Notes under the pieces: model-generated
The model's input: the letters and a program-made list of their open reading frames with translations, nothing else
What the model was told of the DNA's origin: nothing
The model's database searches: none
Part shown: positions 1 through 64,000 of the stretch, piece after piece
Layout: each line of letters opens with the position of its first letter
Numbering within the stretch: the first letter of the stretch is position 1
Source: Bradyrhizobium sp. SZCCT0148
GTDB taxonomy: Bacteria; Pseudomonadota; Alphaproteobacteria; Rhizobiales; Xanthobacteraceae
Assembly (NCBI RefSeq): GCF_018129985.1
Contig: NZ_JAFCKT010000013.1
Location: forward strand, 62,001-126,000
Length of the DNA stretch: 64,000 nucleotides
Reading direction: 5' to 3'
Made by a program: the position numbers and the translations under genes

Positions 1-204
1 GTTGACGACGTGGCCGCCGATCAGGAGATCGCCGCTCGTCTGTTGCTCGAGGCCGCAGATGATGCGCAGAAACGTCGTTTTGCCGCAGCCCGAAGGGCCG
101 AGCAGCACCATGAACTCGCCATCCGGCACCGTGAGCGAGATGCCGTTGACGGCAGGCACCTCGCCGAATTTCTTGACGATATCCCTAGTCAATACCGCAG
201 CCAT
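1..204 (-). CDS. ABC transporter ATP-binding protein (N-terminal part, runs off the window)
   Basis: Only the first 68 codons are inside the window. They read as the start of an ABC ATPase: a short beta-strand lead-in followed by the Walker A loop GPSGCGKTT at residues 34-42 and the start of the helical region (CGLEQQTSG). The ATG at 204 has a good ribosome site (GGAGG, 4 nt upstream). The gene lies 117 bp downstream of a solute-binding protein on the same strand, so it probably energises uptake of that receptor's ligand. Ligand class (sugar or polyol) is inferred from the receptor. The signature and Walker B motifs are outside the window. Confidence 0.9.
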
Positions 205-321
205 CGAACCTCCTGAGATCAATGCACTGCGCTCCGCCGTCGATCTTGCGGCGGAGCGCCAGTCCGACAGGCAGCAACCGTTGGGGTGTCCGGCCCGCGC
301 GAGCGCGGTCCGGACCCCGCC

Positions 322-1665
322 TCAGGTTTTGCCGTGCCACTTGGTGAAGATCGCCTCGGACTGCTGGTGCGCCCATTTGACGGCGTCCTCGGCCGACATC
401 TGACCGGTCGCGGCCTTCGACATCATGTCGCAGATGACGAAGTCGTTGTAGACCTCGTCGACGGCAGGCCATGACGGACCGGGATATCCTGGGGACGCCG
501 ACCACTGTCCGGAATCCTGCAGCACGGCAAGCTTGTCATTCGGCGTCGAGGTCGGATCGTTCGACAGAATCGGCATCGGCTTCGGCACGAGGTTGGCGAA
601 GCAGGGATTGTTGTACCCCTCGCTCGCCTTGAACGCTTCCGGCCAGTGATCGGCGTAGTATTTTAGGAACTCGATTGCGCCTTCCTTGTTCTTGGCAAAC
701 GTCCAGATGCCGTAGAACTCGGACGCGCCGCCCATGATCTGGCGTACCGGCCCCTTCGGAGGGGCCATCACGAAGGTGTCGACGGCGCCCTTCTTGTTGG
801 CCTTCTGGAAGGTACGGTAGGCCGAAATCGGGTTGACGATCAGCGAGCCGACGCCCGACACGAGATATCGGTTGTTGCTGGAGTCGTCCCACGACAGCAC
901 TTCCGGCGTCATCGCCTCCTTGTATAGCGCCGAGACATATTTGACGGCTTCGACCGTCTCCTTGCTGTTGAGCACGACGCTCTTGCCATCGGCGTCCTGA
1001 AGCGCGCCGCCATAGCTCCACAGCAGGCCGCGCCAGGTCGTATTCGGGTCGTTGCTGTGCCCGAGCGAAATGCCGACCGGATGACCCTTGGCTTTCAGCT
1101 TGGCGCCGCCCGTACGCACGTTGTCCCACGTGTCCGGCTTCACTCCGATCTCGTCCCACATGCTCTTGCGATACATGATGGGGAAGTTGATGTAGAAATC
1201 GGGGAACGCAGACCAGGTCTTGTCGTCCTGGTTGTAGCCGATCTGCCGCCCGATCGTGCTGACCTTGCCGTACTGTTTCTCCGTCGCCTCGACGAGGCTC
1301 GTCACGTCGACGAGGAACTTGCGGTAGAGGTGCGCGCCGCCCGCGCCGTTCCAGCCGAACAGATCGTGGCCCGATTGTGCGGAGGCCTCGGCGGCGGCGC
1401 GCGCGGCGACGTTGCCGACCGGGATGTGATCGACGGTGACCTCGACGTGGTGTTTCTCTCCCCAGTCCTTTGCGAACGCATCGAACCATTTGTCGTACTC
1501 GGGGACGAAATGGCTCCACTGCACGATGGAAAGGGATTTGGTGTCGGCAAGCGCGCGGGAGACGAACGGCGCAGATACCGACGGCACCGATGCGGCGGCA
1601 AGGGTAAGACCGGTGTGTTGCAGGAAACGGCGTCGTGTGACGCGCAAATACTTGCCCGTGCTCAT
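322..1665 (-). CDS. Extracellular solute-binding protein of a carbohydrate-type ABC transporter
   Basis: A 447-aa periplasmic receptor of the family 1 extracellular solute-binding (carbohydrate) type. Residues 11-40 form a twin-arginine signal (TRRRFLQHTG, then a hydrophobic stretch ending in ALA), so export by Tat is predicted. The mature part has the usual alternating fold features, including an aromatic-rich ligand region and the conserved C-terminal stretch of the family. It is followed by the ABC ATPase at 204, with the same orientation; permease genes must lie outside the window. The ligand cannot be told from sequence; sugars, sugar alcohols or glycerol phosphate are typical for the family. 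Confidence 0.88.
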   Translation of the reverse strand: MSTGKYLRVTRRRFLQHTGLTLAAASVPSVSAPFVSRALADTKSLSIVQWSHFVPEYDKWFDAFAKDWGEKHHVEVTVDHIPVGNVAARAAAEASAQSGHDLFGWNGAGGAHLYRKFLVDVTSLVEATEKQYGKVSTIGRQIGYNQDDKTWSAFPDFYINFPIMYRKSMWDEIGVKPDTWDNVRTGGAKLKAKGHPVGISLGHSNDPNTTWRGLLWSYGGALQDADGKSVVLNSKETVEAVKYVSALYKEAMTPEVLSWDDSSNNRYLVSGVGSLIVNPISAYRTFQKANKKGAVDTFVMAPPKGPVRQIMGGASEFYGIWTFAKNKEGAIEFLKYYADHWPEAFKASEGYNNPCFANLVPKPMPILSNDPTSTPNDKLAVLQDSGQWSASPGYPGPSWPAVDEVYNDFVICDMMSKAATGQMSAEDAVKWAHQQSEAIFTKWHGKT

Positions 1666-2084
1666 CTGGACTCCTCCTGTGTGTGCGTCGCCAGTTGGAG
1701 AAGGCTTATCCAGAGAGGGATGAGTCTAGCTCTACCTGGGATCTTTGCTTTTGGTTCACTATAGTCCTAAGGCGCCAAGGGTCTTTTCGACATTCGGTGG
1801 ATTAGTATGTTGCCGTACAAGCTTTTCTTGTCGCAGGCGGTAGTCGCCGACTTTGACGAACCGGCGAACTGGCGCGATCTCATGGCCTGAGTTGTTGCCG
1901 GCACGCTGTGTTACCCTCGTCGCAGCGGTGGCGAGTGCACTGAGTAACGTTGGTCTTCCATTCCCGCCAGCTCGGACCGGACGTTTGAAGGGCGACGCAA
2001 CGGCTGCGACAACATGCGAAGTCCGTTCCGTTCTTGGTGACTTGCATACCAACACTTCCCAAGGCTGCCTCTGCTCGTCAGGAG
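1666..2084. other. Intergenic stretch, no gene recognised
   Basis: About 420 bp between the start of the solute-binding protein gene and the end of the PQQ dehydrogenase gene, both on the minus strand. It must hold the promoter of the receptor gene. Overlapping open frames occur on both strands, but none has a convincing ribosome site or a recognisable protein. I see no RNA gene, repeat or clear terminator. Confidence 0.5.
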
Positions 2085-4505
2085 TCAGCGGCCGGTGCTC
2101 GGCAACGAGTAGGCGATCAAGGAATCGCCGATCGGCGTCTCCATGAAATGATGACCGCCGGCCATGATGACGAGATATTCGCGGCCGCCGGCCTCGTAGG
2201 TGATCGGCGTGGCCTGGCCCCCGGCAGGTAGCACGTCCTTCCAGACAGTTTTTCCGGTTTTGATATCGATTGCTCTGATGAGATTGTCGGTCGTCGCTGC
2301 GACGAAGATCAGCCCGCCGGCAGTCACGACGGCGCCTCCATTATTAGGCGTTCCAATCGTGATCGGCAGCATCGACGGGATCCCGAAGGGTCCATTCGTC
2401 CGCGCTTCTCCCAAAGGGCGATCCCACAACGTCTTGCCGGTCTTCAGGTCGATGGCGCGAATCCCGCCATAGGGCGGCTGCTTGCACAACAACCCGGTGC
2501 CGGGCAGTCGCCAGCCCGCATTGACGTTGATGGCGTAGGGGGAGCCGAGCTGCGGATCGCCCGCGCCTTCCTGCCCGCCGATTTCGCCGCGCGCCTGGTC
2601 GCGCGGCGCCCAGCCGAGACGGTTGGCCTCGTCGCGCGGCACCAGGCGATTGTAGTTCGGCATGTCGTTGTAGTTCGCGACGATGACCTGGCGAACGGGA
2701 TCGACGGCGATGCCGCCCCAATCGGAGCCGCCATTGTAGCCGGGATATTCGATCCAGTGCGGGCTGGCGGTGGGCGGTGTGAAGATGCCCTTGTAGCTTG
2801 CCCGACGAAACTGGATGCGGCAGATCATCTGATCGATCGGCGACATGCCCCACATGTCCTGCTCGGTGAGGTCGGCCTTCCGCAGCGTGTGGTACAGCGA
2901 GAATGGCTGGGTCTTTGCACGCTGCGCCGGCTCGACGCCGCCTTGCGGGACTGGCCTCTCCTCGACGCCGACCAGCGGCTTGCCGGTGCGCCGGTCGAGC
3001 ACGAAAATGTCGCCGCGCTTGCTCGGCAGCACGAGCGCGGGCACCGGCGCGCCGTTGTCGGTCGGGAAGTCGACCAGAGTGGCTTGAGAGCCGAGGTCGT
3101 AGTCCCAGACGTCATTGTGCACGGTCTGGAAGTGCCAGGCGGGCTTACCGGTGGTGACATCGAGCGCCACCAGAGACGTGGCGAACTCTTTTTCGCGGTC
3201 CGAGCGGCTGCTGCTCCAATAGTCGACGGCCGAGACGCCGAGCGGCAGATAGACGAGCCCCAGCTCCTCGTCGCCGGAGGCGGTCGTCCACATGTTGGGC
3301 GTGCCCCTGGTATAGGTCTGTCCCACCGGCGGCGGTGCGTCTGCATCGGGCTTGACCAAGTCCCAGGCCCAGCGCAAGGCGCCGGTTTGTGCATCATATC
3401 CCTGGATCACACCCGACGGCGCGTCCCGCTTTTGGCCGTCGAGCACTTCGTGCCCGATGACGATGACGCCGCGGACGATGGTCGGCGCCGACGTGATCGC
3501 AAACATGCCGGGGTCGTGTCGGCCAACGCCCGTCGCAGTGTCGACCTGTCCGTCATAGCCGAACGTCTGGCAGCGCTTGCCGGTCTTCGCATCGATCGCG
3601 ATGAGGCGTGCATCGAGCGTGCCTTCGATGATGCGCTGAGCGCAGGCGGCGCTCTGATCGGCATTCGGAAGCGCGTAATAGGCGAGACCCCGGCAAGCCG
3701 CTGTGTACGGAATGAATTCGTCCGGGACGCGCGGGTCAAATCGCCAGATCTGCTTGCCGCTCTTGGCATCGACAGCAAGAACGAGGTTCTTGGGGGTGCA
3801 GACGTAGAGGGTATCGCCCACCTTGAGCGGCGTGTTCTCCGCGCCGTAGGTGCCTTTCGTGGTCTTTGTCGGCAGGTCGCCGGTATGGAAGGTCCAGACC
3901 TTGGTGAGCTTGGCGACGTTGGTCGTATTGATCTGGTCGAGCGGCGAATAGCGGCGTGCGCTGTAGCTGCCGCCATAGGCAGGCCAATCCGCGCCCGCCT
4001 TCAGAGGCGAAGGATCGGGCATCGCGTTTGTCGGCGACGGCACCACGGACGGTGCGGCGCTTGCCGGCCTGAAAGCCCCCGTCATCAACAAAGTGGTAGC
4101 CACCAACAAGAGCAATCCGACCACGATAGTCACCGCAGGTTCATATTGGTGGCGGATCGGGCGAAGCTTCGGGGTGAGAGCCAGCACGAAGATCAGTAAC
4201 ACACCCGGACCGACCGTCCGTGGGACCAGCGCCCACCCGTTGGCGCCAACTTCCCAGAACGCCCATGCGAGGGTGAGCAGGAAGAGGAGAAGGTAAAGCC
4301 ATGCGCCTTCGACGCGCCGGCGGGCCAACAGAACACCCGAGACGATCAGCATGAGTCCGCTGGGCAGATAATAGAACGACCCCCCCAACCACAGCAGCCA
4401 CGCGCCGCCGGCCCCGAGTACGAAGCCGATGAGGATCATGACGCCTCCGAGAACGAATGCTGCCCAGTCTGCTGCGCGATACGTCTGAGCCATGCCGGTA
4501 CCCAT
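2085..4505 (-). CDS. Membrane-bound PQQ-dependent dehydrogenase, glucose/quinate/shikimate family
   Basis: An 806-aa quinoprotein close in length to membrane glucose dehydrogenase (Gcd, about 796 aa). Residues 12-150 hold about five membrane segments that anchor the enzyme and bind ubiquinone; the rest is an eight-bladed PQQ propeller with repeated tryptophan motifs (for example VWTFHTGDL) facing the periplasm. It oxidises aldoses or polyols directly in the periplasm and feeds electrons to the quinone pool. A paralogue lies at 43144-45525. No PQQ synthesis genes are in the window. Substrate within the family is uncertain. A second possible start (MAQTYR) lies four codons in. A weak EcfG-like promoter (GGAAC-N17-CCTT) lies just upstream. 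Confidence 0.92.
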   Translation of the reverse strand: MGTGMAQTYRAADWAAFVLGGVMILIGFVLGAGGAWLLWLGGSFYYLPSGLMLIVSGVLLARRRVEGAWLYLLLFLLTLAWAFWEVGANGWALVPRTVGPGVLLIFVLALTPKLRPIRHQYEPAVTIVVGLLLLVATTLLMTGAFRPASAAPSVVPSPTNAMPDPSPLKAGADWPAYGGSYSARRYSPLDQINTTNVAKLTKVWTFHTGDLPTKTTKGTYGAENTPLKVGDTLYVCTPKNLVLAVDAKSGKQIWRFDPRVPDEFIPYTAACRGLAYYALPNADQSAACAQRIIEGTLDARLIAIDAKTGKRCQTFGYDGQVDTATGVGRHDPGMFAITSAPTIVRGVIVIGHEVLDGQKRDAPSGVIQGYDAQTGALRWAWDLVKPDADAPPPVGQTYTRGTPNMWTTASGDEELGLVYLPLGVSAVDYWSSSRSDREKEFATSLVALDVTTGKPAWHFQTVHNDVWDYDLGSQATLVDFPTDNGAPVPALVLPSKRGDIFVLDRRTGKPLVGVEERPVPQGGVEPAQRAKTQPFSLYHTLRKADLTEQDMWGMSPIDQMICRIQFRRASYKGIFTPPTASPHWIEYPGYNGGSDWGGIAVDPVRQVIVANYNDMPNYNRLVPRDEANRLGWAPRDQARGEIGGQEGAGDPQLGSPYAINVNAGWRLPGTGLLCKQPPYGGIRAIDLKTGKTLWDRPLGEARTNGPFGIPSMLPITIGTPNNGGAVVTAGGLIFVAATTDNLIRAIDIKTGKTVWKDVLPAGGQATPITYEAGGREYLVIMAGGHHFMETPIGDSLIAYSLPSTGR

Positions 4506-4609
4506 GCTTCTGCTGAAGAACTAAGGCGAGCCCAAATACCTTGGTTCCTCAACAAGTGAGTACGTTTGCGAACCATGACGAAGGCACTTGGCGTGTTGCT
4601 CGGTGCCTT

Positions 4610-4634
4610 GGAACCTGCGCAGCGACGGGAGGTT
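4610..4634 (+). promoter_or_regulatory. Near-consensus EcfG-type promoter upstream of the BrkB pseudogene
   Basis: GGAAC at 4610-4614, a 16-bp spacer and GGTT at 4631-4634. The alphaproteobacterial EcfG consensus is GGAAC-N16/17-CGTT, so there is one mismatch in the -10 element. It lies 39 bp before the GTG at 4673. Confidence 0.4.
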
Positions 4635-4672
4635 CTCCATCATTCCTTCAGGCTTAGCGGCTGGCAACGGAC

Positions 4673-5597
4673 GTGATCAGAAGCGGTACCAATGCTGAAC
4701 CACTGAACGGGGGTAGCCGCAGCCCTCTGCGCAGGTTCATCACCATCGCAATGGCCTTTTGGGTCAGGCTAGGTGTTCACAACATTTCGGTCCTGTCCGC
4801 CGCCGTTGTCTTCTATTCCTTTCTCTCGATCTTCCCCGCCATAGCCGCGCTTGTGTCACTCTATGGGCTCGTCGCCGACACCAACGACATCGTGCGGCAG
4901 CTCAACGCGCTCCAAGCGATCCTGCCGGGGGAAGCGACGGCACTCATTTCAGAGCGATTGAAGGCTCTCGTGCAGAACACGCGTCCCCCTTTTCGGCGTC
5001 GGGCTGATGGTGAGTGTGGGTATTTCGATCTGGAGTGCGCGCTACGCGACTGGCACGCTCATGACTGCCTTGAACGTGACCTACGCGGTCCCGGAGGGGA
5101 GGGGATTGGTTCTCTTCAATGCTGTTGCTCTGTCGCTGACCGTGGCGTTGATTGTGCTCGCCGGTGGGGCCGTGATCCTGATCGCGGTGCTTCCCTCCTA
5201 CTCAGCTACCTGCCAATACCGACTGGCTCGCAGGCTGCTGCGATGTGGATACGATGGCCGCTGCTCGTGGGCATAATCATCGCAATCATTGCTCTGCTCT
5301 ACCGTTACGCACCCAATCGCACTGAACCAAGATGGGACCTTGTTTCGGCCGGCGGGCTTCTGGCTACGACCGGATTGATTGCTGGTTCATACGCCTTCTC
5401 GGAGTATGTGAGCACGTTCGCCGCCTATCAGAAGACCTACGGCTCGCTCGGCCGTTGCCGTGTTCATGACGTGGCTCTGGGTCGCGGCCTATTCCATATT
5501 GGCGGGGGCCGAGCTCAACTCCGAGATCGGGAGCCGGTCGGCTGAGCGACAGCCTTTGGCGCATCGTCGCCCCCCAAAGGAAAGACATGTTCAGTGA
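4673..5597 (+). pseudogene. YihY/BrkB-family membrane protein, broken by three frameshifts
   Basis: The reading frame of a YihY/virulence-factor BrkB membrane protein is present but is split over three frames. Codons from the GTG at 4673 encode the first membrane segments (VVFYSFLSIFPAIAALVSLY). The protein continues in another frame from about 4990 (GVGLMVSVGISIWSAR), returns to the first near 5195 (SYLPIPTGSQ) and leaves it again near 5450 for the typical end (VFMTWLWVAAYSILAGAELN), stopping at 5597. All family landmarks are present, so the lesions are recent or are sequence errors. The 3' end overlaps the convergent DUF2254 gene. Confidence 0.85.
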
Positions 5598-6893
5598 ATT
5601 GCCCCATCGGGCCTGCACGGACCACGAGAGCAAACGCGTGATGTCGGCGCTCGACGTCCCCCCTGTCGCCGGCGGCGGCAATCGTTCGACGCGCGTCCGC
5701 GAGGACGAGGTCGGCGTGGTGCGAGAGAGCAAGGAGCCGGGCAGGATCGCGTTCGCAGCTCGCGACCTCGGTCATGACTTCGATCATTCGGATCGATACT
5801 GCCGGTTGCGCGCCGGCGCTTTGCCGGATCATGTGAAATATGGTGCCGAGCAATTGACCATATTGCACACGCGGCACGACCAGGACCGCTGACTTCCCCT
5901 GATCGCCACGCCTGTCGGGAGGTGCAAAGGCACGAGATCGCACAGCGCCGCTCCCAGTCGGTCCAGAACCGCGAGAGCGGTGTGCGGGTCGTTGATGCCG
6001 GGAGAGAGTGCCCTGACCGCGACCTCGACGAGTTGCCGGACGGCGAAGCGCAAATCGGTCGAAGCGCTGCTGCTGCCGCCGAGCGCTGTCGCATTTTGAA
6101 TCGCCACCTCGGCACCATCGACGGGAGGAGTGACCAACGCGACAGTTGCTCCAGGGAAAACATAATCGCCAGGCCCGACCAGCAGCCGAATGCTGGCGCG
6201 ATGCTTGGCCGACCAGGTGGCCAGACCCTCGTCGTCGAGATGCTGCAGATAGCCGCGCCGGGAATCTCTCAGAGGCAGCGAGCCGATCCAGTACTCTTCC
6301 GGCGGAGGTTTAGGTTGCGGATCCTGGGTCGTCAGCCGTTGTATCGCGGAGCCGAGGTCTTCACTGACGAGTTCGATCACCGTTTCCACATTGATCCGAC
6401 CGGCGACGTGGCCGACGAAATAGACGAGTATCGCGACACAGGCGAACGCGAGCACGATGCCGACGCTCAACGCCAGATGGGGGACAAAGCCACCCTCGGG
6501 CTCGGTCCGAATGCTTCTCAGCACGACCAGAGCGTAACAGAACGTGCCAAGCAACATCTCAAGTGTCAGTTGATTGCCACGGTCGCAGGTGAAATTGCGC
6601 AGGAGCCGTGGCCCCATCTGGCCGGCGGCCAAGGACAAGGCAGCAATGGTAATCGTAAATACGGTGCCAGCGACGCCGATTGTCGCGCCGGCAACGGTGC
6701 CGAGCAGGGTGCGGCCGCCGGTCGCGCCTCCGTCGTAAAGCCAATCCTGCAGCGTCGAGAGTGCGGCGGCTTCGGTACGGTCGAGATGAACAGCAAGGAA
6801 AGCCACGAGCAGACTGGAAAGCACCACGAGCATGGGCACCAGCCAGAACGTCTCGCCCAGATCGGTCAAAAATTTCTCGGCACGGGCCAACAT
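5515..6893 (-). pseudogene. DUF2254 membrane protein with a single frameshift
   Basis: From the ATG at 6893 the frame encodes a DUF2254 protein: membrane segments at about residues 20-42, 65-90, 113-128 and 140-162, then the family hallmark ALSPGINDPHTALAVLDRLG. Near 5897-5903 the frame shifts at an AGGGGAAG run; the expected C-terminal part (KSAVLVVPRVQYGQLL onward to ALSHHADLVLADARRTI) continues in the next frame to the stop at 5515. A one-base loss explains it. Function of the family is unknown; members are predicted ion-channel-like inner-membrane proteins. It overlaps the 3' end of the BrkB pseudogene convergently. Confidence 0.82.
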
Positions 6894-6938
6894 TATTTAA
6901 GCCGCATAAAGGAGGCGAGCTTGGAAGAAATAGCGCAA

Positions 6939-6970
6939 GGGCGGTGCGGTTCCGCCAAACCGCTCCGCCC
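6939..6970 (-). terminator. Hairpin downstream of the PRC-barrel gene
   Basis: Two 13-bp arms (6939-6951 and 6958-6970) pair with a single mismatch around a 6-nt loop. The hairpin begins 8 nt after the stop of the PRC-barrel gene on the minus strand and is followed by a moderately T-rich stretch, so it is a likely terminator. Confidence 0.6.
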
Positions 6971-6978
6971 TCAGAAGA

Positions 6979-7704
6979 TCAGCTATTGCTGGGGTATTTG
7001 AACTCAGGCGCCGACTTCAGCTGGTCCGCCGTCGTGTCCATGGTGGCGGTCCACTTCTTGGCTGCATGATCAAACTTCAAATTGATCGCCGACGGCCGCA
7101 CCGCGACGTAGTGATCGCCGATGCCCAGGAATCCTCCCACTGAGAGGATATAGCCGTCAATGCCTTTCTCATTGAGCGCGACATCCTTGATGGTGCCGAT
7201 GTCCTGTTTGGCGTTGTTGTACACCTGCAGGCCCATCAATTGCGAGCTCAGTCCATCCTTCGCTGGCACCGACGTGAAGGCTCCGCCGGGGCCGGCTGCA
7301 GTCGCGTTGGTGCTATTGCCTGATGCGTTTGCGTTCGAAGTACTCTTCTGCGCGTTCGCGCCGACCGTTTTCACCTCAGCGAAGGTGCTTGGGCCGACGA
7401 ACATCGTCACCGGATTTCCCGACCGATCTCTGGCCTCGACCAGGAACGACTGCGGCCGTACCTTGACGTCCGTGAAGCCTGCCTGTTGCAAGTCGTTGAC
7501 CATCTGCTGCCGAACGCTTTCCTGGGTCCCATCAGACGGCGTGCCGGCTTTGTTTGCGGGGCTGCTGTCGCCGCGTTGGTCCGCGGGCTGATTCTGGCCC
7601 GAACCATGGTCTGCTGGGCCGGTCGTCTGCGGAGCGTTTTGCGCCAACGCAACGGATGATGCGCCGGCAAGGAATGCGGCGGTCAGTAATGACGCTGCCT
7701 TCAT
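6979..7704 (-). CDS. Secreted PRC-barrel protein with an N-terminal repeat module
   Basis: A 241-aa protein with a Sec signal peptide (residues 1-22, ending ALA). After a Gln/Asn/Gly-rich linker comes a module of about 38 residues (around LQQAGFTDVKVRPQSF) that also occurs in the stand-alone protein at 28058-28426. The C-terminal half is a PRC-barrel (GLQVYNNAKQDIGTIKDVAL, then a GGFLGIGDHYVAV stretch). The start at 7704 is chosen because GGAGAT precedes it; an upstream ATG at 7725 lacks a signal peptide in register. Role in the periplasm is unknown; PRC-barrels often bind partners at the membrane. Paralogous PRC proteins lie at 11866 and 59264. Confidence 0.82.
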   Translation of the reverse strand: MKAASLLTAAFLAGASSVALAQNAPQTTGPADHGSGQNQPADQRGDSSPANKAGTPSDGTQESVRQQMVNDLQQAGFTDVKVRPQSFLVEARDRSGNPVTMFVGPSTFAEVKTVGANAQKSTSNANASGNSTNATAAGPGGAFTSVPAKDGLSSQLMGLQVYNNAKQDIGTIKDVALNEKGIDGYILSVGGFLGIGDHYVAVRPSAINLKFDHAAKKWTATMDTTADQLKSAPEFKYPSNS

Positions 7705-7779
7705 CTGTGGATCTCCTGTGCTCATGTTTCCGTAGTTGTGACACCCCGAACGGCCGTCGCCGCCGGGGTGGCGTCTGAT

Positions 7780-8178
7780 CTAGGGACAAGGATGCCTGAT
7801 GCCATCGTAACCCATGTAGGTACCCGAGCTCGGGTCATAGGATTTGTATCGCTGAGAGCAGTAGGCGTTGTTCTCGGCTGCCTGCGCCCGGCTGTTGGCG
7901 ACGGCGCTTCCGATCGCCGCACCTGCCACGAAGCCACCTACCGTCGGACCCCAGCCGCGGCTGTAGCGGTGCCGGTATCCGTCCCGCCAGTGATGACGAT
8001 GCCAACCGTGATGATAGCCAGGCCTCCATTGGACCTCCACCAGCCTCGCGTCGTCGTTAGCAATTCTGCTCGCGGCCACCATCGGCGCGGCGTGCGCTGA
8101 AGCTCCAAGTGGCATCGCGAGAGCGAGCGCAGCGGCCGCAACGCACAATCTGCTTGAATTCGAGCGCTTAGTCTTCAT
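7780..8178 (-). CDS. BA14K-family secreted protein
   Basis: A 132-aa protein with a signal peptide (about residues 1-30, ending SAHA), a His/Arg/Trp-rich central region (GYHHGWHRHHWRDGYRHRYS), a glycine zipper-like hydrophobic stretch (GGFVAGAAIGSAVA) and the C-terminal BA14K signature (YCSQRYKSYDPSSGTYMGYD). BA14K proteins are small immunoreactive envelope proteins of Rhizobiales, with lectin-like activity reported for the Brucella member. The start at 8178 is chosen for its GGGAGAA site and signal peptide. It is transcribed away from the receiver-domain gene. Confidence 0.88.
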   Translation of the reverse strand: MKTKRSNSSRLCVAAAALALAMPLGASAHAAPMVAASRIANDDARLVEVQWRPGYHHGWHRHHWRDGYRHRYSRGWGPTVGGFVAGAAIGSAVANSRAQAAENNAYCSQRYKSYDPSSGTYMGYDGIRHPCP

Positions 8179-8375
8179 CAGCTTTCTCCCTTGCTGCATT
8201 CCACCAATGGAGAATGCGCAAGCAGCGACGGCGTTGCAGAGACACTTGGTACAGAAGGGTACTCGCGGCTGAGGACAGCCGTACTCTGACGCGATCTCCG
8301 GTGCGTTTCTGGGGGGCGTCCGGCAACGGACATAGTTTGTGCTCAACAATCAGGCCTTGAATTGATCATTGCGGC

Positions 8376-8392
8376 ATCATCGATACGATGAT
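8376..8392. promoter_or_regulatory. Perfect 17-bp palindrome, candidate operator
   Basis: ATCATCG (8376-8382) and CGATGAT (8386-8392) form a perfect inverted repeat with a 3-bp centre. It lies 41 bp before the receiver-domain start, in the divergent region with the BA14K gene, where a repressor or activator could act on either promoter. Confidence 0.4.
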
Positions 8393-8433
8393 CCCCGCTC
8401 TCGCAAAGCCTGCCGCAAGTCATTGGAGGCCCA

Positions 8434-8814
8434 ATGAAGATTGCCGTTATGGAAGACGAATATTTCATTGCTGACGATCTCGCCGTCGAGATCCGGCGTA
8501 GCGGCCATGAGCCCGTTGGCCCATTTTCCGAGCTAAGCGCCGCTTTCCAAGCAGCGAGTAGCGCAGCTATCGATGCGGCGCTGCTCGACATCGACCTGCA
8601 GGGAGAAGCTTCGCTCGGAATCGCAGATATTCTTCTCAAGAGGAGCGTCCCTTTTCTGATTTACACCGGCTACAGCCGCGAAATCATACCGAGCCGGCTT
8701 GCACTCTACGTAGTCGAGAAGCCGATTCGTATCCGCGAAGTGGTTGATCGCCTATGTCGCGACGCGCTGACGCACGGCTCGCCGCAAACTCCGGCAGCGC
8801 CAGGACCGCCTTAG
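8434..8814 (+). CDS. Single-domain response regulator
   Basis: A 126-aa stand-alone receiver domain. Visible residues are the acidic pocket (EDE at 7-9), the phosphoacceptor Asp52 in LLDIDL, Thr78 in the IYTGYS strand and Lys96 in VVEKP. No output domain follows; the last 14 residues are proline-rich. Such proteins relay phosphate or bind kinases, and in Rhizobiales many relatives sit near stress genes. No kinase is adjacent; the nearest one in the window is at 55849. The ATG at 8434 is preceded by GGAGG about 8 nt upstream. Confidence 0.88.
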   Translation: MKIAVMEDEYFIADDLAVEIRRSGHEPVGPFSELSAAFQAASSAAIDAALLDIDLQGEASLGIADILLKRSVPFLIYTGYSREIIPSRLALYVVEKPIRIREVVDRLCRDALTHGSPQTPAAPGPP

Positions 8815-9034
8815 AGGTCTGCCACACCAGCGGCCGACTTCTCGTTGCGCGCGGATTCGGCGGAGTTTGGGTACGCATGCGCACCGACAAACCGTCGAAA
8901 TATTGTGCCGGACTCGGAACGCCCCAAGCTCACGACGATTGCTGCATAGGCAAGATCGGAGCGCATGAAAGTGGATGGGCTTTCGAACCTAACTTGCCCT
9001 GCCTCATCTGTAAGGAAAGCAGTAGGAGCCTGGC

Positions 9035-9208
9035 ATGCTGAAGTGGGCGTTGATCTTTTTTGTCATATCGATCATAGCCGGACTGCTCGGCTTCAGCGGC
9101 ATCGCTGCCGGTGCATCCACGATTGCCAAGTGGCTGTTTTTCGCGGCCGTAGCGATCTTCGTGGTTTTCGTCATCCTGGCCTTTTTGGCAGGGGAAGTCA
9201 TTCTATAG
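9035..9208 (+). CDS. DUF1328-family small membrane protein
   Basis: A 57-aa protein with two hydrophobic segments (about residues 3-25 and 31-52) and the typical DUF1328 opening ([20 protein letters not shown]). The ATG is preceded by AGGAG at good spacing. Family members are tiny inner-membrane proteins found widely in proteobacteria; their function is unknown and they are often stress-induced. It stands alone between the receiver gene and the degraded antiporter. Confidence 0.85.
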
Positions 9209-9350
9209 CTGTTACCAGCGAAGGCATTCCTCATCGCCAATGAGGCGGGAGAAAGGCGCTCGGCCTGCATTGCGTGCGGGTGCCAGAGAAGCAGCTCGCG
9301 GCGGTATACCTCCGAGCTGCCGACATCAAGATCGTCTCCGCGTTTGCGCT

Positions 9351-10413
9351 TCAAGAGAAATAGTACGCAAGTGCCAGAACGACATAGACGCCAATAAGCA
9401 GCAGGCCTTCGAACCAGGTGGTCTCGGCGTCTCTCGTGATTGAATTTACGATGAACGCAGTGCCCGCGATCGAAAACAGGTCGACCGGGTTCTGAAACAC
9501 GAGGGTCATTGGCTTCCCGATCAACCAGGAGAAAATAACCAGAAGCGGAGCCACGACGAGCGCGATTTGGATCGCCGAACCGATGCAGAGCGTCATCACG
9601 AGACCCATTCGGTCGCGTCGAGCAAACCAGACAGCGGCAAAATATACCCGAACTGGTGCCGACGAGCGCAAGTACGACGACGCCCAGAAAAAGTGGCGTC
9701 ACGTCCGCGGATTTGGCAGTCTCCGTCAGGGCGCCGGAGACAAATTCGCTCTGCAGGGCCGCCGCGCCGGTGCACGCCAGCAAGACAATCAAACAGGCGG
9801 TTACGGACCACGCAGGTGTGGTAGAAGACTCCTCATTGGTCGCGAAGACGTTCCGGTAAGTGATTAGCGTGAAGACGAGATCTCCGGAGTAAAGTATCAG
9901 CAGGACGACGGACACGGCCAGGCTAAGCAATTCGTCCGAGGCGCTCACGTTGTTGATATGACGGATGCTACGGCCCGTGTAGTCGAATACAGCCGGCAGG
10001 AGCAGAGCGATCACGGACAGGACGAGCATGCTCGACAACAATCCAGCGCGCGCTTCGGCGAAACTTTGACGCTCGCGATTGAACCCGCCGGTGACGATGG
10101 CCAGCCCGAGCCCCAGCAAGCAGGTTGCTGCAATGGATCCGGTGATCTGGGCGTGGACAACCTCCACCTGCCCGCCGGCGAGAACGAATAGCGCAAGAAT
10201 GAGTTCTGCCAGGCTTCCCAGGTTGACCGTCAGAAGGCCGCCCAGGGCAGGACCGGTGTGGGAGGAAAGCTGGTCTGTTGCTACGCGGATCCATTCCGCG
10301 AGCACGGCTATAGCAAGAACGCCGGACCCGAAGGTCCAGATTGGCGAAAGATGGAAAACTTACTTGCCGATCGGTGTGAAAAACACGAACGCCAGGGGCG
10401 CAAGTCGGGCCAT
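9351..10413 (-). pseudogene. Calcium/cation:proton antiporter (CaxA/ChaA, y4hA type), degraded copy
   Basis: This is a damaged paralogue of the intact antiporter at 45954-47030. The ATG at 10413 starts MARLAPLAFVFFTPIGK, then a TAA stop occurs at 10360-10362 where an aromatic residue is expected. The frame continues through the antiporter signature regions (GGLLTVNLGSLAELILALFV) until about 9660, where a frameshift moves the last 90 residues (RMGLVMTLCIGSAIQ to the end) into another frame, ending at 9351. The two lesions suggest true decay rather than one sequencing error. Confidence 0.85.
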
Positions 10414-10706
10414 GGCGCCGTATTTCCCGAACGCGTTGTTGTTCCTGGAGGCGATGGGGGTCGGCAAGCGGGTGACAGGCTCCTAGCCGCAGGCGGTCGT
10501 TCAATTCACAGGTAAGCTGGCTCGACGAGCGCCGACGACGGGGTTGCGACTGATGGAGGCAAGGCTCCCGCGGTCGATCTACAGGCAGCTTGCGGTGAGC
10601 ACGAGGTGACATAGGTCCCGTTCGCTGCGCCAACACGATGTTGGTACGAGTCCGGACAATACAGCGGATCGAGGCGTTCGGCGGCTATCCGCATCGCGGC
10701 CAGAGG

Positions 10707-11513
10707 TCACGCATTGATTGCCCGCCCAGTATTGGTTGCATCGAGAGAATTCTCATGTGCCGTTAAAATCACCCGATGGCAGTTGCATGATAATTCCTCG
10801 AGACGAGCCTTATCAAGAATCTCGATCTGAGCGCGACTTTGCTTGATAATGCCTCGCGCTTCCATGTCGCCCATTGTCGTAGTGATGCCGGCGCGCCGAA
10901 CACCCAGCGCTTGTGCCATGCATCGATGCGTGAGGGGGATTTCGTCGGATGACAATTTGTCCTCCGCAATGAGTAGCCACCGAGCCAGTCGTTGTTGCAG
11001 GCTGTGACGCGAGTTACATGCGGCCAGCTGGGAACTGTGGATCAAGGTAGCCTGAACGTACCGCAGGAGTAGTTTCTCGATTTCGACGTCGCTCTTGATC
11101 AACTCGATCAGCGCATCGGCTTCGATGCGCAGGGCCTTGCCAGGGACCTGAACCATGCAGCGGTGAGGGGAAACTCGCATGCCGAGAATCAGGGGGATGC
11201 CAATAAAGTCTTTTGCCCCGACGGTCTGTATCTCGACGGGCAGGCAATTTCCAGCCGTGGCGGTCAGCGAGGCGGCGCCGTGTTCTGGAAAATAGGCGTA
11301 CCGCAGTGGAAGATTGCGCTCTTGCAACATTTGTCTCGGTTTTAATCTCACATAGTCGCAGCGACCAACCAGCAGAGAGCGTGACCAATCTGGCAGGCGG
11401 CGGACCAAATCATTGGTGAAGTGGTACGGCGGTTCTTTTCTCCCCTGCTCTGGTTCGAACGGAAGCGGCCGGTCAGAAAACGTACGGCTGCGTGCGATTT
11501 CATCCCTCAACAT
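10707..11513 (-). CDS. Crp/Fnr-family transcriptional regulator
   Basis: A 268-aa regulator: an N-terminal cyclic-nucleotide-binding-type beta roll (about residues 35-150), a dimerisation helix rich in Leu/Val (DVEIEKLLLRYVQATLIHSS) and a C-terminal winged helix (about 190-245; LTHRCMAQALGVRRAGITTT). The Fnr N-terminal Fe-S cysteines are missing, but there is a C-terminal Cys-x-Cys (SCNC). The open frame extends far upstream; the ATG at 11513 is chosen because GGAG precedes it and the homologous genes start similarly. Very similar to the gene at 58081. It is divergent from the PRC-barrel gene at 11866. Confidence 0.88.
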   Translation of the reverse strand: MLRDEIARSRTFSDRPLPFEPEQGRKEPPYHFTNDLVRRLPDWSRSLLVGRCDYVRLKPRQMLQERNLPLRYAYFPEHGAASLTATAGNCLPVEIQTVGAKDFIGIPLILGMRVSPHRCMVQVPGKALRIEADALIELIKSDVEIEKLLLRYVQATLIHSSQLAACNSRHSLQQRLARWLLIAEDKLSSDEIPLTHRCMAQALGVRRAGITTTMGDMEARGIIKQSRAQIEILDKARLEELSCNCHRVILTAHENSLDATNTGRAINA

Positions 11514-11865
11514 ATTATTCTCCGTGAAGGGCCATTTGTTGACATGTGGGAGCACGGCCTTCCGATCACAGTCGGGCTTAAGGTGCCATGTGTCAGGAGA
11601 AACCTGACGGCGACTTTCGATCGCTCCCTCTACGGCCTCATCGGCGTCGCATGCGCAACACTGGAGCAGCGCGAGCCGACACAGGCTTGACTGGGTCCGC
11701 TCATTCTGTCGCCGCCTTCGCGACTGCTCGGAAAAGTCATGACGCGCTTCCCGCTTTACTTGGCACGGAAGCGGACCGTTTGTTGAGGCTACCTCGAACT
11801 CTCGGCACCGGAAACGATTATGAGATGAAAGATGCCAGAACAATCCCCATCGCAGGAGCAATGGA
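11514..11865. other. Divergent intergenic region
   Basis: About 350 bp between a Crp/Fnr gene (minus) and a PRC-barrel gene (plus). It should hold both promoters. I see no convincing gene, RNA or Fnr/FixK-type TTGAT-N4-ATCAA site, and no clear EcfG promoter. Confidence 0.45.
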
Positions 11866-12579
11866 ATGTGGGTAAAGAGCAGGATCGCCCTCGCAATTCT
11901 CATTGGCACAATTTCAAGCCCCGTTCTGCCGGTCGCCGCGTGGTCCGAGACGGCAACGCCGGTTGCGACGGAACAATCAGCACATTCCCCACAGTTCTCC
12001 AGAACGGTTTACGATGGATACCGTGCCTCGCGCTTGCTCGGAAGTGCGGTCTTTTCCCTGAAAGGCGAATATTTGGGAGCCGTGCGGAACATGATTCTGG
12101 CGGACGACGGGCAAATTGTTTCGTTGCTCGTTGAAGGCTTTAGAACAAAGGACGAGCCCGAGTTCATCTCGCGGATTCCCTTCAAGCGAGTGCTGCGGCC
12201 GCTTCACGAAGGGGCTCTCGTTGCCGACTTCGCCGATTTGAGGTCGCGAGAATACGGCCTCTTCGTCGATCCCAGCCAAGCACAAGCGGAGCCGCACGAG
12301 TTCTCGATCTCGAAAATCATCGGCGACTACGCGCGGCTGCAGGCGGGGCAAGGTTATGGCTATGTCTCCGATCTGGTTTTCGACAACAGCGGCAAGCTTG
12401 CGGCAGTCGTGATATCCCGCGAAGCGTCTGCCGGCGGAGGGACCTACGCCTTTCCTTACCCAGGTGAAACGGGGCGATGGAGCCCGAAACTCAGCTACTA
12501 TGGCCTGCCTTACGTCACGGCAGATCAGGCAAGCAAAGCCGGCCTGCGGCTCGACATGAAGGAGTTTCAAAACTCGTGA
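11866..12579 (+). CDS. Secreted protein with two PRC-barrel-like domains
   Basis: A 237-aa protein with an N-terminal signal peptide (about residues 1-28). Two PRC-barrel-like units follow: residues 53-115 (SRLLGSAVFSLKGEYLGAVR onward) and about 135-200 (GYGYVSDLVFDNSGKLAAVV). The start at 11866 has AGGAG about 9 nt upstream. Likely a periplasmic or membrane-associated stress protein; ligand or partner unknown. It shares the secreted PRC-barrel theme with the genes at 6979 and 59264 but differs from them in sequence. Confidence 0.8.
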   Translation: MWVKSRIALAILIGTISSPVLPVAAWSETATPVATEQSAHSPQFSRTVYDGYRASRLLGSAVFSLKGEYLGAVRNMILADDGQIVSLLVEGFRTKDEPEFISRIPFKRVLRPLHEGALVADFADLRSREYGLFVDPSQAQAEPHEFSISKIIGDYARLQAGQGYGYVSDLVFDNSGKLAAVVISREASAGGGTYAFPYPGETGRWSPKLSYYGLPYVTADQASKAGLRLDMKEFQNS

Positions 12580-12769
12580 GGAGATTAATCTCGTCTGGGT
12601 AGCGTCCTGCCGTGCCTCTATGACGAGCAGGCCTCCCCGAAGCGAACTGGTGCAGTCACGTCCTCGGCGAAAAGTCCTCCTTTTCCTCAAATCTGCCTTT
12701 GGACGTGGCTGCATCAGAGCGTCTTGGTCCGGCCAGCGGTGTAGTTGCTCACCAAGTGGGTGCATGCGC

Positions 12770-13066
12770 TTAGGGTCGTGCGAGGACGTCAGCGAAGGTC
12801 AATGCGAACATCGCGATCAGAAAGACAAGCCCCGAGATCGCCGCGAGGCGGATCAACGGCTTCGCTGAAGAAAGTTCCATAAAAAGCAGGACGACCAGCG
12901 TCGACTTTGCCCCGGCAATGACGATGCCGCTTGCAGTGGTAATTCGGCCCATCGGGATGTAGGCCGCAACGAGGCTCAGCAGCAGAAGAAGGAGTAGCGC
13001 GGCCCAGATTATCAGGTTCCTCACCCATAGGCGGCGGATGTCATTTGATGCGCCTCGCCCGCTCAT
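12770..13066 (-). CDS. Cytochrome c oxidase subunit IV-like protein
   Basis: A 98-aa membrane protein with three hydrophobic segments (about residues 16-37, 44-64 and 70-92) resembling prokaryotic cytochrome c oxidase subunit IV. The ATG at 13066 overlaps the stop of subunit III (ATGA), and this start is favoured over the longer open frame for that reason. It is the last gene of the fdhF-act-cox run and probably stabilises the oxidase. No CtaG or heme A synthase gene follows, so these assembly factors must be elsewhere. Confidence 0.83.
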   Translation of the reverse strand: MSGRGASNDIRRLWVRNLIIWAALLLLLLLSLVAAYIPMGRITTASGIVIAGAKSTLVVLLFMELSSAKPLIRLAAISGLVFLIAMFALTFADVLARP

Positions 13067-13707
13067 GATGCTCGTCCCGGCAAGTAGATGAGAGGGTAGA
13101 GGAAAATCCATACAATATCGACCAGGTGCCAATACAGGGCCGTTACCTCAATTTCGGGATTGTCTTTCGCGGGTAGTTCGCGCCGGTAGAGCACCCAGAT
13201 CAAGCGGCTCACCAGGGCGATGCCGATCGACAGGTGGATCGCGTGCACACCCGTGACCAGCCAATAAAATCCGTAAAACAATTGGGCCCCGGGCTGAGGC
13301 AACGCAAACCCGGCTCCTGGGACGAGGTGCTTGTCAAGGTCCTCCTTGTATTCGAAGCCCTTGATGACGATGAAAGCGAGACCGAGCATCGCCGTGATCA
13401 TGAGGCCCGCGAGGACAACCCGCCGCAATCGCGCAGACTCCTTGGCCGCTTGCGCGGCGACCGCCATAGTCAGGCTGCTGGTCAACAGCACGGCGGTATT
13501 GATCGTACCGTACCAGACATTGGTTTCGCGGCCGGCGGCCGCGAACGCGTCCGGGTGTTCGATCCGGCACACGGTATAGGTCAGCAACAAGGCGCCAAAG
13601 AACAGCGTCTCGCTGGCCAGGAAGACCCAGATGCCGAACTTGCCCGCCTCAAGCTGCCGGCCGAAATCGATCCAGGGTTCTCTCAGCAGTGCACTTTCGT
13701 CGGTCAT
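13063..13707 (-). CDS. Cytochrome c oxidase subunit III
   Basis: A 214-aa heme-copper oxidase subunit III with five membrane segments. The family motifs are visible: GIWVFLASETLFFGALL near residue 26, the conserved FYGFYWLVTGVHAIHLSIG stretch near 145, and the C-terminal YWHLVDIVWIFLYPLIYL. It sits between subunits I and IV with 4-bp ATGA overlaps on both sides, so translation is probably coupled. The short five-helix form is usual for caa3-type oxidases. Confidence 0.95.
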   Translation of the reverse strand: MTDESALLREPWIDFGRQLEAGKFGIWVFLASETLFFGALLLTYTVCRIEHPDAFAAAGRETNVWYGTINTAVLLTSSLTMAVAAQAAKESARLRRVVLAGLMITAMLGLAFIVIKGFEYKEDLDKHLVPGAGFALPQPGAQLFYGFYWLVTGVHAIHLSIGIALVSRLIWVLYRRELPAKDNPEIEVTALYWHLVDIVWIFLYPLIYLPGRAS

Positions 13708-15377
13708 CGCGTTTCTCTCGCGTTCTGCATTTCCGGAGGGGCGGTTCCGGCGGACACTCCTTCGGCGTGGTAGTCATAGGGCGCGCGGTCGACGCGAGGC
13801 TGCCGGTCGAAATTCTTGGGCGGCGGCGGCGAACTCGTGGTCCATTCGAGGCCGGTGGCGCTCCACGGATTCCTGGCGGCTTTTCCGCCGTAGAAGAGCG
13901 ACCAGGTCAGATAGCCGAGCGGCAGCAAATAGGCGAGCGCGAGCACCGCCGCGCCGGCCGACGACATCACGTTGTAGATCTGAAACTCCGCCGGATAGGT
14001 GTGATAGCGCCTGGGCATGCCGAGATAACCGGCGAAGAATTGGGGCAGGAACGTCATGTTGAAGCCGGCATACATAAGAATGGCGGCGAACTTCGCCCAG
14101 CGCTCTGGATAGAGCCGGCCAGTCACCTTGGGCCACCAGAAATGCAGGCCGGCAAAAAAGGCGGAAACAGAGCCGCCGACCATGATGTAGTGGAAGTGAG
14201 CAACCACGAAATAGGTATCGGTCACATGGATATCGATGGGGATCGAGGCGAGGAAAAGTCCGGAGAGCCCGCCAGTCGTAAACAGGCCGACGAAGCCGAG
14301 CGCATAGAGCATCGGGGATTCGAAGCTGATCTGGCCGCGATAGAGCGAAGCGGTCCAGTTGAAGACCTTGATGGCCGAAGGCACCGCGATGATGAAGGAG
14401 AGGAAGGAGAACACCAGGCTCGCCAGGGCTGACTGCCCGGATACGAACATGTGGTGCCCCCAGACGAAGAAGCCGATGCCGGCGATCGCAAGCATGGCGT
14501 AGACCATGAAGTCGTATCCGAAGATCCGCCGCCTTGCGAAGCACGGGATGATCTCGGACACGACGCCCATGGCTGGCAAGACCATGATGTAAACGGCGGG
14601 GTGTGAGTAGAACCAGAACAAGTGTTGGAACAGGATCGGATCGCCGCCGCGCGCGGGATCGAAGATCGGCAGTCCCAGCACGCGCTCGGCGATCACGAGC
14701 AGAAGCGAGATCGCGAGAACCGGCGTTGCGAGCACCATGATCAGCGATGTCGCGTAGATTGCCCAGACGAACAGCGGCAGCCGGAACCAGGTCATGCCGG
14801 GAGCGCGTAGCATGTGGGTGGTCGCGATGAAGTTCACGCCCGTGGAGATGCTGGCAAACCCGACCACAAACACGCCGGCCGCCGCCGCGAAGACATGGGT
14901 GTTGGAGAACATCGATGAGTAAGGCGTGTAGAACGTCCAGCCGGTGTCGACGCCGCCCGCAACGAGGGCATAGACGGTGAATGCGCCGGCTGCGATGGTC
15001 AAATACCAGCTGAAAAGATTGAGGCGCGGAAAAGCGACGTCGGGGGCTCCGATCATCAGCGGCAGCAGGAAATTGCCGAACGTGTTGGGGATCGATGGCA
15101 CGAGGAAGAACCAGACCATGATGATCCCGTGGAACGAGAACAGCTTGTTGTAGGTGTCCGAGGTCAACAACCATCCGTTGGGTTGAAACAATTCGAGCCG
15201 CACGGCCGTGATCGCAGCGCCGCCCATGAAGAAGAAGACCGTGATGGTCACGGCGTAGAGGATCGCGATGCGCTTGTGATCGGTGGTGGCAAGCCATGAC
15301 CGGATCGTGGAACCGTGGCGGAGATAATCCGGGCGCGGCGGTAGCGGCAGCTCTCCGGCGAGCAGGGCGTCAGTCAT
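13704..15377 (-). CDS. Cytochrome c oxidase subunit I (A2-class heme-copper oxidase)
   Basis: A 557-aa catalytic subunit with about 12 membrane helices and the heme and CuB ligands of the family (HGIIMVWFFLVPSIPN; WGHHMFVSG; VVAHFHYIMVGG). At 14589-14609 it reads YSHPAVY where A1 oxidases have GHPEVY. The Tyr-Ser pair in place of the channel Glu marks the A2 class, as in the caa3 oxidase of Rhodothermus marinus. It reduces oxygen to water at the end of the ActABCDEF route. The start at 15377 is chosen over a longer open frame: it has GGAGGAG upstream and overlaps the subunit II stop by 8 bp. Confidence 0.95.
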   Translation of the reverse strand: MTDALLAGELPLPPRPDYLRHGSTIRSWLATTDHKRIAILYAVTITVFFFMGGAAITAVRLELFQPNGWLLTSDTYNKLFSFHGIIMVWFFLVPSIPNTFGNFLLPLMIGAPDVAFPRLNLFSWYLTIAAGAFTVYALVAGGVDTGWTFYTPYSSMFSNTHVFAAAAGVFVVGFASISTGVNFIATTHMLRAPGMTWFRLPLFVWAIYATSLIMVLATPVLAISLLLVIAERVLGLPIFDPARGGDPILFQHLFWFYSHPAVYIMVLPAMGVVSEIIPCFARRRIFGYDFMVYAMLAIAGIGFFVWGHHMFVSGQSALASLVFSFLSFIIAVPSAIKVFNWTASLYRGQISFESPMLYALGFVGLFTTGGLSGLFLASIPIDIHVTDTYFVVAHFHYIMVGGSVSAFFAGLHFWWPKVTGRLYPERWAKFAAILMYAGFNMTFLPQFFAGYLGMPRRYHTYPAEFQIYNVMSSAGAAVLALAYLLPLGYLTWSLFYGGKAARNPWSATGLEWTTSSPPPPKNFDRQPRVDRAPYDYHAEGVSAGTAPPEMQNARETR

Positions 15378-16311
15378 TTTGCTGCTCCTCCCGAAGCGAG
15401 CGGATATAGGCGGTAAGGCTCTGGATTTCGCCGTCATCGAGCAACCCCTTGAAGCTCGGCATGATCGGCTCAAAGCCGGCCACGACGTCGCGCTTCGGCT
15501 GCAGGATCGAATCGCGGATATAGGCGTCGCTGGCGGAAACGGTGCGACCATCCGCCAGTTGCACTGTGCGGCCATAGAGGCCCGCCAGGCGCGGTGCGTG
15601 AACGTTGGACGAGGCTGCGTGACAGCCCGCGCATCCCTGCGAGACGAACAGCTTGGCGCCCTCATGCGCGAGATCGTCGCCTTCGGGTTGCTGGGTCAAC
15701 CACCGAGCATAGTCATCCTGGCGCATGACCACGATCTTGCCTCGCATCATCGAATGGTTGGTGCCGCAATATTCGGCGCACAGAAGCGGGAAGGTGCCAC
15801 GCTTGCTCGCCTGGAACCAGATATCGGTATCGCGGCCGGGCACCACGTCCTGCTTGACGCGGAACGCCGGCACGAAGAACGAGTGGATGACGTCTTGCGA
15901 ACTCATCAGCAGATGCACCGGCCGGTTGAGCGGCACATGCAGCGCGTTGATCTCGCGGGCCCCGTTCGTGTGCTGCGTCTTCCACATCCACTGCTTCGCG
16001 ACCACATGGATCTCTAGCGCATGGGGCGGCGCGGCGAGGCTGCTGAGGTCGGCGGAGGAGGCCCACCAGAATAGAAATATGAAGGTGAGGAGCGTGGCGA
16101 GCGTCCAGCCGATCTCGAACTCGCGACTAAGAATCTCTGGCATCGGACCGCGCTTGGCCTTCGATCCGCGCCGGTAGCGCACGGCGAACAGCAGGATGAG
16201 CCCGAACACCAGAATGACGGTCGTGCCGGACAGCGCCAGCAGGAGGTAGAAAATGTGATCGACCGCGCCGGCGTGCGTGCTGGCCTCCGGCAGGCTGACC
16301 AGCGAGTTCAT
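15370..16311 (-). CDS. Cytochrome c oxidase subunit II with fused cytochrome c domain
   Basis: A 313-aa caa3-type subunit II. Two N-terminal membrane helices (about residues 20-43 and 67-86) precede a cupredoxin domain carrying the CuA ligands (CAEYCGTNHSMM, with a further His upstream in VIHSF). A C-terminal cytochrome c domain binds one heme (CAGCH) with a later Met ligand (IMPSFKG). Electrons pass from reduced ActE or a cytochrome c through this heme to CuA. The ATG at 16311 overlaps the SCO stop (ATGA). Confidence 0.95.
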   Translation of the reverse strand: MNSLVSLPEASTHAGAVDHIFYLLLALSGTTVILVFGLILLFAVRYRRGSKAKRGPMPEILSREFEIGWTLATLLTFIFLFWWASSADLSSLAAPPHALEIHVVAKQWMWKTQHTNGAREINALHVPLNRPVHLLMSSQDVIHSFFVPAFRVKQDVVPGRDTDIWFQASKRGTFPLLCAEYCGTNHSMMRGKIVVMRQDDYARWLTQQPEGDDLAHEGAKLFVSQGCAGCHAASSNVHAPRLAGLYGRTVQLADGRTVSASDAYIRDSILQPKRDVVAGFEPIMPSFKGLLDDGEIQSLTAYIRSLREEQQND

Positions 16312-17081
16312 GCCGAAGCTCCGCGTCGTTTGCCGCGCAACAGCAACAGTCCGATCAGCCCCGCCATGGCGGCGATGGTTGCGGCGCCGAGAAGCTGCAA
16401 AATCGCGGCGATCCTGCTGGTATAGATGCCGTGCACCGCATCGAAGCCGTAGCACAGCAGCGCGATACGGCCGGGGAGCCCGCCGATGCGGCCGTTGCCC
16501 GCCTCGAGCAGCGCAAGGCGCAGATCGGCGGGCCGGAGCGCGAGACTGGAGAGCGCTCGGACGACCCGGCCGTCCGGTGCAAGAGTGACGAAGGCCGCCG
16601 GATGCGCGATGGCGTCGCGGCTGCGGTCCACCGCGGTGTGATAACCGACGCTATCGAGCAGCATCTGGACGTTGTCGGGCGATCCGCTCAGGACCGATGT
16701 CCCTGCCTGGCCGATCTGTCCCTCCGTGAAGCGGCGCGCGTCATCGCGGCTGTCGCGCGGATCGATCCCGACGATGACGATGCTGTAGTCGCGTCCCGCA
16801 GCGAGGCCGGTCTGCTGCAAGGCAGAGCTGGCAATCGTCAGCGCCGGCCCGCAGATCTGCTGGCAGGTGAAGTCTGCCGGGATCAGCAGCGTCGGACGTC
16901 CGTCGATCGCATCGCCGACTGACACGGGATGGCCGTCGAGGCCGGTGAATTGCAAGGTGAGCGGAACATGCGCACCGGCGGGCGGGTCGACGGCCACGCG
17001 CTCGATCTGCTGCTCTGTTAATCCAGCTTGTGCGAATGCCGGCCACATCCCAAGCGCGAGGACAAACAGAGCGCGCCTCAT
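16308..17081 (-). CDS. SCO1/SenC-family copper chaperone
   Basis: A 257-aa periplasmic thioredoxin-fold protein with a signal peptide (about 1-19), the copper-binding CQQIC motif near residue 74 and the third ligand His in AHPAAFV near 161. A C-terminal membrane helix (about 228-249) anchors it. SCO proteins load copper into CuA of subunit II, which fits its position directly before that gene with a 4-bp overlap. This is the only copper assembly factor in the cluster. Confidence 0.92.
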   Translation of the reverse strand: MRRALFVLALGMWPAFAQAGLTEQQIERVAVDPPAGAHVPLTLQFTGLDGHPVSVGDAIDGRPTLLIPADFTCQQICGPALTIASSALQQTGLAAGRDYSIVIVGIDPRDSRDDARRFTEGQIGQAGTSVLSGSPDNVQMLLDSVGYHTAVDRSRDAIAHPAAFVTLAPDGRVVRALSSLALRPADLRLALLEAGNGRIGGLPGRIALLCYGFDAVHGIYTSRIAAILQLLGAATIAAMAGLIGLLLLRGKRRGASA

Positions 17082-17482
17082 GGCTTATCTCCGCTGGCCG
17101 CGGGCTCCAGGGCAGGCTGAGCTTGGGGAGCATCATAGGCGTGCTGACCCCGTCCTGCGACGAGCTGCATCGCCTCATCGACCGGGATGCGCGCGATATC
17201 ATGGTCGCGATCGACCCAGGCATAGCCTGAGAGCCGGGCCTGCTGCTCGGCTTCGAAACGCGCGAGGTCGGCCTGCGGGGACGTCTGCAGCTCCGGCGCG
17301 GGAAACCGCAGCTCGTCGCGTGGCAAGAAGGCGCTTGGCACCTGCGCATTCAGAAACAGCAGGATTCCTGCGATGGCCGCCGCCACGAACAGCAGGAAGC
17401 CGCCGACAACTGCCAGCACAACGCGGTTGTCGACATCGGCCGGTTGCGGCAGCGCGCGATGTCCCATCTCCTCAATCGGCAT
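17078..17482 (-). CDS. Single-span membrane protein of the act-cox cluster, function unknown
   Basis: A 134-aa protein with one N-terminal membrane helix (about residues 22-46) and a soluble periplasmic tail. The tail contains the stretches FPAPELQTSP and SGYAWVDRDHDIARIPVDEA, which look conserved in composition, and ends in an Ala/Pro-rich region. It overlaps ActF by 11 bp and SCO by 4 bp, so it is made with the complex. It may link alternative complex III to the caa3 oxidase or help assembly; this is inference. I do not recognise a named domain. Confidence 0.75.
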   Translation of the reverse strand: MPIEEMGHRALPQPADVDNRVVLAVVGGFLLFVAAAIAGILLFLNAQVPSAFLPRDELRFPAPELQTSPQADLARFEAEQQARLSGYAWVDRDHDIARIPVDEAMQLVAGRGQHAYDAPQAQPALEPAASGDKP

Positions 17483-18542
17483 GGCGCCCACCCTCAAATG
17501 TGAGCCCTCGACCGAACAGCACGGACGAAGCGGTCATGACGAGGAGCGAACCAAGGCCGGTGAGTGCAGCGGCGGATTGCCGGGCGAACGCGGGCAGGAT
17601 GAGCCAGGCGAAGTGCAGGCCGGTCCCGAGCAGCAGGAGAACACCAACTGCACGCAGGCCGGCGCGGCTGGCGCGCACGCCCGCGAGCAGAAGCATCGTG
17701 AACGGCAGAACCGCGCCAATGAGAAAGGTCGCGATCAAAATTGCAGCCCATGTGTCGGTGCCGCGCTTGAGAAACCATTCGGCCTTGTGAGGCAGATCGC
17801 CATACCAGGCGACTACGAACGTCATGTAAGAGAGATAGACGACGCCAAGCAGCGTCGCCATCAGCAGCTTGCCGATGTCGCTCCTAGCCCGTCCTCCCAC
17901 ATTCCCGATCCCGACAACGCCCAGCACGGCGAGAGCCGCAAGCAACTGCTGGATCGCGATCATCGACGCAAAAGCGGTGGACACGTAATGGGGTTCGATC
18001 GACAGGAACCAGTCCACCGCAACCATGCTGATGGTGAGCCCGTAGAAAGCAAGGCCGAGCCCGGCCAGCAGCCTTCCGCCGAGACAAGACCCAAAGATCA
18101 TCGCAAGAACCGACCACCCTGCCAGGGTGACCACGGCCCGCAGGATGAATGACGTCTGGTTCAGATACCAGACCGCGACGTCCGGCTTGATCTCGCCGGG
18201 ATTCGCGGCCCACGGATAGATCGACGGCAGAGCGGCGAGGACCGCGACGAACGCAATGGCAACGAGAGGCATCATGGCGGCGAGCGGACGCAGGACCGGT
18301 GCAGCGGCGATGCCCCAAACCCCGCCGGTCAGGCGGTGGATGAGTAGCAAATTCATGCTACCGACCGGGACGCAGCTCCAGATGGCGAAAGCCAGCAACC
18401 AGCCCTGCAGTAGAGGCGGATAAACACCGAGCCGCCCCAGAACGAGCACCAGCGCGGTCGTGAGTGTCAGCAATACAAGCCCTGCCGCCGCATGCCGGTT
18501 GCCGAATGCGGAGAGGGTCTGCCGATGCAGCGCGGCGGTCAT
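17472..18542 (-). CDS. actF: Alternative complex III subunit ActF
   Basis: A 356-aa integral membrane protein with about ten helices, related to ActC but shorter, corresponding to the second quinone-site subunit of alternative complex III. Charged loops separate evenly spaced hydrophobic segments from residue 18 to 350. It follows ActE with an ATGA overlap, which decides the start at 18542 over the longer open frame. In known complexes ActC and ActF form two membrane modules that may pump protons. Confidence 0.86.
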   Translation of the reverse strand: MTAALHRQTLSAFGNRHAAAGLVLLTLTTALVLVLGRLGVYPPLLQGWLLAFAIWSCVPVGSMNLLLIHRLTGGVWGIAAAPVLRPLAAMMPLVAIAFVAVLAALPSIYPWAANPGEIKPDVAVWYLNQTSFILRAVVTLAGWSVLAMIFGSCLGGRLLAGLGLAFYGLTISMVAVDWFLSIEPHYVSTAFASMIAIQQLLAALAVLGVVGIGNVGGRARSDIGKLLMATLLGVVYLSYMTFVVAWYGDLPHKAEWFLKRGTDTWAAILIATFLIGAVLPFTMLLLAGVRASRAGLRAVGVLLLLGTGLHFAWLILPAFARQSAAALTGLGSLLVMTASSVLFGRGLTFEGGRHAD

Positions 18543-19069
18543 GGCAGCTTGCTCCTCAGCTGCGGGACCTCGGCCACATCGGTCTGCTGCGACTGTTGAA
18601 GCGCGCGGATATAGGCGATGATGGCCCAACGGTCGTGGGGCTCGACGCGCGCGGCATAGGAATACATCGCGCCGTAACCGTTGGTGATCACGTCGAAGAA
18701 GTGCCGGGCGTCGGCGGCGCGCAGCCGGCTCGAATGAAACGACGGCGGGGCGGGAAAGCCGCGCTGCACGATCATGCCGTCGCCATGGCCGGAGAGTCCG
18801 TGGCAGGGCGAACAGTAGATGCCGAAACGCTCGCGGCCGCGCGCCAGCAGCGTCATGTCGACGGGCGGCGGCGTCGCGACCTGCCGAGCGCGGTCGAGCT
18901 CGCCCTGCGCGATCGCGCCCTTCGGCGGGACCTGGGCTTCGGTCCCGTCCTTGAACAGCGCTGCCTTGGTGAACGTGCCGTAGCGGTTCTGCTGCGTCAT
19001 CGAATGATCGCCGCAGCCGCCGAGCGCGGCCGGGAGCATCATCAAACAGAGCAGCCGGCGGATCGTCAT
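18539..19069 (-). CDS. actE: Alternative complex III subunit ActE, monoheme cytochrome c lipoprotein
   Basis: A 176-aa protein with a lipoprotein signal (lipobox LGGC near residue 20), so it is anchored by lipid in the periplasm. One c-type heme site is present (CSPCH), followed by a plausible Met ligand in MYSYAARV. In alternative complex III ActE is the exit cytochrome that hands electrons to the oxidase. The start at 19069 overlaps the ActD stop (ATGA). Confidence 0.9.
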   Translation of the reverse strand: MTIRRLLCLMMLPAALGGCGDHSMTQQNRYGTFTKAALFKDGTEAQVPPKGAIAQGELDRARQVATPPPVDMTLLARGRERFGIYCSPCHGLSGHGDGMIVQRGFPAPPSFHSSRLRAADARHFFDVITNGYGAMYSYAARVEPHDRWAIIAYIRALQQSQQTDVAEVPQLRSKLP

Positions 19070-19584
19070 GGCAAGCGCAGCTCCGTCACTGCGACGGCAC
19101 CGGCATCGGTGAGCACCGTCCGCAAGTCGTTGGGATCGGCTTCGGAGGCGGCGACCAGGATGTAGCGATCCTGGGTCGCGCGCTCGAAGCCCGGGATTTC
19201 GAACAGGGCATCGTGCAGCCGCGGTAGACGGCACGACCGGAGAAAGGCGATTACGCCGGCGAGGGCGGCGGCAAAGATCCCGACCTCGAAGGGGACGAGC
19301 AGGAAGACCTGCCAGGAATTGAGCGGCCGCCCACCGCTGTCGATCGGATAATCGATCACGGCGCTGTACCATTGCAGGCCGAACGCGAAAGCGGCGGTCG
19401 CGAGCCCGCCGATCAGCATCGCCACCCTTATCCGCGAGCGATCGAGTCCGAGCTGCTCCGCCAGCCCATCGATCGGGTAGGGGGTGAAGGCATCCAATGC
19501 GGCATGACCCGTGCTCTTCACGCGCTGCAGCGCGGCTTGCAGCGTTTCGGCGTCGAGGAACTGCGCTACCAGCGTCGCGGTCAT
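19066..19584 (-). CDS. actD: Alternative complex III subunit ActD (DUF3341)
   Basis: A 172-aa membrane protein of the DUF3341/ActD type. An N-terminal soluble part holds the typical FTPYPIDGLAEQLGLDRSR stretch; two membrane helices follow (about residues 54-73 and 91-116), then a soluble tail around EIPGFERATQDRYIL. ActD packs beside ActC in the complex. The start at 19584 is chosen because it overlaps the ActC stop and gives the family length; the long upstream open frame is an antisense-composition artefact. Confidence 0.9.
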   Translation of the reverse strand: MTATLVAQFLDAETLQAALQRVKSTGHAALDAFTPYPIDGLAEQLGLDRSRIRVAMLIGGLATAAFAFGLQWYSAVIDYPIDSGGRPLNSWQVFLLVPFEVGIFAAALAGVIAFLRSCRLPRLHDALFEIPGFERATQDRYILVAASEADPNDLRTVLTDAGAVAVTELRLP

Positions 19585-20948
19585 GCGGCGGCCTCCTCGT
19601 GGGCGAGTTCGCGCATGTCGAACATCGACACGCTCGGGATCAGCCGCATGAAGAGCAGGAACAGGAAGGCAAAGAAGCCGAGTGGCGCGATCAGGAAGCT
19701 GCAGTCCCAGAAGGTAAAATGGAAACTGCGCCATAGCGAAGGCATGTAGTCGTGCGACAGCGTATTCCAGACGATGAGGATACGCTCGAGCCACATTCCG
19801 ATGTTGATAGCGATGGCGACAAGAATGAGCACCGGCAACGAACGTCGCGCAAACGGCCACCACAGGAGCTGAGGCACGAGGCAGTTGCAGGTCAGGAGCG
19901 CCCAGTACAGCGGCGCGTAGGTGCCGGTGAACTCGAAGCGCACAACGGCGCGGTCGGCATGCTCGCCGCCATACCAGCCCATGAACCACTCGGTCGCATA
20001 GGAATAGAACATCACGATGGAGGCCATCAACAGGATGCGGGCCATCGCGTCGAAATGCCGGGGCGTAATGATGGCCTGGAGGCCGAGCCCCCATCGTATC
20101 CCCGCTGCGAGCACGACGACCATCGCGAAGCCGGAATACATCGCGCCGACCACGAAATAGGGCGGGAAGATGCTCTCCTGCCAGCCGGGCATGAGGCTGG
20201 CGGCGAAGTCGAGGCCAACGATCGAATGGACCGAACAGACCAGCGGCACGCCGAGCGCCGCCATCGTGCTGTGCAGCGTCTGGAGGCGCGACCATTCCCG
20301 CGCCGAGCCGCGCCAGCCGAGCGCGAAAGCGCCGTAGACAAGCTGGGCCCCTCGCCACGGCGCGCGGTCGCGCATGGTGGCGAGGTCGGGGATGAGACTG
20401 ACGTACCAGAACAGGATGGAGAACAGCAGATAGCTGACGATGGCCCAGAAGTCCCAGACCAGCGCGCTGCGCCATTGCGGCCACAGCGCCATCGTGTTCG
20501 GATAGGGCGCGAGCCAGTAGGCATAGATCGGCCGGCCGAGATGGATGATCGGCATCAGCCCGGCGATCGCGACCGCGAACAGCGTCATGGCCTCCGCGAA
20601 GCGGTTGATCGAGGCGCGCCATCGCTGCCGGGTCAGCAGCAGCATCGCCGAGATCAGCGTGCCGGCGTTGCCGATGCCGATCCACCAGACGTAATTGGCG
20701 ATGGCAACGCCCCACACGATGGTGGAGTTGATGCCCCAGATGCCGATGCCGCGGTAGAATAGCCAGACGATCGCGACCAGCAGCCAGAACACGAAGGGCA
20801 GGGTGGCGAGCAGCGCGAGCCACCAGCGCTTGCCGAACCCGGTGAACAGCGGGCCGGCGATGGCCTGGGTGATCGCGACGTCGTCGGCGCGCTCCGCCGA
20901 AATCCAGCGATGCGCGGGCGGCTGTTGCGGCACGAGGACCCGGCTCAT
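19581..20948 (-). CDS. actC: Alternative complex III subunit ActC (NrfD-like)
   Basis: A 455-aa NrfD-family membrane protein with about ten helices and the family features of the quinol-binding subunit (GNAGTLISAMLLL; VCSVHSIVGLDFA; FTGTYAPLYWALL). It oxidises menaquinol or ubiquinol and passes electrons to the Fe-S centres of ActB. The ATG at 20948 overlaps the ActB stop by 4 bp. Alphaproteobacteria use ubiquinone, so ubiquinol is the likely donor. Confidence 0.93.
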   Translation of the reverse strand: MSRVLVPQQPPAHRWISAERADDVAITQAIAGPLFTGFGKRWWLALLATLPFVFWLLVAIVWLFYRGIGIWGINSTIVWGVAIANYVWWIGIGNAGTLISAMLLLTRQRWRASINRFAEAMTLFAVAIAGLMPIIHLGRPIYAYWLAPYPNTMALWPQWRSALVWDFWAIVSYLLFSILFWYVSLIPDLATMRDRAPWRGAQLVYGAFALGWRGSAREWSRLQTLHSTMAALGVPLVCSVHSIVGLDFAASLMPGWQESIFPPYFVVGAMYSGFAMVVVLAAGIRWGLGLQAIITPRHFDAMARILLMASIVMFYSYATEWFMGWYGGEHADRAVVRFEFTGTYAPLYWALLTCNCLVPQLLWWPFARRSLPVLILVAIAINIGMWLERILIVWNTLSHDYMPSLWRSFHFTFWDCSFLIAPLGFFAFLFLLFMRLIPSVSMFDMRELAHEEAAA

Positions 20949-23785
20949 GTCTGCTCCTCCGCGGGGTTGCGCAGGTCGGCCAGATAAGTGGTCCGCGGCC
21001 GCGTGCCGAGATGCCCGAGCAGGGCATAGTGGCGCGGGTCGGCCTTGCCGCGGTTGATCTCGGCGTCAGCCTGGTTGAGGTCGCCAAAGCTGATGGCGCA
21101 CGTCGGGCAGGCGTTCTGACAGGCGGTGCGGACCTCGTCCGGACCTAGCGTGCGGTTCTCGCGCTCCGCGCTGCGCCGCGCGCCGCTGATCCGCTGGACG
21201 CAATAGGTGCACTTCTCCATCACGCCGCGGGCGCGGACGGTCACCTCCGGATTCTTCTGCCCGCGATAGGACTCGGCGCCGAGATTGGCGTACTCCTCGC
21301 CGTCGGCGTAGCCGAAGAAATTGAAGCGCCGGACCTTGTAGGGGCAGTTGGCCTCGCAGAAGCGGGTCCCGATGCAACGATTGTAGACCTGCCCGTTGAG
21401 GCCCTCGTGATCGTGCACGGAGGCCGCGACCGGGCAGACCGGCTCGCACGGCGCATGCTCGCAGTGCATGCAGGGGACCGGCTGGAAGCCGAGTGGCCTC
21501 CCGTTCGCGACCCCGTGATCGTAGACATCGACGCGCATCCAGTGCATGTCGCGTCCCATCGCGATCTGCTCCGGTCCCACGACCGGAACGTTATTCTCGG
21601 CCTGGCACGACACCACGCAGGCATTGCAGCCGATGCAGACCGACGTATCGATCACCATCGCCCAGGCATGGCCGTCGCTCGACTGGATGGTTCGCGGCAT
21701 CAGGCTCGGCGTGTCGTCCGAGGCTGCCGCGGCCGGTGTATGGCCGAGCTCGTAAAGCGGATAGAGTTCGCGAACGTCGTCCGGCGTCCGCACCACGTTC
21801 TGCGTCGTGAGGATCGGCTCCCGGCGGCCGGTTCGCGTGACCGAGACGCCCGCAATGCGCCAGCGATTGTCGGCGCTTCGCAGCGCATAGGCATTGGCGC
21901 CGACGCCATTGCCGATCGCGCCCGCGCTGTGCCGGCCTCCGCCGAGCGTGAGCGTGCCGACGCCGGCGGCGGCCCCCGGTTCGGTCAGAACCGGCACGTC
22001 AAGCGTTCGGTCGCCGGCGCCGATCGTGACGATATCGCCGGAGGCGATGCCGAGCCTTGCCGCGTCGTCGGGATGCAGCGCGAGCGCATTGCCCCAGACC
22101 TGCTTGGTCAGCGGCTTGGGGCACTCCTGCAGCCAGGCGTTGTTGGCGAAGGAGCCGTCCCACAGGCAAGGATCGGAACGCAGGACCAGGGTCATGCCGC
22201 CGGCGTGCGTGTCCTGCGCGTCGCCGCCCGGCATCGGCAGTAGTTGCGGGGCCGCGCTGACGGCGGCGGCGCCGGGCCCGGCGATGACGCCGTCGTGCAG
22301 CGCCTGCTTCCACCACGCCTCGAAATCGCCGGTGGCCGCGCTTTGCCAGGTCTGCCGCACCAGGTCGTAGGCGCTCGCATCCTGCTCCCCGGCGAGCCAT
22401 GCCAGCAGCTCGTGAACGCCGTGGCTGTCGTAGAGCGGCCGGATCAGCGGCTGGACGATGCTCGCGGTGCCGTCGCTGGCGCGCAGATCTGACCAGGCTT
22501 CGAGCGCGTGATGCTGCGGAACATGCCAGGTTGCGAGTGCCGCCGTCTCGTCGACATACTCGCCCATATGCAAACGGAACGGCGCCTGCTGCAGCCGCGC
22601 CCCGAATTGCAGATCGGCCGGCGCGTCATAAACAGGGTTCGCGCCGACGATGACAAGCTGGCGCACGCGCCCCGCCGCGAGATCGCCCGCGAGCTGTTCG
22701 AGGGTGGCGGCCTGCTGGCCCGACGGCGTGCGATCGATCGGCTCGATGAGACGGACTGGTGCATCGATCTGCGCATTGATCCAGTGAACCAGCGCATGGA
22801 TCTCCTTCGACAGCGTTGGTCCCGCCATGACGAGCGCTGCGCCCCTGTGCCCGCTGAGGTCCGTCGACATCTTGCGCAGCAGCGCGCGCTCGCGCTCGGG
22901 GAGCTCCGTTGCGCCTCGAGCTTCACCGAGATCCCCCGCCAGACTCATCGCGAAGCGTTCGATGGCCTCGGGTCGCAGTGCCAGCCGCTGGTCGGCCTTG
23001 GCGCCTGTCAGCGTGAAGCCGCTTTCGAGGCAATAGAGACGCGAGAAGCTGTTGGCATCGCTTCGGCCTTCGGCGAAGCCGCGGCCGTGCCGGATCTGGT
23101 CGGGCCCGTGCCCGATCGGATCGGCATCCAGCGCAACGATCACGCGCGCCTTGGCGAGGTCGGCGACGCCGCGAAGCGGCCGGCCATGCGCGAGCTGGCT
23201 GCCCTGGCGCGCGTTGTCGTCGTCGGTCGGGTCGTAGGCGTGCCACGCCGCGGCGGGGAACGCTTGGAGCAGGGCATCGATCTGGCGGAGCGCGGTCGGC
23301 GATGTGGTGCGGCCGGTCAATAGCCGCAGGCCGTCGCCCTGACGATTGCGGGCGTCGGCGAGCTGGCTTGCCAGCGCACCTTGCAGCGCTTCGCGCGACG
23401 CAATGGCGCCGTCATGAAGGATGGTGCGCGAGCGGTCCGGATCGTAGAGCGACAGCACCGCGGCCTCGGCGAACACGTCGGTGGCGCCGAGACTGCCGGG
23501 ATGGCGCGGATTGCCTTCCACCTTGATCGGCCGTCCGTCGATCGCGGTGACGATGACGCCGCGCCCTAGTCCGGCAAGTCCGAGCGTCGTCGCGAATTTC
23601 AGCGGTTCGCCGGGAACGATCCGCTCCGGCATCCGGACATAGGGCAGGATCTGCTGGTCCGGCTTGCTGCAGGCCGCCAGGCTGCTGGCCATGCCGGTCG
23701 CCAGCAGGCTGAGGGCCTGGCGCCGGTTGAGCTTGCTGCGCCGCGCCGGCTCGGGCCGCGTCGGCAATTCGGTCAGCGGTGGCAT
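20945..23785 (-). CDS. actB: Alternative complex III subunit ActB (molybdopterin-like plus Fe-S domains)
   Basis: A 946-aa fused ActB. Residues 17-42 form a twin-arginine signal (NRRQALSLLATG). Residues 45-670 resemble a molybdopterin oxidoreductase that has lost its cofactor, as in other ActB proteins. The last 250 residues are a ferredoxin-like subunit with four Cys groups (CIGCNACVVSC; CMHCEHAPCEPVC; CIGTRFCEANC; CTYC with CQNACPTC), enough for four clusters. It carries electrons from ActC to the hemes of ActA and ActE. It overlaps ActA by 13 bp. Confidence 0.95.
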   Translation of the reverse strand: MPPLTELPTRPEPARRSKLNRRQALSLLATGMASSLAACSKPDQQILPYVRMPERIVPGEPLKFATTLGLAGLGRGVIVTAIDGRPIKVEGNPRHPGSLGATDVFAEAAVLSLYDPDRSRTILHDGAIASREALQGALASQLADARNRQGDGLRLLTGRTTSPTALRQIDALLQAFPAAAWHAYDPTDDDNARQGSQLAHGRPLRGVADLAKARVIVALDADPIGHGPDQIRHGRGFAEGRSDANSFSRLYCLESGFTLTGAKADQRLALRPEAIERFAMSLAGDLGEARGATELPERERALLRKMSTDLSGHRGAALVMAGPTLSKEIHALVHWINAQIDAPVRLIEPIDRTPSGQQAATLEQLAGDLAAGRVRQLVIVGANPVYDAPADLQFGARLQQAPFRLHMGEYVDETAALATWHVPQHHALEAWSDLRASDGTASIVQPLIRPLYDSHGVHELLAWLAGEQDASAYDLVRQTWQSAATGDFEAWWKQALHDGVIAGPGAAAVSAAPQLLPMPGGDAQDTHAGGMTLVLRSDPCLWDGSFANNAWLQECPKPLTKQVWGNALALHPDDAARLGIASGDIVTIGAGDRTLDVPVLTEPGAAAGVGTLTLGGGRHSAGAIGNGVGANAYALRSADNRWRIAGVSVTRTGRREPILTTQNVVRTPDDVRELYPLYELGHTPAAAASDDTPSLMPRTIQSSDGHAWAMVIDTSVCIGCNACVVSCQAENNVPVVGPEQIAMGRDMHWMRVDVYDHGVANGRPLGFQPVPCMHCEHAPCEPVCPVAASVHDHEGLNGQVYNRCIGTRFCEANCPYKVRRFNFFGYADGEEYANLGAESYRGQKNPEVTVRARGVMEKCTYCVQRISGARRSAERENRTLGPDEVRTACQNACPTCAISFGDLNQADAEINRGKADPRHYALLGHLGTRPRTTYLADLRNPAEEQT

Positions 23786-24426
23786 ATTGTGCAGTCCGTC
23801 AAATGATCCGTGTGGATGTGATAGGTCGCGGCGAGCTTCGCGCCGGCCTCGGCCTGGTCTTTCGGTGCGTGCCAGTTAGGGTCGAACACCGCCTCGGCGG
23901 GACGCAAATGCGGTGCGGGGTTGCGGTGGCAGTCGAGGCACCATTGCATCGTGAGCGGCGCCGCCTGCCGCATCAGCCGCATCTGTCCGACCTCGCCATG
24001 GCAGGTGGTGCAGCCGACGCCCTTGGCGACGTGAACCGAATGATCGAAATAAACGTAATCCGGCAGCCGGTGGACACGCGTCCATGCGATCGGCTGGCCT
24101 TTGGCGAGACTCTCGCGCACCGGCACCAGCATCTGCGCGTTGGTCCAGATCTGCGAATGGCAGGTCATGCAGGTCTCGGTCGGCGGCATGCCGGCAAAGC
24201 GCGCCTTCTCGACCGAGGTGTGACAGTAACGGCAGTCGAGCCCGAGCCCCGAGACATGATGCTCGTGGCTGAACGGCACCGGCTGGTTCCGCGTGACGTG
24301 CTGGTCGGTCACATAGGGCGACCGCATCAATTGATAGGACAGACCGACGGCCAGCACCGGGGTTGCTCCAATCGCCGCGATCACCAGCGTGGCGATCGTG
24401 TTCGCGCCGGGACGAAAAAGCTGCAT
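23773..24426 (-). CDS. actA: Alternative complex III subunit ActA, pentaheme cytochrome c
   Basis: A 217-aa protein with one N-terminal membrane helix (about residues 10-32) and five CxxCH heme sites: CRYCH, CMTCH, CTTCH, CLDCH and CTICH. Five hemes is the number known for ActA. It is anchored in the inner membrane with the hemes in the periplasm and takes electrons from ActB. Its start lies only 28 bp after the stop of the formate-dehydrogenase-like gene, so the two are probably co-transcribed. Confidence 0.94.
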   Translation of the reverse strand: MQLFRPGANTIATLVIAAIGATPVLAVGLSYQLMRSPYVTDQHVTRNQPVPFSHEHHVSGLGLDCRYCHTSVEKARFAGMPPTETCMTCHSQIWTNAQMLVPVRESLAKGQPIAWTRVHRLPDYVYFDHSVHVAKGVGCTTCHGEVGQMRLMRQAAPLTMQWCLDCHRNPAPHLRPAEAVFDPNWHAPKDQAEAGAKLAATYHIHTDHLTDCTICHR

Positions 24427-24454
24427 GCATCGGCCCCCTGCCGTAGCCGTGTCG

Positions 24455-26749
24455 TCACGCGCGAATGCGAACCGGGACCGATTTTGCCGCCGGCGTCTTG
24501 GAGTGCTTGTCGTGGTGCGACAGCGGGATCAGCGGATTCATTTCCGGGTAGTAAGCGCCGACGCAGCCGTCCGGCAGTTTGAACGGAGTCACCTTGAGCG
24601 GTCCCACTTCGCGCGAGACGCCGTCCTCGGCGTCACTGACCAGCGAAACCATCTGGCCGTCCTGCAGACCGGCGCGCGCGATCTCGTCCGGATTCATCAG
24701 CAGCACGTCCCGCGTACCCTCGATGCCGCGCAGGCGGTCGCTGTAGCCGTAGATGGTCGTGTTGAACTGGTCGTTGCTGCGCATGGTCAGCAGCCGGTAG
24801 CGGCCAGCCGCATCGGAAAAGCCGGTCGAGGTCAGCGTGTCCGGCACGGTGAATTCGGCCTTGCCGCTTTCGGTCTTCCAGATCCGTTCGCGGGCCGAGT
24901 TGCCGCGGTAGAAGCCGCCCGGCGTGAACATGCGCGCGTTGAAGTCGTGGAATTCGTCCGGATAGGTTTCGGCGATCTCGTTGCGGATCAGGTCGTAATT
25001 GCCGACCCACGCATCCCAGGCCAGTTTGGGGTAGGACCGCAGCGTCGCCTTGGCGAGACCCGCGACTATCGCGACTTCGGATTTGAGATGCTCGCTCGCC
25101 GGTTTGCTCAGCCCGATCGAGCCCTGGATGCAGCTGAACGTGTCCTCCATGGTGAGGGCTTGCTGCCCGCTCGCCTGAATGTCTTCCTCGGTGCGGCCGA
25201 GGCAGGGCAGCAGATACGCGGCCTTGCCATGGATCAGGTGGCTGCGATTGAGCTTGGTCGCGATCTGCACCGTTAGCTCGAGGCCGCGCCAGGCCTTTTC
25301 CATCTTCGACCGCTCGGGAATGGCTCGCACGAAGTTTCCACCTAACCCGACGAAGGCCTTGACCTTGCCGGCCAGAACGCCTTCGCAGGTCTCGACGGTA
25401 TTCATGCCCTTTTCGCGCGGTGGCTCGAACCCGAACTGCTTGGCGTATTTGTCGAGGGGAACCAGCTCGGGTTTCTCCGAAATGCCGACGGTGCGCTGAC
25501 CCTGCACATTAGAATGCCCACGCACCGGCGAAATCCCGGTGCCGTCTCGCCCGATGTTTCCCTTCAGAAGCAGCATGTTGACGAGCATTGCCACGTTCTG
25601 AAAGCCGTGCACGTGCTGGGTCAGGCCCATGCCGTAGATGCCGATTACGCGGTCTGCCTCGACATAAACCTGCGCGGCCTCCTCAATGACGGATCGGCTC
25701 AGGCCAGAGGCGGCTTCGATTTCCTCCCAGGAAGTCGCTCGGACTTTGGCCTCGAAGTCTTCGGAACCGTGCGTGTGCTGCTCGATGAAGGGAGCATCGA
25801 TGACACGTTTGCCTTGCTGCTTTGCCGCGTCGTCGGCGGCGAAGACATGCTTGCAGATGCCGACGATGACCGCGATGTCACCGCCAACTTTCACCTGGTG
25901 GTACTGGCTGCTGATCTGCGTAGCCTTGCCCGTAAGCATCTCCGCCGGATTCTGGGGATTGATGAAGACTTCGAGGCCCTTTTCACGCACAGGATTGAAG
26001 GTGATGATCTGTACACCGCGCTTGGCCGCGTCCTGGAGTGGATGCAGGAAGCGCGGACTGTTCGATCCCGTATTCTGCCCGAAGAAGAACATTGCATCGC
26101 AGTTGCTGAGGTCGTCGAAGACCACGGTTCCAACGCCAGCGCCAATCAGCTTTTTGAGCGCCACGGACGTCGTTTCGTGGCACATGTTCGAACTATCAGG
26201 CAGGTTGTTGTTGCCATAAACCCGCGCGAACAGGGCATAGAGATAGGAGGTCTCAAGGCTGGCGCGACCCGATGAATAGAACACGACCGACTTTGGATCG
26301 AGAGCCTTCAATTGCGAACCGATAGCTTGAAACGCCTCATCCCAGGAGCAGGGCACGTATTTGTCAGTGGCACTGTCGTAGCGCAGAGGGTGTGTCAGTC
26401 GTCCCTGCTGCTCGAGGTCGTAATCGCTCCAGGAGAGCAGCTCGGTCAGTGTGTGCTGGGCGAAGAACTCCGGCGTGCAGCGGCGTGAGGTCAACTCCCA
26501 AAGGGTCGCCTTGGCGCCGTTCTCGCAGAATTCGAACGTGTGGTAATCGGCCGGCTTTGCCCACGAGCAGGAAACGCACATGAAGCCTTTCGGCTTGTTT
26601 TGCCGGCGAAGGGTATTCAGCGCCGCCGGCGAATCCCACTCTTTGCCGAATATCCGGGCAATCCCTTCGAGAGAGCCCCATCCGCCGGCTGGACCGTCGT
26701 ATTCAACTGTATTGGGAGTTTCGTCGCCAGCCTTGTTCGGTCGCGCCAT
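24455..26749 (-). CDS. YdeP-type molybdopterin oxidoreductase (formate-dehydrogenase-like alpha subunit)
   Basis: A 764-aa FdhF/YdeP-family enzyme. No signal peptide is present, so it is cytoplasmic. Cys58, Cys61 and Cys75 form an N-terminal cysteine group, Cys190 in SNMCHET takes the place of the selenocysteine, and the molybdopterin-guanine contacts (SPVRGHSNVQG) and C-terminal dinucleotide domain (RSNDQFNTTIYGY) are present. Formate oxidation is the usual prediction, though YdeP in E. coli is linked to acid resistance. No beta or gamma subunit follows; ActA does. An exact EcfG promoter lies 45 bp upstream, and FdhD is divergent. Confidence 0.9.
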   Translation of the reverse strand: MARPNKAGDETPNTVEYDGPAGGWGSLEGIARIFGKEWDSPAALNTLRRQNKPKGFMCVSCSWAKPADYHTFEFCENGAKATLWELTSRRCTPEFFAQHTLTELLSWSDYDLEQQGRLTHPLRYDSATDKYVPCSWDEAFQAIGSQLKALDPKSVVFYSSGRASLETSYLYALFARVYGNNNLPDSSNMCHETTSVALKKLIGAGVGTVVFDDLSNCDAMFFFGQNTGSNSPRFLHPLQDAAKRGVQIITFNPVREKGLEVFINPQNPAEMLTGKATQISSQYHQVKVGGDIAVIVGICKHVFAADDAAKQQGKRVIDAPFIEQHTHGSEDFEAKVRATSWEEIEAASGLSRSVIEEAAQVYVEADRVIGIYGMGLTQHVHGFQNVAMLVNMLLLKGNIGRDGTGISPVRGHSNVQGQRTVGISEKPELVPLDKYAKQFGFEPPREKGMNTVETCEGVLAGKVKAFVGLGGNFVRAIPERSKMEKAWRGLELTVQIATKLNRSHLIHGKAAYLLPCLGRTEEDIQASGQQALTMEDTFSCIQGSIGLSKPASEHLKSEVAIVAGLAKATLRSYPKLAWDAWVGNYDLIRNEIAETYPDEFHDFNARMFTPGGFYRGNSARERIWKTESGKAEFTVPDTLTSTGFSDAAGRYRLLTMRSNDQFNTTIYGYSDRLRGIEGTRDVLLMNPDEIARAGLQDGQMVSLVSDAEDGVSREVGPLKVTPFKLPDGCVGAYYPEMNPLIPLSHHDKHSKTPAAKSVPVRIRA

Positions 26750-26793
26750 GATCTTGCTTCTCTTCCGGAACCCGCCAGACCCGGTGCATCGCC

Positions 26794-26818
26794 AACGTAT
26801 GTTCGTGATGGCGGTTCC
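26794..26818 (-). promoter_or_regulatory. Exact EcfG-type promoter of the fdhF-act-cox run
   Basis: On the minus strand GGAAC (26818-26814), a 16-bp spacer and CGTT (26797-26794) match the alphaproteobacterial general-stress sigma factor consensus exactly. The -10 element is 45 bp before the ATG at 26749. The match is direct; use by EcfG is inferred. Confidence 0.65.
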
Positions 26819-27004
26819 TCGGCTCGGCCCTTCTTGCCACTCCGAGAACGGAGATAGTGCTGCGGAAAAAGGCCAACGACACCAAAGTCTTCGATCGGAC
26901 GGCGGATGGCGCGTCTCATTCGCGATAGATAGTTTGCTCGCTGCCGTACCGGAAATCGCGCACTCGGGCGATGTTGATTGGGCGAGTTCGTTCGATAGGG
27001 GCGA

Positions 27005-27029
27005 GGAACCGGGGCGCCCGGCAGAGGTT
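27005..27029 (+). promoter_or_regulatory. Near-consensus EcfG-type promoter of fdhD
   Basis: GGAAC at 27005-27009, a 16-bp spacer and GGTT at 27026-27029, one mismatch from the EcfG consensus, 26 bp before the FdhD start. Its pairing with the exact site on the other strand makes it more believable than alone. Confidence 0.45.
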
Positions 27030-27055
27030 GCCAGACGCCAATCTCGGAGCCGGCC

Positions 27056-27913
27056 ATGGATGATCGCTGCACACTCAACAAGCCAGAGCTGGTCTGGCGA
27101 GGGCGCGATCCGATCCCGTCTTCGCGCAGAGTCGCAGAGGAGCGGCCGATAGCGCTCACCTACAACGGATCGACCTATGCGGTAATGATGGCCTCGCCAG
27201 CCGATCTCGTAGACTTCGGTATCGGCTTTACCTTAAGCGAAGGCATTGTGGACGACTGTGATGACATCCTCAGCATCGACACCGTCGAGCTCGAGCTGGG
27301 GTGCGAACTGCGGATCTGGCTCGGCGGCTCGCATGCTGATCTCCTTGCCAACAGGCGGAGGGCGATGGTCGGGCCGGTCGGCTGCGGCCTTTGCGGAATC
27401 GAGAGTTTGGAGCAGGCCTGCCCACGCCCGGCGCGCGTCGTCAGCCTCGCTGGATTTCACCCGTTTGACATTTTGAAGGCGATGGCCTCGTTGCGGCCGC
27501 TCCAGCAACATAACCAGGCGACGGGCGCGATGCACGCGGCGGCGTTCTGGGGCGGCGATGACATTCGATTGGTCAGGGAGGACGTCGGACGCCACAATGC
27601 GCTGGACAAGCTCGCTGGTGCGATAGCCAGAGCCGGCCTGGAGACGTCGCGGGGGGCTGTCCTCATAACGAGTCGGGTCTCCGTCGAATTGGTGCAGAAA
27701 ACCGCACGCATGGGCGTGCCGCTTCTTGTCGCCGTTTCAGCGCCGACTTCGCTGGCGATCGAGACCGCCGAGCGGGCGGGCGTTACGCTCGTCGCCGTCG
27801 CACGTGACGATGGTTACGAGATATTCAGCCATGCAAGCCGGCTGCTCTTTGAAACGAAAGAACTGGTCTCCGCTGGGGTCGAGAGGCCGGCTCCCGAGAT
27901 GCTTTCCCGCTGA
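27056..27913 (+). CDS. fdhD: FdhD, formate dehydrogenase sulfur-transfer accessory protein
   Basis: A 285-aa FdhD. The sulfur-carrying Cys110 and Cys113 lie in VGPVGCGLCGIESL, and the C-terminal nucleotide-binding region (LVREDVGRHNALDKLAGA, ITSRVSVELVQK) is complete. FdhD takes sulfur from a cysteine desulfurase and sulfurates the molybdenum cofactor of formate dehydrogenases. Its divergent position next to the FdhF-like gene supports a true Mo-dependent formate dehydrogenase. The ATG has GGAG upstream. Confidence 0.95.
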   Translation: MDDRCTLNKPELVWRGRDPIPSSRRVAEERPIALTYNGSTYAVMMASPADLVDFGIGFTLSEGIVDDCDDILSIDTVELELGCELRIWLGGSHADLLANRRRAMVGPVGCGLCGIESLEQACPRPARVVSLAGFHPFDILKAMASLRPLQQHNQATGAMHAAAFWGGDDIRLVREDVGRHNALDKLAGAIARAGLETSRGAVLITSRVSVELVQKTARMGVPLLVAVSAPTSLAIETAERAGVTLVAVARDDGYEIFSHASRLLFETKELVSAGVERPAPEMLSR

Positions 27914-28057
27914 ACTTCGGCTCTTGAGGGCAATCGGGAGCGTGCCTTCGTTCGGTCTCGTACTGACATCAGATCGCGCACGCCGTTTCGGTCGGAACGT
28001 CTGTAGCCGGCAAGCGCTGTGGTGATGTTCGGCTTTCCAAACTGAAAGGAGACAGCG

Positions 28058-28426
28058 ATGAAGACGACGCTTTTGGCGGGAATCCTGCTCGCCGCGATGG
28101 CCGCCACTCCAGCACTGGCGCAAGGTGGTGGCACGAATTCCACGAGTACCACGCAGTCAGCCGCCAACTCGGGCCAAAACACGGCGGTACAAAAAATTCA
28201 AGACGATCTCAAGAAGGCAGGCTTCACCGACATCAAAGTCGTGGCCGAATCCTTCGTCGTGCAGGCCAAAACCAAGGACGGAAATCCCATGGTGATGACG
28301 ATTGGTCCTCATGGCATGTCGGTGTTCGAAGCGATGAACGCGACCACAACAGGATCCGGCTCCTCAGCTAACTCTCAGGGGACGACGGGCTCAAGCTCTT
28401 CAAACAGCAGCGCCAACTCCAAGTAG
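28058..28426 (+). CDS. Small secreted protein with the PRC-partner module
   Basis: A 122-aa protein with a clear signal peptide (1-21, ALA at the end), a Ser/Thr/Gln linker, one module of about 38 residues (IQDDLKKAGFTDIKVVAESF then VQAKTKDGNPMVMTIGP) and a Ser/Asn/Gly-rich tail. The same module is the N-terminal part of the PRC-barrel protein at 6979-7704. Function unknown. The start has GGAG upstream. A GGAAC-N16-CGCT sequence, one mismatch from the EcfG consensus, lies 40 bp before it (27994-28018). Confidence 0.78.
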   Translation: MKTTLLAGILLAAMAATPALAQGGGTNSTSTTQSAANSGQNTAVQKIQDDLKKAGFTDIKVVAESFVVQAKTKDGNPMVMTIGPHGMSVFEAMNATTTGSGSSANSQGTTGSSSSNSSANSK

Positions 28427-28441
28427 ATCCTCGCACCTTGG

Positions 28442-28481
28442 CGAACATCGCGTCTCTCAAAAGCAGGCCCCGCGATGTTCG
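28442..28481. repeat. Inverted repeat with 11-bp perfect arms
   Basis: CGAACATCGCG (28442-28452) and CGCGATGTTCG (28471-28481) pair perfectly around an 18-nt loop, 15 bp after the stop of the small secreted protein gene. It could end that transcript, though no T run follows, or act on the operon that starts at 28613. Confidence 0.5.
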
Positions 28482-28502
28482 TCTGGTGCCGCCGAAGCGA
28501 GA

Positions 28503-28518
28503 CGTACGCGAGCGTACG
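28503..28518. promoter_or_regulatory. 16-bp palindrome upstream of the carbohydrate operon
   Basis: CGTACGC and GCGTACG (28503-28509 and 28512-28518) form a perfect inverted repeat with a 2-bp centre, 94 bp before the TPP enzyme start. A dimeric regulator could bind here. Confidence 0.4.
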
Positions 28519-28612
28519 CACATCGTAGGTGATGGCCAACCGAACTCCGAAACGTTCTGGTTGCCTGACCGTTGCTCCAGCGTCGAGCGCGAAAGAACCG
28601 CGAGAAAATCCA

Positions 28613-30388
28613 ATGAATGTCAGCGAATTCGTTTGGCACCGGTTGTCCGAATGGGGATTGCGCCGGGTCTATGGCTATCCCGGCGATGGCGTCGGTGGAC
28701 TGGACGTCGCTATCGAACGCGCGAGAGACGTGATCGATTACGTCCAGGTCCGGCACGAAGAGATGGCGGCCTTCATGGCCTCCGCTCATGCGAAGTTCAC
28801 GGGGCAGGTGGGACTTTGCTATGCGACCTCAGGGCCTGGCGCAATTCACCTTCTTAACGGGCTCTACGACGCCAAGATGGACCACGTTCCGGTGGTTGCT
28901 CTCGTGGGCCAACAGGCGAGGAGCGCAATCGGGGCGAGCTATCAGCAGGAAGTCGATCTGCAGGTTCTGTTTCAGGACGTCGCCGAATACGTCGGGCAGG
29001 CAAGCGTGCCCGAGCAGGTGCGCCACTTGATCGATCGCGCTGTACGAATTGCCCACAACAAACGTGCCGTCGCCTGCGTGATCCTGCCGAAAGATGTGCA
29101 GGAACTGGATTACAAAGATCCCCCTCTCGCCCACGGTGCGACCCACACCGGCGTTGGCTACGCCGAGCCCGCGAAGCGTCCGGATGACGATTTGTTGCGC
29201 GCCGCCGCCGGAGTTCTGAACGAGGGCAATAAGGTCGCAATGCTTGTCGGAGCAGGCGCCTTGGGTGCCACCGACGAGGTCATTGCGATGGCCGAACGCC
29301 TGCAGGCCGGTGTGGCCAAAGCCCTCCTTGGAAAGGCGGCCGTCCCGGACGAACTCCCCTTTGTAACCGGTTCGATCGGACTGCTCGGCACCAAGCCGAG
29401 TTGGGACCTCATGAAGAATTGCGACACCTTCCTGATGGTCGGTTCGTCGTTTCCCTACAGCGAGTTTCTGCCGAAGCCCGGCGCGGCGCGCGGCGTTCAG
29501 ATCGATATCGACGGCGCCAGGTTGAGCCTGCGTTACCCCATGGAAGTCAACATCGTCGGGGACAGCTCCTTGGCGTTGCAGGCGCTGCTGCCGCATCTTC
29601 AGCAGAAGCAAAAGTCATCTTGGCGAAGTGACATCGAGCAAGGCGTGCAGGAATGGTGGCAGACGCTTGAAAAGCGCGCCATGGATTCGGCGGAGCCGCT
29701 CAATCCGCAACGCGTATTCTGGGAGCTCTCGCCCCGTCTCCCTGAGAACGCGATCATCACTGCGGATTCAGGCTCAGTGGCCAATTGGTATGCGCGCGAT
29801 CTGAAAATGCGCCGGGGCATGAAAGCTTCGCTCTCCGGAGGTCTGGCTTCCCTGGGTGCAGGAACACCTTACGCCTTGGCAGGGAAGATGGCCTATCCGG
29901 ACAGGACAGTCATCGCCTGCATGGGCGACGGTGCGATGCAGATGAACGGACTGAACGTCCTCATCACCATCTCGAAATATTGGCGGGCCTGGTCAAATCC
30001 ACGCCTGATCGTGCTCGTCCTCAACAACCGCGATCTCAATCAAGTCACGTGGGAGGAGCGGATTCAGCTCGGTGCGGGAAAGACGCTTTCTACCCAGAGC
30101 ATCCCAAATTTTCCCTACCACCGCTACGCCGAGCTGATCGGCCTCAAGGGTATCTTTGTCGACAATCCGGACCGAGTCGGCCCTGCTTGGGATGAGGCAT
30201 TATCGGCGGATTGTCCCGTGGTCCTTGAGGCGTACACCGATCCCAACGTTCCACCGCTGCCGCCCCACATCACGCTCAAGGACGCCAAGAATTTCGTCAG
30301 TATGATTCCTTCGGAGCCGGAGCTCGGCAGCGTTCTGAAGAACAGCGCCAAGGAGCTGTTGACGAGCGTACTGCCCGGGAAGGAATGA
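28613..30388 (+). CDS. Thiamine-pyrophosphate-dependent enzyme, PoxB-like
   Basis: A 591-aa TPP enzyme with the three-domain plan of pyruvate oxidase and acetolactate synthase. The activating Glu50 lies in RHEEMAAF, and the TPP/metal site is GDGAMQMNGLN with the later Asn in LNNRD. The C-terminal membrane-binding tail of E. coli PoxB is not obvious. It decarboxylates a 2-oxo acid; pyruvate is a guess. The ATG at 28613 is chosen by homology start (NVSEFVWHRL); only a weak GAGA site precedes it. It leads a nine-gene run and overlaps the next gene. Confidence 0.87.
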   Translation: MNVSEFVWHRLSEWGLRRVYGYPGDGVGGLDVAIERARDVIDYVQVRHEEMAAFMASAHAKFTGQVGLCYATSGPGAIHLLNGLYDAKMDHVPVVALVGQQARSAIGASYQQEVDLQVLFQDVAEYVGQASVPEQVRHLIDRAVRIAHNKRAVACVILPKDVQELDYKDPPLAHGATHTGVGYAEPAKRPDDDLLRAAAGVLNEGNKVAMLVGAGALGATDEVIAMAERLQAGVAKALLGKAAVPDELPFVTGSIGLLGTKPSWDLMKNCDTFLMVGSSFPYSEFLPKPGAARGVQIDIDGARLSLRYPMEVNIVGDSSLALQALLPHLQQKQKSSWRSDIEQGVQEWWQTLEKRAMDSAEPLNPQRVFWELSPRLPENAIITADSGSVANWYARDLKMRRGMKASLSGGLASLGAGTPYALAGKMAYPDRTVIACMGDGAMQMNGLNVLITISKYWRAWSNPRLIVLVLNNRDLNQVTWEERIQLGAGKTLSTQSIPNFPYHRYAELIGLKGIFVDNPDRVGPAWDEALSADCPVVLEAYTDPNVPPLPPHITLKDAKNFVSMIPSEPELGSVLKNSAKELLTSVLPGKE

Positions 30389-31482
30389 TGGTCGAGATCT
30401 CTGTCGAGGCAGTCAAGGCTCGTGCCTTCGAGATTCCAACCGATCGACCGGAGGCCGACGGGACGATGAGTTGGAATTCCACAACTTTAGTTCTGGTCGA
30501 AGTCGCGGCCGGCGCCAAGTCCGGGCTTGGTTACACGTATTCTGACCACAGCATAGTTGCGCTCATCACGAGCAAGCTCGCCTCGATCGTCTGCGGGATG
30601 AATGCCCTCGCGCCCGAAACCGCTTGGATGGCGATGCAGCGCGCGGTTCGCAATCTGGGACGCGAAGGCCTCGCTGCGAATGCTATCTCGGCGGTCGATA
30701 CGGCTCTCTATGACTTGAAGGCGCGGATTTGGGGTGTGCCCCTGGCTCAGCTGCTCGGAAGCTACCGAAGAAATGTCCCGATCTATGGAAGCGGAGGTTT
30801 CACGACTTACTCGGACACCGAATTGGCCGAACAGCTCGGCAAGTGGGTTGCCGACGCTGGGTGCACGAACGTCAAGATGAAAGTGGGCTCGGAGCCGGAC
30901 CTCGATCCGCATCGCGTGCAAGTGGCAAGCCGCGCGATTGGCGAACGCGCCAATCTCTTCGTCGATGCAAACGGTGCTTACTCGGTGAAACAAGCGCTAG
31001 AGCTTGCGGATCTCTTCGAGCCTCACCGTGTCAAATGGTTTGAGGAGCCGGTGTCGTCGGACGACCTCGCGGGCTTGCATGCGGTTCGCGCCCGTGCCCC
31101 GGCAGGCATGGAGGTTGCTGCGGGTGAGTACGCTTACACCACAGACTATGTGCGGACGATGCTGGAAGCGTCGGCAGTCGACGTTCAGCAGGCCGATATC
31201 ACCCGGTGCGGCGGCGTAACCGGGTTTCTGAAAATCGCCTCGCTTTGCGAGGCGCACCAAATCGATCTGTCGGGCCATTGCGCGCCGGCTCTGCATCTCC
31301 ACGCCGCCTGTGCTGTGCCGCGCCTACGGCATCTGGAATGGTTTCACGATCACGTTCGCATCGAACATATGCTTTTCGACGGCGCGCCGAAGCCACGTAA
31401 TGGTGCGATCCAGCCCGACCTGTCGGTAGCGGGCAACGGCTTGATCTTAAAGGAAGCGGATGCTGAGCGCTATGCGATCTAA
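30385..31482 (+). CDS. Enolase-superfamily enzyme, mandelate racemase/muconate-cycloisomerase type
   Basis: A 365-aa enolase-superfamily protein. Metal ligands are seen in DANGAY, WFEEP and AAGEYAY; the catalytic Lys-x-Lys is in NVKMKVG; and the Asp/His pair of the mandelate racemase subgroup is suggested by QADITRCGG and SGHCAPALH. Such enzymes remove an alpha proton from a carboxylate, often dehydrating sugar acids. In this operon a sugar acid is the likely substrate, giving a 2-keto-3-deoxy acid. ATGA overlap with the TPP gene. Confidence 0.87.
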   Translation: MMVEISVEAVKARAFEIPTDRPEADGTMSWNSTTLVLVEVAAGAKSGLGYTYSDHSIVALITSKLASIVCGMNALAPETAWMAMQRAVRNLGREGLAANAISAVDTALYDLKARIWGVPLAQLLGSYRRNVPIYGSGGFTTYSDTELAEQLGKWVADAGCTNVKMKVGSEPDLDPHRVQVASRAIGERANLFVDANGAYSVKQALELADLFEPHRVKWFEEPVSSDDLAGLHAVRARAPAGMEVAAGEYAYTTDYVRTMLEASAVDVQQADITRCGGVTGFLKIASLCEAHQIDLSGHCAPALHLHAACAVPRLRHLEWFHDHVRIEHMLFDGAPKPRNGAIQPDLSVAGNGLILKEADAERYAI

Positions 31483-32422
31483 CCAGGCTAGAAAAGATAA
31501 GGCGCGCGGAAGCTTCCAAGCTCTGCCCGTCGAAGCGATGCGGGCAAGACCGCTGCGTCTGTCGGTACCTCGCTCGCTCTCCCGCTCCGCGCAGCGCGAG
31601 GCCGAGACCGTTTCGGCAGCCCGGCGTCTGAATCGAGCCGCGGGCATGTTGGCCGCGTCCGTCCTTGCCGACAGCGCTCTCGAGCACTACCGTGGGTCAT
31701 TCAAGAATAAGGCGATGTTCACCCCGCTGGTCGTTGCCGGGTTGACCTTGGCAATGAGCCTGCACGGCACGGCGGACCGGCGCCCGGTTGCACACAGAGC
31801 ACGAGACGCGTCGTATCTTTCGGCGGCCGTCACCGGCCTGATTGGGACAGGCTTTCACATCTACAATGTGACGAAAAAAGTCGGCGGCCTGAGCTGGCAG
31901 AACGTATTCTACGGTGCTCCCCTGGGCGCGCCGATGGCTATTCTGCTCTCCGGGATGTTGGGCTTTTGCTCGGAACGTGTGCGCGCCAACGGGCGCCGGC
32001 GGTCTCGTCGGATCTTCAAGCTTCCCGCGGCTGAGACGGTCGCAACAGTATCAGCGCTGGGCCTCCTTGGAACCTCGGGAGAGGCGGGGTTGCTCCATTT
32101 TCGCGGAGCCTTTCACAACCCCTTCATGGCCGTTCCCGTGACCCTCCCGCCGATCGGCGCTGGCTTACTCGCCGGCGCGGTATTGAACGGTGGAAGGCGG
32201 ATGCGCGGCCTTGCGCGATGGTGGATGCGGCTGCTTGCGTTGATGGGTTTTGCCGGCGTTGGCTTTCACGCCTATGGCGTCTCGCGAAACATGGGCGGCT
32301 GGCGCAATTGGAGCCAAAACATCCTCAACGGACCGCCTCTGCCGGCACCCCCAAGCTTCGCTGGGCTCGCAATGGCTGGGCTTGCTGCGCTCGAGTTGAT
32401 CAGAGAGGCACGAGATGCTTGA
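31460..32422 (+). CDS. Internally duplicated multi-span membrane protein, function unknown
   Basis: A 320-aa protein with a basic N-terminus and about seven hydrophobic segments. It has a clear tandem duplication with an offset of 137 residues: EHYRGSF at 75-81 matches LHFRGAF at 212-218, and GFHIYNVTKKVGG at 131-143 matches GFHAYGVSRNMGG at 268-280. AAAGGA precedes the ATG and it overlaps the upstream gene by 23 bp and the next by 8. I do not recognise the family. It may anchor the dehydrogenase encoded next; this is inference. Confidence 0.75.
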   Translation: MLSAMRSNQARKDKARGSFQALPVEAMRARPLRLSVPRSLSRSAQREAETVSAARRLNRAAGMLAASVLADSALEHYRGSFKNKAMFTPLVVAGLTLAMSLHGTADRRPVAHRARDASYLSAAVTGLIGTGFHIYNVTKKVGGLSWQNVFYGAPLGAPMAILLSGMLGFCSERVRANGRRRSRRIFKLPAAETVATVSALGLLGTSGEAGLLHFRGAFHNPFMAVPVTLPPIGAGLLAGAVLNGGRRMRGLARWWMRLLALMGFAGVGFHAYGVSRNMGGWRNWSQNILNGPPLPAPPSFAGLAMAGLAALELIREARDA

Positions 32423-33077
32423 TCGGAAGGCGGAGCTTCACAATGCCTACCCTGGCTATGACGTGCTTGCGAAATGGCGGAGCCCATCCTGGAATGAGAA
32501 GACGCGGGAGGTGATCGCGGCTCGCTTGCAGGTGCCAGACGAGCCGCAATTCCTGACCCTGGATGAGTTTGAAGTGCTCACCGCAATCGCCGATCGCATC
32601 GTGCCGCAACCTGCGTCGAGGTCGCCTGTTCCCGTGGCCGGCCTGCTTGATCAAAAGCTGCGAGCCGGCGTGATGGACGGCTATCGTGTCGTGGGCCTGC
32701 CGGGCGACGGCGAAGCTTGGCGAAGGGGGCTCGGAGCCCTGAATGCGGAGGCGAGAGCCCGCCACGACTGTGGCTTCGCAGCGGTCGCTGATGGCGATCA
32801 AGACGATCTACTAAGGCGCTGCGAGGCGGGCGAATTGAACGCGCCGGAATGGGCCGGCATGCCGTCGCAGATCTTCTTCAAACATCGTCTGCTGCGCGAT
32901 GTAGTTCTGGCTTACTATTCTCACCCTACTGCGTGGAGCGAGGTGGGGTGGGGCGGACCCGCCAGTCCGCGCGGCTACGTGCGGCTCGATTTCAACGACC
33001 GTGATCCCTGGGAGGCGGCCGAAGCCATGCCGGGCCGGGAGGTCGAAGCTCGGAGGATCAATCGAAATGTCCGATGA
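32415..33077 (+). CDS. Gluconate 2-dehydrogenase subunit 3-like protein
   Basis: A 220-aa protein resembling the small (gamma) subunit of FAD-dependent gluconate/glucose dehydrogenases, with the typical FLTLDEFEVLTAIADRIVP opening. The usual twin-arginine signal of this subunit is missing, so either the enzyme stays in the cytoplasm or export is by another route. In the family the subunit is needed to fold and export the FAD subunit, which is the next gene and overlaps it by 11 bp. Confidence 0.85.
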   Translation: MLDRKAELHNAYPGYDVLAKWRSPSWNEKTREVIAARLQVPDEPQFLTLDEFEVLTAIADRIVPQPASRSPVPVAGLLDQKLRAGVMDGYRVVGLPGDGEAWRRGLGALNAEARARHDCGFAAVADGDQDDLLRRCEAGELNAPEWAGMPSQIFFKHRLLRDVVLAYYSHPTAWSEVGWGGPASPRGYVRLDFNDRDPWEAAEAMPGREVEARRINRNVR

Positions 33078-34722
33078 TCCGCTTCACAGTCCACGTGCAA
33101 TCAACGGCCGCGCGCCCGACGTCTTTCGACCCGGCCGCTGGGTGAGCATGAAACAATACGCCGAGCATGAGGCGGTTGACTTCGTGATCGTCGGGACTGG
33201 GGCCGGCGGTGCGACGCTCGCCTGCAAGTTGGCCGAATACGGGTTCACGGTGGTGGCCCTCGATGCCGGCCCTTACTTCCGGCCCCTTGAGGATTTCGCC
33301 TCCGACGAGTCCGAGCAGACCAAGCTTTATTGGACAGACGACCGCATTGTCGATGGTGACAATCCCTTGCAGCTCGGAAGCAACAACAGCGGCAAGGCCG
33401 TCGGAGGCTCGACCGTGCATTTCGCAATGGTATCGCTCCGGTTCCGGCCGGAATGGTTCAAAGCCAGGACCAAACTTGGCTACGGTGCGGACTGGCCGAT
33501 CGATTGGCGCGAGATGTGGGCTTACTACACGGAAGTCGAGCAGGCCCTTAAAGTCTCCGGCCCTGTCAACTACCCCTGGGGACCGCCGCGTCCGCGCTAT
33601 CCTTATCGCGCCCATCCGCTCAATGCTGCTGCCCGCGCGCTCGCGCGCGGCTGCGAAGCCCTTGGTATCGGCTGGACCGAGACGCCGCTCGCAACCCTCT
33701 CTGCGCCGCGCGGCCTCGCACATCCATGCGTCTATCGCGGCTTCTGCGTGACCGGTTGCTCGACGAATGCCAAGCAAAGCGCGCTCGTGACGTGGATTCC
33801 GCGCGCTCTGTCTGCCGGCGCCGAGATCCGGGATCTCGCCATGGTCGGCCGGATCGAGACCGACGCGAATGGCCTCGCCGTCGGTGTGCACTATAACCGC
33901 CAGAACCAGTGGCGCTTTCAGAAGGCGCGCAACGTGGTGGTGGCCGGCTACGCGATCGAAACACCGAGGCTCCTGCTGAATTCGGCGACCGACAAGTTTC
34001 CGGATGGCCTGGCAAACAGGTCCGGACTTGTCGGCAAGAATCTAATGGCACAAGCAAACCAGGCGGTGTGGGGCGAGATGGACGAGGAGGTCCGCTCGTA
34101 CAAGGGACCTCCGTCCCTCGCCATCACCGAGCACTGGAATTACGAGGATGAGGGCAAGGATTTCTTTGGTGGCTACGCTTACATGAGCCAGGGCCCCCTT
34201 CCGCAGCTATGGGCCAACACGCAAGCGACGGCGCATGGTCTGTGGGGGACGCGACTGGTCGAGGCGATGAAGCGTTATAACCACGTCGTGGGCTTGAAGA
34301 TCGTTGGGGAGATGCTGCCTCAGGAAAGCAACCGCGTCACGTTGGCCGACGAAGTCGATCAATACGGGCTGAGAATTCCGCGCGTTACCTACTCCTGGTG
34401 CGATAACGACAAGCGCCTGATCGATCACTCCGTCGCCTTCATGAGCCGGGCTCTGGGCGCGATCGGCGCCAAAGACTTGTGGGTGCAGGAAGACGACACC
34501 TGTCATCTCAACGGTACGGCCCGGATGGGCGATCGGCCGGACAACAGCGTCGTCAATGCGGACTGCCGCAGCTGGGACATCCCCAATCTCTGGATTTGCG
34601 ACGGCTCCGTGTTTCCGACCGTGGGCGGCGCGAATCCGTCCCTGACAATTCAGGCGATTGCTTGCCGCACGGCGGATCGAATTCGGGGTCTGTCCCGAGT
34701 GGGAGAGATCAGATTGAATTAG
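33067..34722 (+). CDS. GMC-family FAD dehydrogenase with predicted [3Fe-4S] cysteines
   Basis: A 551-aa GMC oxidoreductase, the catalytic subunit type of FAD glucose/gluconate dehydrogenases. The FAD loop is VGTGAGGATLA at residues 42-52, and the C-terminal catalytic region HLNGTARMG and GGANPSLT are present. Cys221, Cys227 and Cys231 (spacing x5 and x3) match the [3Fe-4S] ligands of bacterial FAD-glucose dehydrogenase. No signal peptide, and no cytochrome c subunit follows. GGAGG precedes the ATG at 33067. The sugar oxidised is not known. Confidence 0.9.
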   Translation: MSDDPLHSPRAINGRAPDVFRPGRWVSMKQYAEHEAVDFVIVGTGAGGATLACKLAEYGFTVVALDAGPYFRPLEDFASDESEQTKLYWTDDRIVDGDNPLQLGSNNSGKAVGGSTVHFAMVSLRFRPEWFKARTKLGYGADWPIDWREMWAYYTEVEQALKVSGPVNYPWGPPRPRYPYRAHPLNAAARALARGCEALGIGWTETPLATLSAPRGLAHPCVYRGFCVTGCSTNAKQSALVTWIPRALSAGAEIRDLAMVGRIETDANGLAVGVHYNRQNQWRFQKARNVVVAGYAIETPRLLLNSATDKFPDGLANRSGLVGKNLMAQANQAVWGEMDEEVRSYKGPPSLAITEHWNYEDEGKDFFGGYAYMSQGPLPQLWANTQATAHGLWGTRLVEAMKRYNHVVGLKIVGEMLPQESNRVTLADEVDQYGLRIPRVTYSWCDNDKRLIDHSVAFMSRALGAIGAKDLWVQEDDTCHLNGTARMGDRPDNSVVNADCRSWDIPNLWICDGSVFPTVGGANPSLTIQAIACRTADRIRGLSRVGEIRLN

Positions 34723-34732
34723 GAGGATACCG

Positions 34733-35173
34733 ATGAGGCAAAAGCTCCTCAACGACAGCGCGCAGCGAACCTTTGCAGTCATCCTCGACAGCGGCGACGA
34801 GGCGATGGAAAGCCTCAAGTCCTTTGCGGCGGCGCAGCGGATCTCCGCAGCCCAAATCACCGGCATCGGAGCCTTCAGCGGGCTGGTGCTGAAATACTTC
34901 GATTGGGAGAAAGAGACATACCTCGAGAATCGCGTAGACGAACAGGTGGAGGTCGCTTCGCTCGTCGGCGATATCGCGGTTTCGCCGTCGGGCGAACCTT
35001 CCGTGCACGTCCATCTCGTTGTCGGGCGGCGCGACGGCACCGCTCTCGCCGGCCACCTTGGATCGGCTCGGGTGCGCCCCACTCTCGAGGTGATCGTAAC
35101 CGAAAATCCCGCGCATCTTCAGAAGGCGCACGATCCCGTGACGGGGCTGGCGTTGATCAAGCTGGAGCGATGA
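34733..35173 (+). CDS. PPC/DUF296-domain protein
   Basis: A 146-aa single PPC (DUF296) domain. The family's core is visible: ITGIGAFSGLVLKYFDWE, and the His-containing strand SVHVHLVVGRRDGTALAGHL with metal-ligand-like histidines. Stand-alone bacterial members form trimers and their role is unclear; they are called DNA-binding by analogy with plant AT-hook proteins, but no AT-hook is here. It has a strong ribosome site (AGGAGG) and overlaps the next gene by 4 bp. Confidence 0.87.
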   Translation: MRQKLLNDSAQRTFAVILDSGDEAMESLKSFAAAQRISAAQITGIGAFSGLVLKYFDWEKETYLENRVDEQVEVASLVGDIAVSPSGEPSVHVHLVVGRRDGTALAGHLGSARVRPTLEVIVTENPAHLQKAHDPVTGLALIKLER

Positions 35174-35556
35174 CAATGCAGAGCATCGGTCGCACAATGT
35201 GGGCCATCCCGGAAGGCTATATCCCAAGCGACAGCGTCAGCGACGCGCACGATCTTGTGTCGCATGAGGCGGCGTGCTTCCTGAACACGGGCGATCGCGA
35301 CGCAGACGTCCGGATTACGCTGTTCTTCGAGAACAGGGCTCCGGTCGGCCCCTACCGGGTGAAGGTGCCGGCCAAGCGCACTCTGCATCTCCGCTTCAAT
35401 GATCTGACCGACCCCGCTCCGGTTCCGCGCGACACGAGTTACGCTTCAATTATCGAGGCGAGCGAGCCGGTGATCGTTCAGCATACCAGGCTCGACTCGC
35501 GCCAGCCAGCAATGGCGCTGCTGTCGACCATTGCCTACCCGGCCGTACCGGAGTGA
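35170..35556 (+). CDS. Sensory-rhodopsin-transducer-like (ASRT family) protein
   Basis: A 128-aa protein closely matching the Anabaena sensory rhodopsin transducer family along its length: IGRTMWAIPEGYIP at the start, EAACFLNTGDRDADVRIT, PAKRTLHLRFNDL, and VQHTRLDSRQ near the end. The family is a beta-sandwich tetramer and has been proposed to bind small molecules such as sugars. No rhodopsin is in the window, so a metabolite-binding role in the carbohydrate operon is more likely. The ATG overlaps the previous stop (ATGA). Confidence 0.9.
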   Translation: MTMQSIGRTMWAIPEGYIPSDSVSDAHDLVSHEAACFLNTGDRDADVRITLFFENRAPVGPYRVKVPAKRTLHLRFNDLTDPAPVPRDTSYASIIEASEPVIVQHTRLDSRQPAMALLSTIAYPAVPE

Positions 35557-35568
35557 GGAGATGTCCTA

Positions 35569-36642
35569 ATGAATGACGAAGCGAGCTTGAATGAGGGGCC
35601 GGTCCGTCCCCGTCCGGTTGTCGTGGTCACAGGGGCATCCGCTGGGGTTGGCCGGGCCATCGCCCATCGTTTCGGCCGCGCCGGTTACTCCATCGGTCTG
35701 ATCGCCCGAGATGTGGAAGCCCTCGAGGATGTGCGGCGCGAGATCGAGGACGTCGGAGGACGGGCGGTTGTGATGCCTCTGGATGTGGCGGATGCCGGCG
35801 CCGTCTTTGCGGCAGCGGACCGCATCGCATCGACGCTGGGTCCGATCCACATCTGGATCAACGACGCGATGGTGACGGTGTTCTCTCCGGTTTGGCGCAT
35901 GACGCCCGATGAATTCCGCCGTGTCACCGAGGTCACCTATCTCGGCTTCGTGCACGGAACGATGGCGGCCCTGCGCCACATGCGGCCCGCAAACAGGGGG
36001 ACGATCATCCAGATCGGATCGGCGTTGGCCTACCGCGGCATTCCGCTCCAGTCGGCCTATTGTGGGGCCAAGCACGCCATTCGCGGTTTCACGGATTCGC
36101 TGCGAAGCGAGCTGAGGCACGAGCAGAGCAGGCTCAATTTGATGATGCTGCAGCTGCCGGCGGTCAACACTCCGCAATTCGATTGGGCGAGGGCGCATAT
36201 GCCGCGGACGCCGAGGCCAGTGGCGCCTGTGGTCGAGCCTGAGGTCATCGCGAATAAAGTGTACGATGCAGCTCAAAGGCCGGCGAGGGAGTATTGGATC
36301 GGTTTCAGCACCCTAAAGGTCATTCTTGGCAACATGATCTTGCCGGGGCTGCTGGATCGCTATCTCGCACAAACCTGTATCAGTGGCCAACAGACGGATC
36401 GCCCGATCGATCCAAGTCGGCGGGACAACCTCGATCAACCCGTACGCGGCCTTCATCGCACCAGGGGGAGCTTCGCTTCGGAGGCGGTCGATAGCGCCTT
36501 TGCCGGACCGGCAAGCATGCTGCGGCTTGCTCCGGTCATGGCGCTGTTGGGAACAGCTGCGTTGGCGGTGGTGGCTGCACGGGCATCGCGAAGCAGGAGC
36601 AGCAGACATCGTCGACGTCAACGCGATGCGCGACTTGGATGA
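35569..36642 (+). CDS. Short-chain dehydrogenase with C-terminal membrane tail
   Basis: A 357-aa SDR. The nucleotide loop TGASAGVG is at about residues 21-28, the NNAG motif is altered to NDAM, and the catalytic Ser and YCGAK are at about 147-166. Classic SDR length ends near 250; the extension holds a hydrophobic segment (APVMALLGTAALAVVAA) and a strongly basic tail, suggesting membrane attachment. It lies 12 bp after the ASRT-like gene and overlaps the GH15 gene by 17 bp. Substrate unknown; an alcohol or sugar in the operon's pathway is likely. Confidence 0.87.
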   Translation: MNDEASLNEGPVRPRPVVVVTGASAGVGRAIAHRFGRAGYSIGLIARDVEALEDVRREIEDVGGRAVVMPLDVADAGAVFAAADRIASTLGPIHIWINDAMVTVFSPVWRMTPDEFRRVTEVTYLGFVHGTMAALRHMRPANRGTIIQIGSALAYRGIPLQSAYCGAKHAIRGFTDSLRSELRHEQSRLNLMMLQLPAVNTPQFDWARAHMPRTPRPVAPVVEPEVIANKVYDAAQRPAREYWIGFSTLKVILGNMILPGLLDRYLAQTCISGQQTDRPIDPSRRDNLDQPVRGLHRTRGSFASEAVDSAFAGPASMLRLAPVMALLGTAALAVVAARASRSRSSRHRRRQRDARLG

Positions 36643-38434
36643 GAGCTTCCCAGTGCCGACGAAGTCCATCGAGGATTATGGGCTGATTGGAGACTGCCAG
36701 ACGGCTGCCCTCGTGCATCGTGACGGTTCGATCGAGTGGCTGTGTTGGCCGCGCTTCGATTCGGACGCTTGCCTTGCGGCCTTGCTCAGCACGGACTCAC
36801 ATGGACGTTGGAAGATGGCGCCGGTCGAAGCCGGCAGTTCATCGCGCCGCCGCTATCGCACCGATACGCTCGTGCTCGAGACGGAGTTTGAGCTGACGAC
36901 GGGCTGTGTCCGTCTGATCGATTTTATGCCTATCGAGGGCAACGCATCTGCCGTGATCCGGATCGTTCGGGGCCTTGCGGGCAAGGTGAAGTTGCGCAGC
37001 GAGCTGGACCTGCGCTTCGACTATGGATCCTTGAGACCCGCAGTTGAGACCGATCGACAACAGGCCGTCGCCTTCGTGGGACCGCATCTCGTCGTTCTGC
37101 ATGCACCGTCACAGGTCTCGCAGCAGGGCTCCTGCATCGTATCGGAAGTGGAGGTGAGTGAAGGGGAGGAGATCGCATTTTGTCTCCGATACGGCAGCGC
37201 AACGGGTGCGCCGCCTCCGCCGCTTGCCTCCGCGGCAGCTATGCACAAAACGGAGGAATATTGGCTCAATTGGATTGCGAAGTTCTCGATCCAAACGCGG
37301 TGGCCCGAGGCCGTCAGGCGCTCCCTCTTGACGCTCAAGGCGATGATTTTTTGTGCGACAGGCGGCATCATTGCCGCTCCCACCACCTCACTTCCGGAGG
37401 CGCCGGCCCAGGACCTGAACTGGGATTACCGATATTGCTGGCTGCGGGATGCAGCGTTCACGATAACGGCTCTGCTTGATGCCGGGTATCAAGAGGAGGC
37501 CAGGGCGTTCCGCGACTGGCTTCTCCGGGCTGCAGGTGGCGAGCCTGACAAGATCAGAATCATGTACCGCGTGGATGGCTCGCGTCGTCTGGAGGAATGG
37601 GTGGCATCCTGGCTCCCGGGGTTCAGAGGGGCGAGGCCGGTGCGAATTGGAAATGCCGCGGCCGCCCAGCGACAGCTCGACGTCTACGGCGAGCTCCTTG
37701 ATTCTGTGGCTGCCGCAGCGAAGATGGGCGTTGTCCCGACCGATCGTGAAGCCGATCTGATTGCTTCCGTGATCGCTCACGTCGAAGGGGTTTGGGATGA
37801 GCCCGACCATGGTTTGTGGGAATTGAGAGGACATCCGCAGCACTACACATATTCCAAAGTGTCGGCCTGGGCCGCGGTGGATCGCTTCGTCCGTCGTGAT
37901 GATCTCCATCGATCGGCGGACAACGCCTTTGTGAAGCGAATGGTGGGGCTGCGGAACCGGATGCATCGCGAGATATGCGAAAAGGGGTTCAACCGCCAAC
38001 GAGAGACATTTGTAGAGTACTACGGCTCTGAGGAGGTGGATCCGAGCCTGCTCAACCTGCCTTTGGTGGGCTTCCTGCCTGTTACGCATCTGCGCATCGA
38101 AAAGACGATTGCTGCGATCGAGCGCGAGCTCGTGCACGACGGGTTCGTCCATCGCAAGTTGTCAGGCGAAATTCGCGAGGGAGCGTTTCTCGCATGCACC
38201 GGATGGCTCGTCGAATGCCAATTGATGCAAGGGCGACGGGCCGAAGCGGAGCGAACCTTCGCTCATCTCTTGCGAGCGCGAAATGATCTCGGATTACTAG
38301 CTGAGGAGTTCAACGTGCGCGATGGCCGCTTAGCCGGCAACTTTCCTCAGGCATTGAGCCATCTGGCATTGGTCCGCGCCGCCCTTCGCTTCGAAAATAA
38401 GGCATCCAACCGAGGGGACGGACACGGAACATAG
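36626..38434 (+). CDS. Glycoside hydrolase family 15 protein
   Basis: A 602-aa GH15 protein with the N-terminal super-sandwich domain (IEDYGLIGDCQTAALVHRDG) and the (alpha/alpha)6 barrel with conserved NWDYRYCWLRDA, QLDVYGELLD, LGLLAEEF with its catalytic Glu, and GNFPQALSH. No signal peptide, so it is cytoplasmic. Bacterial members act as glucoamylase, glucodextranase or trehalase. The start at 36626 is chosen by homology to the paralogue at 51901; the open frame runs further upstream inside the SDR gene. Last gene of the run. Confidence 0.9.
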   Translation: MRDLDESFPVPTKSIEDYGLIGDCQTAALVHRDGSIEWLCWPRFDSDACLAALLSTDSHGRWKMAPVEAGSSSRRRYRTDTLVLETEFELTTGCVRLIDFMPIEGNASAVIRIVRGLAGKVKLRSELDLRFDYGSLRPAVETDRQQAVAFVGPHLVVLHAPSQVSQQGSCIVSEVEVSEGEEIAFCLRYGSATGAPPPPLASAAAMHKTEEYWLNWIAKFSIQTRWPEAVRRSLLTLKAMIFCATGGIIAAPTTSLPEAPAQDLNWDYRYCWLRDAAFTITALLDAGYQEEARAFRDWLLRAAGGEPDKIRIMYRVDGSRRLEEWVASWLPGFRGARPVRIGNAAAAQRQLDVYGELLDSVAAAAKMGVVPTDREADLIASVIAHVEGVWDEPDHGLWELRGHPQHYTYSKVSAWAAVDRFVRRDDLHRSADNAFVKRMVGLRNRMHREICEKGFNRQRETFVEYYGSEEVDPSLLNLPLVGFLPVTHLRIEKTIAAIERELVHDGFVHRKLSGEIREGAFLACTGWLVECQLMQGRRAEAERTFAHLLRARNDLGLLAEEFNVRDGRLAGNFPQALSHLALVRAALRFENKASNRGDGHGT

Positions 38435-38534
38435 TCGTACACGTTGAAAATGGAACCCAGGCGGCCTGACTGCGTACTCTGTCTAACTCCCCCGAACGTT
38501 TCGAGTCTGTCTCCGGGGGCGGGGAGCAACGGTA

Positions 38535-39305
38535 ATGCAGGACGGTCGAGTAACTGGGTTAGCGCCAAGGCTGATCGAACCCGAAGGCCACGTTCGGGCA
38601 CTGACCGTACGAAACAAGCTGCTGAGCTGCATTCCGGGGGCAGAGTTGGAGGTGCTTCGATCGATCGGGACGGAGGTCGAAATCAAGCCGCGTCAAGTCC
38701 TGCATCATTGGCGCTTGCCGATGGAATACGTCTATTTTCTCAATGACGGGCTCATATCGGTCTCGGCCAAGGTGGAGCCGAATCGTTTCGTCGAGGCGTG
38801 GCTTGTCGGCGCCGAAGGAATGATTGGAGCCCCCTGTGTTTTGGCACCGGAAGATCCAATGCCCCCGCACCGCCGTGTGGTCCAGGTCGGCGGAACCGCC
38901 CTGCGAATTCCGACCCAGGCGTTTGTTGCAACGCTGGACGAGCTCCTGGCTCTTCGCGGAATAATCCTTCGCTATATCAATCTCGTGTTGTTTCAGACTT
39001 CCCAGGTGGGAGCCTGCAACTCGCTGCACTCGGTCCGGCAGCGGCTTGGCCGTTGGCTTCTCGTCGCGGCCAACGCGATGGACTCGAACGATTTGCCGAT
39101 CACGCATGCCGTGTTGGCTCAACTGCTCGGGATCCGCCGTGCCAGTGTTAGCGAGTGTCTCGAGACGTTCGAGCAGGCGGGCATCATCCGCAACACGCGA
39201 GCTGCAATAACTCTGATCGACCGGGCTCAGCTGCAGCATCTGGCATGTTCGTGCTCTGGATTGATACAGCGCGAGTACGATCGGCAAATCCGATCTCGCG
39301 CATAG
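38535..39305 (+). CDS. Crp/Fnr-family transcriptional regulator
   Basis: A 256-aa Crp/Fnr regulator: beta roll about 25-140, dimer helix around 140-165 and winged helix with ITHAVLAQLLGIRRASVSECLE near residue 185. It ends in a rhizobial-type C-terminal Cys-x-Cys (ACSCSGLIQREYD). It is more distant from the genes at 10707 and 58081 than these are from each other. A GGAAC-N16-CGTA near match to the EcfG consensus (38452-38476) and a GC-rich hairpin (38489-38519) lie just upstream. Confidence 0.86.
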   Translation: MQDGRVTGLAPRLIEPEGHVRALTVRNKLLSCIPGAELEVLRSIGTEVEIKPRQVLHHWRLPMEYVYFLNDGLISVSAKVEPNRFVEAWLVGAEGMIGAPCVLAPEDPMPPHRRVVQVGGTALRIPTQAFVATLDELLALRGIILRYINLVLFQTSQVGACNSLHSVRQRLGRWLLVAANAMDSNDLPITHAVLAQLLGIRRASVSECLETFEQAGIIRNTRAAITLIDRAQLQHLACSCSGLIQREYDRQIRSRA

Positions 39306-39410
39306 ACTTGCTTTGCAGCCCTTCGTTGCGCCCTTGCGGGTTGCGATGCAGTCCTCTGGAATTGCAACGAGGGCGGTCTTCGGGACGTTCTTCTCCGGAA
39401 AGGACAGATC

Positions 39411-40093
39411 ATGATCCCGAGGTAGCATTCGCTTGTCTGGCCGTCGGAATCGTCTGCGCCATCCTGATCGCAATCGTCCTAATCAACCATCCGCAGCGCC
39501 TGTGGATCATGAACATCGTCTGGCCAATTAACGGTCTGTTCGGTACCGTACTGACCTTGTTGCTGTACCACCGCTTCGGTCGCCTTGCTGCGCGCGATGC
39601 GAGCGAGCTCAAAAAGCGGTCCAGCGTGAAAAAGGAAACGCCGTTTTCTTCATGGTCGCCAAAGGCGCCATGCACTGCGGAGCCGGATGCACCCTAGGTG
39701 ACAGTCGCCGAAAGTCTCGTGCTCGCGTTTCCGGCGATTGCGATCTGGGCTGGTTGGAAAACGTCGTTCTCTGAAAAGATGTTTGCAATCTGAGTGGTGG
39801 ATTATCTGTTCGCATTCGTACTCGAAGTGGCATTCCAGTACTTCACGATCAAGCCCATGCGACCTGTCGCCGAGAGGGTATCGTTCAGGCTATTAAAGCA
39901 GACACGCTCTCGCTCACGGCTTGGCAAGTCGGGATGTGCGCAGCTCGCTATCTTCCGGAGGGGCCTCGGGGTACGGCTGGAGCGGTCGATGCCGGAGTTT
40001 TGGTCATGATGCAGATCACGATCATCGGGGATTTCTCACCAATATCCGGTGAACTGGTGGCTGATCTAGGCCGGCGTCAAGGAGCGGATGTAG
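39411..40093 (+). pseudogene. DUF4396 membrane protein, heavily degraded
   Basis: Pieces of a DUF4396 protein follow in order but in different frames. The ATG at 39411 reads MIPR and stops; the next frame gives AVGIVCAILIAIVLINHPQR and VWPINGLFGTVL; then AKGAMHCGAGCTLGD, VAESLVLAFPAIAIWAGW, a TGA in place of Trp before VVDYLFAFVLEVAFQYFTIK, then QAIKADTLSLTAWQVGM, PEFW, and an end NWWLI-stop-AGVKERM at 40093. At least five lesions are needed, so this is real decay. In other Rhizobiales the intact gene encodes a copper-linked or stress membrane protein of unknown role. Confidence 0.85.
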
Positions 40094-40310
40094 GACCTTG
40101 ACGACCTCTACTTTCGTATAGGCGAGCACGGCCGCAATCTGGTCAGTGCCCTCGCGACGTGCTTGGCTAGAGCCCCCAAAAGAATACTCTGATCTTGCTC
40201 TTCCGAATGCGCAAACTGTCGGCCTGCGCAAGCTCATCGCGCTCGCCCCAACGCCAGCGCACGTCCGCTGGCGTTGAGCGCGCCGGGCACCTTGCCGTGA
40301 GATTGGCGTG

Positions 40311-40826
40311 TTACCACCGATGATGCGCGCGGATTACGCCGTGATGATGATGGCGATGGGATCTTGGAGTCCAGCCGTAGCTATGACGCCATGGGTGTAC
40401 CTGCCGGACCGTATATCCCCACGGCCTCGGCGCGGACCAGCCGTAACTATAGCGCCAAGGACGCGGTCCCCAAGCGTAGGGCTGCGGGCCCCAACCATAT
40501 CCGCCCCAGTAAGGCGTATAGGTGTATGCTGGATAGTATCCACCATAACCGTATGGGCGGTACGCATACCCGTAGCCGTCGTACGGCCGCTCATAATAGT
40601 AGGGGCCAGCAATGGCGGAGCCGATCAGCGCTCCCGCAAGTAATCCCGCGCCGATCCCCCAGCCGCCACGCCAGCGCACCTGCGTGACATTGTTCTGTCC
40701 CGCCGACGTAAGCTCCGGCGAGCGCGCCGCCGCGGAGAGCGCTGTCAATGGCGCGGCCTGTGTACTGCCGAGTGGAGAGATCGCGATCAGACCGGTGAGA
40801 GAAAGGGCAAGTGTGAGTCTCCGCAT
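40311..40826 (-). CDS. Secreted Gly/Tyr/Trp/His-rich protein
   Basis: A 171-aa protein with a signal peptide (1-24, ending TQA), a short glycine-zipper-like hydrophobic stretch (GIGAGLLAGALIGSAIAG), then a region of Tyr-Gly-Pro-Trp repeats and a His-rich end (HRHHHH). Proteins like this are common in Rhizobiales outer layers, and the plan resembles the BA14K protein at 7780. AGGAG precedes the ATG. Function unknown; metal binding by the His cluster is possible. Confidence 0.75.
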   Translation of the reverse strand: MRRLTLALSLTGLIAISPLGSTQAAPLTALSAAARSPELTSAGQNNVTQVRWRGGWGIGAGLLAGALIGSAIAGPYYYERPYDGYGYAYRPYGYGGYYPAYTYTPYWGGYGWGPQPYAWGPRPWRYSYGWSAPRPWGYTVRQVHPWRHSYGWTPRSHRHHHHGVIRAHHRW

Positions 40827-40958
40827 CAGTGGCTCCTGTGATTTCAGAGTGCGGTCTCAACCTCAGCCTTCGATCTTGGTTTCCAGAGTCAATAGCTGCG
40901 GACACTATGTCGCGCCGATCGTCGATGGCAGACTGACGAGTGTACGACACCGTACCAA

Positions 40959-42035
40959 CTACAATGACTTTCGCTCGGTTTGAACGTGCTCTTGGTCAGA
41001 GACCTGCTTACTCTCACGCTCCAGGAAGGCCTCGACATAGATTATGCGGACAGCAACAAGCAGAATGGCCATCAAAGGGGTGGCCACGATCAATCCGATC
41101 AGACCAAAAAGCGTCCCCAAAACGGTCTGAGAAAGTATCGTGAGGGCCGGCGGGAGTGAGATCGTTCTTTTCTGAATCCATGGTGAGATGACATTTCCCT
41201 CGATGAGCTGGATCGACAAGAACAATAAAGCGACCCATGCCGCTAAGGTAGGAGACTGAGCCAGGGCGACGAGGATCGCCGGTACGGCGCCAGCGAGCGC
41301 CCCGATGTATGGCACGAAGTTCAGCAGCCCAGCGAGCAGAGCCAATGAAAGTGCCAAAGGCGAGCCGATAAGAAAAAGACCCAAGCCAAGAAGAAGCCCT
41401 ACGATGACCATGTCGATGAATTGCCCGAGAAACCAGAGCCTGAGCGTAGAACCAAGCTCCCGAGCAACTTCCCGCCCGTGAGGCCGCCAAGCCACAGGAA
41501 GCAGACGCAGCGCGCCTTCGAGGTACAATTGCGGCGATGCAGCCAGGAATATTGCCGTCGCCCCCACAACGACAAGAGTGCCGCCGATACCGAGAACCGA
41601 GCCGATGACACCCGGGACGTAGCCAGTCAGGCCGGCTCGCAGAGATTTTCCGGCTATTTGTAGCTGTTGAGCGAATACCGAGCCCCATGAGCTATCTTCC
41701 AGCTCCCTCCATACTCTCTCCAACTGGGTTCTCAGTTGCTGGCCGATTTCGTCGGCCTGGGCGAAAATAACGCTCCCGCGCCACCAGAGCAGCGCACCGA
41801 GAACGAGAGAAGTGATGATGATGACACAAAGCAGGGAGGTGTAATGACCCAGGCGAAATACGCGCTGCACCGCGTTGCTTGCCCCGCGCAAAACGCAAGC
41901 AATGACTACGGCACTGAACGTGAGCAAGAGAATGTCACGGAGCAACCAGATTGACGCGGCGAGAAAGAGGCCGATCGCGCTTACTCGGAGAGTGCGCTCT
42001 ATATGGCGGACGTGAGCGGTCAACTTGTCTTCCAA
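40959..42035 (-). CDS. AI-2E-family (PerM) transporter
   Basis: A 358-aa membrane protein of the AI-2E/PerM family with about eight helices and the conserved blocks GLLLGLGLFLIGSPLALSLA, LLNFVPYIGALAGAVPAILV, IEGNVISPWIQKRTISLPPA and FGLIGLIVATPL. The start is set at a TTG (42035) because a strong AAGGAG lies 5 nt before it; the open frame extends to 42128 with poor support. Members export small molecules or ions; autoinducer-2 export is only one case. A relic of a second copy lies at 48510-48860. Confidence 0.86.
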   Translation of the reverse strand: MEDKLTAHVRHIERTLRVSAIGLFLAASIWLLRDILLLTFSAVVIACVLRGASNAVQRVFRLGHYTSLLCVIIITSLVLGALLWWRGSVIFAQADEIGQQLRTQLERVWRELEDSSWGSVFAQQLQIAGKSLRAGLTGYVPGVIGSVLGIGGTLVVVGATAIFLAASPQLYLEGALRLLPVAWRPHGREVARELGSTLRLWFLGQFIDMVIVGLLLGLGLFLIGSPLALSLALLAGLLNFVPYIGALAGAVPAILVALAQSPTLAAWVALLFLSIQLIEGNVISPWIQKRTISLPPALTILSQTVLGTLFGLIGLIVATPLMAILLVAVRIIYVEAFLERESKQVSDQEHVQTERKSL

Positions 42036-42301
42036 TTGCTCTCCTTCATTGCGTTGGTTCCGGTCCAAACTCGGCCTTTCCTTGGTGCAGAGGCGAGGAG
42101 TCGAAATATTTACGAAAGCCGGTGCCACCTTCAGATTGAGCGGGCAACCGGTCTAGACGACGCGAGGCTTCATCATATAACTCCGTGTCTCCCTCACTTG
42201 CTTGCCGTGACGCAAAACTTGGCGCCCCAGGACCGGCTGGGGGCGCATAGAAGGATCACGACTGCGCGTCGAAATGGCTGATAGGGTTATAAGGAGAGCG
42301 C

Positions 42302-42382
42302 ATGAGGCGTGTTCCAATCTCATGCACGCCATCGAAAAAGATGCAGTCTCTCCAGAAACAATCCCTCGGCCCGCACGGTTAA
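42302..42382 (+). CDS. Candidate 26-codon leader peptide
   Basis: A 26-aa frame (MRRVPISCTPSKKMQSLQKQ onward) with a strong AAGGAG 5 nt before its ATG, ending 24 bp before the next gene. It may be a leader peptide or noise. Support is only the ribosome site. Confidence 0.2.
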   Translation: MRRVPISCTPSKKMQSLQKQSLGPHG

Positions 42383-42406
42383 GGTGATTGGCCAGGAGGA
42401 TGTGCC

Positions 42407-42850
42407 ATGCGTAATTCAGCAACAGCGACCGTTCTGTTCCTCTCCTCTTTACTCGTCTCCGGCTTCGCCCTTGCTCAACAACCCGAGACTGCACCGGGCT
42501 CCAACGAGACCCAGGCCACTCCCGTTCAGCCGGACCGTGCGCCGCAGCAGTCCGATCAGGCGCGCGAAACGGAGCGTAAGAGTGCCGAAGACACACGCGT
42601 CAAGCGAGACTGGACCACGCAGCGCGATGAGGATCGCACGGGCATGGACCGCATGCGGCGTCAGCAGCATATGGGACGCATGATGGAAGATACTGACCAT
42701 CGCACCACAGGCGGCAATTGGCGGATGCAGCGCGATGATGAAGATATGGACCGACGCTCGCGATACCGCGATGAGGATCGGCCGCGCCGACGCGTCAAGA
42801 TCTGCTTTGAATATGAAAACGGCGACGAATTTTGTCGTTACCGCGACTGA
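42407..42850 (+). CDS. Secreted Arg/Asp-rich protein, function unknown
   Basis: A 147-aa protein with a signal peptide (1-23, ending ALA), a Gln/Pro-rich linker and a strongly charged Arg/Asp/Met-rich body (residues 50-130), ending in a short hydrophilic stretch with two cysteines (KICFEYENGDEFCRYRD). AGGAGG lies 9 nt before the ATG. I do not recognise the family. A disordered, charged periplasmic protein is the best description. Confidence 0.72.
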   Translation: MRNSATATVLFLSSLLVSGFALAQQPETAPGSNETQATPVQPDRAPQQSDQARETERKSAEDTRVKRDWTTQRDEDRTGMDRMRRQQHMGRMMEDTDHRTTGGNWRMQRDDEDMDRRSRYRDEDRPRRRVKICFEYENGDEFCRYRD

Positions 42851-43143
42851 GTTGACGCCTTAATCTTCCGGATGGTCGTCGCTCCCGCGCTGCGGAGCAT
42901 CCCGACCGGCGCCGTTGGGCGTTCGCCAGTTGATGACGGAGGAATCCGCCCGACTGTCGAAGAGTCGGCGCGTGTCGCCGCTCCTGCGCGGCCCCGGATA
43001 TCAATCGGCGTGTTCCCGCAGTGCTGGCCCGGCTGGGAGCCGCGGGAGCAAGACGCTTCCGGCGATTGATCAGAAGATGGATCGGCACGTCCGGCGCCGT
43101 CTTGCGCAACGATGGAACGGTTGTCTATCTTGAGGAGCCGCGA

Positions 43144-45525
43144 TTATGAATTGGGCAACGCGTAGGCAATGATGGAATCACCGGCTTCGGTGCCCGTCGA
43201 GCCATGGCCGCCGGCCACCACCACCACGAACTGACGCCCGCTCTTTTCCGACCAATAGGTCATGGGCGTGGCTTGCCCGCCGGCCGGCAAGCGGCTTTCC
43301 CACAGTTTCTTTCCGTTCGTGACGTCATACGCTCTGGCAAAATAGTCCAGCGATCCGCTGAGAAAAGCCACGCCGCCCTTGGTGACCATTGGGCCGCCAA
43401 TGCCGGGAACGCCCATTTCGAAAGGCAGGGGGATCGGCGAAAGGTCCCGGACCGTTCCGTTGACATGACGATAAGATGTTTTGCCAGTCGTAAGGTCGGC
43501 GCCGGCGACGTAACCCCACGGCGGAGCCTGACATGGCAGCCCGATCGGAGAGAGGAACGCCCCCATTTTGGCGGCATAGGGCGCTCCGAAATTCTCGTTG
43601 AATGGCGCTTCATCCGGTTTGCTGACGATGCGGCTGGTGGCGTCGGTGCGCGCTTTCAGGGTCGACGTGAAGGCCAGGTAGACCGGCATCGCGAATACGA
43701 CCTGCCGCTCCGGATCGATCGCGACACCGCCCCAGTTGAACGTTCCGAAATTTCCAGGATAGACGATCGAGCCCTTGAGGGACGGTGGAGTATAGCGTCC
43801 TTCATAGCGCATGGAGCGAAAGGCGATGCGGCACGCTAGTTGGTCGAACGGCGAGAGCCCCCACATCGAGGCTTCCGTCAGCGGCGTCGGGTTGAACGAC
43901 AAAGTGGAGACGGGCTGAGTCGGTGCGGTGACATCGCCAGCAACGGCACCTTGGGGCGCGGGCACTTCCCTAACCGGCAGCAATGGTTTTCCGGTGCGGC
44001 GATCGAGCACGAAAAGCCCGCCCTGCTTGGTGGTTTCGACCAACGCGGGAACGGTGCTACCGGCGATGGTCAGGTCCAGCAAAGCGGGCTGGGCGGGGAC
44101 GTCCATGTCCCAGAGGTCATGATGTGTGCTTTGGAAAACCCACGCGACCGCTCCGGTCTCAGCGTTCAGTGCAACGACCGAAGATGAATAGGTCTCAACG
44201 TTCTTGTCGCGGTTCCCGCCGAACTGATCGGGCGGCTGATTTCCCATCGGAATATAGATCAGGCCGAGTGCGGAATCGTAGCTGGATATGCTCCAGCTAT
44301 TCGGGGAGTTAGCGGAATATGTCTGATCCGGTGCGATGGGAGCTGTTTCCGTCGGTTTCCTGCTGTCCCAGTTCCAGATCAGCTTGCCAGAATTGACATC
44401 GAAGGCGCGGATCACGCCGGAGGGCTCGGCCGTCGACACATTGTCGTTGACCGCGCCGCCGACGATGATCAGGCTTTTGGCGATGATCGGCGGGGATGTG
44501 GAATAATACGATCCGGTCTTCACGTTGGGCATGTTTTGCCACAGATTCACGAAGCCATCTGGGCCGCCGAACCCGGGGCAGACCTTGCCAGTCTCTGCGC
44601 TCAGCGCGATCAGCCGTCCGTCCACGGTCGGGAGGAACAGGCGCTTGACGCAATCTGCCGAAGCCGTGGCATTCGCTGACGCCGTCGCGTCTGGCGCCGT
44701 GCCGTCGTAATAGGACAGGCCCCGGCAGGTGAGGTGCTGTGTGCTCTGGTACGGAGGTTCAGCGACTTTCGGATCGTATCGCCACTTCTGTTCGCCGGTT
44801 TCCGCGTTGAGCGCGAAGACGAGATCGTGGGGAGTACAGAGATACACAGAGTCGCCAATCTTGAGCGGTGTGACTTCGTATGTCGTCTCGATCGGGTCCT
44901 TCTTGCCGCGCATGTCACCGGTATGAAAAGTCCACGCGACCTTCAATTTTCCCACGTTCTGCGCCGTGATCTGATCGAGCGTCGAGTAATGCTGCCCGGC
45001 CTGGCTTCCGCCATAGGCGGCCCAGTCCGTTCCAGCCGCCGGTCCCAGCCCGTCATGATCAGTCGCGCTTCTTTCCGGCAGATTCCCAGCCAGATCGTGC
45101 GACGGCGTGAAGACAGCGAGCAGAGCGATCGCCACGCTGACGGCGAGCGAGGCAGCAAGAGCGGCTCGGCCCGATTTGAAGAAGGAGCCGAGGGGCCGGG
45201 TTCGAGCCGATCGCGGGAGCCACGGCAACATCAGGATAAGTCCGAACAGGAAGATGAAATCCCCGCGCGGCGCGAGCTGCCACCAGTCCAGCCCGACTTC
45301 GACCAGGGCCCAAACCATGGTGAGCAACAGAAGCGCGGCGTAAACCCAAAATGCCAACGGATTGCGGGCCATGATGAGAGCCGCGACCGCGATCAGGGCC
45401 ACCCCTTGTGCGAGATAAGAATACGAACCGCCCAGCGTGACCAGCCAGAGACCCCCGACGCCAAGCCAAAGACCGGTCAAGGCAAAAAGAGTGGAAAGGG
45501 CGATACGGATGGCGCGGCTGGACAT
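43144..45525 (-). CDS. Second membrane-bound PQQ-dependent dehydrogenase, glucose type
   Basis: A 793-aa paralogue of the enzyme at 2085-4505: about five N-terminal membrane helices (residues 8-145), then the PQQ propeller with the same landmarks (DWAAYGGSQAGQHYSTLDQI; ETGEQKWRYDP; LFVLDRRTGKPL). It oxidises a sugar in the periplasm and reduces ubiquinone. The start at 45525 is chosen because the longer frame begins inside a tandem repeat and has no anchor. An exact EcfG promoter lies 62 bp upstream. Substrate specificity may differ from the first copy. Confidence 0.92.
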   Translation of the reverse strand: MSSRAIRIALSTLFALTGLWLGVGGLWLVTLGGSYSYLAQGVALIAVAALIMARNPLAFWVYAALLLLTMVWALVEVGLDWWQLAPRGDFIFLFGLILMLPWLPRSARTRPLGSFFKSGRAALAASLAVSVAIALLAVFTPSHDLAGNLPERSATDHDGLGPAAGTDWAAYGGSQAGQHYSTLDQITAQNVGKLKVAWTFHTGDMRGKKDPIETTYEVTPLKIGDSVYLCTPHDLVFALNAETGEQKWRYDPKVAEPPYQSTQHLTCRGLSYYDGTAPDATASANATASADCVKRLFLPTVDGRLIALSAETGKVCPGFGGPDGFVNLWQNMPNVKTGSYYSTSPPIIAKSLIIVGGAVNDNVSTAEPSGVIRAFDVNSGKLIWNWDSRKPTETAPIAPDQTYSANSPNSWSISSYDSALGLIYIPMGNQPPDQFGGNRDKNVETYSSSVVALNAETGAVAWVFQSTHHDLWDMDVPAQPALLDLTIAGSTVPALVETTKQGGLFVLDRRTGKPLLPVREVPAPQGAVAGDVTAPTQPVSTLSFNPTPLTEASMWGLSPFDQLACRIAFRSMRYEGRYTPPSLKGSIVYPGNFGTFNWGGVAIDPERQVVFAMPVYLAFTSTLKARTDATSRIVSKPDEAPFNENFGAPYAAKMGAFLSPIGLPCQAPPWGYVAGADLTTGKTSYRHVNGTVRDLSPIPLPFEMGVPGIGGPMVTKGGVAFLSGSLDYFARAYDVTNGKKLWESRLPAGGQATPMTYWSEKSGRQFVVVVAGGHGSTGTEAGDSIIAYALPNS

Positions 45526-45586
45526 GCAGATTCCGAAACGTTGTGGGACGGGCGAATGATCTCGCGCAACAGTCCCGATGGCATAA

Positions 45587-45611
45587 AACGGCGCGCAACG
45601 AGGCGTGTTCC
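45587..45611 (-). promoter_or_regulatory. Exact EcfG-type promoter of the second PQQ dehydrogenase
   Basis: On the minus strand GGAAC (45611-45607), a 16-bp spacer and CGTT (45590-45587), an exact match to the EcfG consensus. It lies 62 bp before the ATG at 45525. The 15 bp around the -35 element recur at 42304-42318. Confidence 0.65.
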
Positions 45612-45628
45612 AATGACTGTCAGGTCCA

Positions 45629-45682
45629 TTAGTTGTGGGAGGCCGAAGTTTAGTTGTGGGAGGCCGAAGTTGTGGGAGGCCG
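45629..45682. repeat. 21-bp perfect tandem repeat, 2.6 copies
   Basis: Two identical 21-bp units (45629-45649 and 45650-45670) are followed by a partial third copy to about 45682. It sits just upstream of the EcfG promoter of the PQQ dehydrogenase. Likely replication slippage; the copies could also be binding sites. Confidence 0.85.
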
Positions 45683-45953
45683 GCCCCCTCGTCATGAGAA
45701 GTTCTGCGCATGCGGCTACCCGCGAGCGGCCATCTGCAGCCGAAGATGACTGACACCTGCCAGCCGATGACTTGCAGACCTTAGACATTACCGATTTGAA
45801 AGCTTCTGAGGTTGAACCCTATCGAGGACCAAGGGTTATCCGGCAACGCCGTAGCCAAGAATCGGTCGCGTGCTCTCCACATGTGCCGGTGCAATGTCGT
45901 CGCTTGTGAGCGGACAAAGAACGAAGATTTCACAAGCTGATTGAAGGTACGAT

Positions 45954-47030
45954 GTGAAGACGGTGGTTCTGTCCTTCCTGCTCCTTTGCGTCCCCATATC
46001 CCTCGGGCTGAAGTATCTTGTCGGCGCACCTTCGGTGTGGATTTTCATCGCGGCCGTTATGGCCGTCGCGGTCCTTGCCGAATGGATCCGTCGCGCCACA
46101 GAACAGCTCGCAGAGCGCGTTGGACCGGCGATAGGCGGTTTGCTGACCGTCAGCTTCGGCAGTATCGCAGAGCTCGTGCTGGCGCTCTTCGTGCTTGCCA
46201 GTGGCGAAACGGCTGTGGTTCAGGCGCAGATCACTGGATCCATCATCGGTACAAGTCTTTTCGGTTTGGGGCTGGCCATCGTGATCGGGGGCGCGACGCG
46301 AGAGCGGCAGAGTTTCAATCCCAGGAGAGCGGGGCTGCTCTCCACGTTGCTCATCCTGGTCGTCATCGCGATGCTGCTTCCCGCCGTGTTCAATTATACT
46401 GGCCAGATCGCCGGTCACGGCCGGGAGCTCCGCGTTACCGACGAGGAGCTTAGCCTCAGCGTTTCGGCCGTCCTGCTATCGCTGTATATGGCAAACCTAA
46501 TCTACACGCTAATCACACATCGGGATGTGTTCTCAGCCGAGACGTCTCCCGGCAAGGCCGACTGGAGTCTCATGCGCTCTCTCGCGGTCATCATTGCCGC
46601 GACAGTTGCGATCGCGTTTGAAGCCGAACTGGTATCCGGATCGCTGAGCGAGACTGCTGCCAAACTGCAGCTCTCGCCCCTCTTTCTAGGTGTCATTGTG
46701 CTTGGCTTGGTCGGAACAGTTGCCGATCTGTTCGCCGCGGCCTGGTTTGCACATAAGGACAAGATGGGCCTGGTTCTCAGTATCTGCGTTGGTTCGGCGA
46801 TTCAGGTGGCGTTGGTCGTAGCACCACTCCTCGTGATCATTTCGTGGTTCATGGGTCATCCGTTGAGCCTCGTGTTTTCCAACCCACTGTATCTCTTCGC
46901 CATCGCGGGCACGGCTCTAATCGTCAACGCGATCGCCCGAGATGGGGAAACGACCTGGTTTGAAGGCCTGCTGCTTCTCGGGGTCTATGTTCTGTTCGGG
47001 TTGTCCTTCTTCTTCACCGGGCCCGCTTAG
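45954..47030 (+). CDS. Calcium/cation:proton antiporter (CaxA/ChaA family, y4hA type)
   Basis: A 358-aa antiporter with about eleven helices and the two alpha-repeat motifs of the CaCA superfamily: GGLLTVSFGSIAELVLALFV near residue 60 and GLVGTVADLFAAAWFAHKDK near 255. It exchanges Ca2+ or Na+/K+ for protons at the inner membrane. The start is a GTG at 45954 with AAGG upstream. It is the intact copy of the gene degraded at 9351-10413. It ends 4 bp from the convergent DUF2254-like gene. Confidence 0.9.
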   Translation: MKTVVLSFLLLCVPISLGLKYLVGAPSVWIFIAAVMAVAVLAEWIRRATEQLAERVGPAIGGLLTVSFGSIAELVLALFVLASGETAVVQAQITGSIIGTSLFGLGLAIVIGGATRERQSFNPRRAGLLSTLLILVVIAMLLPAVFNYTGQIAGHGRELRVTDEELSLSVSAVLLSLYMANLIYTLITHRDVFSAETSPGKADWSLMRSLAVIIAATVAIAFEAELVSGSLSETAAKLQLSPLFLGVIVLGLVGTVADLFAAAWFAHKDKMGLVLSICVGSAIQVALVVAPLLVIISWFMGHPLSLVFSNPLYLFAIAGTALIVNAIARDGETTWFEGLLLLGVYVLFGLSFFFTGPA

Positions 47031-47034
47031 CAGG

Positions 47035-48477
47035 TCACGGCGTTCGGCTCGACCGTGAATTAAGCTGGCCGATGCTCGCCGCCAGCTTGTCCCGAGCCAG
47101 CGCAATCGCCCCTGCACATTCAGGGGGGCCAGACATGCTCAGGGCGTCGACGAGGATTGACAGCGATGCTGCCAGCTCACGGGTCAAAATGTGGTCGCCC
47201 AACCCGGACAGCGAGCGCATGAGGCAATCCTCGGACTGACGTTGCAGGTCCAGCGGCAGGCGCGGATACAGGCTGGCAAACGTTCGATAAATCTGCGCGG
47301 CGCTCTGATGCTGCATCGACTCCGATGCGACGACAATCAGCGACTCGAACGCCTCCATCAGTCGTACCGGGAGATTGTCAACGTAGACCACGCCCCCAAC
47401 CGTGCCGGAATCGACCTCGACCGTTGCCCCGAAGGAGACGTCCGTTGCGAGCCAGCGTGCCGCCAAGTCGCGCAGGTTCCAGATGGTCAACAGTCCCGGG
47501 TCCGGATTGGACTTCGCTGTCGAGATCGACGTCCACCCGATCGTCATGAGCTGTTCGATGCCAAACACGGCATCGGAGTCAAGATCGCGTTGCGCTTCGA
47601 GCATGATCGCCTCTCCGACGGTCGCCTTCAATTTCGAGGAGGTCGGCTGCGACGCTCTGATCTCCGCGATCGGATCGCCGAATGCGACGTATTCGCCGAT
47701 CGAGACCAGGATGACGATTTCCACATCGGCTGGCAGGGCGTCGTCGATTGCAGCGACATCAATTCGCGTCAGGAAGCCGCTGCGCGTGGTATTCAGGCGT
47801 TCCGTTATAAGGCCCGGGTTCTGCGGCGACCGCCGCGTAGCGCGGAGCAGATCGTGCTGACGTTCGCGCGCAAGGAGGGTGTGATCATGGATCGATTTGA
47901 TAATAACGACCGGACGCATCTGATTGATGGTCGTGTAGGTCAAAAGGATCAGCATGTAGAGAGCCACGACCGTCAGCAGGCCAGCCAGGGCCACACCATA
48001 AATCGGCTGGTGGCGCGGTTCAATGCTGGCCAGAACGATCAGTGCATAAAGCGCCAGACCGATGAAGAAGCCGAAATAGAGCTGATTGGTCCGGCGACGT
48101 AGAAACTGGTCGAAAACGAGGCTGGTCAGGGAGGCCGCGCCTTGTTGCACCGCGATGAGCAACAACGACAGCGTGATCGACGTTACCGTTATAATACTCG
48201 ACGCGATGACGCCAAGAAAATTGCGCGCGCCCTGCGCATCGCTGAACAGTCCGCCCCAAATCTGTTGTGCATCATTGCTGCTGTTCGATAGGCGGCCCCG
48301 ATCCAGTACGAAGGTGAGTAGAGCAAGCAACAGAAAACCGGCGATGACCAGCGTTGGTATCGTCAGAAATTCAAGAAACGCCCGACGGGTGGTTTCGAAT
48401 GCGGAGCGCAGCGAGCCGGCCAGCCGAACCAGCGTGCCGGTGAGGGGAGATCTGTCCTCGTGGTGATCTGGCATCAT
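47035..48477 (-). CDS. DUF2254-like membrane protein
   Basis: A 480-aa protein with four membrane segments in the first third (about residues 34-58, 83-108, 130-150 and 157-180) and a large soluble part. The membrane region (LLLIAVQQGAASLTSLVFDQ then NQLYFGFFIGLALYALIVLA) follows the DUF2254 plan, though the soluble half is divergent. Start at 48477 or 48474; no strong ribosome site. It lies beside a cation antiporter, as the broken DUF2254 gene does at 5515, which hints at a shared ion-related role. Confidence 0.7.
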   Translation of the reverse strand: MMPDHHEDRSPLTGTLVRLAGSLRSAFETTRRAFLEFLTIPTLVIAGFLLLALLTFVLDRGRLSNSSNDAQQIWGGLFSDAQGARNFLGVIASSIITVTSITLSLLLIAVQQGAASLTSLVFDQFLRRRTNQLYFGFFIGLALYALIVLASIEPRHQPIYGVALAGLLTVVALYMLILLTYTTINQMRPVVIIKSIHDHTLLARERQHDLLRATRRSPQNPGLITERLNTTRSGFLTRIDVAAIDDALPADVEIVILVSIGEYVAFGDPIAEIRASQPTSSKLKATVGEAIMLEAQRDLDSDAVFGIEQLMTIGWTSISTAKSNPDPGLLTIWNLRDLAARWLATDVSFGATVEVDSGTVGGVVYVDNLPVRLMEAFESLIVVASESMQHQSAAQIYRTFASLYPRLPLDLQRQSEDCLMRSLSGLGDHILTRELAASLSILVDALSMSGPPECAGAIALARDKLAASIGQLNSRSSRTP

Positions 48478-48509
48478 GCGGCTACATCCGGCTTGAGAAG
48501 TTCTCAACG

Positions 48510-48860
48510 TTATCGAGGGTGTATGGGTCCGATCGTGGCGGCTATTCCGGCACCGAGAGTAGTCGGGCTCCGGGCTGTGCTTCGCCCGGGCTCGCAAACG
48601 ATGACAAGTGCCGAGGTTAGGGGAACGGAGATCAAGGCCGCGGCGACAACCCCATACCCAGCTCCAGAACGCAAGTGCTACGATAATCGCGACGGGAGGG
48701 AGCGATTGGCTGGCCTGCAACGTCGGGTAAATGAAGTTGCCGATAACGACCTGCACCGCCGCGAAGCCCGCAATGCGATCAGGGACATGCTGACGCTCTG
48801 AAACTGTAAGTAGCCGCGAACCTCACGCCATACTTCTGCAGCGGATTGGGCAAATGGCCG
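48510..48860 (-). pseudogene. Relic of an AI-2E-family transporter (C-terminal part)
   Basis: Fragments of an AI-2E/PerM transporter are in order: AEVWREVRGYLQFQSVSM near 48840-48790, a gap where the middle helices are missing, then FAAVQVVIGNFIYPTLQ and SLPPVAIIVALAFWSWVWG to about 48645, a frameshift, and VAAALISVPLTSALVIVCEP to a stop at 48510. The deletion and frameshift show decay. It resembles but is not identical to the intact gene at 40959. Confidence 0.75.
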
Positions 48861-49180
48861 AGCGTCTTTTCCTCCACGGTGCTCTCACCCCTATCCGGAT
48901 TGGCCGGCTTGTGGCTTATCCTCCTTGGCCGCGGCGCCGGCTGCAGGAGCACGGCTCCAGACATCGAAAGACGACCTGCCTATGGGCTCGTGGGGTCTCG
49001 ACACGCGAGTTCCTGATCCCAAGATAGCCTTACGAATTGGCCGATCTTGGAAGGCAAGTCCATCGTGGAGGCAATTCCAAAAGGTCGGTCAGACCAACTG
49101 GCCTCTCGCATCATTAACATTGTTGAGTGGCGGCGCGCGAAATGTTGGCTATGATGGGGTTTTCCCTTCTGAGGGCATTC
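48861..49180. other. Intergenic stretch, no gene recognised
   Basis: About 320 bp between the AI-2E relic and the small hypothetical gene at 49181. Short open frames are present without ribosome sites or recognisable protein. The 5' part may contain unrecognisable remains of the transporter. Confidence 0.4.
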
Positions 49181-49381
49181 ATGTTCTATCCGGCAACTAC
49201 TGCGTTATTGCGCGCGGTCTTAAGCGAAGTTTGCAAGAGCGTTTCGCGCCGCGAGATCGGAGCGCGTACCCATGTCGCCTCAAAGATACTGGAGGCTGCT
49301 ACTAAAGGCGAGGTATCGCTGGACGAGCTCAGGCAGGTAGGCCGTGATGCCCTTTCGCGTGCACCTACGATGTGGCGCTGA
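49181..49381 (+). CDS. Small hypothetical protein
   Basis: A 66-aa helical protein (MFYPATTALLRAVLSEVCKS onward) ending in SRAPTMWR, with amphipathic helices and no membrane segment. GAGGG lies 5 nt before the ATG at 49181, which decides the start; the frame is open further upstream to 49127. It ends 15 bp before the next gene, so the two may be co-transcribed. I do not recognise a named domain, but composition and codon use fit a real gene. Confidence 0.65.
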   Translation: MFYPATTALLRAVLSEVCKSVSRREIGARTHVASKILEAATKGEVSLDELRQVGRDALSRAPTMWR

Positions 49382-49396
49382 TCGGTTGAGGCGGGT

Positions 49397-49816
49397 GTGA
49401 ATTTCCAGGTCACGGCGCTGAAGATCTTGGTGAGCTATCCGGACGGCTTCGCCGTCATGGAAGACCTCAAGCACGACATGGCCATCTTGGCGACCAGTGG
49501 TCGCGAATGGGCGGATCGGACCAAGCGCCTCGCCGCCCGGGTTCCGGATCTCGACATCTTTTCGCAAGGGCTGGTCGAACGCATCAGCGGCGGATGGCAG
49601 ATTACGACCAAAGGGAGGGCCGTGCTCGAGTTCATGGAAGCTCGCCCCGCTGCGCCCGCACCGGTCCAAACTCCCTTGCTCGAGGCTGCGGCTGTGATAG
49701 CCCCTTCAAGTCACATTCCTTCGTTCCGGCAGCCTGCTGACCGCGCCAATCGGCGCCAAGAACGCCGCGAACGTCGTCGGGAGGCTCGCGAGCGAGCAAG
49801 GGCGAACGCTTCTTGA
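49397..49816 (+). CDS. Hypothetical protein with winged-helix-like N-terminus and basic tail
   Basis: A 139-aa protein starting at a GTG. Residues 1-80 look like a small helix-turn-helix or winged-helix fold (VTALKILVSYPDGFAVMEDL, then ERISGGWQITTKGRAVLEFM, which fits a wing and last helix). Residues 110-139 are a highly basic Arg/Glu-rich helix. A DNA-binding role is possible but not shown. It follows the small hypothetical gene at 49181 by 15 bp. Confidence 0.68.
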   Translation: MNFQVTALKILVSYPDGFAVMEDLKHDMAILATSGREWADRTKRLAARVPDLDIFSQGLVERISGGWQITTKGRAVLEFMEARPAAPAPVQTPLLEAAAVIAPSSHIPSFRQPADRANRRQERRERRREARERARANAS

Positions 49817-49996
49817 GGCGAGATTGAAGGCGAGAAACGAGCCCAGACGAAGTCCGGCGGCTCGGGTTCGTGCGGACTATTGACGAGTCCCGAGCCCGAA
49901 GCGCACCTAACGCTGCGGCGACCGACATCTAAGCCGCGCCTGAAGGGCAGTGGGCCGACAACACCTGATTGATTCAGAAAGGCGCCTAACGCCCTT

Positions 49997-50749
49997 CTAC
50001 GTTTCGCCGACGTTAGAAAGCGCGAAGGCCGCAAGCAAGCCGACAACGACGAGCACGCCGGCCAGCTTCTGTTCGCCTTCGACAGCTTCCGGCACCATGG
50101 TGTTCACCACCATCGTGAGAAGAGCGCCCGCAGCTACGGCACTTACGGTAGCAACGACCTGAGGAGCAGCAGCGCCCAGGAAAGCTGCTCCTAACGCGGC
50201 GGCAGCTCCTGAAAGGATCGTGATCGCGCTCCATAGTCCAAAGATATAGGTGACTGAACGGCCGGCGGCCCGCATGCCGAGCGCACTAGAAAGGCCCTCC
50301 GGGAAGTTGGACAGAAAGATAGCGGCGAGCATCGCGATGCTGATGCCCTTTCCGCTCAACAGCCCTAAACCTAGGACAATGCTTTCCGGAATACCGTCGC
50401 GAAGTGAGCCGATGGCAATCGCCAGGCCTCCACCTTCACCAGCGTTGACCTGCTGGTCCCCGGACCGCTTGCGCGAGCGCGCTCCTTCTCGAGAGATTGC
50501 CCAATCGGAAAGAGCATAGGCGGCAGAGCCGGCGATCGCACCCGCAATGATAGGCCAGATACCCCCTTCCTGGTATCCGTCTTCCAGAAGGTCATAGGCC
50601 ACGGCTGAAATCAGCACGCCGCAGCCGAAGGACATGATCCCTGCAGTAACGTAGCGAGGCATCGTAAATACGAATGCGACCGCTGCTCCCAGGAGCAACG
50701 ATGAGGCCCCTAGCAGCCCCCAAAGACCCGCAGTAAGCCAGATTGCCAT
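49997..50749 (-). CDS. ZIP-family metal transporter
   Basis: A 250-aa ZIP-type protein with eight helices. The metal-site helices are visible: SLRDGIPESIVLGLGL (helix IV, with Asp, Glu and preceding Arg) and FLSNFPEGLSSALGM (helix V, with Asn and Glu). The His usual in helix IV is absent. The variable loop between helices III and IV is basic, not His-rich. Likely imports zinc or another divalent metal. No metal regulator is adjacent. Confidence 0.87.
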   Translation of the reverse strand: MAIWLTAGLWGLLGASSLLLGAAVAFVFTMPRYVTAGIMSFGCGVLISAVAYDLLEDGYQEGGIWPIIAGAIAGSAAYALSDWAISREGARSRKRSGDQQVNAGEGGGLAIAIGSLRDGIPESIVLGLGLLSGKGISIAMLAAIFLSNFPEGLSSALGMRAAGRSVTYIFGLWSAITILSGAAAALGAAFLGAAAPQVVATVSAVAAGALLTMVVNTMVPEAVEGEQKLAGVLVVVGLLAAFALSNVGET

Positions 50750-50760
50750 GGGAGCTGCCG

Positions 50761-50904
50761 CTACTTTTCGGCACGTAGCGAGGGCGAGGTCTGGCGAGGT
50801 GCTTTTTCCTCTTTTCTAAGGCCCTTCTTCGGAAAGCTGACTGAACGCTTCAGGGCGGACGTTAATGCCTTCGCTACCTCGCGGGCGATCTTGCTTGCGG
50901 CCAT
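50761..50904 (-). CDS. Candidate 47-aa basic protein upstream of the ZIP gene
   Basis: A 47-aa Lys/Arg-rich frame (MAASKIAREVAKALTSALKR onward) ends 11 bp before the ZIP start, so coupling is possible. The first helix looks amphipathic. There is no good ribosome site, so the call rests on composition and position. Confidence 0.3.
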   Translation of the reverse strand: MAASKIAREVAKALTSALKRSVSFPKKGLRKEEKAPRQTSPSLRAEK

Positions 50905-51031
50905 TGCGCGCGCGCCATTTGGCAATGCTCATTCCTCCTCTTGCCCAAGGCCCCATGCCGTAATACCCGCCTTCTCAAGCCGTTCCGACGGCCCCTTGCA
51001 CTTTGGTTGAGAGTGTGCCGTGCGGCTTTAT

Positions 51032-51904
51032 CTACCCCCCACTTGCAAAGCCCGGGAAAAGCATCATGCCGCCGTCGATGAACAAGGTGGTGCCAACCAC
51101 GTAGTCGGACGCATCTGAAACTAGCCAGGTGACCGCTCGGGCGACATCGTTGGGCTCGCCGATGCGTTGATAGGGGACCAGGGTCATCAGGCTGTCGAAG
51201 GCTCCATTGGTTTCCCACGCTGGTCGGTTGATCGGTGTACGGATCGCTCCAGGCGCGACGCCATTGACCCGGATGGCCAACGGAGCAACTTCCTGCGCCA
51301 GGCTTCGCATCATCTGCATGACGCCGCCCTTAGAGGCAGCATAGTTCGCATGACCAGCCCAAGGGATCTCCTGATGGACGGAGCTCATGCAAACGAGTTT
51401 GCCTGCTGCCGCCGAGATGTTCTTCACCACACCTCGTTTCTTAAATTCACGCACGGCTTCTCTGGCACAGAGGAACTGTCCGGTCAGATTGACTTCGATG
51501 ACTTTGTTCCACTGTTCGAGCGTCATTTCGTGAAACGGCGCATCGCGCTGCAAGCCGGCATTGCTTACCGCGATGTGTAGCGTTCCAAAATGACCTATGG
51601 CGCTAGAGAACATCGACCGGACGTCCTCCTCGTTGCTGACGTCGGCCTTGATGGTGATCGCCTTCCGGCCAAGCGCCTCGATTTGATGGGCCACATCGTC
51701 CGCTGCTTGTGGTTCGACCACGTAGTTGACGACTACATCAGCGCCAGAGGCGGCGAGCCCCAGGGCCACCGCGCGCCCGATTCCCGAGTTCGCCCCGGTT
51801 ACCAGCGCAGGCTGTCCTTCCAACACGATCGGAAAGGGCACGGTTGCTTGAGGTCGCTTCTCAGAAGCGGCTGAGGCACCAGAATCGCTCGGCCTCTCTA
51901 TCAT
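51032..51904 (-). CDS. Short-chain dehydrogenase, glucose-1-dehydrogenase type
   Basis: A 290-aa classical SDR: TGANSGIG at about residues 36-43, SNAGL for the NNAG motif near 118, catalytic Ser in CMSSVHQE and YAASK near 188, and the C-terminal FIDGGMMLFPG typical of glucose-1-dehydrogenase-like members. NAD(P)-dependent oxidation of a sugar or polyol is likely. Its start overlaps the GH15 stop by 4 bp (ATGA), so the two are co-translated and it probably acts on the sugar that enzyme releases. Confidence 0.88.
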   Translation of the reverse strand: MIERPSDSGASAASEKRPQATVPFPIVLEGQPALVTGANSGIGRAVALGLAASGADVVVNYVVEPQAADDVAHQIEALGRKAITIKADVSNEEDVRSMFSSAIGHFGTLHIAVSNAGLQRDAPFHEMTLEQWNKVIEVNLTGQFLCAREAVREFKKRGVVKNISAAAGKLVCMSSVHQEIPWAGHANYAASKGGVMQMMRSLAQEVAPLAIRVNGVAPGAIRTPINRPAWETNGAFDSLMTLVPYQRIGEPNDVARAVTWLVSDASDYVVGTTLFIDGGMMLFPGFASGG

Positions 51905-53742
51905 ACGTGTCTCCTCGGTGCGTCCTTACTTTTATTCCCCCTGCTCGGGATCGCTTTCCTGCTACCGCGAATTTCAGAAGGCTTTTCGCGGTGCGTGAGA
52001 TTATGCGCGGTGTTCACAAGGGCGATGTGGGAAAAGGCTTGGGGGAAGTTGCCGACCAACCGGCTTCGCTCGACGTCATACTCTTCCGACAGCAGACCGA
52101 GGTCATTGCGGAGAGCCAGAAGCCGCTCGAACAATGCCTTGGCTTCAGCATCACGGCCGATCAGGTGATAGGCGTCCGCCAACCAGAAGCTGCATGCCAA
52201 AAACATGCCTTCGCCAGGCGGCAGGCCATCTTTGGTCGCCTTCGTATCGTATCGTTGCACAAAGCCGTCGTTGACCAGCTCGCGTTCGATCGCTTCAATG
52301 GTCGATATCACCCGCGGATCTTCGGGCGGCAAAAAACCCACCGCGGGGATCAGCAACAGGGCTGCATCGAGCTGGGACTCGCCGTAAACCTGAACGAACG
52401 TCTTTCGCTGTTCATCGTAGCCGCGCCGACAAACATCTTCCTGAATGGCGGCACGCTGCACCTTCCAATTGTCCACGGGACCGTCCATTCCGAACTCGTC
52501 AGCCGATTTGATGGCGCGATCGAAGGCGACCCAGGCCATGATCTTGGAAAAGGTGAAATGCTTGGCTCCACCTCGCACTTCCCAGATACCCTGATCCGGC
52601 TCCGTCCAAATTTCCTTGAGATGATCGAGGAGGGCACACTGGATCGCCCATGCCCGGTTGTTCTCGGGGAGGCCGCCTCGGCGGGCCTGGTATAAGGCGT
52701 CCATCAACTCGCCATAGACATCAAGCTGAAGCTGGGTGTGGGCCGCATTCCCAATACGCACCGGTTTTGAGTTCACGTATCCCGACAGCCAGGGCACCTC
52801 CCATTCTGTCAACCTGCGCTCGCCTGTGACGGCGTACATGATCTGCAACTGGTCCGGGCTTCCCGCCACGGCGCGGATGAGCCAGTCTCGCCAAGCGCGC
52901 GCCTCCTCGTAGTAACCGGCCCCCATAAGGGCCAACAGAGTTAGCGTGGCATCGCGGACCCAGCAGAAGCGATAATCCCAATTGCGAGACCCGCCAATTT
53001 GCTCAGGAAGCGAGGTTGTGGCCGCAGCGACAATGCCGCCGCTAGGTCCAAACGTCAGGGCTTTCAAAGTTATGAGAGATCTCAGAACCTGGTCCGAATA
53101 GGGCCCCGCTGCTCCACAACGGCTGGACCAATCGCGCCAGAAACTTTCTGTACGATCCAGGAGAAGCCACGGATCGTCAGCGGAGGCTGGATCTTCATAT
53201 GATGTCTGGTAGGAGAGAACAAAGGCAGCGCGTTGGCCCGGTTCGACGGAGAACGCGCCGACTGTCTTCATCGATTTGCCGTGCAGCGGCACCCCCGTTC
53301 TTAGCACCAGCATCGACGCCCCCGCGACCAAGCTGACCGCACCATCCTCCAGGCGGCTCACCCAGGGTACACTGACCCCATAGTCGAACCGTGCGATCAA
53401 CTCGCTCTCCATCTCGACGGATCCTTCAAGGCCCTCAACGATCCGGACGACCTTCGACGCGCCCGTCTTGGGGGGCATGAAGTCGACGAGACGTGCACGG
53501 CCCGTCTCCGTCGCGAAGACAGTCTCCAGAATCAGCGTGCCTGGTAGGTAGCGACGTTCGTTCGTAGATCGGTCGACCGGGCGAAGGCTCCAATATCCGT
53601 TTTTCTCATCTCCCAGGAGCCGCCCGAAGCAGCTATCGGAATCGAACCGCGGGAAACAGAGCCAATCGATTGAGCCGTCGCGCCCCACCAGTGCGCCGGT
53701 CTCGCAATCGCCAATAAGTGCGTAATCTTCGATTCGGGCCAT
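51901..53742 (-). CDS. Second glycoside hydrolase family 15 protein
   Basis: A 613-aa GH15 paralogue of the protein at 36626: MARIEDYALIGDCETGALVG at the start, NWDYRFCWVRDATLT, QLDVYGELMDAL, LGLLSEEYD with the catalytic Glu, and GNFPQAFSHIALV. Cytoplasmic. The ATG at 53742 is chosen by family start; a TTG seven codons upstream is possible. A GGAAC-N16-CATT near match to the EcfG consensus lies directly upstream. Probably releases glucose from a storage or stress glucan, or cleaves trehalose. Confidence 0.9.
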   Translation of the reverse strand: MARIEDYALIGDCETGALVGRDGSIDWLCFPRFDSDSCFGRLLGDEKNGYWSLRPVDRSTNERRYLPGTLILETVFATETGRARLVDFMPPKTGASKVVRIVEGLEGSVEMESELIARFDYGVSVPWVSRLEDGAVSLVAGASMLVLRTGVPLHGKSMKTVGAFSVEPGQRAAFVLSYQTSYEDPASADDPWLLLDRTESFWRDWSSRCGAAGPYSDQVLRSLITLKALTFGPSGGIVAAATTSLPEQIGGSRNWDYRFCWVRDATLTLLALMGAGYYEEARAWRDWLIRAVAGSPDQLQIMYAVTGERRLTEWEVPWLSGYVNSKPVRIGNAAHTQLQLDVYGELMDALYQARRGGLPENNRAWAIQCALLDHLKEIWTEPDQGIWEVRGGAKHFTFSKIMAWVAFDRAIKSADEFGMDGPVDNWKVQRAAIQEDVCRRGYDEQRKTFVQVYGESQLDAALLLIPAVGFLPPEDPRVISTIEAIERELVNDGFVQRYDTKATKDGLPPGEGMFLACSFWLADAYHLIGRDAEAKALFERLLALRNDLGLLSEEYDVERSRLVGNFPQAFSHIALVNTAHNLTHREKPSEIRGSRKAIPSRGNKSKDAPRRHV

Positions 53743-54065
53743 CAGGACACCATTGATGGTCAATGTAAGTCGCGCCCTCCAGTTCCGCGCTCAGGTGGTC
53801 CCGGGCATGTACTTTCGTTTAGAGCGCGGCACGCGGAAGCAGAACCGGATGAAATCAGCACCCGCGCCGTATCGCTCGCGCTGAGCGGTGCGCCGGCTCT
53901 CACCACGTCCAGCACCCGCATTTGAATGGAAGGCCCGTTTTTGCCGACGACAGTACCTGCCGAGGCGTACCCGGAGGCATCGAGGAGGGACGCAGCCGTC
54001 CGGAGGCTGGTACGGCTAGGCCTTCAGAGAAAAGAGGCGCTTACGGAGAAATGCCAGCACCATGA
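53743..54065. other. Intergenic stretch upstream of the GH15 gene
   Basis: About 320 bp. It contains the promoter of the GH15-SDR pair on the minus strand. No gene is recognised; possible remnants related to the ribonuclease HII relic that follows cannot be identified. Confidence 0.4.
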
Positions 54066-54694
54066 TCTCGTCGGAGTGAGCTTGGCGTACTGGCGCTTGA
54101 ACTTCTGCGCGATCTTGGCTTCAATCAACTTCACGAGTTCACCGGACAGAGCGTCGAGCAGATCTTGCGGGCCTACACCCGCGCGGGAGCGCGCGCCATA
54201 CTGGCTTCAATCGATAAGCGCCGCTTCGAAAATAGGTCCGAGGGGCAGCGCCTCGGCAAGATGCTCCGCTTCGAGTCTTCTCTTTGGGAAAGTGGCCATC
54301 ATCATGCCGTGGCAGGCATCGACGAGGCCGGAATGAGCCCTCTCGCCGGACCGGTCCTCCGCCTGCGCCGTGATCCTGAAGCCCGGCACGCGGATAGTCG
54401 GATCGACGACTCGAAGAAGCTCGACGCAGCTGCTCGCGAAGAACTCGCGAACGAGATCAAGGCAAAGGCAGAGAGTTGGCGCGTGGCGTTTGTCCAGGTC
54501 GAGGAGATCGACGCGATCAATATCTATTGGGCGGGCATCCAGGCTATGTAGCGTGCGGTCCGCGGGCTGGGGTTGACGCCGCAGCACTTGCTGATCATGC
54601 AAAGCGGTTGAAGGAAATCGACATCCCTCAGCAGGCCATCATTAAAGGGGATGCCAAGTCCGCCAGCATCGCCGCTGCCTTCATCCTCGCAACA
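54066..54694 (+). pseudogene. Ribonuclease HII pseudogene of the N-terminally extended type
   Basis: Parts of ribonuclease HII are in order. An N-terminal extension (TRAGARAILASI then NRSEGQRLGKMLRFESSLW) precedes AGIDEAGMSPLAGPV with the first catalytic Asp-Glu. Two compensating frameshifts surround AVILKPGTRIVG; DDSKKLDAA and NIYWAGIQAM follow, then a TAG stop at 54549, RAVRGLGLTPQHLLI, another frameshift, AKRLKEIDIPQQAIIKGDAKSASIAAA, and loss of the C-terminal third. The remaining gene cannot make active enzyme. The main rnhB must be elsewhere. Confidence 0.83.
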
Positions 54695-54830
54695 GTCGAA
54701 CGCGCAACCAATATGCCGAGCAGGAGCCGCGCACACATAGTATCCATGATGAGACGGTCTCCCGGCTGGTCGAACTTCAAAAGCCGATCCGGCGGCTTTT
54801 ATGGCGGATAGTCGGTTCGATGATTTGCAA

Positions 54831-55013
54831 TCAAGCGATAGCAAAGGCCGAGAACAGCAGGCAGGCAACGTAGACGCAAGCGAGGCAAATGCCGGCGGTT
54901 CTGACCGTGCTCTCATCGACGTGGGACCGTGGCCGGCCCGCAAGCTTCGGCAACTTTTCGTAGCGTGCAAACAACCGTCGCCCGATGCGGCCTCGGAACA
55001 GTACATTTCTCAT
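54831..55013 (-). CDS. Small single-span membrane protein
   Basis: A 60-aa protein with a basic N-terminal part (MRNVLFRGRIGRRLFARYEK) and one C-terminal membrane helix (about residues 38-58). The ATG at 55013 has a strong GGAGG at 7 nt, which supports a real gene; the longer open frame upstream has no such site. Tail-anchored topology is likely. I do not recognise a family. Confidence 0.55.
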   Translation of the reverse strand: MRNVLFRGRIGRRLFARYEKLPKLAGRPRSHVDESTVRTAGICLACVYVACLLFSAFAIA

Positions 55014-55202
55014 ACGTGCCTCCGTTAGCTGGTCGGCTCCAGTGGGCGGAGCCGCGACGGCCGGTCCCATCACAGGAGCCGCGCTGGTGTCACTCGCACA
55101 AAAAAGATAGTCTGCGCGACACAAATGAGCAGTCGGGAGATGAGCGCGCTTCGTCGGGAAAATCCTGACGTCAATCGCCTCCATATACTTCGCCGGGATG
55201 GC

Positions 55203-55877
55203 TCAGACTTGATCCACGCCTTTCCCGGGATGACCTAGCCACCCTAATGCGACGCCATAGCGCACGATGTCGGCCCGCGTGAACAGCCCAAGTTTTTCCA
55301 CGGCCCTCGCCTTGTAGGTTTCGACTGTCTTGATGCTGATGCTCAGCTGATTTGCAATTTCCTTGTTGCTGAAACCCTGTGCGATCAGTCTGAGAACCTC
55401 GCTTTCGCGCGGTGTCAATTCGCTGGTTGCGGCGGTGCCCGAAGACGAATGGCCGCCCTGCGTAGACGGAAGAGCCTTCTCCGCGATTGCGGGGTCCAGA
55501 TACAGTCCGCCTCCGGCTATCGCGCGGACGGCACGCTCGAGTTCGTCGGCCGCCGAGCGCTTCAACAGATAGCCACGGGCTCCCGCCTGCAGCATGGGTT
55601 GGACGTAGGCGTGATCCTCGTGCACGGTCAGCGCGAGCAGACGGACCTGGGGCAATTGAGTTGCCAGCGTGCGGGCGACTTCCAGCCCGCTGACGCCCGG
55701 CAGCGAAATATCCAGGATGGCAATGTCGGGTGTGGTCTGCCGGATGACGTCGAGCGCGGTCTGTCCATCGGTGGCTTCGCCAACGATTTCGATGTCCACC
55801 ACGTCCTGAAGCAAGGCTTTCATACCGGCCAGGACGAGCGGGTGATCGTCAGTCAACGTGATCCGGATCGGGCACAT
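55203..55877 (-). CDS. LuxR/NarL-type response regulator
   Basis: A 224-aa regulator. The receiver domain has the acidic pair at 10-11, phosphoacceptor Asp56 in ILDISLPG and Lys in YLLKRS; the LuxR helix-turn-helix runs about 150-210 (LTPRESEVLRLIAQGFSNKE and SIKTVETYKARAVEKL). It overlaps the sensor kinase gene by 29 bp and follows it, so this is a two-component pair. Targets unknown; the divergent Crp/Fnr gene at 58081 is a candidate. Confidence 0.93.
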   Translation of the reverse strand: MCPIRITLTDDHPLVLAGMKALLQDVVDIEIVGEATDGQTALDVIRQTTPDIAILDISLPGVSGLEVARTLATQLPQVRLLALTVHEDHAYVQPMLQAGARGYLLKRSAADELERAVRAIAGGGLYLDPAIAEKALPSTQGGHSSSGTAATSELTPRESEVLRLIAQGFSNKEIANQLSISIKTVETYKARAVEKLGLFTRADIVRYGVALGWLGHPGKGVDQV

Positions 55878-57942
55878 AGCCCATCTCCTCTACTGGCAGC
55901 GGAATTCTCATGAATAGCGACGTGCCATGACCGGGCTCGGATTCGATCGCCAACGATCCGCCCAACAGCGTCAGGCGCTCTTCTATGACGGAGAGGCCTA
56001 ATTTTGCATGGCGGCCGTCACTACGGGAGAACCCCTTAAGGTCGAAGCCGTTGCCGTCGTCTTCGACGACGATCCTCAGCTCTGTTGCGCGCCGATCAAT
56101 CACAACACTGACGTTTCTCGCCCGGGCGTGCTTGACCACGTTGTTTACGGCCTCCTGGACGGCCCGATAGGCCGCTATTTCGACGTCCTGACCGAGGCGA
56201 TCCCTTTTGCCCAGCGGCTGAAAATCGACACTCATCCCGAAGCGGCGCTGGATTTCGGCACAAAACGCTTCGAGCGCCTTGTAGAGGCCGAGATCGTCAA
56301 GGGCCGTCGGCCGCAGATCCGCGGCGACTTGATGGATATCGCGGCCGATCCCCCTTGCCAGCCCTTGCAACCAATTGAGCTTTTCCAAGCCGAGCTTCCG
56401 TTTCTGGCTTGCGCCGAAGAATGGCTCGAGGCCCTTCAGGCCGAGAAGGAGCCCCGTGACCGTCTGGCCGATCTGGTCGTGGAGTTCTCTTGCGATCCGA
56501 CGACGTTCGTTCTCCTCCGCCTCCGAAAGACGTCTGAGCAACTGCTGCCGTTCCAGCTCGGCCCGCTTGGTCTCATCGATATCCAGGATGACCCCGTATA
56601 CAACGTCCAGATTGTTTTCGTCGAGCCTGGAGAGGCGTCCGCTGGCTCGCAGCCACCTGCCATGAGGTGGAGCGGTACGAAAATCGGCGATTGCGACGTT
56701 CCCCGAACGGCAACTGAGCAGCGATGCCTCAAACTTCTGTTGGTCAGCAGGATCGATGCTGCTCAGCATCCGCTCGACGGGCAGGCTCATGTCGCCGTCG
56801 GAGCGCGAGCCTTCGATCTGGAGCATCTCGCGTGCGCGGGGCGATACCAGCGCTTCTCTGGTCGTAAAATCCCAACTGAATACGCCAAGGTCTGCCGCAT
56901 CGATCGTCAGCCTGCGTCGCTCCTCACTGGCACTGAGCGCCAATGCTGCCTGTGCCTCTTGCTCTCGCCGGCGAAGCGAGATGTCGCGGATCGTGTACCA
57001 CGCCAGTGTGAGGGCCAGTACGAAGCTCAGGACTCCTCCGCCGGCGAGAAACATCGCAGAGCGCTGCACCGGACCGTTGAGCTCCTGCGTCGGTATTCCA
57101 AAATGAACCGACCATCCGCTGGTTTCTGGAATGACCTTGTAGATCGAATCGACCTGGTCGCCGGCGGGTGTGGTCTTGACGTAACTTCCTTCCGGCGCGG
57201 AGGCGATCGCTTCGCGGACCGTGGCGCTTGCAGACTGCCCGAGTTCGGATTGCTCGCCGAAGGTGCGGGCCACGATATTGCCCTTGGCGTCGACGACAAA
57301 GCCCACCCAACCTGCCGGTGCTCCTGCGCTCTTCAAGATCTGGTTGATCGCATCGGGCACCAGAGCCACGGTCAACACAAACCTCAACTGCCCGTCGCGT
57401 TCGACCGGGGCCCTGACCGCAACCACGCGCTTGCCGGTGAGAGGACTTCGGGGGCCAATTCCGCCGATCGCCGGCTTCCTCGTCTTCAGGATCTGCTCGA
57501 AATTCTCGCGATCGGCGATGACGCGCATTCCGTCTCCGAGTGGGCGGCTAACGTCGAGCACCTGATTCCCATCGGGATCGACGAGCTGAATCGTCTGCCA
57601 AAGCAGGCGGGCTTCGTTGATGCGTGTAGCCTCGCGATAGAATGCATCGAGATCCGGCTTATCGAGCGTGGCGGAAGCTGCAAGAGTTTCGGCGATCTCG
57701 AGCTGGAGACTTATTTCGGAAGCCAGGCGGTTGACGACGTTGTCCAGCGTCTCCACCGCGGCCGTCTGGGAGCCACGGCGTTGTTGCTGAGCATTCAGGA
57801 ATACGACCCATCCTGCAAAAAGCGCCAAGGGCATGGCTGCGGCAATGAAGACAAGGATCAGGGGACGGCGGGCCGCGCGCCGGGCGCTCGACGCCGGCCT
57901 TTCCAAGCCAGCAGGATTCAAATGAGACGGCCAAACGACCAC
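55849..57942 (-). CDS. Membrane sensor histidine kinase, NarX/HisKA_3 type
   Basis: A 697-aa kinase starting at a GTG. Helices at about 27-48 and 296-317 enclose a periplasmic dCache-like sensor of about 245 residues. A PAS domain follows (about 335-465), then a HisKA_3 dimer domain with His488 in RELHDQIGQT and an HATPase with the N box (QEAVNNVVKHARA) and G box (DDGNGFD). It senses an external signal, possibly a small organic acid as in other dCache kinases, and phosphorylates the regulator encoded next. It is divergent from a Crp/Fnr gene. Confidence 0.93.
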   Translation of the reverse strand: MVVWPSHLNPAGLERPASSARRAARRPLILVFIAAAMPLALFAGWVVFLNAQQQRRGSQTAAVETLDNVVNRLASEISLQLEIAETLAASATLDKPDLDAFYREATRINEARLLWQTIQLVDPDGNQVLDVSRPLGDGMRVIADRENFEQILKTRKPAIGGIGPRSPLTGKRVVAVRAPVERDGQLRFVLTVALVPDAINQILKSAGAPAGWVGFVVDAKGNIVARTFGEQSELGQSASATVREAIASAPEGSYVKTTPAGDQVDSIYKVIPETSGWSVHFGIPTQELNGPVQRSAMFLAGGGVLSFVLALTLAWYTIRDISLRRREQEAQAALALSASEERRRLTIDAADLGVFSWDFTTREALVSPRAREMLQIEGSRSDGDMSLPVERMLSSIDPADQQKFEASLLSCRSGNVAIADFRTAPPHGRWLRASGRLSRLDENNLDVVYGVILDIDETKRAELERQQLLRRLSEAEENERRRIARELHDQIGQTVTGLLLGLKGLEPFFGASQKRKLGLEKLNWLQGLARGIGRDIHQVAADLRPTALDDLGLYKALEAFCAEIQRRFGMSVDFQPLGKRDRLGQDVEIAAYRAVQEAVNNVVKHARARNVSVVIDRRATELRIVVEDDGNGFDLKGFSRSDGRHAKLGLSVIEERLTLLGGSLAIESEPGHGTSLFMRIPLPVEEMGYVPDPDHVD

Positions 57943-58080
57943 GTTTCGGCTCTTCCTCGACGCTTCTGTTGCAAGTCAGGTTTTTCCCGACACAGCCCGA
58001 TGGCCACCCTGACTCCCAGGATGCTTCGATCCAGCTCATGCTACAGGCAATCATTGTTGCGGTCTAGAATTTGGCTTGAC

Positions 58081-58881
58081 ATGGAACATTCATCATCGTC
58101 GCGGCTGTTACTCGATGACAAACTCGACGTGGGCCGGCCCCGCGAAGATGACGCTTTCTGCGCCGTTGGCGGAAACGAGCTCGTGGCACGGCTGTCGGCG
58201 TCGTCGCGATCTCGCCTGCTCGATAGTTGCGAGACGGTACCTCTGAACAAGGGGCAAATTCTCTACGATCGCGGCATGCCTTTGCGATACGCATATTTCA
58301 TCGATTCGGGCGGATGTTCCGTCACGACCCGGGCGGGCGACTGCTTGCCCGTCGAGATCCATACCCTCGGGATGAAGGATTTCGTTGGTGTGCCGCTTGT
58401 CCTCGGCATGCACGTCTCGCCGCATCGCTGCAGCGTACGAATGCGGGGGCAGGCGCTGCGTATCCCGTCCGTGCAGCTGATCCCCTTGATCAAGCGAGAC
58501 GTCGAGATCGAGAAACTTCTTCTTGGGTATGTGCAGGCGACGCTGATTCACAGCGCGCAATTGTCGGCTTGCAATGCCAGGCACTCGCTGCACCAGCGTC
58601 TGGCGCGCTGGCTACTGGTCGCAAGCGACAGGTTCGGATCTCTCGAGGTGCCTTTTACGCACAGCTATATCGCCAATGCGCTCGCGGTCAGGCGCGCCGG
58701 CGTTACGGTTGCTCTAGGAAATATGGTGCGCGAAGGCGTGATTGGATGCCGGAGAGCGGGATTGGTTGTGATGGATCCGGCCAGGCTCAAGACGATGTCG
58801 TGCGATTGTCAGAGCATCATTCTCGCGGCGCACAACCGCCCTTGTCCGGTACCGCCCCTGCGTGTTGCATATTCTGGGTAG
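58081..58881 (+). CDS. Crp/Fnr-family transcriptional regulator
   Basis: A 266-aa Crp/Fnr regulator very similar to the one at 10707 (shared blocks around SPHRC, VEIEKLLL, YVQATLIHS and RHSL-QRLARWLL). Beta roll about 40-145, dimer helix about 140-165, winged helix about 190-245 (FTHSYIANALAVRRAGVTVA), C-terminal Cys-x-Cys (SCDC). The start at 58081 is chosen within a much longer open frame that is antisense to the kinase upstream. The 138-bp gap to the divergent kinase gene holds both promoters. Confidence 0.88.
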   Translation: MEHSSSSRLLLDDKLDVGRPREDDAFCAVGGNELVARLSASSRSRLLDSCETVPLNKGQILYDRGMPLRYAYFIDSGGCSVTTRAGDCLPVEIHTLGMKDFVGVPLVLGMHVSPHRCSVRMRGQALRIPSVQLIPLIKRDVEIEKLLLGYVQATLIHSAQLSACNARHSLHQRLARWLLVASDRFGSLEVPFTHSYIANALAVRRAGVTVALGNMVREGVIGCRRAGLVVMDPARLKTMSCDCQSIILAAHNRPCPVPPLRVAYSG

Positions 58882-58958
58882 CGTAGCGGCAGTCTGGTTC
58901 ACTCGTAGGGGACCGAGCAGTACCCACGGTTCGAAACAGGTTGGCAGAGAGGCGGGAA

Positions 58959-59174
58959 ATGTCGTCGCAAGACATCAAGATGCGAACTGACGCTGAGGTC
59001 CTGGTGGCCGCCGTGGAGGAGGCCCAACGACTGCTCGCTGCTTACGAGAACCCCTGCTGTCATCGGACCAGAGATGACATCATCGCCATGGTCGAGTTCA
59101 TCATTTGCAACCCTTCTGTCACGCGCGCAATGCTGCGCCAAAAAATGCGCAGCCGCCTCAAGCTGGTCGGATGA
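58959..59174 (+). CDS. Small hypothetical protein
   Basis: A 71-aa helical protein (MSSQDIKMRTDAEVLVAAVE onward) with two cysteines in PCCHRTRDD and a basic C-terminus (RQKMRSRLKLVG). GAGGCGGGAA precedes the ATG at 58959, which is preferred to a TTG 18 bp upstream. It follows the Crp/Fnr gene by 77 bp and precedes a PRC-barrel gene. I do not recognise a named family; length, composition and ribosome site support it. Confidence 0.62.
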   Translation: MSSQDIKMRTDAEVLVAAVEEAQRLLAAYENPCCHRTRDDIIAMVEFIICNPSVTRAMLRQKMRSRLKLVG

Positions 59175-59263
59175 ATGTCCGCGGGCGTACCGCGAATCCG
59201 ACGATACGAAACTTCCGATCGCGACACGAGTTGACGATGATCTAACAACAAGGAGAAATCGTC

Positions 59264-59776
59264 GTGAAGAAAACTCAAACTCTCTGCCTTATCGCATCAG
59301 CGATGCTGATGGCGACACCAGTCTTGGCGCAAGCCCCCCAGAGCGGTGCGACAGCTACGGCGCCCAATAATCAATCAACGACTGCTTCGACGGCATCGAT
59401 GCACAAGCAAGGCGAATGGCGTGCGTCGAAATTGGTTGGCGTGAACGTCTACAACAACAGCAATGAGAAGATCGGCGACATCAACGATCTGATCCTGGAT
59501 TCCAGCGGCCGGGTTGCCAATGTGGTGATCGGCGTGGGCGGCTTTCTTGGAATGGGCGAGCACAATGTTGCCGTAGCCTTCGATCAGCTGAAATTCTCGA
59601 AAGTACCGGTGAATACGGCGTCGAACGCTGGTGCCGGAAAGACCGGAAGCGCAAGCTCGGTGACGACGGGAAGTGCGTCGACGTCGGTAAACCGCAATGA
59701 CAACTGGTATCCGGATCACGTGGTGCTGAATGCCGACAAGGATCAATTGAAGAAGATGCCTGAATTCAAGTACTGA
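59264..59776 (+). CDS. Secreted PRC-barrel protein
   Basis: A 170-aa protein with a signal peptide (1-22, ending VLA), a Ser/Thr/Ala linker and a PRC-barrel (SKLVGVNVYNNSNEKIGDIN, VIGVGGFLGMGEHNVAVAF). The central region shares the GGFLG(I/M)G strand with the protein at 6979. Starts at GTG with AAGGAG upstream. Probably exported to the periplasm; function unknown. Confidence 0.85.
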   Translation: MKKTQTLCLIASAMLMATPVLAQAPQSGATATAPNNQSTTASTASMHKQGEWRASKLVGVNVYNNSNEKIGDINDLILDSSGRVANVVIGVGGFLGMGEHNVAVAFDQLKFSKVPVNTASNAGAGKTGSASSVTTGSASTSVNRNDNWYPDHVVLNADKDQLKKMPEFKY

Positions 59777-59812
59777 GACCGACCACTGTCGCACTTTCAC
59801 CGCGGGCTGGCC

Positions 59813-59845
59813 AAGGCGGTGTCATCGCAGATGGCGCCGCCTTTT
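59813..59845 (+). terminator. Intrinsic terminator after the PRC-barrel gene
   Basis: AAGGCGG (59813-59819) pairs with CCGCCTT (59837-59843) and is followed by further T residues, 37 bp after the stop of the PRC-barrel gene. A typical small stem with a T run. Confidence 0.6.
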
Positions 59846-59867
59846 CGGCTGTCTTCGAGTGTGTGAT

Positions 59868-60176
59868 CTACTTCGTTTGCGTTGAGACGAATGCAGCTTG
59901 AACTTCCGGTTTGAATCGATCAGCTTGCGCCGCGCTGGCTGAGGCAGCCCTGATTTCGGGTTTGCTCACCGGATAGGCCGCTGATCGTTGCCGAGCGGCG
60001 CCCGATTGGATTCCTCCGTCGACAATCGGCTTGCCATTGTCTGGCGGTGCGCGCTCTTTCGGGCAGTGGTCAGCGTATCTCTCGACGATCTTCGGCCTCC
60101 AAAGAAGCTGACAGAGGTCCCCGCTACGAGGAACGATCCTCTCCTCTGCCAGTTGCTCGGCGACGGACATTCGCAT
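59868..60176 (-). CDS. Candidate 102-aa hypothetical protein
   Basis: A minus-strand frame (MRMSVAEQLAEERIVPRSGD onward) of 102 codons with a protein-like composition; the first 45 residues contain LCQLLWRPKIVERYADHCPK, and the rest is Ala/Gln/Ser-rich. No strong ribosome site. It fills most of the 470-bp gap between two plus-strand genes for secreted proteins. An alternative start is two codons in (60170). Confidence 0.4.
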   Translation of the reverse strand: MRMSVAEQLAEERIVPRSGDLCQLLWRPKIVERYADHCPKERAPPDNGKPIVDGGIQSGAARQRSAAYPVSKPEIRAASASAAQADRFKPEVQAAFVSTQTK

Positions 60177-60246
60177 TGCAAGACTGCATCGATTTGTCCG
60201 CCTCATCCAATTGGAGTTAGCGAACAACCGAGAGGAGGAATGCAGC

Positions 60247-61908
60247 ATGAAAAGAATGAAGAGCAGGTTTTTGGTCACGACAGCGATGCTGCTGGCCAGC
60301 ATAGGCCTTGCGTCTGCACAGGGTGTGAGCGGAGGAGGGGCGGGGAGCGGGACGCCTGAAAAAGGAATGTCCGGTGGCCATGCCGGTGGGGCGGGCAGCG
60401 GCGCTTCCAGTCGGGAAGGTGCTTCCCACAATGAATCAATGACACAAGGCCGAGGATCAGGATCTCGCGAGAGTGAGCAGGCCGAAGGCCCCTCCGCAGG
60501 AAACAGCGAGGCCAGCCGGGCGCAGAGCCGGGAATCCGGCTCGCATGAGCAGGGCCGCGCTGAAGGCTCGCGGGAGAGCAGCAAAGGGCAGACGGCGGAC
60601 CGCGACAATACGCGCCGCTCAGGGGAATCCAGCAAGGAGCATGAAGCCAGCAAGGAGGAGCGCGATAGTAGTAAGGACCATGCTCAGCAGCACGGCCAAA
60701 AGGGCAAGGATCAGGCGGCCGGTCAGGCCAAGTCCGACCGTGACAGTAAGCAGCGGGCGGATGACCGTACGCAGGACAAGGGCAAGAGCGACGCCAACGC
60801 CGACAACAAGACAAAGAGCCGCCAGAGCGGATCCGGCCAAACTGCACAGGAGCAGAATTCGAGCTCAGCCAGCCAGAATGCGGCACAGGGCCGCACCGAC
60901 GCGCAGGATCAGGCTCATAATCAGATCTCGGCCAGTACTCAGACCCAGAGTGGCAAGCAGGTGACGGCGGAGCAGCGCACGACGCTGCAGCAGTCGGTCG
61001 TGCAGGCCAGCAAGGCTCCCCACATCAACGCCAGCTCGATCAATTTCCAGGTTCGTACCGGCATCGCGGTTCCATCCAGCGTGACAATCGCCTCGGTTTC
61101 CACGTATCCGGCTCTGATCGATGTTTTCCCTGCCTATCGCGACGATAGCTTCTTCGTCGTGGAGGATGAGGTCGTGATTGTCGACCATGATCGTCGCATC
61201 GTCGACGTGGTGCCGGTCGGTGCCGGCGGGCGCTTCGCCGGCGCTGCCAGCCATGGGGGCGGCACGAGTAGCGGCAGCAGCACTTTAGCGGCCGTTGACC
61301 TACCGGCTGATGACATCCGCGTCATCCAGCGCGTGTTGATCGACCGTGGCATTCTGCATGGCGAAGCCGACGGCATTTGGGGCCCCGAGACTCGCGAGGC
61401 AATCACCGTCTATCAGCGACAGCAAGGGATCGCTGTGACGGGCACCATCGATATGCGCACGGTTTCGTCGCTTGGCGTCTCCAACCGGCTGAGCCAGCAG
61501 GCAAACCAAAGCATCCAGTCACAATCCACGTCCGCTGGCGCTCAGAACTCGGCTGGGATGCAGACCCCAACCGGCAACCAGGCCGCCACCGGTCAGGGAC
61601 AATCCGGTACCGGCACTGCTCGGAGCCAGACGGGTCAACCGACGGACCAGCTGAACGCCGGCACCGCTGAGTCGAAGCAGCCCACGAACCAGAAGAACAC
61701 GGCCGAGCAGGCACCGAACCATAATTCCGGCCAGGCGCAGAACCAGCCGTCTTCAACGACGGGACGGAACTCGCCTAATCCGTCGACTACGACTGGTCAG
61801 GCTAACCAGCCGTCGCCGAGCGGAAACTCGTCGACAGCTAATCATCCGAGTGCGAACCAGACTACATCCCCGAATGGGTCGACGGACTCGGGTACGAACA
61901 AGAAGTAG
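60247..61908 (+). CDS. Secreted DUF1236 / peptidoglycan-binding protein with low-complexity arms
   Basis: A 553-aa protein with a signal peptide (1-25). Residues 26-240 are a Ser/Glu/Gln/Arg-rich low-complexity arm; about 250-320 are DUF1236-like (GIAVPSSVTIASVSTYP, VEDEVVIVDHDRRIVDVVP); about 335-400 are a peptidoglycan-binding domain (VIQRVLIDRGILHGEADGIW). A Gln/Asn/Ser/Thr-rich arm of 150 residues ends it. GAGGAGG precedes the ATG at 60247. The protein likely sits on the cell wall. A GGAAC-N16-AGTT near match to the EcfG consensus is at 60130-60154. Confidence 0.83.
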   Translation: MKRMKSRFLVTTAMLLASIGLASAQGVSGGGAGSGTPEKGMSGGHAGGAGSGASSREGASHNESMTQGRGSGSRESEQAEGPSAGNSEASRAQSRESGSHEQGRAEGSRESSKGQTADRDNTRRSGESSKEHEASKEERDSSKDHAQQHGQKGKDQAAGQAKSDRDSKQRADDRTQDKGKSDANADNKTKSRQSGSGQTAQEQNSSSASQNAAQGRTDAQDQAHNQISASTQTQSGKQVTAEQRTTLQQSVVQASKAPHINASSINFQVRTGIAVPSSVTIASVSTYPALIDVFPAYRDDSFFVVEDEVVIVDHDRRIVDVVPVGAGGRFAGAASHGGGTSSGSSTLAAVDLPADDIRVIQRVLIDRGILHGEADGIWGPETREAITVYQRQQGIAVTGTIDMRTVSSLGVSNRLSQQANQSIQSQSTSAGAQNSAGMQTPTGNQAATGQGQSGTGTARSQTGQPTDQLNAGTAESKQPTNQKNTAEQAPNHNSGQAQNQPSSTTGRNSPNPSTTTGQANQPSPSGNSSTANHPSANQTTSPNGSTDSGTNKK

Positions 61909-61923
61909 GCCGCGCAGCAGCAA

Positions 61924-61949
61924 AGGGGTCTTGCTTCGGCTTGGCCCCT
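61924..61949 (+). terminator. Hairpin after the DUF1236 gene
   Basis: A 7-bp stem (61924-61930 with 61943-61949, one G-T pair) around a 12-nt loop starts 15 bp after the stop. No T run follows, so it is a weak terminator candidate. Confidence 0.35.
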
Positions 61950-62086
61950 GTCTGCGTGCCATATAACCGGGCGGCAAAGTCGCGCGGGCCATGCCGTGGC
62001 TGCGCGGGCATGCCATTCCGAGACGCCCGGTACATGACAGGGAGGTGCGCCGCAGACGCACAAGCGGGCCGAGCGGACGCAGCCGC

Positions 62087-62587
62087 TCAGAGCCTGTGCT
62101 TCTGAATTGGAATTGTCCTAGCTTCGAACGACCCCAGCAGTTGACTGAAGGCCGGGCTCGCCGCGCGGCGGAGTTCTTCGAGATTCTTCTGCGAGAGAGA
62201 TTTTAGCTTCCGCTCACCCGTCCTGGTCAGCTTGAGATGTACTCGTCGTGCATCTGCCGGATCCGCGACGCGGCTTACCAGTCCAAGCTTGGCCAGGCGA
62301 TCGATCAATTCGACGGCCGAGTGGTGGCGGATCAGAAGAAACCTTGCCACGTCGCCGATGGTAGCCGGTCCCGTGGGTACGAAGCCTTTGATGCCGAGCA
62401 GGGCCTGGTGCTGTGTGGGCGTCAATCCCTGTTGCGCAGCAGCTGCTTCGCTGAACGCAAGAAAACTCCTGATCTGAAATCGAAAATGTGCCAATGCTGC
62501 GTAGTCGGACTCGCGCATGGTGCGTCGAGCCCGCCGCTGAGGGGACCCAGTTTCCTTGATGCGCTGCGCCTTTTTCGATCGAACCAT
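62087..62587 (-). CDS. MarR-family transcriptional regulator
   Basis: A 166-aa MarR protein with winged helix: LTPTQHQALLGIKG, the recognition region TIGDVARFLLIRHHSAVELI and the wing DPADARRVHLKLTRTG. The ATG at 62587 is chosen because GGAAG precedes it; a TTG further out and an internal ATG (62518) are alternatives. Basic N-terminal tail. MarR proteins usually repress genes next to them and respond to phenolic or oxidative signals; the target is not clear here. Confidence 0.9.
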   Translation of the reverse strand: MVRSKKAQRIKETGSPQRRARRTMRESDYAALAHFRFQIRSFLAFSEAAAAQQGLTPTQHQALLGIKGFVPTGPATIGDVARFLLIRHHSAVELIDRLAKLGLVSRVADPADARRVHLKLTRTGERKLKSLSQKNLEELRRAASPAFSQLLGSFEARTIPIQKHRL

Positions 62588-62694
62588 CTTGTGGGCTTCC
62601 GGCCTTGCCGTGCGTGAGGCAGCATTATTCAAAAGTAGCAGAAGGCGGTTCGTCGGGCCATCGGTCGGGGAAGCGACACACAGCTATTAGCGAT

Positions 62695-63306
62695 CTATTC
62701 GATACCAGACAGAAGAATCTTGACCAGGACGATCTGAAACGCAATCGGAATACGCACACTTTTGCGCCGGACTGAACGCTGGAGCGCGCCGACGACCTCA
62801 GCACGGGTTAAGACACCCGCGGACGCGTTGGCGATCAGTCCGCTCCACATCTGCGAGAGCGACCCGCCGGGAGGGATCACTGGCCTGATCGTCACCCCGC
62901 AGCCCTGGGCCCAGTCGACGATTTCCCTCAAGGTTTGAGGACCGCAATTGCGGGCAGCTGCAAGACGCTCAGCCGTCAGCGCCCGCAGCAATTCGCGCGA
63001 GGGCGACCAATTCCCCTTCGGCGACTGCTCGCCGGTGAGTTCGAGCGCGAGTTCCTTCAGGACATTCTGGGCGCGCACGCTCAGTCGCTTCATCGGCGCG
63101 GGCGCACGCTCGGCCTGAACCGAGCCAATGGCCGCTCCGACTTTGCCGACCGTCTGGTTGCGCGGTTGGCAGGAACCCTTGTCAGCCTGCGTCGGAACAC
63201 GCTGCGTGCTTGCCTCTCGCTCCAATAACGGAGCCTCTTGCCGATCCGCTTGCTGAGACCAGGATCGTCGCCTTCGAACGCTTGCCGCCATCGTGTTCCG
63301 CATCAT
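62695..63306 (-). CDS. RNA-polymerase alpha-CTD-like protein, function unknown
   Basis: A 203-aa protein. Residues 72-135 resemble the helix-hairpin-helix fold of the RNA polymerase alpha subunit C-terminal domain (LSVRAQNVLKELALELTG; then ARNCGPQTLREIVDWAQGCG). The last 60 residues are a helical region with a basic patch (SVRRKSVRIPIAFQIVLVKI). The first 70 residues are Gln/Arg-rich and may be poorly conserved; the ATG at 63093 is a possible shorter start. GAGG precedes the start used. It may bind DNA or polymerase. Confidence 0.6.
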   Translation of the reverse strand: MMRNTMAASVRRRRSWSQQADRQEAPLLEREASTQRVPTQADKGSCQPRNQTVGKVGAAIGSVQAERAPAPMKRLSVRAQNVLKELALELTGEQSPKGNWSPSRELLRALTAERLAAARNCGPQTLREIVDWAQGCGVTIRPVIPPGGSLSQMWSGLIANASAGVLTRAEVVGALQRSVRRKSVRIPIAFQIVLVKILLSGIE

Positions 63307-63349
63307 TGCCTCGTCAAGCTCGTCGGAGACTACTCACAAAGACTAATAT

Positions 63350-63366
63350 ATATCGTGATACGATAT
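63350..63366. promoter_or_regulatory. Perfect 17-bp AT-rich palindrome, candidate operator
   Basis: ATATCGT (63350-63356) and ACGATAT (63360-63366) with a 3-bp centre. It is in the divergent region between the alpha-CTD-like gene (44 bp away) and the ABC receptor gene (188 bp away), and is clearly more AT-rich than its surroundings, as operators often are. Confidence 0.5.
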
Positions 63367-63553
63367 GTTTTCACGAGACAATTTGCGCCGTTCGACCAAA
63401 GGCGAAATTGACAGAAGACGTTCACGAGCAATGTTTACATGCAAGAGCTGCACGCGGATGTGATGTGCCCGGCGCACGCAGGCCTTTGAGGCCCGCTGCC
63501 CGGGACAGGTCGTGCTGTGCCAGCAATCAAGGACGACATCGGAGGAAACGATC

Positions 63554-64000
63554 ATGACTGATAGTCCCATTCGCCGTGGCCTTTCACGCCGTGGCCTGCT
63601 GCAGACCACGGCGGGTCTCATCGGCGGCTCGGTGCTGCCCGCGATGCCGTCCTTTGCCGAGGACAAGCCGGCGATCGGTACCTATCCCGCGGGCGTCTCG
63701 GGTTCCACCGCCTTCATCGGCATCTCGGTGCCGCGCACCGGCACCTATGCCGTGCAGGGCGAAGACGAGCTCAAGGGCTATCAACTCGCGATCGAGCACA
63801 TCAACGAGGGCCATGAGCTGATCAAGAAGATCTCGCCCAAGACCAGCAAGGGCGTGCTCGGCAAGGAACTGAAGTTCGGCGTCGCGGATTCCGCTGCCAA
63901 GCCGAACGAGGCTGTGCAGGCGCAGCAGCGCTTCATCAGCGAGAACAAGGCGATCATGATCACCGGCGGCACGTCGAGCGCGGTGGCGGTCGCGCTCAAC
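63554..64000 (+). CDS. ABC transporter substrate-binding protein, urea/amino-acid type (partial)
   Basis: The first 149 codons of a periplasmic receptor of the branched-chain amino acid/urea type. A twin-arginine signal (SRRGLLQTTAG) is followed by the first lobe: AFIGISVPRTGTYAVQGEDE, then GYQLAIEHINEG and the strand ending ITGGTSSAVAVALN at the edge. GGAGG lies 8 nt before the ATG. The transporter genes must follow outside the window. The ligand cannot be told from this part. Confidence 0.85.
   Translation, partial: MTDSPIRRGLSRRGLLQTTAGLIGGSVLPAMPSFAEDKPAIGTYPAGVSGSTAFIGISVPRTGTYAVQGEDELKGYQLAIEHINEGHELIKKISPKTSKGVLGKELKFGVADSAAKPNEAVQAQQRFISENKAIMITGGTSSAVAVALN

Follow-up and report, generated by a model that had tools for sequence, protein, structure and literature searches.

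The predicted nine-gene operon at positions 28613 to 38434 of the window, a stretch of 64,000 nucleotides from Bradyrhizobium sp. SZCCT0148, contains a cassette of five core genes, TPP-MLE-MEM-GDH3-GMC, which by the evidence of gene order is one unit. In other lineages, the MEM-GDH3-GMC trio is replaced by a single gene for a YdiJ-like FAD/Fe-S protein, and this alternation is new here. The operon probably serves to oxidise a sugar acid for respiration, and its components are for the most part known, the membrane protein MEM being an undescribed one.

Operon layout and conservation of the core

Gene starts were picked from the sequence and families were assigned using Pfam and NCBIfam. The operon and its flanks comprise the following features:

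27056..27913, + strand: FdhD, upstream flank (TIGR00129, 191.9 bits)
28058..28426, + strand: PepSY-like small protein whose N-terminus resembles a signal, upstream flank (weak hit to PF13670 at E 0.011, under the cut-off)
28613..30388, + strand: TPP, PoxB-branch ThDP/FAD enzyme (PRK08273; NF006129 of NCBIfam at 1010 bits against a cut-off of 724)
30385..31482, + strand: MLE, 3cyj-like enolase-superfamily enzyme of the mandelate-racemase subgroup (PF13378 and PF02746)
31460..32422, + strand: MEM, undescribed membrane protein with two repeats of four predicted transmembrane helices and four invariant His
32415..33077, + strand: GDH3, gluconate 2-dehydrogenase subunit 3 family, without export signal (PF13618, 76 bits)
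33067..34722, + strand: GMC, FAD dehydrogenase with a 3Fe-4S cysteine motif (PF00732 and PF05199)
34733..35173, + strand: DUF296/PCC-domain protein, accessory (PF03479, 95.9 bits)
35170..35556, + strand: ASRT-like protein, accessory (PF07100, 167.5 bits)
35569..36642, + strand: SDR of the PRK07109 subfamily, accessory (NF005495, 460 bits, cut-off 264)
36626..38434, + strand: GH15 with a TREH_N domain, accessory (PF00723, 216.7 bits; PF19291, 62.8 bits)
38535..39305, + strand: CRP-like regulator, 100 bp downstream of the operon (PF13545)

The initial annotation had described nine tightly packed genes of named families on one strand, joined by overlaps or by gaps of at most 12 bp. Coordinates, Pfam and NCBIfam bear this out, as do the junctions: the co-oriented genes overlap by 4, 23, 8, 11, 4 and 17 bp at six of them and are 10 and 12 bp apart at the other two. 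The CRP-like protein is a possible regulator of the operon; its gene is kept after the cassette in loci L003-L006 and lies before it in L088. FdhD, whose gene is also found upstream of the cassette in loci L002, L003, L006 and L088, is likely the chaperone of the flanking FdhF/YdeP enzyme.

Promoter and terminator scans were no richer than shuffles, and Rfam and tRNA scans of the whole window gave no matches. An EcfG general-stress promoter before TPP was rejected, as no strict match lies there to the motif which we take to be the EcfG consensus. In the window, strict matches were at chance level (3 found, 2.14 expected) and loose matches were modestly enriched, with 10 against an expectation of 4.85, a number reached by 2 of 100 shuffles. 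One loose match lies before fdhD at 27005.

The core recurs in Alphaproteobacteria, Betaproteobacteria and Deinococcus. GDH3 and GMC follow MEM in all 28 MEM loci, in the order given above in 27 and on the opposite strand in L082. All five genes are contiguous in 24 of the 28, and annotated plasmids agree; L029 and L081 carry MEM-GDH3-GMC without TPP-MLE in the stretch compared. The arrangement is not due to chance, as other genomes show this gene order too, and the lack of a conserved neighbourhood in relatives, named initially as grounds for refutation, was not observed. The conserved unit is smaller than the nine genes first proposed, since the accessory genes come and go: ASRT is found in 11 of the MEM loci, DUF296 in 9, SDR in 16 and GH15 in 10, whereby these counts depend on identity and 9 kb thresholds that hide weaker SDR or GH15 copies (e.g., the SDR annotated in L091). 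GH15 and SDR are repeatedly linked, Rhodococcus included, and genes for accessory sugar release and sensing extend the module in some bradyrhizobia. An MLE of the cassette subfamily is rare, being found in 2 of 299 genomes of the phylum, own genome included (E ≤ 1e-70). The MLE search of plasmids gave 31 records, 20 of which are the 20 MEM records listed out of 23. Examined were 8 of the 20 and 10 of the other 11, the remaining one being the same strain's plasmid again.

Part of this association has been published, so the initial statement that no pathway with this set is described does not hold. De Souza, Iyer and Aravind (2009, PMC2739507) describe ASRT-like genes that accompany genes for amylases, for pyruvate decarboxylase/oxidase, for sugar-acid dehydratase/racemase and for an FAD enzyme related to glycolate oxidase; sugar sensing by ASRT-like proteins is their proposal. 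Those operons share with the operon of the window the ASRT-like protein, a pyruvate oxidase-like TPP enzyme, the dehydratase/racemase, an FAD oxidoreductase and an amylase. They differ in the FAD enzyme as the main text presents it, in place of which the cassette has MEM-GDH3-GMC; that main text does not mention DUF296, a MEM-like protein, GMC or GDH3. Among the open-access papers listed, this one alone was found for DUF1362, and none on the cassette was seen.

Enzymes and membrane protein of the cassette

The best PDB match of the TPP enzyme was E. coli PoxB, a pyruvate:quinone oxidoreductase (E 9.7e-81), aligned over residues 3-562 of 591, FPY segment included. It differs from PoxB in its C-terminal tail, which is unaligned, and in reading YQQE where PoxB has YFQE. 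This places a Gln at the position of Phe112, which we take to be a substrate-pocket residue. The Gln is present in 45 of 45 TPP sequences (29 + 16, window included), five of which are ASRT neighbours without MLE; plain pyruvate is therefore disfavoured as substrate. The enzyme scored below the cut-offs of all five pyruvate oxidase/dehydrogenase models among the 25 listed (PRK09124, 355 versus 792 bits) and above that of PRK08273 (1010 versus 724). FAD and quinone binding may be expected from the overall PoxB alignment. The TPP subtype is not uniform across loci, since the enzymes in L013 and L092-L095 have only 40-47% identity to that of the window.

MLE is closest to 3cyj (E 2.4e-118), presumably a Rubrobacter protein, with which it shares the subfamily and all catalytic residues and for which we know of no substrate. 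Residues K164, K166, D194, E220, E248, D271, H298 and E318 do not vary among the 31 sequences compared, that of the window being one of them. If their roles are as we assume, the KxK motif, the three metal ligands and the Asp-His dyad give the full catalytic set of mandelate racemases and acid-sugar dehydratases in all 31. The talarate/galactarate dehydratase equivalog of NCBIfam was scored below cut-off (174 versus 500 bits). In Rubrobacter xylanophilus, an ASRT paralogue stands beside a dehydratase/racemase, as reported in PMC2739507.

In sequence, GMC and GDH3 are similar to the two catalytic partners in three-subunit dehydrogenases of the FAD/3Fe-4S kind. The GMC motif C-x5-C-x3-C matches the three 3Fe-4S cluster ligands of Burkholderia cepacia glucose dehydrogenase, which upholds the Fe-S GMC assignment made initially: ligands Cys212, Cys218 and Cys222 are kept and the disulfide Cys213 is absent. 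All three cysteines are found in 28 of 29 GMC sequences, window included, and the ORF of the 29th (L017) starts inside the motif at the locus edge. The closest PDB entries are glucose and fructose dehydrogenases (glucose dehydrogenase chain 8hdd, E 3.8e-48). With the FAD glucose dehydrogenase of B. cepacia and the fructose and gluconate 2-dehydrogenase complexes, the cassette shares a GMC protein with 3Fe-4S ligands and a subunit-3 partner. It differs from them in lacking the disulfide cysteine, a signal on subunit 3 and an operon cytochrome c, and in having MEM. The N-terminus of the window's GDH3, inspected by eye, has no twin-arginine motif and no hydrophobic stretch, and none of the nine operon genes matched a cytochrome c family in Pfam. 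In Deinococcus sp. D7000, GDH3 forms one fusion protein with GMC, which speaks for a complex of the two.

By its place in the gene order, MEM stands in the slot of a cytochrome subunit. At default thresholds, neither Pfam nor NCBIfam gave a match to it, and Pfam relaxed to E up to 1 returned only noise (FixQ, 0.063). Its two halves align over 118 columns with 31% identity (probability 99.2 in hhalign; E 9.6e-19, valid for this single comparison), in line with the duplication noted initially. Four His, at positions 76, 133, 213 and 270, are invariant in 28 of 28 sequences and are also kept in Granulicella at 31% identity; D7000 has a single-repeat form in which one His pair is kept. By charge count, the histidines lie at the predicted periplasmic ends of helices 1, 3, 5 and 7. 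An AlphaFold model built with only six closely similar sequences, which share 74-83% identity with the MEM of the window, reached pLDDT 69.4 and pTM 0.68. It gave no Foldseek match at E ≤ 0.001, and the best VIA match, a Bacillus cereus metalloprotein (Z 10.2, rmsd 4.5, 233 aligned), is within the helical-bundle background.

We infer two possible functions for MEM. It may be a mere membrane anchor for GMC-GDH3 or a transporter, without redox activity; this is possible but doubtful, as the structure searches without a match of weight and the histidines on the predicted outer side favour it, whereas the invariance of the four His, the retention of one pair in the single-repeat form and the cytochrome slot speak against it. 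Only tentatively, and with low confidence, MEM may instead represent a novel electron-carrier family of the membrane, in which a duplicated four-helix unit would bind two hemes or another cofactor by paired His and pass electrons from cytosolic GMC/GDH3 to the quinone pool. The predicted periplasmic placement of the histidines fits poorly with a simple path from a cytosolic flavoprotein.

Among the accessory proteins, ASRT matches PF07100 over the full domain (positions 1-119 of 119). The ligand signature SHEshChhN (PMC2739507) is present in the window as SHEAACFLN; SHE and the final N are found in 51 of 51 sequences and the Cys in 50 of 51, window included. The HxH...GH motif of DUF296 is present in 11 of 11 sequences, window included. 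GH15 scored below the NCBIfam equivalog cut-offs of TreH1 and TreH2 (archaeal GH15 trehalase TreH1, 352 versus 820 bits).

Exchange of the trio with a YdiJ-like protein

Beside the same TPP and MLE genes, 30 of 43 loci are of the MEM/GMC type and 13 of the YdiJ-like type, and none has both. These numbers refer to fetched stretches only and combine two sets (28 MEM/GMC plus 5 YdiJ-like; 2 MEM/GMC plus 8 YdiJ-like). In a search run without positive control, MEM was not found in four of four whole genomes whose ASRT loci lack it, three of these genomes being of the YdiJ-like type. The YdiJ-like protein contains the domains FAD_binding_4, FAD-oxidase_C, Fer4 and CCG, the domain order being that of YdiJ D-2-hydroxyglutarate dehydrogenase. 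This enzyme is also its best NCBIfam match, with 503 bits, below the cut-off of 1350. Both trees are compatible with the YdiJ-like type having arisen only once (AU p 0.059 and 0.067), so repeated swapping is not proven. YdiJ-like proteins with 34-35% identity also lie near ASRT in L035, L037-L039 and L046; these loci were left out of the exchange count because they lack MLE.

Proposed function and alternatives

As a general description, we lean slightly towards a cytosolic, quinone-linked module for sugar-acid oxidation with accessory sugar release and sensing; confidence in an exact substrate order is low at best. For the substrates of the enzymes we infer the following. MLE would dehydrate an aldonate to a 2-keto-3-deoxy acid, and GMC-GDH3 or the YdiJ-like protein would oxidise a hydroxy-acid partner, the electrons of GMC-GDH3 passing via the 3Fe-4S cluster and MEM to quinone. 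The TPP/FAD enzyme would carry out the oxidative decarboxylation of a 2-oxo acid that exceeds pyruvate in size or polarity, with electrons to quinone. Starting from trehalose or alpha-glucan, GH15 and SDR may provide glucose or the product of its oxidation, and ASRT may bind a sugar-like ligand and tune the enzymes. The quinone link rests on the PoxB homology and on neighbouring respiratory genes: alternative-complex-III-type genes adjoin the cassette in Nitrobacter and, partly, in R. binae, and cox genes are near it in L086, L095 and L098. A tblastn search placed genes for alternative complex III or for subunit I of cox close to no more than 6 of the 33 core loci, counting the window. The likeness of the neighbourhood to oxidative sugar or sugar-acid metabolism, proposed initially, is supported; a gluconolactonase-like gene is a neighbour in Lichenicola, and GH15 or glucan glucosidase genes are neighbours at other loci.

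The initial order, with GMC oxidation before acid formation, was not supported; GMC may act afterwards, since a 2-hydroxyacid-dehydrogenase-like protein takes its place at other loci. The linear route put forward initially, in which GH15 frees glucose, GMC/SDR convert it to gluconate, MLE dehydrates the latter and TPP decarboxylates the 2-keto-3-deoxy acid, is considered unlikely. Such an alternation is unexpected for an aldose dehydrogenase and GH15 occurs in only 10 of 28 MEM loci, although the PDB matches of GMC, the sugar-related neighbours just named and the changed TPP pocket agree with the route. The complete mandelate-racemase residue set of MLE, the nearness of TPP to PoxB and the alternation of GMC with the YdiJ-like protein would also suit a lactate-type module, in which MLE would racemise 2-hydroxyacids, pyruvate would come from GMC or from its YdiJ-like counterpart, and TPP would act as pyruvate:quinone oxidoreductase yielding acetate. 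This is quite improbable, given the Gln at Phe112 in all 45 sequences and the five pyruvate models under whose cut-offs TPP falls, and we know of no GMC/GDH3 lactate dehydrogenase.

For the proposed sugar-acid oxidation module, the fact that two unrelated dehydrogenases replace each other limits what reaction they can have in common. MEM is exposed as a membrane protein family without Pfam or NCBIfam match standing where a cytochrome would; if it is a carrier, the complex would be tradable as a block against a YdiJ-type enzyme. Genes whose present annotation in several phyla does not go beyond 'hypothetical', 'thiamine pyrophosphate-requiring' or 'enolase C-terminal domain-like' receive testable roles, and the cassette offers a defined operon for testing the sugar-sensing proposal made for ASRT in 2009 (PMC2739507).

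The nine-gene run and its surroundings

The source genome of the window has 7.17 Mb. Nine genes on the plus strand were confirmed, whose overlaps do not exceed 23 bp and whose gaps do not exceed 12 bp; the initial annotation described their packing and families correctly. According to Pfam and NCBIfam, they encode a TPP enzyme (PRK08273), a mandelate-racemase-type enzyme (MLE; MR/MLE enolase), a duplicated membrane protein (MEM), a Gluconate_2-dh3 subunit (GDH3), a GMC protein, a DUF296 protein (PCC), ASRT, an SDR (PRK07109) and a GH15 protein with a trehalase-like N-domain; both searches left MEM without family assignment.

13063-24426 (-): putative alternative complex III genes, then a cytochrome c oxidase operon, beyond FdhF/YdeP
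24455-27913 (FdhF/YdeP on the opposite strand to fdhD): FdhF/YdeP-family molybdoenzyme and divergent fdhD, upstream of the operon
28613-38434 (+): the nine-gene run
51032-53763 (-): second GH15 gene and adjoining glucose-1-dehydrogenase-like SDR

A CRP-like gene is found downstream of the operon. YdeP homologues flank the cassette in the compared loci L002, L003, L006, L086 and L088 as well. The genes next to the cytochrome c oxidase, which we take to be an alternative complex III, encode multiheme cytochrome c, Mo/Fe-S-like and NrfD-like subunits; the best NCBIfam matches, QrcA and DsrP, are both below cut-off. A Nitrobacter plasmid (L083) has homologues of these genes on the flanks of the cassette, and R. 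binae (L091) has some of them there. The second GH15 outscores the operon GH15 in Pfam.

The five-gene core and the exchange of MEM-GDH3-GMC with a YdiJ-like protein

Using tblastn with the window proteins, 33 distinct loci were annotated, 28 of which carry MEM. The seeds of these 28 were MEM (19), ASRT (8) and the window (1), and never GDH3 or GMC. GDH3 and GMC lie behind MEM in all 28, on the opposite strand in L082 and in the printed order in the remaining 27; TPP-MLE-MEM-GDH3-GMC is contiguous in 24. TPP-MLE is next door but differently arranged in L053 and L082 and was absent from L029 and L081 in a tblastn of the locus stretch. The same five genes were found on annotated plasmids of Nitrobacter, Lichenicola, Komagataeibacter, Caballeronia, Deinococcus peraridilitoris, B. 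japonicum, Paraburkholderia and Rhizobium. The neighbourhood suggested as a nine-gene unit is conserved, but its core comprises five genes; each of the others occurs in 9-16 of the 28 MEM loci (PCC 9, GH15 10, ASRT 11, SDR 16). These five genes form a conserved oxidative cassette that most likely is linked to quinone and works on a sugar acid, with ASRT, DUF296, SDR and GH15 as accessories. With the window's own genome counted throughout, ASRT was sporadic, being present in 9/195 genomes of the genus sample, 23/149 of the family sample (two being short partial matches) and 5/398 of the phylum sample; MEM was present in 16/190 genus and 3/289 class genomes.

In Chthoniobacter, Rhodanobacter, Spirosoma, an alphaproteobacterial MAG and L052 (G544), TPP-MLE is followed by a protein of ~1000 residues, which replaces MEM-GDH3-GMC. 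Its best curated match is YdiJ, yet below the YdiJ cut-off, and FAD_binding_4, FAD-oxidase_C, Fer4 and CCG domains were detected in the two proteins scanned. The presence of ASRT in 5/5 of these first YdiJ-like loci is a selection effect, because they were found through ASRT. The exchange was tested by a plasmid search with MLE, a seed neutral between both types, which gave 31 records. Of the ten records inspected that had no MEM hit among the matches listed, two proved to be of the MEM type and eight of the YdiJ-like type (Rhizobium Q54, Sinorhizobium sojae, three Rhodococcus, two Streptomyces and Streptantibioticus). In both Streptomyces loci, the YdiJ-like gene precedes MLE or TPP. In Granulicella, a cyclase-family gene separates MLE from MEM, and GMC is annotated as two pieces. 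Altogether, 30 MEM/GMC loci and 13 YdiJ-like loci were obtained, and no examined stretch contained both. MEM was not found in four whole genomes searched without positive control, three of them of the YdiJ-like type. MLE and TPP trees scatter the YdiJ-like rows; a single group was not rejected (AU p 0.059 and 0.067). The TPP enzymes of L013 and L092-L095, which include both types, are just 40-47% identical to the window TPP.

Predicted properties of the core proteins

Among PDB entries, GMC most resembles the catalytic subunits of the glucose and fructose dehydrogenases of bacteria. For the B. cepacia enzyme, the crystal-structure paper states that Cys212, Cys218 and Cys222 bind the 3Fe-4S cluster and that Cys213 forms a disulfide with subunit gamma (PMC6719666). 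Compared with this description, the window GMC reads CVYRGFCVTGC, keeping the three ligand cysteines, whereas Cys213 is Val. The motif occurs in 28 of 29 sequences, the remaining one starting inside it at a locus edge. The window GDH3 has no export signal, and most homologues share a similar start, YPxYDVLxK, although several homologue ORFs in this comparison were taken from too early a start. The missing signal, cytochrome c and disulfide residue point to a cytosolic enzyme, which would use a different electron acceptor.

The TPP enzyme aligns with PoxB over most of its length; it scores above the PRK08273 cut-off and below those of the listed pyruvate oxidase models (NCBIfam). Gln replaces PoxB Phe112, which touches the substrate methyl, in 45/45 TPP sequences, window counted. 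MLE belongs to the 3cyj subfamily, and the full mandelate-racemase catalytic residue set is present in 31/31 sequences; this would suit either a dehydratase or a racemase.

MEM is a tandem duplication. The AlphaFold model, built from an alignment of six close sequences, shows eight long helices (pLDDT 69.4, pTM 0.68); Foldseek and VIA returned no fold match of weight for it. E75, H76, R78, G79, H133, E208, H213, R215, G216 and H270 are invariant in 28/28 sequences, H76/H133 and H213/H270 being equivalent positions in the two repeats. All four His are retained in the Granulicella MEM (31% identity), and the homologue of Deinococcus sp. D7000 (157 residues) has a single repeat with one His pair; Lys takes the place of the Arg in D7000, as it does in the second repeat of Granulicella. 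In D7000 (L095:10104-13546), GDH3 and GMC are fused into one protein, and the small gene before the MEM homologue (10104-10502) has no similarity to MEM. As judged from the alignment, the His pattern is as expected for one putative ligand-binding pair per repeat, for which heme would be the obvious candidate. K+R counts of 18.5 on one side (8.1 of these in the 55-residue N-terminus) and 7.9 on the other place the His on the predicted periplasmic side, which argues against a simple route from an enzyme located in the cytosol.

ASRT, trehalose genes and published context

The window ASRT keeps its ligand signature intact, and sugar sensing was predicted for ASRT by De Souza et al. 2009 (PMC2739507). 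In other genera, ASRT is often located near trehalose genes, with an otsA homologue in 13/34 non-core ASRT stretches; in L037, otsA and otsB were recognised by eye. This favours a link of ASRT and GH15 to trehalose or alpha-glucan, either of which may be the GH15 substrate.

ASRT adjoins otsA in several family loci, L037, L039 and L046 among them, and another GH15 lies between otsB and otsA. A run on Sinorhizobium meliloti pSymB (L089:8101-16076) contains two ASRT genes, a TPP enzyme, D-arabinonolactone oxidase, alpha-amylase and L-2-hydroxyglutarate oxidase. ASRT homologues were also found on six Klebsiella plasmid records in the plasmid search.

The initial annotation knew of no described pathway with this set, which does not hold: the association of TPP, dehydratase, ASRT and FAD-oxidase was published in 2009, when operons with pyruvate oxidase, dehydratase/racemase, glycolate-oxidase-related enzyme and amylase were listed (PMC2739507). 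New are the GMC-GDH3-MEM variant, its exchange with the YdiJ-like enzyme, and MEM.
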